Virus record (IMG/VR): IMGVR_UViG_3300008110_006703 | Location: 1 to 23,673 of that record | Length of the DNA stretch: 23,673 bases | Direction: 5' to 3' (one strand) | From: a virus | In this document: positions 1 to 23,673 of the stretch, piece after piece | How the letters are laid out: each line of letters starts with the position of its first letter | Position numbering within the stretch: position 1 is the stretch's first letter | The notes under the pieces: model-generated | The model's input: the letters and a program-made list of their open reading frames with translations, nothing else | Database searches by the model: none | What the model was told of the DNA's origin: nothing | Program-made: the position numbers and the translations under genes

Positions 1-1373
1 AACCAGTTGTCGTCAACATGCGCCTCACCGTCTACCTTGTCTTGCCGACTCAGCATGGCATAGCCATAGTCGCGATCGGTTTCGTGGCTGGCATTGGTAA
101 AGCCATAAACCTCGAAGGGTATGCTGACCTTGCGACAAAATTCCACCAACACCAGCATCTGTTCAATCACAGCTGCCATCTGCTGACCCATGCTGCCTGA
201 CATGTCATAGAACATGATCAGGCCATGATTCTTGCCCATGGGTACTGTGGTGACACGACGGAACAGGTCTTCATTATAACGATAGCTGAAGATCTTTTTG
301 AGATCAATCTCACCACTCTTGCTGGTCGTGGCACGAGCCAACTGTGTGGCATTGCGACGCAGTTCAAATTCCTTGACCAGATAATTGATGATCTTGTCAT
401 TCTTTTTCTTGAAGCTGGCCAGGGTTTCAGACATCAACACCTGCTGCTCTGGGGTAAACTCCATCTGCTGCATCACTGTCTTGTAGCCCTGGATAAACGG
501 TGCTGCCTTCACAGTAGGTATGGTTATGTATTCATAGTTACGGCTATTAGGATCCAACAACTGTGCTTCGTGTTCGCGGAAGGCACGATCTGTGTCTGAC
601 ACTGGCTGGCGGTGATCCAGCATTTCACGTTCTTGGTCTGTGAGATCGCTATCATCGAATTCATTCTCGAACTCATACTCGATCTCATCATAGTCATCCA
701 GATCCAGGTCCTCGAGTTCTTTTTTGCCGTCGCCCATCTCACCAGGACCAACTTTGATGCGCAGTTTCTTTTTAATGGCGCCTTTCTTTTCTTCCATTTC
801 CTTCTTGCAGTAGGCCATGAGGTCACGAGCCAGCTGTTCAACCTCAGCCCAGGTCTCCAGCTGTTCGGTGCGACGCACATACTGCTTTTCTTCTTCAGTG
901 AACTGCACTGCCAGGAATGAACCTAGCTTGAAGTGCAGGTTGATGCGGTCAATGAGCAGCATGTCGTTGATGTTCTTGTCGGCAAGCTCAAAGAAATCTT
1001 TTTCGTACAGGCCCTGATAGGCGCGATAAAAGTTGGCGCGGAGACCTGGATACTTGAGTTTGATCTTTTTCTCGATGCGGGCGTCTTCCAAGACATTGAG
1101 GAAGCCCTTCATGGCCATGTCGGCCTTTTCCATGTCGCCATCTTCGCCGCAGATAGCGTCGTGCCAGCCCTTGGCAGGCGTATACAGTGCATGACCTACT
1201 TCATGACCACAGAGCAGGTCATATAAGTCGCCATCCATGTCGGCCCAGATAGGCAGGGTCAGGGTACGGCTCTTGGTATCGAAGCTGGCGGTGGGCACCT
1301 TGGCATGGAACACATTGATGTTCTCCTGGGCCAACAGCTTGGCAAATATCGATTTGCTAGTCTTAATATCCAT
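1..1373 (-). CDS. HExxH metallopeptidase-like + VWA domain protein (CobT-like), C-terminus cut by window edge
   Basis: The frame is open from ATG 1373 to the left edge (457 complete codons, no stop), so the C-terminus is missing. An AGAGGTG Shine-Dalgarno precedes the ATG. Residues 57-61 are HEVGH, a zincin-type HExxH motif, followed by a conserved-looking NVLEDARIEKK segment that could supply a further metal ligand. A highly acidic linker follows (ELEDLDLDDYDEIEYEFENE). Residues 390-394 are DMSGS, the DxSxS metal-ion-dependent adhesion site of a von Willebrand A domain. This layout resembles CobT-like proteins and 'peptidase/VWA' proteins of T4-like marine phages. The upstream neighbour is an AAA+ ATPase, matching the recurrent MoxR/CobS ATPase plus VWA partner arrangement. 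By family analogy the pair would form a chaperone- or chelatase-like remodelling machine; the target is unknown. The motifs are clear; the biological role is inference. Confidence 0.9.
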   Translation of the reverse strand, partial: MDIKTSKSIFAKLLAQENINVFHAKVPTASFDTKSRTLTLPIWADMDGDLYDLLCGHEVGHALYTPAKGWHDAICGEDGDMEKADMAMKGFLNVLEDARIEKKIKLKYPGLRANFYRAYQGLYEKDFFELADKNINDMLLIDRINLHFKLGSFLAVQFTEEEKQYVRRTEQLETWAEVEQLARDLMAYCKKEMEEKKGAIKKKLRIKVGPGEMGDGKKELEDLDLDDYDEIEYEFENEFDDSDLTDQEREMLDHRQPVSDTDRAFREHEAQLLDPNSRNYEYITIPTVKAAPFIQGYKTVMQQMEFTPEQQVLMSETLASFKKKNDKIINYLVKEFELRRNATQLARATTSKSGEIDLKKIFSYRYNEDLFRRVTTVPMGKNHGLIMFYDMSGSMGQQMAAVIEQMLVLVEFCRKVSIPFEVYGFTNASHETDRDYGYAMLSRQDKVDGEAHVDDNW

Positions 1374-1398
1374 GGTCACCTCTTCATTATGTATAGCG

Positions 1399-1427
1399 AT
1401 TATAGCAGATCTCGCACACTCTGTCAA
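1399..1427 (-). promoter_or_regulatory. sigma-70-type promoter for the HExxH-VWA gene
   Basis: On the minus strand TTGACA (1422-1427) and TATAAT (1399-1404) are separated by 17 bp, a perfect consensus match. It sits in the 64-bp gap after the AAA+ ATPase gene and about 25 bp upstream of the ATG at 1373. The VWA gene therefore probably has its own early transcript in addition to readthrough. Confidence 0.85.
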
Positions 1428-1437
1428 TACCTGCTTA

Positions 1438-2313
1438 TCATTTCATGCAGGTTGCACGAGCCATCTTCCGCCAGTCACCGCCCATCTGCATCAGAGCCAT
1501 TAACTTGAGCAGCATACGGATGCTCAATTCACGTAACCGGTCCTGATTCTCAATCACAAAATCCATGATTTCGTTCTTCTCGGATTCATCCAACATCTGG
1601 TTATCCAGCACACCACCGGCCACAACCTGCTTCAGGCGTACAATATAGTCACGCTTGGTCTTGATGCCTACATCTAGATAGTGGCTACGGCTAATCAGGG
1701 CCTGGAAGTGCGGAGCCAGCTTGTTGCCCTTGTCGATTAGGTTATCAAAATCATAGTTAGTGATAAAGATAATCGAACCTTCGAATTCAAAATTACGTGG
1801 CAGACGCTCACCATCTTCGTCTTCCATCTTGGTCTCGGTCAACCAGCTGAGTCGGCGTACTCGAGTCATATCACAAGCAGCCTTGAGCAGGTTAAGACAG
1901 ACGTCATCTAAGAACACACTATCAGCATCGTCAAAAACCACTACACAATCTTTGTGGCGGTTCTCATACAACATCTTATAGAGGCCGGTGGGGCGAACAT
2001 AACCTTTGACGAAGGTGCAGAGCTTTTCGTCTTCCATCTGTTCCATGATCTTGGTTACTGTGTGACTCTTGCCTACACCAGCTGGACCTGAAATGATCAG
2101 CGTCTTATTATAACCTTTGAAGGTAGCCAGTGCCATGGTGTGCATGGCATCAAAACGATCACCCAGACGTTCTGCAATCTCAGCATCAGTCTCGCTTTGG
2201 ATAACCACTTTAGGTTGTGCAAGCACTGGTGCCAGACCAGTATGCTGCATTGCTGCGTCTAGACGTTTCTTCGTCATACGAACACCGGACTTAGGGACTC
2301 CTCTGGGCATCAT
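1438..2313 (-). CDS. AAA+ ATPase (MoxR/CobS-like partner of the VWA protein)
   Basis: A 291-aa protein with Walker A GPAGVGKS (residues 76-83), Walker B VVVFDD (124-129) and a sensor-1-like IIFITNYD (181-188), the order expected of an AAA+ module. A lysine/arginine-rich N-terminal tail precedes the ATPase core and a helical region follows it. Two ATGs occur in tandem at 2313 and 2310 behind a GAGGAG Shine-Dalgarno; the second has the better spacing, so the protein may begin one residue later. A promoter lies just upstream and a separate one drives the VWA gene downstream. T4-like cyanophages often carry a gene annotated cobS at a comparable place; here I infer only an AAA+ ATPase that works with the neighbouring VWA/HExxH protein. 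It could also be an unrelated phage AAA+ protein. Confidence 0.88.
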   Translation of the reverse strand: MMPRGVPKSGVRMTKKRLDAAMQHTGLAPVLAQPKVVIQSETDAEIAERLGDRFDAMHTMALATFKGYNKTLIISGPAGVGKSHTVTKIMEQMEDEKLCTFVKGYVRPTGLYKMLYENRHKDCVVVFDDADSVFLDDVCLNLLKAACDMTRVRRLSWLTETKMEDEDGERLPRNFEFEGSIIFITNYDFDNLIDKGNKLAPHFQALISRSHYLDVGIKTKRDYIVRLKQVVAGGVLDNQMLDESEKNEIMDFVIENQDRLRELSIRMLLKLMALMQMGGDWRKMARATCMK

Positions 2314-2342
2314 TCACTCCTCATCATCATCAACATACCACT

Positions 2343-2370
2343 ATTATGGCATCACGATGCTAAGAGTCAA
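2343..2370 (-). promoter_or_regulatory. sigma-70-type promoter for the AAA+ ATPase gene
   Basis: On the minus strand TTGACT (2365-2370) and CATAAT (2343-2348) are separated by 16 bp, one mismatch in each hexamer. It lies about 30 bp upstream of the ATPase start and downstream of a large inverted repeat. Confidence 0.6.
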
Positions 2371-2405
2371 GAAGAACCAGAAAGACCAAGTAAAATGGTC
2401 GGGTT

Positions 2406-2469
2406 CTAACCCATTGATTTCATTGATGTTTTTCTGGGCTGAAAAAGTGCTTGAAAATCAATGGGTTAG
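2406..2469. repeat. 15-bp perfect inverted repeat with nested hairpin in the intergenic gap
   Basis: Arms CTAACCCATTGATTT (2406-2420) and its exact complement (2455-2469) flank a 34-nt loop. The loop holds a smaller stem, TTTTTC (2429-2434) against GAAAAA (2441-2446). It lies in the 180-bp gap between the phosphoribosyltransferase stop and the ATPase promoter. In the minus direction no U-tract follows, so it is not a standard intrinsic terminator. It could be a transcript end or processing structure, or a protein-binding site. Confidence 0.75.
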
Positions 2470-2493
2470 CAGGGGTGAAGTATTATGAATTTA

Positions 2494-2970
2494 TTAAGAA
2501 TTATTGCTGGCCCACCAGTGCTCCCAGGGGAATACCACCCATTCATCTTGCCTGTCTTCGGCAATATAAGAGCCCACGAAGTCTGCGGCATCCTGGCTAG
2601 CTGGCTTTTCGAACAGTACGGCATAGCGGATATCGCCAGCCAAGGGTACTGTGGCAGCAATTTCCTTGACTGTGACCAGAGTCTTACCGGTGTCATTGAT
2701 GTCGTCGATGAACATCACTGGACCACATCGCCAGGCATCGCGCAGGCCATGACTCACACTCATGGCATCGACTATGGCGGCATCGCGCAGACTTACCTGT
2801 ATGGGAAACAACGGACATTCATAGTAGTGACTTAGCATCACACCCAGGGGCAGTCCACCGCGATTGGGTGCTACTATGGCGCTGGGGCGAAAGTCCTGCA
2901 AAGCACTCTCGCGCACAATTTTATGCAGTAGACTACGCACTTCAAAATCATATACATTGCGATGTTTCAT
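2494..2970 (-). CDS. Phosphoribosyltransferase domain protein
   Basis: A 158-aa type I phosphoribosyltransferase. Residues 86-97 carry the PRPP-binding loop MFIDDINDTGKT (hydrophobic strand, two acidic residues, then TGKT). An early APNRGGLPLG segment (34-43) matches the usual region after the first strand. The family transfers phosphoribose from PRPP to a base such as xanthine, hypoxanthine or guanine; the substrate cannot be told from sequence. Its ATG overlaps the stop of the upstream amidotransferase-like gene by one base (TAATG), indicating translational coupling. It is the last gene of the operon that starts with queD and carries gp47 and gp46. A role in purine or deazapurine salvage for the modification pathway is an inference. 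Confidence 0.85.
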   Translation of the reverse strand: MKHRNVYDFEVRSLLHKIVRESALQDFRPSAIVAPNRGGLPLGVMLSHYYECPLFPIQVSLRDAAIVDAMSVSHGLRDAWRCGPVMFIDDINDTGKTLVTVKEIAATVPLAGDIRYAVLFEKPASQDAADFVGSYIAEDRQDEWVVFPWEHWWASNNS

Positions 2971-3605
2971 TATCTCTCCATTATGTTATCAACAAACTCC
3001 AACAGCAGGCGATTGTGTTCGCCGCCGTGCCAGAGCCCACGCATGTAGCTGGGACTCTTATACCAATAGGCCTGACTTTCAGGATGGCATCCAATCAATC
3101 CTATGCGGTTCTGTATTATAGTCATGCTGTAGCCTGTGTCGTAGGTAGCATAGACATCCTGATCGCCGCCCAGGAAAGTACAACCATCATAGAAGAACAT
3201 CTTCATGGGTGTGCCTTGCCAGTTCACTGGCATGTTCTTGATGTGTGGCCGTCGAGTATCCGTACCAGGCTGTATGATGTACTGATCTACTCGGGTTTCA
3301 TCTAGTATGTCAAAGTAATTACGGTCTGCCCAATAGGCACCCATGCAGATGCCAATGTAACGACCACCATGACGCAGATATCTTTGTATGTAGGGCTTGT
3401 GCTTCTTTGCCACAGCATCAAATCTATCGGCATCGCCGGTGCCACCAGGAAATAATACAGCATCTACATCGTCAAAGAACGAGTCTTCCATTTCGTTCTT
3501 GCCAAACAACTTAAAACTATACTTGCTCTCCAAAGACTTGATCACACCATTGCTGCACTGCGCATCACACACGGGCTCGTGCATGAACAAAGCTATGCGC
3601 TTCAT
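2970..3605 (-). CDS. BPL_N-like (class I amidotransferase fold) protein
   Basis: A 211-aa protein with a flavodoxin/amidotransferase-like fold signature: an LFPGGTGD turn near residues 51-58, a nucleophile-elbow cysteine in GICMGAYW (C87), and a late GCHPES segment (H174, E176) in the place of the His-Glu pair of a Cys-His-Glu triad. This pattern is typical of the biotin-protein-ligase N-terminal (BPL_N) domain, relatives of which occur in phages as stand-alone proteins. The reaction is unknown; amide hydrolysis is possible because the triad appears intact. Its ATG overlaps the upstream gene (ATGA) and its stop overlaps the phosphoribosyltransferase start, so the two are probably made together. 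Confidence 0.75.
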   Translation of the reverse strand: MKRIALFMHEPVCDAQCSNGVIKSLESKYSFKLFGKNEMEDSFFDDVDAVLFPGGTGDADRFDAVAKKHKPYIQRYLRHGGRYIGICMGAYWADRNYFDILDETRVDQYIIQPGTDTRRPHIKNMPVNWQGTPMKMFFYDGCTFLGGDQDVYATYDTGYSMTIIQNRIGLIGCHPESQAYWYKSPSYMRGLWHGGEHNRLLLEFVDNIMER

Positions 3606-3838
3606 GATCTGGTTATGCTTAATATTCGATCAATCTGCTTTTGTAGTACGGCTTCACGATTAGGCCAATGGATATAGGCCTTGTCAGGATTCTTCTGCAG
3701 GTTGCGCAGCAAGGGTAGTATCAGACTCTCGACTTGTTGTAACTTGGTCTTGGTCTCGTCTACCTCGGCCTGTACTGCGGTGGGATCAAAGTCTACGGCG
3801 GTAAAGCCAAAGTCATCGCCCAGATCTTCGTCTATCAT
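3602..3838 (-). CDS. Small conserved phage protein between gp46 and the BPL_N gene, function unknown
   Basis: A 78-aa protein with an acidic N-terminus (MIDEDLGDDFG) and a helical, probably coiled middle (EVDETKTKLQQVESLILPLL), ending with a NPDKAYIHWPNR segment and a basic tail. The LILPLL...NP.K.YI.WPNR pattern looks like a short protein that often accompanies gp46 in marine T4-like phages; this is from memory, not a search. It overlaps gp46 upstream and the BPL_N gene downstream by ATGA junctions. No catalytic motif is visible. A small partner of the gp46/gp47 recombination complex is possible on position alone. Confidence 0.7.
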   Translation of the reverse strand: MIDEDLGDDFGFTAVDFDPTAVQAEVDETKTKLQQVESLILPLLRNLQKNPDKAYIHWPNREAVLQKQIDRILSITRS

Positions 3839-5553
3839 TTTTGTGCTATCCTTGAGAAATTTTGATACTTTTCAAACTTAATTACCGAACGGAATTTATC
3901 AAATAACTGATCGCCCTTGTGACTAATGACAAACACATTGGTGTCTTCGCCAAGAGTGTTCAGAACATTCATCAAATAGTCTGTGCCATTGATGTCCAGA
4001 CTTGAGTCAAATACTTCATCCAACAGCAGTAGATTGGTGGCAGCTGAGTTCTTCATCTTGGCTATGGTACGCCAGGTAAACAGCAAGGCTAAATCAATAC
4101 GCTGCTTCTCACCTTCACTGAAGCTGGCATAGCTAAAATCATCTCTGTGCCGACTCTTGATGGTTTCATTGAAGGCTTCGTCTAATTCAAAGCTCACAAA
4201 GAAGTCCATGGCATTTAGGTATTTATTCACCAGTTTATTAATGGCTGGCAGATACTGACGTATGACCTTGGTCTTGATGCCGGTGTCTTTGAGCAGGTTG
4301 CTGGCTATGTCCTGATAGTATTTTTCTTCGCCCAACGCAGTACGTTCCTGTGTCTTGACCACTACTTCACGAGCCAGGCCACGCAGCTTGCCCTTCTCTT
4401 CGTCTAGGTTGTCAGTGGTCTCAGTATGTGTATTAAGCTCGGCCTGCAGTTTCTGAATATACTTCTGGCTGGCTATGATCTGATTGTTGTGTGCAATAAT
4501 TTCCTGGTTGTGGCCAGCGATTTGATTGCTGGTGTCGTGTATGATGTCCAGTCTTAACTGCACTGCGTCGATGTTGTTGCTTAAAGCAGTCAGTGCCTGC
4601 TGTATTTCTTCCATCTTGGCATTTTGTGCAGCTATGGCCTCGGTTTTAAGATCATGCGGCAGTCCCTGTTGGCAGGTGGGACAGTTGTCGTTGTCATGAT
4701 AGAACGCAATCTCATTCTGTGCCTTGCTGATCTTCTCGGTCATTTTGCGCTGCAGGTCAGCCAACTTGCGAGCCTTGTCAATCTGAGTATCCTCATCATT
4801 GATCTGCGATCGCAGAGCCTGCACCTGTGCTTCCAATTTTACCACTGCTGAATTGGCAAAGTCAATTTCTGTGCAGGCTGCGTCTATGCCGTCCTGTATT
4901 TCCTTGCTGCGGTTATCACGATCAACCTCCAGTGTCTTGATATACTCATTCTGGATCCTGACTCGTTCTTTCTGCACTTCGATGTCGGCGTCAATCTGCC
5001 GTAGACTATCCTTGAGCTGACTCTGACGATCTTTGAGCAGTTGATTCATGGCAGTAAAGATGCGTATGTCCAGCAGGTCCTCGATGATCTCGCGACGATG
5101 GCTCGGCGGTAACTGCATGAACGGAGTAAAGCTGGCGCTGCCCAGCATGACAATCTGAGTAAAGCTCTTGTAGTTCAACTTTAGGATATGCTCTTCCAGA
5201 TACTTCTGATAGTCACGACTGTCGGCTTCCTGGTTTAGGAAGTTGCCGTCGATGTAGATCTCGAAGCGCGCAGGCTTATGACCACGCACAATGCGATAGT
5301 GTTTGCGGCCTATGCTGAACTCTACTTCTACCAACAGATTTTTCTGATTGATAGAGTTTAACAGTTGTGGTTTGCTGATGTTGCGGAATGCCTTGTTGAA
5401 TAATGCAAAGCAGATGGCATCCAAGATGGTGCTTTTGCCTGCGCCATTCTCACCCACAATTAAGGTGGTGCTGGTACGATCCAGTTGAATCTCAGTCGTG
5501 GAGTTACCTGTGCTGAGGAAATTACGCCAGCTTATCTTTTTAAATTTTACCAT
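3835..5553 (-). CDS. 46: gp46-like recombination endonuclease subunit (SbcC/Rad50 ATPase)
   Basis: A 572-aa SMC-type ATPase. Residues 34-41 are the Walker A motif GENGAGKS. Two long coiled-coil arms flank a CPTC zinc hook at 291-294. The ABC signature SFSEGEKQ starts at 477 and Walker B LLLLDE at 508, followed by the D-loop and a VISH switch. The length and the start MVKFKKISWRNFLSTGN fit T4 gp46. With gp47 it forms the Mre11-Rad50-like nuclease that resects DNA ends for recombination-dependent replication and helps degrade host DNA. The start overlaps the end of a 40-aa ORF by 14 bp and has only a weak ribosome-binding site, which suggests coupled translation. Confidence 0.97.
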   Translation of the reverse strand: MVKFKKISWRNFLSTGNSTTEIQLDRTSTTLIVGENGAGKSTILDAICFALFNKAFRNISKPQLLNSINQKNLLVEVEFSIGRKHYRIVRGHKPARFEIYIDGNFLNQEADSRDYQKYLEEHILKLNYKSFTQIVMLGSASFTPFMQLPPSHRREIIEDLLDIRIFTAMNQLLKDRQSQLKDSLRQIDADIEVQKERVRIQNEYIKTLEVDRDNRSKEIQDGIDAACTEIDFANSAVVKLEAQVQALRSQINDEDTQIDKARKLADLQRKMTEKISKAQNEIAFYHDNDNCPTCQQGLPHDLKTEAIAAQNAKMEEIQQALTALSNNIDAVQLRLDIIHDTSNQIAGHNQEIIAHNNQIIASQKYIQKLQAELNTHTETTDNLDEEKGKLRGLAREVVVKTQERTALGEEKYYQDIASNLLKDTGIKTKVIRQYLPAINKLVNKYLNAMDFFVSFELDEAFNETIKSRHRDDFSYASFSEGEKQRIDLALLFTWRTIAKMKNSAATNLLLLDEVFDSSLDINGTDYLMNVLNTLGEDTNVFVISHKGDQLFDKFRSVIKFEKYQNFSRIAQK

Positions 5554-5662
5554 CTAGATTCAAGTGTTTATGACAACGTTTACAGAACCAGATACGGGGA
5601 GCGTGCTCCTTGTCTGGACGATAAGGATTATGACCCAACAACCAACACATCAGAGATTTCAT
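5540..5662 (-). CDS. 40-aa zinc-ribbon-like small protein between gp47 and gp46
   Basis: A 40-codon ORF that starts at ATG 5662 with a TAATG overlap on the gp47 stop and a GAGGAG Shine-Dalgarno 2 nt before the start codon, and ends 14 bp inside gp46. The N-terminus MKSLMCWLLGH (C6, H11) and a C-terminal FCKRCHKH (C27, C30) give a C-x4-H...C-x2-C set, like the very small phage zinc-ribbon proteins of the DUF1660 type. The tight fit between two essential genes, good ribosome-binding site and conserved-looking metal ligands support a real gene. The function is unknown. It may mediate coupling of gp47 and gp46 translation or bind nucleic acid. Confidence 0.72.
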   Translation of the reverse strand: MKSLMCWLLGHNPYRPDKEHAPRIWFCKRCHKHLNLDGKI

Positions 5663-6717
5663 TACTCCTCCTGATTTTGTGCCTCTACATAGAGCTCTTT
5701 GAGCAGCGTTTTAATGCGTGGCTTGTCGGCATCGGTCTCAGTTGTGTCAACGAAACTGTTGAGCAGACTCATGGTGTCTTCGATGTCTAGATTTTCATCA
5801 CCCAGAGCCTCGGCCTCGAACTCAGAAAAGTCTTCAATGATTTTTAATTCTAGCAGATTTTGCTTGTAGAGTCGATCTATTAATTGATCAAATTTATAAA
5901 AGTCATTTTTATTGGCCACCACCAGCTTGACCATCTTTTCAGCAAACATGCTGGCATCGATGCTGTCTGGATCTACCTTGGCATCATCATAGACATAACG
6001 CACAAACATCCTGTAGGGATTTTCTATGAAGGTCAATTCCTGTGTCTTGGTGTCCAGAATATGAAAGCCGCGGGGATCATCATAGTCGTTCCAGGTCATC
6101 TCATAGGGGTTGCCCAGATACTGAATATTTTTATTGCGGCTACGATGATGAAAATGGCCACTGCACACCAGATCAAACTTATCAAAGATTTTTGGATCCA
6201 TACCGCCTTCGCTGGCCATGCCCTTGTGCATGACAAAACCAGCCAATTCTAAATGCCCCATGAGCACCGGAGCAGTACTGTTCTTGATGGCATCCATACA
6301 CTCCGCATAGTTGTCAGCACAAATCCAGGGCATCATTAAAATGCTGAAGTTGTCTAACTGCAGAGTGTCTGGACTATCATAGGTAACAATGTTGTTGTAT
6401 TCGTTGAGCAGCAGATCCAGACTATTTACTTCATTGGTATTCTTGAAGTAGGTGTCATGATTGCCAGCCAGCATGTGCACAACCATGCCGCGCTCTTCTA
6501 ATTCATTGAAGAAATACTCACGACAATTTTTTAGAATATTGAAATTAATATACTTACGACGGTCAAAACAATCGCCAAGATGAATGACAGTTGTAATACG
6601 TTCTCGTGCAAGAGTTGGAAAAAAGACTTCATTATAGAATTTCCTAAAAAAGTTATCAAAGGGCAGGCTATCCGATCTGGCACCAAAATGCGTATCGGTC
6701 ACTAATGCTATTTTCAT
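5662..6717 (-). CDS. 47: gp47-like recombination endonuclease subunit (SbcD/Mre11 phosphoesterase)
   Basis: A 351-aa calcineurin-like metallophosphoesterase with all core motifs in order: DTHFGAR (D8, H10), GDCFDRRKYI (G48, D49), GNHDTYFKNT (N86-H87-D88), GHLELAGF near 155 and SGHFHHRS near 195. These ligands bind two metal ions for nuclease activity. It is the nuclease partner of gp46. Its C-terminal quarter is acidic and helical, as expected for the Rad50-binding region. It overlaps the upstream DUF465-like gene (ATGA) and the 40-aa ORF downstream (TAATG). Confidence 0.97.
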   Translation of the reverse strand: MKIALVTDTHFGARSDSLPFDNFFRKFYNEVFFPTLARERITTVIHLGDCFDRRKYINFNILKNCREYFFNELEERGMVVHMLAGNHDTYFKNTNEVNSLDLLLNEYNNIVTYDSPDTLQLDNFSILMMPWICADNYAECMDAIKNSTAPVLMGHLELAGFVMHKGMASEGGMDPKIFDKFDLVCSGHFHHRSRNKNIQYLGNPYEMTWNDYDDPRGFHILDTKTQELTFIENPYRMFVRYVYDDAKVDPDSIDASMFAEKMVKLVVANKNDFYKFDQLIDRLYKQNLLELKIIEDFSEFEAEALGDENLDIEDTMSLLNSFVDTTETDADKPRIKTLLKELYVEAQNQEE

Positions 6718-6896
6718 AGAGAGGCTTTGAGTTTTTCAATTTGGTCTTTGAGCATTAATTTTTCTTTTTTCATTTTACCCATGTCAACATCGTTGAGATA
6801 GTTACTGTATCCCCAGGCAATATTGTATTCTAATTCACGATGGCGTTCTTCTAGATGTTTAATGGTTTCAGTGAGACTGTGGTTTTCATCAATCAT
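6714..6896 (-). CDS. DUF465/YdcH-like small coiled-coil protein
   Basis: A 60-aa protein reading MIDENHSLTETIKHLEERHR at its start, then a second helix with MKKEKLMLKDQIEKLK. The two-helix layout with an LEERHRELE first helix and KKxKLxLKDxI second helix matches the DUF465/YdcH family of small helical hairpins. I chose the ATG at 6896 because AGGGG lies 5 nt upstream; an open frame extends further to 6935 but only inside the queD gene. It slightly overlaps the queD end and overlaps gp47 by ATGA. The function of the family is unknown. Confidence 0.75.
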   Translation of the reverse strand: MIDENHSLTETIKHLEERHRELEYNIAWGYSNYLNDVDMGKMKKEKLMLKDQIEKLKASL

Positions 6897-7416
6897 AGGT
6901 CCCCTCATAGGTAGCACTGTTGGCATTGTGTTCAAATACTTCTACGCTGCGTAGTCTGACTCCTGCACCCACAGGATATCGAGCTCGGAATTGATTGCCG
7001 TTTGGACAATAATATTCATTGCCGTTTTTAAAAATATGCAGTATGGTGGCCATTTCTTTGTAGGCAAGTTCTGCAAACTTCTCACATCCAACTGCTTCTA
7101 CAATACGAATGTCGCATACGCCACCAACGTCGTTAAGCCCTAGTGATGCCAGTGCTTTGAATTTGTCTAAATGTGGATCATCTTCGGCAACTACTAAAGT
7201 ATGATCAAACATCCATTCACTCCACTCCTTGAATGCCTTGAGTCCGCCAAAGTCCATGACCCAGTTACGGTCATCCAGGGTCTCACTTTCAAAGATCAAT
7301 TTGATGCCGATGCTGTAGCCATGCAGCAGACTGCAATGACTATGCGAACTGCGCCATTGACGAAAGCAGCAGCTTAGTCCACGGTCATTACCATAGGTTT
7401 TTGTGCTTAGATACAT
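6889..7416 (-). CDS. queD: QueD-like 6-carboxytetrahydropterin synthase (6-pyruvoyl-tetrahydropterin synthase family)
   Basis: A 175-aa protein of the PTPS/QueD family, which converts dihydroneopterin triphosphate to 6-carboxytetrahydropterin, the second step toward 7-deazaguanines. Visible features are an SSHSHCSLLHGYS segment (H25, H27, catalytic-position C28, H32), the VMDFGGLKAF strand (residues 53-62), the DHT motif (71-73) and GCEKFAE (110-116) at the substrate-binding glutamate position. The usual HGH zinc pair is HGY here (Y34), so the metal site may use H27 or the extra histidine instead. It is the first gene after a strong promoter and leads the operon that carries gp47 and gp46. 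AAGGAG precedes the ATG. Family assignment is firm; activity on this substrate is inferred. Confidence 0.87.
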   Translation of the reverse strand: MYLSTKTYGNDRGLSCCFRQWRSSHSHCSLLHGYSIGIKLIFESETLDDRNWVMDFGGLKAFKEWSEWMFDHTLVVAEDDPHLDKFKALASLGLNDVGGVCDIRIVEAVGCEKFAELAYKEMATILHIFKNGNEYYCPNGNQFRARYPVGAGVRLRSVEVFEHNANSATYEGTYD

Positions 7417-7428
7417 GTTCTCTCCTTA

Positions 7429-7899
7429 CTACTTTATATTATTGTATATTGTCTGCGGTGCAGAGTCAATATTCTCCAGGCGATTTTTTTCTATGTTGTA
7501 GACTCGCTGTCGAAGTTCGGTGGTGGAAAAACTGTGCTTGCGATCATTGAAGTAGAATTCAATGCCACGGTTTAGACATTCAGTCTTGCCAGTAAAATCT
7601 CGGCCCTGATATTCCACACCCAGGATGCGAATGTCTATGGGATAACTTAGAAAGATGTCGATGAGTTCTTTTTCTGTGCTGTACACTACAATCTCATCCA
7701 CATACTTGCAGGCATCGATCTGAACAAATCTTTCAAATACACTCTGTATGGGTTTGTTTTTTTCTTTGGGGCGATCAATGGTAGGATCGGTCTGCAGACC
7801 CACAATTAAATAATCGCATTGGCGTCGTGCTTCTTTGAGCATGGTGACATGACCTGCGTGAAACAGATCAAAGGTTGAACAAGTAAATCCTATTTTCAT
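7429..7899 (-). CDS. Cytidylyltransferase-like nucleotidyltransferase (TagD/RfaE-C type)
   Basis: A 156-aa protein of the HxGH nucleotidyltransferase superfamily. The N-terminus has the GFTCSTFDLFHAGH motif (H14-A-G-H17), and FSTTELRQR near residues 123-131 resembles the ISTT-type motif that binds the nucleotide. The family couples CTP or ATP to a phospho-sugar or phospho-alcohol, for instance glycerol-3-phosphate cytidylyltransferase. The substrate here is unknown. It follows the 2OG-oxygenase gene with an ATGA overlap and is the third gene of the gmd operon, so a role in making an activated sugar or alcohol for glycan decoration is plausible. Confidence 0.88.
   Translation of the reverse strand: MKIGFTCSTFDLFHAGHVTMLKEARRQCDYLIVGLQTDPTIDRPKEKNKPIQSVFERFVQIDACKYVDEIVVYSTEKELIDIFLSYPIDIRILGVEYQGRDFTGKTECLNRGIEFYFNDRKHSFSTTELRQRVYNIEKNRLENIDSAPQTIYNNIK
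7441..7469 (-). promoter_or_regulatory. sigma-70-type promoter for the queD-gp47-gp46 operon
   Basis: On the minus strand TTGACT (7464-7469) and TACAAT (7441-7446) are separated by 17 bp, each one mismatch from consensus. The -35 box lies in the last codons of the cytidylyltransferase-like gene and the -10 box is about 25 bp upstream of the queD start. Confidence 0.75.
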
Positions 7900-8534
7900 C
7901 GGAATAAAGGTCCATGTGCCCAGGTTACTAAACTATTCCGACGCCCACTACGCACCGGCGTTACTTCATGCAGTATAAAGCTAGGAAATACAACAATGGT
8001 TCCGCGCTGTGCTGGAGCCAGTACGGGTTGATCATGACCAATATGCATCAAAAGTTCACCACCCTGATATTCAGCAGGATCTGTGAGCTGCAGAGTCATG
8101 CTTAACTTACGACTGGTCATCTGGCTTTTGACGCCATAGGCAATATCAAAATGCGGAGCATAAAACTCAGCTCTGTCTTCGTTGTAGTTTGTAAACTGCA
8201 GGGGCTCATACATGTCAATGACGAATTTATACCATTCATCGTTGATGGTATGTATACAATCGTTTATTCTATCAAATACCCACTGAGTTTCTGGAGTTGG
8301 AAACAACCATGACAACGTACAGGTTCTGGTACTGTTGACAGCAGAACCATCGGCTATGCGCCCCTCATGCGCCTGCTTGGCCAGACCAATCTCTACAATT
8401 TTATCAAGCTCGGCGTCTGTAAAGCCGCTGGGCATACCAACAAAGGGTTGAAAGGTTTCTTCTCTGAGTTGTTGCATTGTACTATAGATCCATTTTGATT
8501 TAAATTTCTCGTCTAACTCTTGTAATGTCTGCAT
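7896..8534 (-). CDS. 2-oxoglutarate/Fe(II)-dependent oxygenase (prolyl-4-hydroxylase-like)
   Basis: A 212-aa protein with the facial triad HFD (H128, D130) and a distal [14 protein letters not shown] (H189, with R199 for the 2-oxoglutarate carboxylate). The GGELL and [10 protein letters not shown] strands around them are typical of P4H/PKHD-type dioxygenases. Such enzymes hydroxylate protein side chains or small molecules, and phage members are common but mostly unassigned. The first 35 bp overlap the end of gmd in another frame; no better start with a ribosome-binding site is visible. Neighbours suggest a carbohydrate or virion-protein substrate, but nothing in the sequence fixes it. Confidence 0.88.
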
Positions 8535-9528
8535 GAACCATGCCGCGGCAAAGCTCTTCGAGATTGGTATGACTTTCCCAACCTAATTTTTCTCGAGCCT
8601 TGCTGGGATCACCGATCAATAAATCTACTTCTGCGGGTCGATAAAACTGAGGATTGACTCGCACTAAAACTCGACCACTACCAACTTCATAGGCCAATTC
8701 ATCTTCGCCTTGACCAGCGAAGGCAACGTCGATGTCCGCAGCAGCAAATGCCATTTTGACAAAGTCACGCACAGTTTCGGTGCGGCCTGTGCTAAGAATA
8801 TAACTGTCGGCTGTGTCCTGCTGCATCATGCGCCACATGCCTTCGACGTAGTCTTTAGCGTGACCCCAGTCACGTTTGGCATTCATATTACCAAGTTCGA
8901 TGTGTGTCTGTACGTTGTGTTTGATGCGAGCCACACCGTCGGAAATTTTACGAGTTACAAATTCCTTGCCGCGCAGTTTGCTTTCATGATTAAACAGGAT
9001 ACCACTGCAGGCATAGAGATTGTAGCTCTCGCGATAGTTAACGGTCATCCAGTGTGCAAATAGCTTGGCTACACCATAAGGTGAGCGAGGATAGAACGGC
9101 GTGTTTTCAGTCTGTGGTACGGCCTGCACTTTACCGAACATTTCAGACGTGCTGGCCTGATAGTATCGAATTTCTGGATTGATCATGCGAATGGCTTCGA
9201 GGAAATGCAGCGGGCCAGTGGCATTGATTTCTGCGGTAGTCAAGGGCTGTTCAAAACTCAAACCAACAAAACTCTGTGCAGCTAGATTGTATATCTCCTG
9301 CGGCTCGGTCTGTTGAATAAGTCGCATGATGCTGCTAAAGTCAGTAAGGTCATAGCCCACCAATTCCAAACGCTCATGGTCCTTGATGCCGAGTTCTTCG
9401 ATGCGCCAAAAGTTCGGAGCGCTGGTGTGTCGATATGCTCCAAATACTTTATAGCCTTTTTCCAGCAAAAGTTCTGCAAGATAGGCTCCATCCTGACCAG
9501 TAATACCTGTGACGATAGCACGACGCAT
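8500..9528 (-). CDS. gmd: GDP-mannose 4,6-dehydratase
   Basis: A 342-aa short-chain dehydrogenase/reductase-type enzyme of full length for the family. It begins with the NADP-binding [16 protein letters not shown] stretch, has the catalytic STSEMFG and YGVAK (Tyr-x-x-x-Lys) motifs, the NHES/RGxEFVTRKI region typical of GMD, and the [14 protein letters not shown] segment. It converts GDP-mannose to GDP-4-keto-6-deoxymannose, the branch point to GDP-fucose, GDP-rhamnose and related sugars. GGAGG precedes the ATG and a perfect promoter lies just upstream. It is the first gene of a three-gene unit with an oxygenase and a nucleotidyltransferase. No GDP-fucose synthase is seen here, so the next step must be encoded elsewhere or by the host. 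Confidence 0.97.
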
Positions 9529-9553
9529 GTCATTCCTCCATGATTAAAATCTT

Positions 9554-9582
9554 ATTATAAATTAGCTGCGGTTATTTGTCAA
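9554..9582 (-). promoter_or_regulatory. Perfect sigma-70 consensus promoter for gmd
   Basis: On the minus strand TTGACA (9577-9582) and TATAAT (9554-9559) are exactly 17 bp apart. The -35 box overlaps the final codons of the glycosyltransferase gene and the -10 is about 25 bp before the gmd ATG. It starts a new transcript inside a run of co-oriented genes. Confidence 0.9.
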
Positions 9583-10645
9583 TGAAGCTGCGAATGTCTT
9601 TGAACATTTTATCGCCGCTGAAGAAGGTAGATTGAATTCGATCCAATTGAGTTTCGAGATGAATGCGATAGCTTTCGTAGTTCTCAACAAAGTCAATGAT
9701 CTGATTGGCCAGAGCCGGTTTATACAAAGCAAAATTACTATAAAAATCTTCGTTCACAGCATATTTAAATGGTGCTTGATAAATTTCACGATAACTTAAT
9801 TTATCGGGCACTATGGGCAGACATCCTGCACTCATGGATTCGAAAGTACCGATGCCGAGATTTTCATGTCTATTAGCTGAGAAGATAACCTTGCAGGATT
9901 TTAAAAATTCATAGTATTGTTCTTTGCTAAAATTCTGTTCCTGAGTTTTAATAAATTCAATCTCAGGATGCGTGCGCTGAACCTCTTCTCGCAGCTCATC
10001 AAAGATCCACGGAGCCTTGTCGTTATTCAAACGATGTGGGAATACAACAATGTCTTTCTTTGGTTGCTTATTTCTAAGATTTTTAATCCACTCCAGGGGA
10101 TATACACCGGGACTATAACACTTAGATGTCTGACCAATGTCCAGAGTCTTGATGAATAAATTCTTATTGTGTTCAGATCCAAAGAAGTTCTGATCCAAGG
10201 CATGAAACATGCTGCGTTCTAAGTCACGAGCCCAGGCTTTATTCTCAATGGTTGATCCAAGAATATCAGTTGGGTCATACCAACCTGCATGCCAAATACC
10301 GCCCATGTATACTTTGATGCCAGTTAGTTCACTCATATACTTAACAAAGTGTACTGTCTGATTCCAGGCATCGGTAAAAAAGAAGTAGTCGCCTTTCTTT
10401 ACCGTACCATCACCAAACATTTTGGCAATTTTTGTTGCCTGACTTGCTTTATATTCGCAGGTACCGGCAAAATTAAAAAATGCACCCGCAGTAGGAGCGT
10501 CATAACCTTCGGCTTCACCGCTGATATTCTGCACAGTAAAAATATCGCCGAGATGTTTCTCAGCGATCTGCGGAAAATATCGCTGCCATTGCTTGGTATA
10601 ACGATTATCCAGGGGCTCAATGTCTACAATATAAAGTGTTCTCAT
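9572..10645 (-). CDS. Glycosyltransferase (GT-B, GT4-like C-terminus)
   Basis: A 357-aa protein. The C-terminal half has a GT-B donor-site pattern: VVFPHRLNNDKAP as the start of the second Rossmann domain, then SANRHENLGIGTFESMSAGC, an E-x(n)-E-like loop in which GIGTFE contacts the nucleotide sugar in related enzymes. The N-terminal half carries aromatic-rich acceptor-domain segments and no signal peptide or membrane span. Donor and acceptor are unknown; with gmd and the ManC-type cupin nearby, a GDP-linked sugar is a reasonable guess, and a virion protein, modified base or surface glycan could be the acceptor. It ends the folE operon and overlaps its upstream neighbour by ATGA. Confidence 0.82.
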   Translation of the reverse strand: MRTLYIVDIEPLDNRYTKQWQRYFPQIAEKHLGDIFTVQNISGEAEGYDAPTAGAFFNFAGTCEYKASQATKIAKMFGDGTVKKGDYFFFTDAWNQTVHFVKYMSELTGIKVYMGGIWHAGWYDPTDILGSTIENKAWARDLERSMFHALDQNFFGSEHNKNLFIKTLDIGQTSKCYSPGVYPLEWIKNLRNKQPKKDIVVFPHRLNNDKAPWIFDELREEVQRTHPEIEFIKTQEQNFSKEQYYEFLKSCKVIFSANRHENLGIGTFESMSAGCLPIVPDKLSYREIYQAPFKYAVNEDFYSNFALYKPALANQIIDFVENYESYRIHLETQLDRIQSTFFSGDKMFKDIRSFIDK

Positions 10646-10863
10646 ATAAAGTCGTAGGTCTTTTCAAAAATTTCTTTATCACAGATGTAAAGTTCGCCAT
10701 CAATGCCCCTCATTAGATAATCACCGGCCTTGCCTTGTTTGTAATTACCTTCCAGGGTATTGACTCGAAACTCTTCGTCAATACGTTTAGCATGTACAAC
10801 AATGGGTCTTTTCATACAGCCACCCATGTCTGCCACTTGTTCAAATGTATCAAATGTTTTCAT
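10642..10863 (-). CDS. Small phage protein with GDYLMRG...GELYIC motif, function unknown
   Basis: A 73-aa protein with a KRPIVVHAKRID strand and a GDYLMRGIDGELYICDKEIFEKTY C-terminal half. The pattern GDY-x2-x-G-x2-GE-x-Y-x4-x-F-x2-TY is one I recognise from many short phage proteins of unknown role. It is coupled by ATGA overlaps to the cupin fusion upstream and the glycosyltransferase downstream. No catalytic residues are evident. Confidence 0.75.
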   Translation of the reverse strand: MKTFDTFEQVADMGGCMKRPIVVHAKRIDEEFRVNTLEGNYKQGKAGDYLMRGIDGELYICDKEIFEKTYDFI

Positions 10864-11630
10864 TTTCTCTCAATATCTTCTTCAACGCAGTGTTCACCGT
10901 ATTGGATCTCAATCATCTTCAAAGGCTCGGTGCCTTCATTACATAATTGATGCCATTCGTTTTTAGAAATGTGCACATATTCATGCGTATTATATACGCC
11001 CTTGAGCTCGATGTCAGTAGATTTTTCATCTAATGTCATGACAGTAGCCGTACCTTCGGCAACAAACCAATGTTCCGATCTTTGTTGATGCTTCTGCATG
11101 CTCAGCGATTTACCGGGTTCCACAGTAAGTTCTTTGACTTTGGTTTGTTCACCTACATTATGGATAACTCGATAATAGCCCCAGGGACGTTCAGTCTTAG
11201 GTGCTTTCCATTCTTCTAAAATCCAGCTACTGCTATTGGCTTTATTTTCTCCACCCACACCAAATTCAAATCTTAGATTGTCGTCCTGATAGTCCATTTC
11301 TGGAATATTGGCAGCAGTACGATCGCCGCCATTGGCAAAAATCAACTCTGCACTGGGCCACATTAAACGACATTTATGAATGCAGTCCTTGCTGTTGTTG
11401 GCATCGTCATTGAAACTCATGACATGATCAACAACCTTTAGTCCTTGAATAATTTTACTGCGTTCCAACCAAGACATAAAAGGCCGACCCTTTTTGCGGA
11501 TCAGCCAGGCATCGGAATTGATACCAACAACTAACTTGGTGCCTAGACGAGCCGCGGCCTGAAAATATTGTACATGGCCGCTGTGCAGAGGATCAAAGCC
11601 TCCGGTAACAATGACGATCTTTTCTGTCAT
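10860..11630 (-). CDS. Fusion of HxGH nucleotidyltransferase and ManC/PMI-type II cupin
   Basis: A 256-aa two-domain protein. Residues 1-140 are a cytidylyl/adenylyltransferase-type domain with VTGGFDPLHSGH (HSGH at 16-19), as in the C-terminal domain of HldE. Residues 145-256 are a mannose-6-phosphate isomerase type II cupin like the ManC C-terminus: TERPWGYY, VKELTVEPGKSLSMQKH and RSEHWFVAEGTA, with H181 and H187 as likely metal ligands, ending in IEIQYGE. Each domain would serve sugar-nucleotide synthesis (isomerising fructose-6-P and activating a sugar phosphate), but this pairing is unusual; ManC normally carries a mannose-1-phosphate guanylyltransferase. I chose ATG 11630 because it makes an ATGA overlap with the QueD-like gene; a GTG at 11639 is the alternative. 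Confidence 0.85.
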   Translation of the reverse strand: MTEKIVIVTGGFDPLHSGHVQYFQAAARLGTKLVVGINSDAWLIRKKGRPFMSWLERSKIIQGLKVVDHVMSFNDDANNSKDCIHKCRLMWPSAELIFANGGDRTAANIPEMDYQDDNLRFEFGVGGENKANSSSWILEEWKAPKTERPWGYYRVIHNVGEQTKVKELTVEPGKSLSMQKHQQRSEHWFVAEGTATVMTLDEKSTDIELKGVYNTHEYVHISKNEWHQLCNEGTEPLKMIEIQYGEHCVEEDIERK

Positions 11631-11995
11631 GGGTTCCACTCCAATATAGCACCATTTTCCCCATCCTCAAATACCTGCACTGTCATGGCGCGGCCTGGAT
11701 AGCGATCGGCAATGGTAAAGATTAGTTTTTCTGCAATCATTTCACAACTCTGATAGTCGAGCTGCAGACCACCCGATTGTTCTGAATACAATGATTCAAT
11801 CCACCGTTTGAATTGGATGAATTCGATATCGCGGTCATTGTGCGTGACGCTGATGCGCACCCTGAAATGAAACATATGGCGATGAGGATAGCCAAGAAAC
11901 GATACGTCGGCAAGGTTAGGATCCTCCAGAGCAGCAGGATATTTGTGTATCCCTTCGCGTTGAAATGTTACTTCGATGTGTCTTGTAATCATCAT
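11627..11995 (-). CDS. Divergent QueD/PTPS-like protein next to the transglycosylase
   Basis: A 122-aa protein. FLGYPHRHMFHFRV supplies several histidines at the place of the PTPS zinc site, followed by an IEFIQFKRWIESLY helix matching the family's DF-xx-LK helix, then SCEMIAE (compare GCEKFAE in the other QueD of this phage) and a final VQVFEDGENGA strand like the family's V-x-V-x-E. It is shorter than typical QueD and lacks the upstream cysteine position. It is sandwiched by ATGA overlaps between the transglycosylase and the cupin fusion, so it is probably a dedicated partner in deazaguanine chemistry. Whether it is a second 6-carboxytetrahydropterin synthase or has a new reaction, such as acting on CDG, cannot be told here. 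Confidence 0.7.
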   Translation of the reverse strand: MMITRHIEVTFQREGIHKYPAALEDPNLADVSFLGYPHRHMFHFRVRISVTHNDRDIEFIQFKRWIESLYSEQSGGLQLDYQSCEMIAEKLIFTIADRYPGRAMTVQVFEDGENGAILEWNP

Positions 11996-13242
11996 GCAAA
12001 CAATCCTTCCAATGTGCTGGGTTCAGTATATTCTAATACTGGTTGAGTGTCCATGTAGGGTCCGACATGGCGAAGCCAGTGATCAAAGTCCGCCGTTGTC
12101 TGTACTGAGTATAAGGCATCAAAGGCATTCCTGTCAAGCCCTTTGGCAAACTTCATCACCTCTTTTTTACATTTGCTGACGCGATCAACTTGTTCGATAA
12201 AATTTTTGATGCAGCTAGACACATACACAACATAGGTCTGTAGACTGTTATCAATCGAACCATGTTTGGCTTCATAGGTTTTACTGCTGATGTTCAGACA
12301 TTCATAGAAGGTGTCGACATCCAATTCATAGAACGGATAATTGCGTTTGATGTCTTCCAGCACAATGCGATAGCTATCGTCAAAGGCTCGAGTAAAGGTG
12401 AACGTAGTATCGTTCATGTAGTATCGACCCTGAGTAACTCCGCTGGTGTGCGTGGTTGAGTCATAGCTCATTTCTACATCTTGATATACTCCGTTCTGCA
12501 TCATGATGATCTGCGGCAACATGCGATATACTGATCCCACACCCAGCAGATGCAGATGTCGACTTTCTAACTCTATGGGAAGCTGTGAATAGTAAAAGGC
12601 TCGTTTGATGTCTTCTAGACTGCCTTTGCCCAGAGCCGCAGCTCCCATGGCTATGCCGCCGATTTTTTTAACATGGTCAGGCGTAAGTTCATCTACAATA
12701 TACTCCACCCATTTCATATAGCTGTCATAGTCATTGCCCTGAGCAATCAACATGGGTCGAGCGCCGCTGCCTTTCTCTTGAAAGGCATCTATTTGTCGGC
12801 GAAGATTTCTTCCGGTTTCCCTGGCACATCGTTCAAGATCGCTGCGATCAAAACGTCGATTGCTAAGATCAAGTCGTTCGCTGCGTCCGCTATTTAAAGT
12901 GCGCACAGGTATAACATCAAAGCACATGGCAATAGTAGAATTTTTGGCCTGGCTGGCATAAACTTCTTCTTTGAGTTGATCAGTGATGGTTTTACCCAAG
13001 GTGATCATCTGCAGGCCACCGCTGTCGGCATGGATACTATGCACATGCGGTCTATAGTGTTCGCCCATCCATTCGCCGATGCGCTTTTCCACAAAGGCAT
13101 TGTACAACAAACTTACGCGATGATTGTTGGTGTTATTCAAGGCACCAAAAGTACGACAGAACCAATCCATGTTCTGTGGACTTAGGCTCTCAAGATACAT
13201 CAATTTAAAGTAACTACTGCCGCTGGCAACGTATTCAAACAT
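11992..13242 (-). CDS. Guanine transglycosylase of the TGT/DpdA type (probable DNA 7-deazaguanine insertion)
   Basis: A 416-aa TIM-barrel transglycosylase. Signatures in order are HADSGGLQM (D73-S74-G75-G76), KIGGIAMGAAALG near 193-205 (the GGLAxG-type substrate loop) and HLLGVGS at 231-237, with SYDSTTHTSG near 259-268 offering D261 as the likely nucleophile. The CxCxxC zinc cluster of bacterial tRNA-guanine transglycosylases is absent, as in phage and genomic-island DpdA proteins, which insert preQ0 or related bases into DNA instead of tRNA. It sits in one operon with folE, MazG and a QueD-like gene and near queE and queD. DNA as substrate and protection from restriction are inferences from the known DpdA system. 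A tRNA-directed role cannot be excluded. Confidence 0.85.
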   Translation of the reverse strand: MFEYVASGSSYFKLMYLESLSPQNMDWFCRTFGALNNTNNHRVSLLYNAFVEKRIGEWMGEHYRPHVHSIHADSGGLQMITLGKTITDQLKEEVYASQAKNSTIAMCFDVIPVRTLNSGRSERLDLSNRRFDRSDLERCARETGRNLRRQIDAFQEKGSGARPMLIAQGNDYDSYMKWVEYIVDELTPDHVKKIGGIAMGAAALGKGSLEDIKRAFYYSQLPIELESRHLHLLGVGSVYRMLPQIIMMQNGVYQDVEMSYDSTTHTSGVTQGRYYMNDTTFTFTRAFDDSYRIVLEDIKRNYPFYELDVDTFYECLNISSKTYEAKHGSIDNSLQTYVVYVSSCIKNFIEQVDRVSKCKKEVMKFAKGLDRNAFDALYSVQTTADFDHWLRHVGPYMDTQPVLEYTEPSTLEGLFA

Positions 13243-13243
13243 A

Positions 13244-13747
13244 TCAACTTCCCAGTATTTTCATTAGGTGCTTGGTTTGTGTAAGGGCGTCATCTAGAGC
13301 ATTATGATATACTCCTTCGCGTTTGTCAATGGGAATATTGACAATGTTCTTCATGGTGCGATAGCAACGATCCTCCCAGGGTAACCAGGGGCGTTTTCTA
13401 TCCAGAACAAAGTAGGCATTTTCCATGATGACATTGTCAAAACCTGCGCCATTGCCCCAGGTGGGTAAGCTCTTTGCTCCATACCAGGCTTCAAAGTTGG
13501 TCAGTGCTTCTTCCAGGGGAAGATTGTCCTTGAGCAAAGCAGCGCGAGCCTCCTTGCTCTGCTTTTGCCACCACTCTAAAGTAGACTTCTCGAAATGCAG
13601 ACCAGCGGCCCGGCAGGTTACGGGATCAATGGTGCAGTAAAACGTATCAATGATCTGATCATCTTCAAATTTTACTGCTCCAATGCTGGCAATAGCAGCA
13701 GTTGGTCTGGTGCTATAGGTTTCCAGGTCAATCATTACGTTTATCAT
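13244..13747 (-). CDS. DnaQ-like 3'-5' exonuclease (DEDDh fold)
   Basis: A 167-aa RNase H-like exonuclease. Exo I is MIDLET (D7, E9), Exo II lies around GFDNVIMEN (D104), and Exo III is YHNALDDA (H148, D152 or D153), the DEDDh arrangement. An ASIGAVKF strand follows Exo I as in exodeoxyribonuclease VIII/Rv2179c-like phage proteins. The preferred start is ATG 13747, which overlaps the upstream stop as ATGA; an upstream TTG at 13759 is less likely. It lies directly before the transglycosylase and could work in nucleic-acid turnover linked to modification, or as a general phage exonuclease. Confidence 0.9.
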   Translation of the reverse strand: MINVMIDLETYSTRPTAAIASIGAVKFEDDQIIDTFYCTIDPVTCRAAGLHFEKSTLEWWQKQSKEARAALLKDNLPLEEALTNFEAWYGAKSLPTWGNGAGFDNVIMENAYFVLDRKRPWLPWEDRCYRTMKNIVNIPIDKREGVYHNALDDALTQTKHLMKILGS

Positions 13748-13947
13748 ATCCAGCGCCAATAGATAGGATGATCTTTGTCCTCAGGCAATTCGCGATGCGC
13801 AATTATTCCATTCTGTAGCCAGATACTGAGCAACATTTCAACACTGCTGCCATGACGCTTGGCATGCTGTCTGGCCATCTTGGGAATGCCATACCACTTG
13901 GCCAGTACCTTGTCCCAGCGTCGTTCTACTCGTTGTTTCTTTTTCAT
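13744..13947 (-). CDS. Small basic protein, function unknown
   Basis: A 67-aa protein starting MKKKQRVERRW and containing WYGIPKMARQHAKRHGSS, ending PIYWRWI. I chose ATG 13947, preceded by AGGAGG with 5 nt spacing and overlapping the MazG-like stop (ATGA); an open frame to TTG 13974 exists but lacks such a signal. It is rich in lysine, arginine and tryptophan, which would fit nucleic-acid binding, but no known motif is visible. Confidence 0.65.
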   Translation of the reverse strand: MKKKQRVERRWDKVLAKWYGIPKMARQHAKRHGSSVEMLLSIWLQNGIIAHRELPEDKDHPIYWRWI

Positions 13948-14219
13948 GCTGCCTCCTTGAAGATATTGCTCCAACGTTCCAATTTACTGTACTTAGTTCT
14001 AGTGGCCTGACGCACAAATTCAGGATCTATGAGTTTATGTGCCTGTAGTAATTCAATCATGCACAGCAGATCACCAACTTCTTCTTCCAGACGTTCGCGA
14101 TTGGTCTTACCATTATAGGCTTCATCCAGGCCAAATCTTAAAATTTTGCTGATGACCTGACTTACCTCAGCACATTCTTCCTGCGTGATTAACAGGACTT
14201 CTTGTTGTTGATTGTTCAT
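13944..14219 (-). CDS. MazG-like nucleotide pyrophosphohydrolase
   Basis: A 91-aa all-helical protein with the metal-binding pattern of MazG/dUTPase-like all-alpha NTP pyrophosphohydrolases: ITQEECAEVSQVISKI (E14, E15, E18) in the first helix and RLEEEVGDLLCMIELL (E46, E47, D50) in the third. It would hydrolyse a nucleoside triphosphate to the monophosphate and pyrophosphate. It overlaps folE by ATGA. Phage MazG proteins have been linked to altering nucleotide pools; next to folE and a transglycosylase it could also clean up a noncanonical or unmodified nucleotide, which is speculation. Confidence 0.87.
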   Translation of the reverse strand: MNNQQQEVLLITQEECAEVSQVISKILRFGLDEAYNGKTNRERLEEEVGDLLCMIELLQAHKLIDPEFVRQATRTKYSKLERWSNIFKEAA

Positions 14220-14944
14220 TTCATTTTAGCAACGATGTCGTAAAATTCTTTCTTCAGGCTCTTGTCGCTTTGGAACACACCACGCATGATCGCAGTAGTC
14301 ATGTCGCTCTCATGCTCCTTGACACCGCGATGAGTCATGCAGTGGTGCTCGGCCTGAACTAGCACTGCCACGCCTTCGGCTTGAGTTTCGGCTTCTATGG
14401 CGTCGGCAATCTGTACTGTCATTTCTTCTTGAATCTGAGGACGGCTGGCAATCCAATCCGCGATGCGATTGAACTTACTAAGTCCAATGACGTTTTTTCC
14501 AGGATAGACTCCGATATAGGCACGCCCCACAATATTTTGGAAGTGATGAGCACAGGTACTACGTATTGAGATGGGTCCTGTGACGTATAGTTGGTCATAT
14601 TCAGTTACATTAGGAAAGGCTGTTACTTTGGGAGGATTTTTATAGCGGCCGCCAAAGGTTTCATGAACAAACATCTTGGCCACTCGACGTGCTGTGTCTT
14701 GTGTATTATGATCATTATCAGTGTCGATGATTAAACTATTTAGCACACCTTGAAATTGGCAGGCTACTTCGTCTACCAGACGTTCAACTTCTTCTTCACT
14801 TTCAATAAAGTCACTGATGTTGTCATTGCTGAAATATCTAGCACCCTGCTGACGAATTCGGTTGCGAATAACATTGCTGATGCTGGTGTGTATCATTGGC
14901 AAATCATCACCGTCATTGCTTTCATAAGCCTTATTATATACCAT
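14216..14944 (-). CDS. folE: GTP cyclohydrolase I
   Basis: A 242-aa enzyme that converts GTP to dihydroneopterin triphosphate, the entry step for folate and 7-deazaguanine synthesis. The catalytic zinc ligands are visible: STCAHHF (C131, H134) and AEHHCMTHRG (C202), with the GLSKFNRIADW segment between them. Compared with a minimal FolE core it has an N-terminal extension of about 50 residues of unknown role. It heads the long operon that carries the transglycosylase and has its own strong promoter with GGAG before the ATG. Its position argues that the product feeds QueD and QueE rather than folate. Confidence 0.96.
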   Translation of the reverse strand: MVYNKAYESNDGDDLPMIHTSISNVIRNRIRQQGARYFSNDNISDFIESEEEVERLVDEVACQFQGVLNSLIIDTDNDHNTQDTARRVAKMFVHETFGGRYKNPPKVTAFPNVTEYDQLYVTGPISIRSTCAHHFQNIVGRAYIGVYPGKNVIGLSKFNRIADWIASRPQIQEEMTVQIADAIEAETQAEGVAVLVQAEHHCMTHRGVKEHESDMTTAIMRGVFQSDKSLKKEFYDIVAKMK

Positions 14945-14968
14945 AATTACTCCTTGTATAAAAATCTC

Positions 14969-14997
14969 AGTATAGTTTATTTAGTGTCATCTGTCAA
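14969..14997 (-). promoter_or_regulatory. sigma-70-type promoter for the folE-transglycosylase operon
   Basis: On the minus strand TTGACA (14992-14997) and TATACT (14969-14974) are separated by 17 bp. The -35 box is inside the last codons of the AbrB-like gene and the -10 is about 25 bp before folE. It probably transcribes nine genes down to the glycosyltransferase. Confidence 0.85.
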
Positions 14998-15159
14998 TAT
15001 ATCTTGTTTCTTTAATGACCAGGTACCGTCTTTGTTGTCAATCCATTCTACGACGTCGCCTTCTTTCCAGCCAACGGTTTGCAGTATTTCATCGGTAAAA
15101 GGCAGCACCAGATCACCCGTCTCAGGATCTTCTTCTAGTGTTATGGTCCAGCTTTGCAT
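14977..15159 (-). CDS. Small AbrB/SpoVT-like protein
   Basis: A 60-aa protein: MQSWTITLEEDPETGDLVLP, then ILQTVGWKEGDVVEW and DNKDGTWSLKK. The strand-turn-helix order with 'GW-x-EGD' in the middle looks like a half swapped-hairpin AbrB/MazE domain, and such short phage proteins are common. It follows queE after a single base and precedes the folE promoter. DNA binding or assembly with a partner is possible; nothing fixes its role. Confidence 0.72.
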   Translation of the reverse strand: MQSWTITLEEDPETGDLVLPFTDEILQTVGWKEGDVVEWIDNKDGTWSLKKQDILTDDTK

Positions 15160-15160
15160 G

Positions 15161-16072
15161 TTATTTTCCTATGACGTTGCCAAACACATAGCAATGATTG
15201 CGTGTAGCCACCTGATAACCACGCAGCATGGCCTCGGTGCAGATCTCACCAACTGTGGATACTTCCTGTGAGTCCTTGGTGGCTCCTACAGGCATGATCC
15301 AGACGTCAGGACAGTAGTAGCCTTGCTGACCAAATAGACGTTGAATACGATCAACATGGTCATCTAGTTCAGTCCAGCAGTCCTGACTACCATTGCACAC
15401 AAACTTCAAAACTGCGGTGCTGTAGGTTTCTGTGGCATAGCTAAAAATTACATCGTCTTTGACAGCATCCTTTTCACCAGCCACGGTCCAGAGTTTAGGA
15501 CTCATGGCCCAGTGCCAACGACTACCACCGTCTTGTGCAAACTCTTCATTGATGAAGGTACGCAGCTCGTCAGTCAAGGGCTTGGTGGCATTGGTCTCCA
15601 CAGTAACGGTGCGAGGCAGTTGACCGCGCGCCTGCAGTTCTTTTAGTATGGCCAGCATGGCCTTTTGCCACATCATGGGCTCGCCACCAGTAAAGCAGAG
15701 CTGCGTATCCTGACCAGTTATGGGATGCACCCAATCGCCGTTGGGATTGGTTTTATGTCGTATTTGATCCGTCAGCAGATCACAAACGCGAGGTGCATCG
15801 GCATCGTGTGCCAGGTTTTTATACTTGGCACTCCAACTATAACTTGAGTCACAGCCATGATCCCATACAGGTAAGTCTTCGATGCGCTTTACTTTGCTAA
15901 CATCAAAGCTGGCATAGGGCAAGACATAGGTTGCGGGATTGGTTGGATCCATCTGACCAAATCCATTGCACTCTAGATTGCAGCCAAAGAAGCGAAGCCA
16001 GACGCTGGACTTGCCTGCTAGCTCAGCCTCACCTTGAAAGCTGTGAAATATTTCTGAATAACGAATTCGCAT
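15161..16072 (-). CDS. queE: 7-carboxy-7-deazaguanine synthase (radical SAM)
   Basis: A 303-aa QueE. It begins MRIRYSEIFHSFQGEAEL, typical of the family, and has a GGEP motif (residues 129-132) for S-adenosylmethionine. The [4Fe-4S] cysteines are C31, C35 and C74: CX3C is followed by a 38-residue insertion before GCDSSYSW, instead of a compact cluster loop. It converts 6-carboxytetrahydropterin to CDG by ring contraction. I chose ATG 16072, with GGAG 5 nt upstream, over ATG 16087, which lacks this signal. It is separated from folE by one small gene and has its own promoter. Confidence 0.93.
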   Translation of the reverse strand: MRIRYSEIFHSFQGEAELAGKSSVWLRFFGCNLECNGFGQMDPTNPATYVLPYASFDVSKVKRIEDLPVWDHGCDSSYSWSAKYKNLAHDADAPRVCDLLTDQIRHKTNPNGDWVHPITGQDTQLCFTGGEPMMWQKAMLAILKELQARGQLPRTVTVETNATKPLTDELRTFINEEFAQDGGSRWHWAMSPKLWTVAGEKDAVKDDVIFSYATETYSTAVLKFVCNGSQDCWTELDDHVDRIQRLFGQQGYYCPDVWIMPVGATKDSQEVSTVGEICTEAMLRGYQVATRNHCYVFGNVIGK

Positions 16073-16099
16073 AACAACTCCATTCAAGATAATGCCGCT

Positions 16100-16128
16100 A
16101 GTATATTATACTTCGGCTTCAGGGTCAA
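16100..16128 (-). promoter_or_regulatory. sigma-70-type promoter for queE
   Basis: On the minus strand TTGACC (16123-16128) and TATACT (16100-16105) are separated by 17 bp. The -35 lies within the last codons of gp55 and the -10 about 28 bp before the chosen queE start, which also supports that start. Confidence 0.75.
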
Positions 16129-16681
16129 TATCTGATTCTTCGTTTTTTGGTTTTTTTAGTGCGGCTTTGGTGGCTGGGCTTACAACCTTTTCATAGTCAT
16201 AGCCATCCAGTTGATTTTTGAGATACTCCAGGAACTGATTTTGAAAGTCTCCGTTGTCCTGTTCCTGTGTAATGAGTTCGGTGATGTCCAGTTGATCAAT
16301 GTAGCGATACTTGGTCTGCAGCATTTTCTTTTCCTTCTGAATACGTCTAATGAAGGCAAAGTAGGTAATCTGCGTAAAGTAGGCAAATGGATTTTTACTC
16401 TTGGCAGGATCGAAGTTGTTCACCACTGCTAGACAATTCTCTATGGCATCCGAAATCATTTCATCCTTAAAACTATAGTTGATGAAGTTCGATTTGTAGC
16501 TCAGGTGTCGGGCAATTTTGATAAAACAGTCACCCAGGTAATTGCTGACCTGCGGTGTTTCGGTTCCTGCTGCTCGAGCAGCCTGCACACCGGCGCGGTG
16601 TTCCAGCAGGGCGGCCAGGAAGGCCTGATTGTCGATGTAATGATTGGCTGCGGCCTTGGTGGGTTTTGCTTCGGTTTCCAT
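16106..16681 (-). CDS. 55: gp55-like late-transcription sigma factor
   Basis: A 191-aa protein close in size to T4 gp55. The central region SYKSNFINYSFKDEMISDAI...FDPAKSKNPFAYFTQITYFAFIRR matches the sigma region-2-like core of gp55, which binds host RNA polymerase core and reads the TATAAATA late promoter. Three such promoters occur in this window upstream of virion genes. It is the last gene after uvsY, uvsW and the Sm-like gene. An ATG preceded by GAGG starts it. The C-terminus is acidic and poorly conserved. Confidence 0.93.
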   Translation of the reverse strand: METEAKPTKAAANHYIDNQAFLAALLEHRAGVQAARAAGTETPQVSNYLGDCFIKIARHLSYKSNFINYSFKDEMISDAIENCLAVVNNFDPAKSKNPFAYFTQITYFAFIRRIQKEKKMLQTKYRYIDQLDITELITQEQDNGDFQNQFLEYLKNQLDGYDYEKVVSPATKAALKKPKNEESDIDPEAEV

Positions 16682-16712
16682 GTTACCTCATTTCAGTTTG
16701 ATTACAATTATA

Positions 16713-16741
16713 TTGACATCCATTGACATTGGCCCTATAAT
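16713..16741 (+). promoter_or_regulatory. Perfect consensus promoter on the plus strand, antisense to the uvsW-gp55 unit
   Basis: On the plus strand TTGACA (16713-16718) and TATAAT (16736-16741) are exactly 17 bp apart. It lies in the 74-bp gap upstream of gp55 and would fire away from gp55, antisense to the Sm-like gene and uvsW. A second TTGACA (16723-16728) follows the first by exactly 10 bp. No gene on the plus strand is served, so its product would be an antisense RNA. Confidence 0.65.
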
Positions 16742-16755
16742 CAGGGTGTGGCCAG

Positions 16756-17178
16756 TTAATGAACCATCTTGGTTTTATAGTCCTGCAGTGCTTGCAGTAA
16801 TTCTTCGTCGTCTTCTGTGAACTGTGCTTCATCCACCGCTGCCTGTAGATCCTGTTCGTCATCCTGTCTTTGCTCTTCCAAATGTTCAAGAAAGGTTTCA
16901 TAACGCATGGCAGCACCAGGCAACATGGTTGTTACGCTGAAGATATGATCAGTACTAATTTGAACTTTGTCGGTATCACCTATGGGTATCATAGGCATCA
17001 TGCTTATAGTTTCAACCAACTCACCTTCGGTGTCCATGTATTTAAAACTATTGAACACCACAGGATTATTTACTGTGATGAATTTAGATACAACAACATC
17101 CTGCGTAGTAATGTCCTGATCAGTGCTGCAGGCCATGAGCTCGCCATTTTTTAATTTTACGGCTTTGTAGTAGATCAT
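16756..17178 (-). CDS. Sm-like fold phage protein between uvsW and gp55, function unknown
   Basis: A 140-aa protein: YKAVKLKNGELMACSTDQD opens like an Sm1 motif (a strand with 'LKNGE' turn), a PMIPIGDTDKVQISTDHIFS stretch follows, and the C-terminal 45 residues are strongly acidic (QDDEQDLQAAVDEAQFTEDDEE). I recognise the general shape from T4-like cyanophages, where it is an uncharacterised protein next to uvsW or gp55. It overlaps the uvsW stop by four bases. RNA or protein binding is possible; no catalytic motif is seen. Confidence 0.7.
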   Translation of the reverse strand: MIYYKAVKLKNGELMACSTDQDITTQDVVVSKFITVNNPVVFNSFKYMDTEGELVETISMMPMIPIGDTDKVQISTDHIFSVTTMLPGAAMRYETFLEHLEEQRQDDEQDLQAAVDEAQFTEDDEELLQALQDYKTKMVH

Positions 17179-18656
17179 TGTAGCGGCACCTCGGTTAGTT
17201 TGTAATCAAACCCTTCATCGTTATAGATCCGAATTCTTTCCATCATATGCAGTAGGGTAAAATTCTTACGACTCTTATAACTTAGATCGTCGCCTATGTC
17301 ATATAGCCTGCAGCGATCCTTGGTATCACTGGTGCGCAGTCCACGGCCTATGCTCTGCAGGTTGCGTATGCGACTCTTGCTGGGACTGGCAAACACAATA
17401 TTATGCAGGTTCCGTATATTTATACCTGTGGAAAATGTGCCGTAGCTAGCCACAATTATTGCGTCGTTTTCTTTCTCGGTAATGCGACGCACTTCTTCAC
17501 GCTGATCAGTCTCAGTTCCGCCATAGACAAAAAATACTCTGCGACCCTCTGCTGCGCGTTCGGCAATCATCTCATGCAGAGCCTTGCCATGTTTTTCCAC
17601 ATACTGAAACAGCACCAGGGTGTTGCCTGTCTGTGCCAGAGCCAGATTGCGTATAAAGCGATTGCGGGCAGGATGAGTTACCAACCAGTCCATTTCTTCT
17701 TGGTAGGTTAGGCTTCGAACATTTTTACGAACCTCGTCAGGATATTTCATGATTAAACACTGTATGTCTAGATCGGCCAGTTGTTTGTTTTTAATCAATG
17801 CTTTGGTGGATGTTACTCGGTGTACTGCACCAAAGATGCCTTCCAGCACCAGCTTGTGAGTCTTCATACCATCCAGGGTACCCGTAGTGCCAATACGATA
17901 CGCACAATGCGGCATTTTATTCAGTATGCCAGTCAAACTCTGAGCCTTGAACAAATGTGCTTCATCGCCTATGACTACGTCATACTTCTCAAAAAACTTT
18001 TTCGGCAGTTTGTATAAACTTTGCCAGGTAGATATTGTAACAGGCCAGTCTTCGGCTTTGTCGGCACCCGCATAGATTCTATGTACGTGTTCGCTGGCGC
18101 GCCAACCATTGGCGCTGCTGTAGTCCTGGAAGTCTGCATACAACTGTTCAACCAGACTGGTGGTGGGTACTAGTATTAAAATTCTGCGTCCCTGTTCTAA
18201 ATGATAGCGCACCAGACTATAGATGATCAGACTCTTGCCAGATCCCGTGGGGCTCAGCAACAGAGCTCGATGATTGTGCACCGCATGTTTGACTGCATCG
18301 ATCTGATAGTCACGAACCTCAATGGGTTTGCCATGTCCCTGTAGATTGAGATTTTCTATGTACTGCTGTACATCAATGTAGGGTGTGGGCAGTACTGTCT
18401 GCTGATCGTCAACCTTGTATTGATTTTGTTGGGCAAATAGTTTGACATAGGGCACCAGGCCAGTATAGATTTCGCGAGTGAACAAATTGAATAATCTAAC
18501 TTTGCCATCCCAGAGCTTGGCTCGGTACTGTGGCATGAAGCGTGCACCAGGTTGCTCAAAGGTAAAGAAGTCGCTGAGCTCTTGCAGTACACCTACATCA
18601 GCGCTGTCTATCTGACAATGCACATGATTTTTACTCTGTATGACGATATCAGACAT
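17175..18656 (-). CDS. uvsW: UvsW-like DNA/RNA helicase
   Basis: A 493-aa superfamily 2 helicase. The N-terminal 100 residues are the UvsW-specific region (RAKLWDGKVRLFN and YTGLVPYV are typical). Motif I is PTGSGKS (136-142), motif II is DEAH (231-234), motif III lies near TGTLDG, and motif VI is QSIGRGLR. It unwinds branched DNA and R-loops, and in T4 ends origin-dependent replication in favour of recombination. I start it at ATG 18656, which makes a TAATG overlap with uvsY; an in-frame ATG at 18686 would overlap uvsY by 31 bp. Confidence 0.95.
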   Translation of the reverse strand: MSDIVIQSKNHVHCQIDSADVGVLQELSDFFTFEQPGARFMPQYRAKLWDGKVRLFNLFTREIYTGLVPYVKLFAQQNQYKVDDQQTVLPTPYIDVQQYIENLNLQGHGKPIEVRDYQIDAVKHAVHNHRALLLSPTGSGKSLIIYSLVRYHLEQGRRILILVPTTSLVEQLYADFQDYSSANGWRASEHVHRIYAGADKAEDWPVTISTWQSLYKLPKKFFEKYDVVIGDEAHLFKAQSLTGILNKMPHCAYRIGTTGTLDGMKTHKLVLEGIFGAVHRVTSTKALIKNKQLADLDIQCLIMKYPDEVRKNVRSLTYQEEMDWLVTHPARNRFIRNLALAQTGNTLVLFQYVEKHGKALHEMIAERAAEGRRVFFVYGGTETDQREEVRRITEKENDAIIVASYGTFSTGINIRNLHNIVFASPSKSRIRNLQSIGRGLRTSDTKDRCRLYDIGDDLSYKSRKNFTLLHMMERIRIYNDEGFDYKLTEVPLQ

Positions 18657-19096
18657 TACATTAATCCGTTGGTAAATTTGGTCCACTCAATGCTGTTTTT
18701 AATATCCCAGGTACGACTATGCAGACTCTTCAAAATGCTTTCCAGCTGCAGCAGCACAGTTTTAAGATACTCTAGCTTGTCCTGTGACTGGATTAAATCT
18801 TCGTCGGTGGCCATGAATTCATCCATCTCATTCTTTATGGGCTTGATGCCCTGATACTGCTCCCAGCCCAGACTCTGCAGTTCGTCACGACTGAGCTCGC
18901 CACGGAAGTAACGATATTTGACTCGGCGTAGTTTGAGATAGTCTGACTCGGCTTTGCGATGCTGTAGTCGAGCCGATGTCAATAGATTGAGATACTTGGC
19001 ATGTAGTTCAGGCGTGCGCGCTGCAGCGCGACCTAGATTGGTTTCGTCGATCTTGCTGTCTTGTTTCCAGGCTTCTTGCAGTTCAGTAAGTTTCAT
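18656..19096 (-). CDS. uvsY: UvsY-like recombination mediator
   Basis: A 146-aa helical protein (T4 UvsY has 137). The start MKLTELQEAWKQDSKIDETN and the ELHAKYLNLL segment match UvsY, which helps the UvsX recombinase load on gp32-coated single-stranded DNA. No UvsX gene is in this window. The gene is followed by uvsW with a one-base overlap, the same pairing as in T4. A consensus promoter with a palindrome lies upstream. Confidence 0.92.
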   Translation of the reverse strand: MKLTELQEAWKQDSKIDETNLGRAAARTPELHAKYLNLLTSARLQHRKAESDYLKLRRVKYRYFRGELSRDELQSLGWEQYQGIKPIKNEMDEFMATDEDLIQSQDKLEYLKTVLLQLESILKSLHSRTWDIKNSIEWTKFTNGLM

Positions 19097-19106
19097 GATG
19101 TCTCCA

Positions 19107-19133
19107 GATCAGTTACCGTTATTATAACTGATC
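19107..19133. repeat. 9-bp inverted repeat overlapping the uvsY -10 box (candidate operator)
   Basis: GATCAGTTA (19107-19115) and its exact complement TAACTGATC (19125-19133) flank 9 bp. The palindrome covers the TATAAT box and the expected start of transcription of the uvsY promoter, so it would not form a complete hairpin in the transcript. A dimeric repressor or activator site is the simplest reading. Confidence 0.7.
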
Positions 19134-19149
19134 GGTCAATTTCTGTCAA
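19121..19149 (-). promoter_or_regulatory. Perfect sigma-70 consensus promoter for uvsY-uvsW-gp55
   Basis: On the minus strand TTGACA (19144-19149) and TATAAT (19121-19126) are exactly 17 bp apart, about 25 bp before uvsY. It is overlapped by the inverted repeat at 19107-19133. A second TTGAC lies inside the spacer. Confidence 0.88.
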
Positions 19150-19152
19150 TGA

Positions 19153-19725
19153 TTATATTGACTCAATGGTGAATAGTTTGTATCGGAATGCAGCAATGCC
19201 CACAAAGTATTCCATGCCTGCGGTGGTGATGTCGAAGTCCAGAGCTTCGATGCTGATGGGAAACAGGTCCTGGAACACCAATTTAACTATGGGCTTGTTA
19301 TCACTGTCCAGGATCAGCAGAGCTGCATCGCTGAATACGTTCTGATAACTTTCTGCGCTGAACGATGTAAACGCCGATGCTCGACCCAGTGCCTGAGCAT
19401 ATTGATCACCGCTGTAGGGTGTACCCAGTTGTTCGATCCACGACGATATTTCTTTGTAGTTACTCATGTCTTCGTTGATCAAGAATCTAATGGTGAACTC
19501 ACCATAGTTTACTTTATCACCAGGATGTGGTACATCAACAAAGGGTGTTGGTTGCATGGCCGCGCCCAGTTGTATGGCTGGTAGATTGGCACTTTGACAG
19601 GTATAGGTTACGTTGGGTGCGCGCGATATCACAAACTTGAAGCTGTTGGGCTTGAGATAGTTTGTAACTGCTGTGGCAGCAGCGGCATTGGCTATGGCTG
19701 TGTTTAAGTCTGATAGTTTACTCAT
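19153..19725 (-). CDS. gp19-like tail tube protein
   Basis: A 190-aa protein. PNSFKFVISRAPNVTYTCQS near the N-terminus, LPAIQLG, TPFVDVPHPGDKVNYGEFTI and the DLFPISIEALDF segment form the pattern of the T4-like tail tube family in marine phages. The tube polymerises around the tape-measure protein to form the conduit for DNA. The protein is longer than T4 gp19 (163 aa). It has its own late promoter and follows gp23 after a strong terminator. A paralogous tube or baseplate-tube initiator role is an alternative. Confidence 0.78.
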   Translation of the reverse strand: MSKLSDLNTAIANAAAATAVTNYLKPNSFKFVISRAPNVTYTCQSANLPAIQLGAAMQPTPFVDVPHPGDKVNYGEFTIRFLINEDMSNYKEISSWIEQLGTPYSGDQYAQALGRASAFTSFSAESYQNVFSDAALLILDSDNKPIVKLVFQDLFPISIEALDFDITTAGMEYFVGIAAFRYKLFTIESI

Positions 19726-19748
19726 GCTGACCTCGGTGGTAACGTCAT

Positions 19749-19756
19749 TATTTATC
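19749..19756 (-). promoter_or_regulatory. T4-type late promoter (GATAAATA) for the tail tube gene
   Basis: The minus strand reads GATAAATA, one base from the T4 late consensus TATAAATA, 24 bp upstream of the tube gene ATG and just after the gp23 terminator. gp55, encoded in this window, would read it. Confidence 0.7.
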
Positions 19757-19760
19757 AGAT

Positions 19761-19786
19761 AAAAAAGGGGGACCTAAGTCCCCCTT
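19761..19786 (-). terminator. Intrinsic terminator after gp23
   Basis: In the minus direction a perfect 9-bp stem AAGGGGGAC / GTCCCCCTT with a TTAG loop is followed directly by four more T, giving a six-T tract at the end. It lies 30 bp past the gp23 stop and immediately before the late promoter of the tail tube gene. Confidence 0.95.
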
Positions 19787-19815
19787 AAACTGCTCTCTTA
19801 CCGGAGCCTCAATGA

Positions 19816-20682
19816 TTACATTAGGTTTGTAACCTTGACGCGACGATAGTAAGTGTTGCTGTTGGCTGACAGGCTGGTGAATGGGTTGGTTACCATGCCA
19901 TAGCGTGTCTTGAAGCCAATCTTTGGCTGGAAAGTGTTAGGATTGACCGCACGAACCATCTGCAGAGGAACGTATGGGCAATAAAACATACCAGCGTCAT
20001 ATGGGTTGGTGCCCTTGTAGCCTACCAGATAGAACTGATTGGCTGTATTCAGGTTAGCTGAATATGGGTCAACATAAACACGAATCTTACCGTTCAGTAC
20101 ACCAGCAAAAGTATTGCCTGTGTCGTCAACGTTGAGGTTGGTGCTCAGTGCTGGAGTGTAGTCCAGGATACCGGCCATGCTCAGTGCACTTGCAACGTCT
20201 GCTGAGCAGATGATGAAGTTACCCTTGCCACGACGTGTTTGCTGAGCAATGTTGTTGGCATCGCGTTCGATTTGGAACAGCAAGCCTTTGAAACGCTCAA
20301 CGCTCCAACGGCCATTTGCGTCTACGTCGCAGTCGAAGGTACCGTAGGTTGTGGTAGCACCAGTGTCTGCACCAGGCTTGGCAGCAGCATAGATGGTACG
20401 GATAACTTCACGGTTAATTTCGAACAGGATTTCCTGGCTCAGGATGTTGCTTAGTTCGCCTTCAGCGTCCAGGCCATGCACTGCCTTCAGATCCTGTGCC
20501 AGTTCAACTGTGTACTCAGCCTTGAGTGCACGTGTCTTGGCAGTAACAGTGGTCTTTTCGATGCTGAATGCCATCTGACCAAAGTCATAGGTATCGCCCA
20601 GTTGTTCGGCATCGCCTGTGGCAATACCCACACCAGTGGTGTATGGGCTGTTAACTGGGTTAGTGCCAGCGTGCGCTGTCAG
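19816..20682 (-). CDS. 23: gp23-like major capsid protein, C-terminal part (out of frame with the N-terminal part)
   Basis: The C-terminal two thirds of gp23. The frame is open from about 20682 (CTG, reading LTAHAGTNPVNSPYTTG and then GIATGDAEQLG) to the stop at 19816, 288 residues. It contains the conserved FSIEKTTVTAKTRALKAEYT, ELAQDLKAVHGLDAE and KGNFIICSADVASAL segments and ends YYRRVKVTNLM. No start codon with a ribosome-binding site precedes this piece; the only plausible internal start (GTG near 20631) lacks one. It belongs to the N-terminal piece at 20679-21029, from which it is offset by one base. The intact protein would be about 400 residues and forms the capsid hexamers. Confidence 0.88.
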   Translation of the reverse strand: MTAHAGTNPVNSPYTTGVGIATGDAEQLGDTYDFGQMAFSIEKTTVTAKTRALKAEYTVELAQDLKAVHGLDAEGELSNILSQEILFEINREVIRTIYAAAKPGADTGATTTYGTFDCDVDANGRWSVERFKGLLFQIERDANNIAQQTRRGKGNFIICSADVASALSMAGILDYTPALSTNLNVDDTGNTFAGVLNGKIRVYVDPYSANLNTANQFYLVGYKGTNPYDAGMFYCPYVPLQMVRAVNPNTFQPKIGFKTRYGMVTNPFTSLSANSNTYYRRVKVTNLM

Positions 20683-21029
20683 ACTTTGGCGAAGATCAGA
20701 CCAGTTGGACCTGTCATTGGCTGAACGCCGCAGACATCGTATGCCATGAGATTAGGCATGGCACGGCGCACCAGGCTAATCAGGATAGGATCGTAACCAG
20801 CCATGTTTGAATTGGCTGGGCTGTTGACCTGGCCGCTGAAACCGCCGCCGATGGCGTTGGCTGGAGTGGTTTCCCACAGAGCCTGCTTTTCTTCCATCAA
20901 TGCCTTCTCCTGGTTTTCCAGCAGAGTGGCAGTAACTGCACGCTTGTATGGGTCCTTGATCTCAGGTAGAGCATCGTGATTGATCACGGGTGCCCACTTG
21001 TTTTGGATTTGTTCGTTAAGATTGAACAT
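20679..21029 (-). CDS. 23: gp23-like major capsid protein, N-terminal part (ends at a frameshift stop)
   Basis: The N-terminal 116 residues of gp23: FNLNEQIQNKWAPVINHD, then a NQEKALMEEK helix, PILISLVRRAMPNLMAYDVCG and PMTGPTGLIFA, all hallmark segments of T4-like capsid proteins. After FAKV the frame meets TGA at 20679-20681, while the rest of the protein continues in the -1 frame from about 20682. A one-base loss in the AAA run, or collapse of a 10-bp direct repeat, would explain it. A late promoter and a Shine-Dalgarno precede the ATG, so the gene is otherwise intact. Confidence 0.88.
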   Translation of the reverse strand: MFNLNEQIQNKWAPVINHDALPEIKDPYKRAVTATLLENQEKALMEEKQALWETTPANAIGGGFSGQVNSPANSNMAGYDPILISLVRRAMPNLMAYDVCGVQPMTGPTGLIFAKV

Positions 21030-21060
21030 GTTGTGGTTCTCCTAAAAGGTGATATACCGT

Positions 21061-21068
21061 TATTTATA
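21061..21068 (-). promoter_or_regulatory. T4-type late promoter (TATAAATA) for gp23
   Basis: The minus strand reads TATAAATA exactly, 31 bp upstream of the gp23 ATG in the 44-bp gap after gp22. It matches the sequence recognised by gp55-containing polymerase. Confidence 0.9.
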
Positions 21069-21073
21069 AAATC

Positions 21074-22333
21074 TTATTTCTTGACCGATCTCGTTAGAGT
21101 CTGGACATAACGCTGAATGTGTGCTGGTACTTCGGCAGCAGGCTTATCGCCGTTCTGTACTTCTTCCTCCAGCATCTTTTCAGGGCTGTTGGGAGTACCT
21201 GCAGGGAAATAGTTTTCCTTGACAACCTTGACTTTCTGTGTGAACAGATCTTCGTTGTCATATTCAACGCCTTCCAGCAGTTTGCCTAACTTCTCAGCAT
21301 CAGTGGCTGTCAGACCGCGGCTAGCTTGTTCGATGATGCGATCGCGCATTACTGCATCCAACTGAGCTTTGAGCTCGATGTTGGCAGCAATGGCTTCATC
21401 CAGGTTGGATTCAGCTTCATCGACCTTCACAGCCATGTCTTCGAGAACGTCAACCTTGTCCTCGGGTACTTCAAAGTAATGTTCTTGGAACAGGTTCTTT
21501 AGACCAAGCATAAAGTCTTCCGCTACTTCTGTGCGCAGACCTTTTTCCACGGCAACCTCATTGTCCTTCATCCATTGTTCAACGACATAACCAAGATATG
21601 AATCAACCTTGTCTACAAGATCATCTTTGATAGATTCGATTTCGGCAGCAGCTTGTTCAACGAGCTCTTCGGTGATCTTTTCGATTTCGTTGTTGACGCG
21701 GCTAATAACCGCAGCTTCAAAAATTGCGCTGGCCTGTGATTTAAATTCTTCGCTGAGGTTGGCATCGGCGCTGAACACACTGGCGATATCCTTGCGAAGA
21801 TCTTCCAGGTTCATTTCTACCTTGCGTGGCTCGGCATTGTCTTCGATGTCTTCTTCGGTGATGACATCATTGTCGGCATTGGCATCTTCCTTGAAGGGAA
21901 TCTGACCTTCGCCAGGATTGGTGGGCTGTTCAAAAGTACCATTTGTGCTGGTGCCTTTGCCAGTGGCTACCTTTACTGCAGCATCACGGCTATTGCCCTG
22001 ACGTGCCTGAGGCTCACTGTTGCCTTTCTTCAGACTTGAGTCTGGAGTATTGCTGTTCTGACTATGTGGATCGACCTGATTCACACTGGCGTCCTGGCTG
22101 CTGCCCTGACGTGGATTGCTGGTTTCGCCGGCTGGCTTCTTGATGCTGTCGTCAGTCTTGACAATGGCCTGACCACTGTGAGGATCAATCTCAGTGTAGG
22201 TTGCCTTTTGACTGTCGCCCTGCATGTGCGAGTTCATGCCTTCGCCATCGTCGCTCTTGCCAGCTGCGGCTTCATTAAGCGCCTTGGCTTTCTTTTGCTC
22301 CATCAGCTCGCGGATTTTGGTTTCTAGTGACAT
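21074..22333 (-). CDS. 22: gp22-like prohead core scaffold protein
   Basis: A 419-aa acidic, helical protein upstream of gp23 and downstream of gp21, the position of T4 gp22. The C-terminal two thirds are rich in E, D, A and K with long coiled helices. The N-terminal region (residues 34-120) holds about 2.5 imperfect copies of a ~37-residue repeat with the core (M/R)QG-x-S-(Q/R)-(K/D)-A and DPHSGQ/DPHSQN. The scaffold shapes the prohead and is cut by gp21 during maturation. It is longer than T4 gp22 (269 aa), mostly because of the repeats. A late promoter precedes it. Confidence 0.88.
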   Translation of the reverse strand: MSLETKIRELMEQKKAKALNEAAAGKSDDGEGMNSHMQGDSQKATYTEIDPHSGQAIVKTDDSIKKPAGETSNPRQGSSQDASVNQVDPHSQNSNTPDSSLKKGNSEPQARQGNSRDAAVKVATGKGTSTNGTFEQPTNPGEGQIPFKEDANADNDVITEEDIEDNAEPRKVEMNLEDLRKDIASVFSADANLSEEFKSQASAIFEAAVISRVNNEIEKITEELVEQAAAEIESIKDDLVDKVDSYLGYVVEQWMKDNEVAVEKGLRTEVAEDFMLGLKNLFQEHYFEVPEDKVDVLEDMAVKVDEAESNLDEAIAANIELKAQLDAVMRDRIIEQASRGLTATDAEKLGKLLEGVEYDNEDLFTQKVKVVKENYFPAGTPNSPEKMLEEEVQNGDKPAAEVPAHIQRYVQTLTRSVKK

Positions 22334-22359
22334 TAGTATCTCCTAAAACGGGTTCGTAT

Positions 22360-22367
22360 TATTTATA
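22360..22367 (-). promoter_or_regulatory. T4-type late promoter (TATAAATA) for gp22
   Basis: The minus strand reads TATAAATA exactly, 26 bp upstream of the gp22 ATG and just past the gp21 stop. A GGAG Shine-Dalgarno lies between promoter and start. Confidence 0.9.
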
Positions 22368-22374
22368 AAAAAAC

Positions 22375-23034
22375 TTAATTCGATAGACGGCGCATGAACT
22401 CATTGAATACACGCATCTGAGTTTCCTGCAAATCAGCTGATCGAGTCTGGGTAATGATGCGACGCGCCTGTTCAGATTCGCGTTCCATCCAACGTCCCTC
22501 AACCATCATCCATTCTTTGCCTTCCATGATGCCACGAACAAAGGCATCAGGAGCACTGGGATCAGCTACGATGTCGCCAGCGGTTGCCAAATAAAAATCG
22601 TCTTGAACTTCGTTGACACCTTCTTTGTTCATCTTCAGGCTACCCATGCCACGGCTTGATACACCTAGCTGTGCGCCCTCGTCGATCAAATTCTTTACAA
22701 TGCGTCCCATGGGAGTCTCGGTCATGATCTTGGCACGGCCAATGTAGTTGTTGCCGTCTTCCTTGAGACTGGTGATCATGTGACTAACACGGTCCAGGTT
22801 GATGCCAGGACCATCGGGATGTCCAAGCTCACCAAAGGCACGCTTGGTTTCTACATATTCTTTGATGTAGCGATTTACTTCACGCTCCATAACTGGCTTT
22901 GAGTAAATGCGTCCATTTCTATTGGCTATTTCAGTCTGCAGGAATGGACCTTCGATGAAGTAACTTTTGCCACCATCTTCTTTTTTCTCTGTGAGGTAAC
23001 GAACCTCTTGTACTGTTTCTGTGATGAGTTTCAT
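22375..23034 (-). CDS. 21: gp21-like prohead protease
   Basis: A 219-aa serine protease of the T4 prohead type. GELGHPDGPGINLDRVSHMI carries the catalytic histidine (H72), GVSSRGMGSL the serine (S126 or S127), and ATAGDIVADPSAPDAFV (D154 region) is a family hallmark. It removes the scaffold and trims gp23 and other proteins during capsid maturation. I chose ATG 23034, with GGAG upstream and one base past the previous stop; an in-frame start at 23073 would lie inside the neighbour gene. Confidence 0.95.
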   Translation of the reverse strand: MKLITETVQEVRYLTEKKEDGGKSYFIEGPFLQTEIANRNGRIYSKPVMEREVNRYIKEYVETKRAFGELGHPDGPGINLDRVSHMITSLKEDGNNYIGRAKIMTETPMGRIVKNLIDEGAQLGVSSRGMGSLKMNKEGVNEVQDDFYLATAGDIVADPSAPDAFVRGIMEGKEWMMVEGRWMERESEQARRIITQTRSADLQETQMRVFNEFMRRLSN

Positions 23035-23035
23035 A

Positions 23036-23431
23036 TTATACTCCAACGTTGGTTTGAGTGCTGCTGAAACCATCGCCCTTGCGCAGATCCAGTATCAACA
23101 TGCCTGGCACATTGAAGGTAACATCGATGCTGCTGGTGCGCCCGATGTCCAGTGCTGGTATTTGATTGGCGCTGGGAAAATCGCTGGCGCCATGCATGTC
23201 CAACACCACGGTGCCTGAACTGCCGCGCTTGACGGTTACTCCGCTGACTGCGTCCACTACATTGCAGTAGGCTGCGGCAATGCTTACATTGAGCGCACCG
23301 CTGGAGGTTTCTCTACCATCTCGTAAAAAATCTGTGAGAGCAACGCTGGTGGTGTCAGCCGCGGCCGACGCCACCAGATGCAGTATGGCCCGCATGTGGT
23401 CATTTTTAATTAGTGTCTTGGTTATGGCCAT
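23036..23431 (-). CDS. Unknown 131-aa protein upstream of gp21, probable virion component
   Basis: A 131-aa protein with no motif I recognise. It is rich in A, S, T, V and G with alternating beta-strand-like stretches (SVALTDFLRDG, GTVVLDMHGAS, SIDVTFNVPGML), suggesting a beta-rich fold. The position between the small protein and gp21 is where T4 relatives carry prohead core or structural proteins, so a virion or prohead role is likely from context only. It starts one base after the upstream stop with GAGG before ATG. Confidence 0.7.
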   Translation of the reverse strand: MAITKTLIKNDHMRAILHLVASAAADTTSVALTDFLRDGRETSSGALNVSIAAAYCNVVDAVSGVTVKRGSSGTVVLDMHGASDFPSANQIPALDIGRTSSIDVTFNVPGMLILDLRKGDGFSSTQTNVGV

Positions 23432-23432
23432 G

Positions 23433-23633
23433 TTATTCCTCGTCTACTAGAAGGTGATCAAAGCTTTCATTGGCCTTGATCTTTTTGGCAATCTCATGCC
23501 CCTTCATGATTACTTTCTTGGGCAGGTCCTGAGCAGGGCCAGGGCCATAGCCGTATTTTTTCTTGGCTGCAGCCATGCCTATGGCATACTCATTGTACTT
23601 GGCAGCTTCACGAATCTGCTTGAACGCTGACAT
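23433..23633 (-). CDS. Small basic protein at the gp67/gp68 position
   Basis: A 66-aa lysine- and alanine-rich protein: MSAFKQIREAAKYNEYAIGM, AAKKKYGYGPGPAQDLPKKV and a helical IMKGHEIAKKIKA tail. In T4 relatives the short prohead core proteins gp67 and gp68 lie between the portal gp20 and gp21, as this one seems to. The similarity is positional; the sequence itself is not diagnostic. GGAG precedes the ATG. Confidence 0.65.
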   Translation of the reverse strand: MSAFKQIREAAKYNEYAIGMAAAKKKYGYGPGPAQDLPKKVIMKGHEIAKKIKANESFDHLLVDEE

Positions 23634-23673
23634 TGTGTGCTCCTATTTGTTGTGCAATTTCCATCTTACGCTG

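Follow-up and report, generated by a model that had tools for sequence, protein, structure and literature searches.

Vibrio phages nt-1 and KVP40, Pseudomonas phage pf16 and Stenotrophomonas phage Mendera carry FolE near a homolog of the guanine transglycosylase DpdA2, together with other deazaguanine genes including QueC, which in Mendera is a partial, weaker match to PF06508. PMC6884629 reports that the DNA of nt-1, a DpdA2 phage, contains mainly dPreQ0. A passage of the same paper describes Mycobacterium phage Bipper and uncultured phage 7AX_2 (Hutinet 2019 group 2) as having a DpdA with FolE, QueD and QueE and no QueC; it offers CDG as a possible base for Bipper and names no replacement for QueC.

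The DNA analyzed here (the window) is an IMG/VR fragment of 23,673 bases from a T4-like virus. Like the first four phages, it has FolE near a DpdA2 homolog and other deazaguanine genes; unlike them, it has no QueC, and it encodes a small QueD-fold protein and a glycosyltransferase (GT) whose profiles were unmatched in their whole records. Its set of DpdA, FolE, QueD and QueE without QueC is shared with Bipper and 7AX_2, with which it was compared by description only, whereas a candidate replacement for QueC sets it apart from that description. Our favored explanation, held with moderate confidence, is that the module represents a branch of phage 7-deazaguanine DNA modification that works without QueC: a QueD-fold protein would tailor CDG, DpdA2 would exchange the base, and the base may also be glycosylated.

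CDG pathway genes and the transglycosylase

All open reading frames of the module lie on the minus strand. The sequence-only reading had placed FolE, QueD, QueE and a transglycosylase here, and Pfam or PHROG matches and homology confirmed all four genes and their positions. FolE (GTP cyclohydrolase I; 14216 to 14944) matched PF01227 (E 4.9e-49), QueE (CDG synthase, radical SAM; 15161 to 16072) matched phrog_2076, "QueE-like radical SAM" (E 1.1e-43), and the phage-type QueD (CPH4 synthase; 6889 to 7416) matched PF01242 (E 4.3e-13) and phrog_2389, "QueD-like" (E 4.2e-33), while matches of the three to NCBIfam models fell below the curated cut-offs. In a profile search, QueD also matched the solved QueD2 structure 7v0f (E 3.5e-11). 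The cluster cysteines of QueE are C31, C35 and C74, the third being displaced; among the 64 loci matched by the window QueE at E 1e-10, CxxxC was found in 63 and GCD[ST] in 62. Judged by their families, FolE, QueD and QueE would convert GTP to CDG. The earlier gene list was incomplete, as it missed the QueD-fold protein (11627 to 11995) and the GT (9572 to 10645).

Two accessory genes were found. A MazG-like nucleotide pyrophosphohydrolase (13944 to 14219; PF03819, E 1.5e-5; phrog_4856, E 3.6e-26) overlaps FolE by 4 bp. A DEDD exonuclease-like gene (13244 to 13759; PF16473, E 3.9e-45) adjoins DpdA2, and this gene was present in 14/14 loci of the set reached via DpdA2, in all 9 DpdA2 loci of the set reached via the small protein, and in 3 of 71 loci without DpdA2. 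A further gene encodes a xanthine/guanine phosphoribosyltransferase-like protein (2494 to 2970; PF00156, E 2.3e-10), with 22 matching phage records (15 Campylobacter, 5 Cellulophaga, BUCT-ZZ01 and 1 other), and is a candidate that may salvage the guanine expelled by DpdA2.

The transglycosylase (11992 to 13242) was homologous to the nt-1 gene YP_008125322 (tblastn E 6e-34; 31.9% identity over 66% of the query), and a whole-length multiple alignment with nt-1 DpdA2 was obtained. D73SGG, D109 and D261 were invariant in all 25 aligned DpdA2 rows; the DSGG and FD motifs aligned to Escherichia coli TGT with hhalign, and the nucleophile D261 was matched by eye. Its AlphaFold2 (AF2) model (pLDDT 88.4) showed the TGT fold (Z 20.7; rmsd 3.8 over 299), and Foldseek ranked the bacterial DpdA 7ui4 15th among its matches. 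The PHROG match was phrog_10773, of unknown function (E 9.8e-88), and a PDB profile search with DpdA2 at 0.01 returned nothing. By homology, the protein is a member of the published DpdA2 family. By analogy with nt-1, it probably inserts a 7-deazaguanine into DNA, swapping it for guanine via the conserved aspartates. The initial proposal of a CDG pathway coupled to a DNA-type transglycosylase was supported by family matches and by homology to nt-1 DpdA2.

The TGT fold, and a match to the NCBIfam TGT superfamily model at E 2.1e-6, below cut-off, would also suit an enzyme that acts on host tRNA within a set of genes manipulating queuosine. We consider this very improbable. The bacterial zinc cluster had been described as absent, and indeed CxCxxC, carried by E. 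coli TGT at residue 302, occurred in 0/25 aligned sequences; no Pfam family, TGT included, matched at 0.01. A zinc-containing tRNA TGT was therefore ruled out by motif and DpdA2 homology. Through that homology the enzyme is also linked to a family in which phage DNA contains dPreQ0; PMC6884629 further reports no QueA, QueG or QueH homologs in the viruses analyzed.

QueC and the QueD-fold protein

As the sequence-only reading had it, the window gave no QueC match (0 matches in 23,673 bases). Since the window is a fragment, QueC, QueF or ArcS could lie elsewhere in the genome. Whole records were compared. Among 29 records searched, chosen partly for the small protein, 11 large ones carry DpdA2 (tblastn gave a total of 70 DpdA2 records, with many near-copies). 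In five of the 11, QueC is present and the QueD-fold protein and the GT are both absent; the remaining six encode both proteins and have no QueC match above the curated cut-off. Among these six are BUCT-ZZ01, a complete circular genome, and G001 (167 kb, of unstated completeness). Two of the 11 (G008 and G018) were reached via the small protein and are uninformative about its presence, and the nine reached via DpdA2 split 5 to 4. The genomes of nt-1, KVP40 and 1.081.O form one clade; on the DpdA2 tree the trait needs two changes, of which the starred branches force only one, and long branches meet.

Related phages differ in the same way. Menderavirus has QueC, and ACP17, its published nearest relative according to PMC9025141, encodes the GT and a QueD-fold protein. 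Phage X1 shares 72% identity with Mendera in QueE and about 33% in DpdA2, and it has the GT and QueD-fold genes and no QueC, in contrast to Mendera; a sub-cut-off QueC match in X1 sits in a gene annotated as NAD synthase and was rejected. QueC-family proteins over cut-off were found far from the module in three records that combine the QueD-fold protein with a transglycosylase other than DpdA2 (G020, G023 and Vibrio phage D479). The class-I amidotransferase-like (BPL_N) frame at 2970 to 3605 was weighed as a Gat-QueC substitute and discarded: of the loci retrieved, L012, L014 and L023 alone have it, a count in which L012 and L023 are one contig and most loci end short of that region.

These comparisons bear on whether the virus uses an ordinary preQ0/G+ pathway whose QueC was missed or is supplied by the host. 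The window spans 23.7 kb where related records run to 156-178 kb, many bacteria encode QueC (11/14 control genomes over cut-off), and a host QueC could supply preQ0, which counts against a QueC-less reading. Against this stand the six records with DpdA2 and the QueD-fold protein, BUCT-ZZ01 and G001 among them, and we regard an ordinary pathway as improbable. The lineage probably does lack QueC.

The QueD-fold gene (11627 to 11995) overlaps DpdA2 by 4 bp and encodes 122 amino acids. The protein matched no Pfam family, and the 13 rows returned by a PDB profile search (E 0.23-1) included no PTPS family member. As the sequence-profile link to QueD was weak (hhalign probability 57.6), the case for a QueD-like protein rests on the predicted fold (AF2 model, pLDDT 92.4; E. 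coli QueD 4ntk, Z 12.5, rmsd 2.4 over 110). H17, H38, H40 and E110 were invariant in 32/32 family members, so that the protein combines the PTPS/QueD fold with the zinc histidine triad (H17, H38 and H40). In an alignment of low probability (9.3) to E. coli QueD, the position of the catalytic cysteine is an invariant Leu34, so that the protein lacks the cysteine expected of a QueD, and the stretch of the catalytic Asp-His pair fell at a gap.

On the basis of this model, the 122-aa protein is predicted to be a CDG-tailoring enzyme standing in for QueC, and the simplest guess is that it would decarboxylate CDG to 7-deazaguanine. Cui et al. 2023 reportedly described dCDG and dDG as well as a decarboxylase named DpdL, and the 122-aa protein may be DpdL. 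A search for published text joining DpdL, decarboxylase and phage found none, and the looser matches listed were off topic. The original choice between CDG and a decarboxylated base was incomplete, as it took no account of the QueD-fold protein and the GT, which occur where QueC is absent.

The glycosyltransferase and its linkage

The GT gene (9572 to 10645) lies 1 kb downstream of the 122-aa gene in the same minus-strand run, with two open reading frames between them. It encodes a GT4-like protein that matched PF00534, a GT-B nucleotide-sugar domain, at E 1e-4, below cut-off. Its EX7E motif is ENLGIGTFE at 261, with E269 invariant and E261 at least 90% conserved in 22 rows; the BUCT-ZZ01 GT has no EX7E at that place. 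The family occurred in 18 of the 29 records, and in all 18 there was one copy, lying within 2 kb of the QueD-fold gene. These span T4-like, PA5oct-like and Phosso phages, and the neighbor is either DpdA2 or a distinct 512-aa transglycosylase with a DSGGFQ motif, which matched no PHROG or NCBIfam family (the 512-aa and 286-aa labels were taken from stretches around the small gene, and Phosso was labelled separately). With a relative's GT as query, 20 of 50,697 records matched, and the 16 that hold at least 80% of it all carry the QueD-fold protein. The window GT matched 19 records, 15 of them holding 80% or more, with BUCT-ZZ01 outside the 19. From this linkage, the GT is a candidate DNA-base glycosyltransferase that would add a sugar to the modified base.

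Some observations count against a sugar on the base. A GT match was missing in 10 of 26 QueD-fold phage records, and 7-deazaguanine offers no obvious handle for a sugar at C7. Between the window and L012, the GT is only 37% identical, compared with 92% for FolE, 90% for QueD and 77% for DpdA2. Since the window GT sits among sugar genes (GDP-mannose dehydratase, nucleotidyltransferases and a cupin) and two frames from the small gene, it could serve surface polysaccharide, as such genes do in cyanophage clusters according to PMC7824862. Counting in favor of a role on the base, ACP17 has its genes in the order DpdA2-GT-QueD-fold-QueE, and no sugar-metabolism annotation appears in the 18.8 kb shown.

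The same neighborhood would suit a plain dCDG or dDG virus, in which FolE, QueD, QueE and DpdA2 act with the QueD-fold protein as DpdL and the GT is unrelated to DNA. Both bases and DpdL have reportedly been described already, and phiST and five other whole records have the QueD-fold protein without the GT. The constant single-copy linkage of the GT to the QueD-fold gene and its absence from the five DpdA2 records with QueC argue against this alternative, which we consider rather unlikely, if a serious competitor. Under the favored, QueC-less scheme with a glycosylated base, the modified DNA would block host restriction. Taking the module as a whole, we tentatively propose that a glycosylated derivative of 7-deazaguanine takes the place of guanine, and that its source is a widespread module without QueC that consists of a QueD-fold tailoring enzyme, a dedicated GT and either DpdA2 or the 512-aa DSGGFQ transglycosylase. 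No glycosylated deazaguanine in phage DNA was proposed in the titles and abstract openings of the deazaguanine and glycosyltransferase literature, among the matches listed.

Comparison with known DNA modifications

A locus with no QueC becomes a testable module, with one small QueD-fold protein and one GT where QueC is missing. It can be tested now, since both genes are present in isolated phages (BUCT-ZZ01, ACP17, X1, PA5oct-like phages and Phosso) and also in many T4-like viruses from the environment. Should the base indeed bear the sugar, it would represent a new class of DNA hypermodification that combines T4-style glycosylation with 7-deazaguanine chemistry.

The dDG and dCDG phages with DpdL resemble the present proposal in making the base from CDG without QueC; that pathway is not known to include a glycosyltransferase, in which the window differs. 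The alpha- and beta-glucosyltransferases of T4 act on hmC, whereas the target proposed for the window GT is a 7-deazaguanine, and the window GT, a GT4-like EX7E protein with no PDB profile match at 0.01, differs from the T4 enzymes. The likeness lies in the scheme itself: in T4, as proposed here, a T4-like phage attaches sugar to a modified base in DNA that has already been replicated.

Gene content of the deazaguanine module

The 23,673-base IMG/VR fragment belongs to a T4-like phage and carries a DNA helicase (17175-18686), which we take to be UvsW-like, and a late sigma factor (16106-16681), both assigned by PHROG, together with a gp46/gp47-like nuclease pair recognized by eye. The module genes all lie on the minus strand, mostly overlapping or close together, in the order QueE (15161-16072), a 60-aa ORF, FolE (14216-14944), a MazG-like gene, a small ORF, a DEDD exonuclease-like ORF, the transglycosylase DpdA2 (11992-13242), a 122-aa protein (11627-11995), a nucleotidyltransferase-cupin fusion, a 73-aa ORF, a glycosyltransferase (9572-10645), a GDP-mannose dehydratase, a 2OG oxygenase, a nucleotidyltransferase and QueD (6889-7416). 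FolE and QueD met Pfam cut-offs and QueE was identified from PHROG; the NCBIfam models matched all three below cut-off only. QueE has an insertion separating cluster cysteines 2 and 3 (C35 to C74), common to nearly all of 64 matching loci. Phage QueD, aligned with 25 relatives, reads HGY versus HGH in E. coli QueD and in most rows is missing the first zinc histidine (AHR), so that its zinc site looks non-canonical.

The transglycosylase matched 70 records of the phage collection (48 from Vibrio phages), and in just three did a single match reach at least 80% coverage. Its match in phage nt-1, YP_008125322, is defined as DpdA2 by Hutinet et al. 2019 (PMC6884629), where nt-1 DNA is described as containing mainly dPreQ0. 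D73SGG, D109 and D261 were invariant in 25/25 relatives. The AlphaFold model (pLDDT 88.4) superimposed on tRNA-guanine transglycosylases with Z 20.7 and rmsd 3.8 over 299 residues, and Foldseek placed the bacterial DpdA 7ui4 at rank 15. The sequence-only reading had reported FolE, QueD, QueE and a guanine transglycosylase lacking the bacterial zinc cluster; Pfam, PHROG and homology to nt-1 DpdA2 confirmed the four genes, and the missing cluster was borne out, as CxCxxC occurred in 0/25 rows of the DpdA2 alignment.

The 22 phage records matched by a phosphoribosyltransferase (2494-2970) comprise 15 Campylobacter phages, 5 Cellulophaga phages, BUCT-ZZ01 and a single further phage. Such Campylobacter phages carry deazaguanine DNA, and a natural reading of the enzyme would be that it recycles the guanine that the transglycosylase displaces. 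Adjoining it is a class-I glutamine amidotransferase-like protein (BPL_N; 2970-3605) with GICMG and HPE motifs, seen among the fetched loci in L012, L014 and L023 only.

A QueD-fold protein and the distribution of QueC

The 122-aa ORF and DpdA2 share 4 bp at the stop of the latter. A Pfam search with its product gave no match, and its PHROG family, phrog_17812, is of unknown function. The predicted structure (pLDDT 92.4) matched E. coli QueD with Z 12.5 and rmsd 2.4 over 110 residues. In a global alignment of low probability (9.3), four residues invariant in 32/32 rows of the family fell on known sites of E. coli QueD: H17, H38 and H40 on zinc histidines 1, 2 and 3, and E110 on the Glu anchor. 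At the position of the catalytic Cys the family has Leu throughout, and a gap faces the Asp-His stretch. Since that probability is low and profile-profile comparison with phage QueD gave 57.6, the predicted fold is the main evidence for kinship. A protein with the metal site intact and without the QueD proton relay could plausibly catalyze another reaction on a comparable ring, for instance decarboxylation of 7-carboxy-7-deazaguanine (CDG). Vibrio phage Bakedbeans (L107:8212-9363) and Chryseobacterium phage MA9V-3 (L110:8431-9312) encode longer proteins whose C-terminal part is the QueD-fold domain.

Profile searches of 29 whole records found DpdA2 in 11 and the QueD-fold protein in 24. QueC (PF06508) exceeded the cut-off in 7/40 records (nt-1, pf16, Mendera, 1.081.O, KVP40 and the environmental viruses G020 and G023) and in one of five further records, Vibrio phage D479; the Mendera match was partial and weaker (30.9 bits), in a gene annotated QueC-like. 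Five of the 11 DpdA2 records had QueC without the QueD-fold protein, and six (BUCT-ZZ01, X1, ACP17 and the records G001, G008 and G018) had the QueD-fold protein without QueC, a weak QueC match in X1 falling inside a gene annotated NAD synthase. Because G008 and G018 were found via the 122-aa protein, only the other nine records are unbiased, and they divide 5 to 4. G020, G023 and D479, with transglycosylases other than DpdA2, have a QueC-superfamily protein far from the module (L114:590-1243, minus; L115:357-968, plus; L116:711-1514, minus) and show that, across the wider family, exclusion is not absolute. The two environmental proteins bear a CGxCWWC motif.

X1 and Mendera have QueE proteins 72% identical and DpdA2 proteins about 33% identical; QueC adjoins DpdA2 in Mendera, and the glycosyltransferase and QueD-fold genes surround it in X1. 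The nearest published relative of Menderavirus is given as ACP17 (PMC9025141), which also has the QueC-less gene set. Mapped onto the DpdA2 tree, the states with QueC and QueC-less require two changes; the starred branches force only one, and long branches meet.

Other transglycosylases beside the QueD-fold protein

Proteins were clustered from 79 loci that have the QueD-fold protein but lack DpdA2 (71 loci and eight isolate phages). The glycosyltransferase family occurred in 69 of these, and a 512-aa family marked by DSGGFQ and FDCASP motifs in 65 (for example L070:7655-9187; PA5oct, L105:9233-10852). The 512-aa family aligned with DpdA2 (hhalign probability 95.9, E 5.5e-9), two members had no PHROG or NCBIfam match, and 13 isolate-phage records matched, 12 over most of the query. 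This unnamed family is found in T4-like and jumbo phages, Phosso among them (PV764938 323228-324742), that also encode the QueD-fold protein and glycosyltransferase. A second, 286-aa family (nine members, eight loci, phiST included) showed a weak link to DpdA2 (hhalign 35.7). Proteins of 260-290 aa with a DNGGFE-like motif lie near the QueD-fold protein (L103:10807-11586, phiST gp042; L108:9677-10534; L109:9417-10289), sometimes adjoin a nucleotide kinase, occur without the glycosyltransferase, and are possibly a short DpdA type. The QueD-fold protein thus occurs beside as many as three types of transglycosylase, consistent with a role in making the base.

The linked glycosyltransferase and the predicted base

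A profile built from 22 glycosyltransferase relatives and run against 29 records found the gene in 18, always as a single copy no more than 2 kb from the gene for the QueD-fold protein; six of these had DpdA2 and 12 the 512-aa family. The same search did not find it in the five DpdA2 records with QueC, or in six QueD-fold records with a 286-aa transglycosylase-like protein. With the Phosso glycosyltransferase as query, 20 phage records matched, 16 of them (including duplicates of one phage) holding at least 80% of the query; all 16 belong to the 26 phage records with a QueD-fold protein, and the remaining four (PhiXhv-12, -15, -16 and Ep032) do not. Gene order varies: DpdA2-glycosyltransferase-small gene in ACP17, glycosyltransferase-DpdA2-small gene in X1, small gene-glycosyltransferase in Phosso and the reverse in PA5oct, for which a survey lists a deazaguanine synthesis/incorporation system (PMC7824862). 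Such tight linkage in differing orders among distant phages argues for a shared function. Against this stand the two ORFs between glycosyltransferase and small gene in the window, the sugar genes around the glycosyltransferase, its 37% identity to the counterpart at L012 (DpdA2 77%, QueD 90%, FolE 92%), and the same survey's reading of cyanophage glycosyltransferase clusters as polysaccharide systems.

The final base would be CDG-derived, probably tailored by the QueD-fold protein and possibly glycosylated. The sequence-only reading was right about a 7-deazaguanine pathway and probably right about DNA as its target; it left out the QueD-fold and glycosyltransferase genes, which mark the branch. 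Cui et al. 2023 reportedly described dDG, dCDG and the CDG decarboxylase DpdL. Should the 122-aa protein prove to be DpdL, this part of the system is already known, and the new element would be the linked glycosyltransferase.

Follow-up and report, generated by a model that had tools for sequence, protein, structure and literature searches.

Among the closest described relatives of the locus analysed here are the DpdA2 systems typified by Vibrio phage nt-1 (Hutinet et al. 2019, PMC6884629), with which it shares the transglycosylase family, FolE, QueD and QueE; it differs from them in carrying a short protein in the place of QueC and, in addition, a glycosyltransferase. The latter has its C-terminal GT4 domain in common with QTMAN (PF12038), the mannosyltransferase that glycosylates queuosine, a 7-deazaguanine, in tRNA (PMC12313893); it lacks the PF12038 N-terminal domain. 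The short protein resembles QueD (PF01242; E. coli QueD, PDB 4ntk) in its predicted T-fold, three putative zinc histidines and the PT-x-E-like and C-terminal V-x-E glutamates. It differs from QueD in that the catalytic cysteine is absent, the Asp-His loop is deleted, H52, R55 and E58 are new and invariant, and the identity is ~19%. By description it also recalls DpdL, said to be proposed for the processing of 7-carboxy-7-deazaguanine (CDG) in phages that have FolE, QueD, QueE and DpdA and no QueC; in 2023 Cui et al., as cited in PMC12783734, reportedly predicted that DpdL is a CDG decarboxylase. A link to a QTMAN-like glycosyltransferase is not known to be part of the DpdL description.

The gene string of the window

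The window, that is, the whole 23.7-kb stretch of DNA that was analysed, looks like part of a T4-like phage, judging from gp46/47-, UvsW- and head-gene-like ORFs read by eye. From QueE (16087) to QueD (6889), all its pathway genes share one strand:

15161 to 16087, minus strand: QueE-like radical SAM protein (CDG synthase)
14216 to 14944, minus strand: FolE (GTP cyclohydrolase I)
11992 to 13242, minus strand: DNA-guanine transglycosylase of the DpdA2 type, with 32% identity to the DpdA2 of phage nt-1 (PMC6884629)
11627 to 11995, minus strand: the short protein, 122 aa, a QueD-related putative zinc T-fold protein of the phrog_17812 family
10860 to 11639, minus strand: RfaE-like nucleotidyltransferase with a cupin/mannose-6-P isomerase-like domain; its internal ATG couples it by ATGA to the short gene
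10642 to 10863, minus strand: 73-aa ORF with ATGA coupling at both ends
9572 to 10645, minus strand: GT4 (GT-B) glycosyltransferase, its C-terminal half closest to QTMAN-type genes
8500 to 9528, minus strand: GDP-mannose 4,6-dehydratase-like gene, which could possibly supply the sugar donor
6889 to 7416, minus strand: QueD homolog in which Cys28, Asp71-His72, Glu112 and Glu162 are kept and F/H/Y replace the histidine zinc triad

The ATG of the short gene and the stop of DpdA2 share the bases ATGA, and the sequence-only reading had given both this overlap and the coordinates of the gene pair (11627-13242) correctly. A second ATGA, at the end of the short gene, is the start of the nucleotidyltransferase/cupin protein, an internal ATG that was read directly in the sequence, and two further ATGA overlaps downstream of that gene reach the glycosyltransferase. 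The same reading had placed a more canonical QueD some distance away in another operon. A QueD with a PTPS domain does lie 4.2 kb off, but its assignment to another operon is unsupported, because the genes from FolE (14944) to QueD form a single same-strand string with intergenic gaps of at most 43 nt, the DpdA2-to-QueD stretch included. A 2OG-Fe(II) oxygenase-like protein (7896-8534(-)) is also part of the string. The window further encodes a phosphoribosyltransferase (2494-2970(-)), possibly for base salvage, whose family is represented at 67 of 152 loci that carry the short gene.

Fold and residues of the short protein

The short ORF is a real gene, and its 122-aa product is under purifying selection (dN/dS ~0.15 against its closest relative, L002). 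In single-sequence searches it matched PHROG 17812 (function unknown; E 7e-39) and nothing in Pfam or NCBIfam; PF01242 (PTPS) did not match the window protein, and 3 of 54 family members matched it at E >= 0.029. A PDB sequence search with the family profile returned chance bacterioferritin matches only. The AlphaFold2 model (pLDDT 93.8) has the beta-beta-alpha-alpha-beta-beta T-fold of solved members, and the best PDB match found with Foldseek is E. coli QueD (4ntk; E 9e-5, probability 1.00, TM ~0.7). Comparison of the short-family and QueD profiles with hhalign gave E 3e-5 and 6e-5, limited to the C-terminal 41 columns. Profile comparison, predicted fold and joint alignment together thus point to kinship with QueD. 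The sequence-only reading had proposed a structural comparison with QueD and had counted the protein in the QueD family, a membership that holds for predicted fold and profiles and that single-sequence Pfam and NCBIfam searches do not see.

The following positions were located by alignment with QueD:

11945 to 11947, minus strand: codon of His17, aligned with the first zinc histidine of QueD; invariant in the family
11876 to 11884, minus strand: codons of His38-Arg-His40, opposite the zinc histidines of the QueD HGH motif; invariant
11822 to 11842, minus strand: H52-NDRDI-E58, a family-specific block with H52, R55 and E58 invariant (QueD equivalent ..V-x-DF)
11741 to 11749, minus strand: Ser83-Cys84-Glu85, opposite the glutamate of the QueD PT-x-E / GCE motif
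11657 to 11668, minus strand: E110-D111-G-E113, opposite the glutamate of the QueD C-terminal V-x-E-T motif

H17, H38, H40, H52, R55, E58, S83, C84 and E85 show little or no variation in 54-92 relatives. The three-histidine pattern of the QueD zinc site (H ... H-x-H) is therefore present in aligned and invariant form, and the short protein probably binds zinc through H17, H38 and H40. The QueD catalytic cysteine, on the other hand, is missing in all ~100 family members checked. The segment ahead of H38-R-H40 holds an invariant Leu34 and no cysteine, and the C-x3-HG motif of QueD has no counterpart in the short protein, as had been noticed from the sequence. The catalytic Asp-His pair is missing from the family as well, its whole loop being deleted in the aligned members, and the positions of the lost catalytic residues now hold family-specific invariant residues. 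The (S/G)CE-x2-AE motif that had been pointed out in both proteins is indeed common to them: the short protein has SCEMIAE and the neighbouring QueD GCEKFAE.

The neighbouring QueD (Pfam PTPS domain, E 4e-13) shows the reverse pattern: Cys28, Asp71-His72 and both glutamates are kept, and the zinc positions read F/H/Y. Its description as the original of which the short protein is a duplicate did not survive this comparison. We rejected a recent duplication, and since the short protein keeps the histidine triad that the neighbour has lost, it appears to be a zinc T-fold protein of an old, separate family within the PTPS/QueD superfamily. A QueD that has lost two of three zinc histidines is also found in most relatives that carry the short gene. 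We considered a two-protein QueD, with the short protein contributing the zinc and its neighbour the Cys and Asp-His residues. We dropped it because in PTPS the cysteine and the zinc ligands are contributed by one and the same chain, and a fully canonical QueD is encoded at several loci. In other proteins the short domain is fused to different N-terminal regions, an alcohol-dehydrogenase domain or an AAA domain (L091:8182-9363, L087:14428-15312, BFVD A0A6J5LEZ6 and A0A8S5V119).

Partners of the short gene

The short protein was found at more than 150 loci. Searches with tblastn returned 26 cultured phage records, at least hundreds of IMG/VR contigs and 18 contigs from bacterial and archaeal genomes or bins; besides IMG/VR contigs and metagenome bins, the family is carried by cultured phages that infect Pseudomonas, Acidovorax, Xanthomonas, Rhizobium, Cellulophaga and Synechococcus. 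Among 152 loci, the commonest neighbours are the glycosyltransferase (127), a ~515-aa DpdA-like family (108), FolE (99), a 174-aa family (96) and QueE (74). The ~174-aa family (L126:5432-5956 and 95 other loci), which matches nothing in Pfam, PHROG or PDB, lies directly upstream of the short gene at loci with the 515-aa family.

Two transglycosylase families accompany the short gene. The window DpdA2 is 31.9% identical to that of nt-1 (YP_008125322; E 6e-34) and has the TGT-type Asp/DSGG motif, with D73-S-G-G invariant. The ~515-aa family (L047:7811-9358 and 107 other loci), which takes the place of DpdA2 elsewhere, gives no match in Pfam or PHROGs and carries the TGT motifs GDSGGFQ, LNVLQG and H-x-LGT; on its own its TGT-likeness is weakly recognised, and it is related to DpdA2 by profile comparison (E 8e-7). 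The short protein is paired with one family in some genomes and with the other in others, never with both, and one or the other is present at 36 of 43 well-flanked loci. Neither was recognised in phiST, RHph_I1_18, D479, MA9V-3, Bakedbeans or Ahp1, all of which carry the short protein. Being a near neighbour of two mutually exclusive DpdA families, the short protein is tied to base insertion and not to one lineage.

We then compared the occurrence of QueE and QueC. QueE is present in 11 of 11 cultured phages checked with the short protein, and canonical QueC in none of these 11, nor in any of 38 IMG/VR contigs, fragmentary as these are, whose weak matches were read one by one. Conversely, all six DpdA2 phages without the short protein (nt-1, KVP40, phi-ST2, 1.081.O, pf16 and Moby) have QueC. 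DpdA2 phages thus carry the short protein or QueC, never both in one genome (Fisher p 0.002 by genomes and 0.018 by lineages, few independent lineages being sampled). The window is itself a fragment; its close relative G001 (167 kb, DpdA2 77% identical) has QueD and likewise lacks QueC. A CDG-producing pathway and a DpdA hence occur together without QueC, and the simplest inference is that the short protein replaces QueC, that is, performs the step after CDG.

Of the QueC-like matches examined individually, those of X1 and G003 are NAD-synthetase-like, that of G766 is not QueC, those of G007 and G009 are divergent and lie outside the short-gene flanks, and that of phage D479 corresponds to the extra PP-loop paralog that KVP40 has alongside its true QueC. 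This second QueC-like PP-loop protein of D479 (L106) and KVP40 (L112) has a zinc-Cys motif and an altered P-loop (SGIDS/SGLDS). QueC-like PP-loop paralogs are present in three genomes with the short protein, D479, G007 and G009.

The window glycosyltransferase (9572-10645(-)) has a predicted GT-B/GT4 fold. A profile built from 21 homologs and run against 249 Pseudomonadota genomes matched the C-terminal half of all 20 QTMAN-type (PF12038) genes of this set, together with homologs in a Magnetospirillum genome that itself carries the short-protein module, and no other GT4; among bacterial glycosyltransferases of these genomes, its GT4 domain is thus closest to QTMAN. A direct hhalign comparison with the C-terminal GT4 domain of QTMAN gave 97.7% and E 1.5e-12. 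Because the N-terminal PF12038 domain is missing from all 21 family members, we regard the glycosyltransferase as a likely relative of QTMAN and not as a member of that family. At the 43 well-flanked loci, glycosyltransferase and DpdA occur together at 35 (36 with ACP17) and are both absent from 7. The glycosyltransferase is missing from DpdA2 phages that have QueC and no short protein, and also from the six phages listed above in which neither DpdA family was recognised; ACP17, Phosso, PA5oct and Paride are among the phages that have it. It is a candidate deazaguanine-DNA glycosyltransferase. As far as we found, its link with the short protein is undescribed in the literature, and the sequence-only reading foresaw neither this link nor the Streptomyces operon discussed below.

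Proposed function and alternatives

From the predicted fold, the residue pattern, the gene coupling, the pathway context and the mutual exclusion with QueC, we infer a zinc site, a substrate, a reaction and roles for single residues. The short protein would be a PTPS/QueD-derived zinc T-fold enzyme that has lost CPH4 synthesis and that, taking over from QueC, acts on the QueE product CDG, its most likely activity being zinc-dependent decarboxylation; we put the probability of this reading at roughly 0.47. Apart from its 'duplicate' part, the earlier suggestion that a QueD relative performs another task around CDG has good support, QueD catalytic residues and canonical QueC both being absent. 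In metal-dependent decarboxylases of carboxy-oxo heterocycles, the carboxylate and the oxo group chelate one metal. A metal site and guanine-anchoring glutamates, without the acid-base residues of QueD, would suit CDG decarboxylation, which is the likeliest reaction. The retained E85 and E110 would grip the guanine edge of CDG, Zn2+ at H17/H38/H40 would chelate the 7-carboxylate and O6, and H52/R55/E58 would stabilise the carboxylate and protonate C7, yielding CO2 and 7-deazaguanine, which the translationally coupled DpdA2 would then exchange for guanine in DNA. A role as CDG decarboxylase is plausible, and the literature has in part anticipated it; the short protein and DpdL, which we liken by their place in the pathway, may be one family.

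The QueE-less Streptomyces operon and the PP-loop paralogs of D479, G007 and G009 speak against decarboxylation, as does the linked glycosyltransferase, which would find no evident acceptor in plain 7-deazaguanine; glycosylation of the deazaguanine in DNA fits poorly with such a base. The short protein might instead use CDG or a pterin precursor to make a base for the glycosyltransferase, the sugar acceptor being for example the carboxylate or a hydroxymethyl derived from it. The final mark would then be glycosylated 7-deazaguanine DNA, decarboxylation not being the point. This we consider unlikely, although the glycosyltransferase is the commonest partner of the short gene, comes and goes with DpdA, is missing from DpdA2 phages without the short protein, has a profile specific to QTMAN-type genes apart from the module-bearing Magnetospirillum, and shares the string with sugar-nucleotide genes, and although one viral protein combines the short domain with an alcohol dehydrogenase domain. 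Six phages, however, have the short protein and no glycosyltransferase, the short protein contains neither a reductant nor an activation domain, and another substrate for the glycosyltransferase is conceivable. A non-catalytic protein, whether a QueD subunit with a regulatory or structural part or a carrier that hands CDG to DpdA, would account for the lost catalytic residues, the coupling to DpdA, the position beside QueD in Streptomyces and the retention of zinc histidines missing from the neighbouring QueD. A strictly conserved metal triad and the new invariant H/R/E set nevertheless point to catalysis, the canonical QueD of Streptomyces and Magnetospirillum needs no complementing, and some loci have the short protein beside DpdA with no QueD nearby, which makes such a role rather improbable. 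A redundant, functional second QueD (CPH4 synthase) is scarcely credible. Fold and zinc-site residues are QueD-like, but neither the cysteine nor the Asp-His pair is found in the ~100 members checked and a separate QueD with both is already encoded; we rejected it, the short protein being, to judge from its residues, not functionally a second QueD.

The streptomycete relatives bear on the substrate. They are divergent (32-33% identity), and their occurrence in only 2 of 392 genomes is too small a sample to define their pathway. In Streptomyces NEAU-Y11 (L172:7938-11584), the short homolog shares an operon with QueD, FolE, a guanine-deaminase-like gene and an FAD oxidase gene, and no QueE was found in the genome; an operon of this description, without QueE, was noted at L179 as well. 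The NEAU-Y11-type operon is possibly a pterin-derived natural-product cluster. A second streptomycete has an amidohydrolase, the short gene and QueD together. A CDG-only role is weakened by the absence of QueE from the NEAU-Y11 operon, where the substrate would have to be a pterin such as CPH4, and these loci favour an activity that takes in carboxylated guanine-like rings more widely, or another job there. Both streptomycetes could also be taken to mean that the protein works at the level of the pterins in every host, for example on CPH4 or dihydroneopterin triphosphate, altering the input of QueE. This is quite improbable, since QueE is present in 11 of 11 phages and decarboxylation at the pterin stage would starve it, and the divergent Streptomyces proteins perhaps have a derived function.

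Under the preferred reading, in which the short protein processes CDG, the family would provide a testable enzyme for the fate of CDG in QueC-less phages at more than 150 loci. It is conceivable, if doubtful, that the short protein, the QTMAN-like glycosyltransferase and DpdA make up an undescribed branch of DNA modification in which QueC is dropped, CDG is reprocessed and the inserted deazaguanine is glycosylated. DNA made through this branch would carry 7-deazaguanine with a sugar attached, possibly by C-glycosylation at C7. This gives an explicit prediction: glycosylated deazaguanine DNA, which targeted mass spectrometry aimed at known bases would miss.
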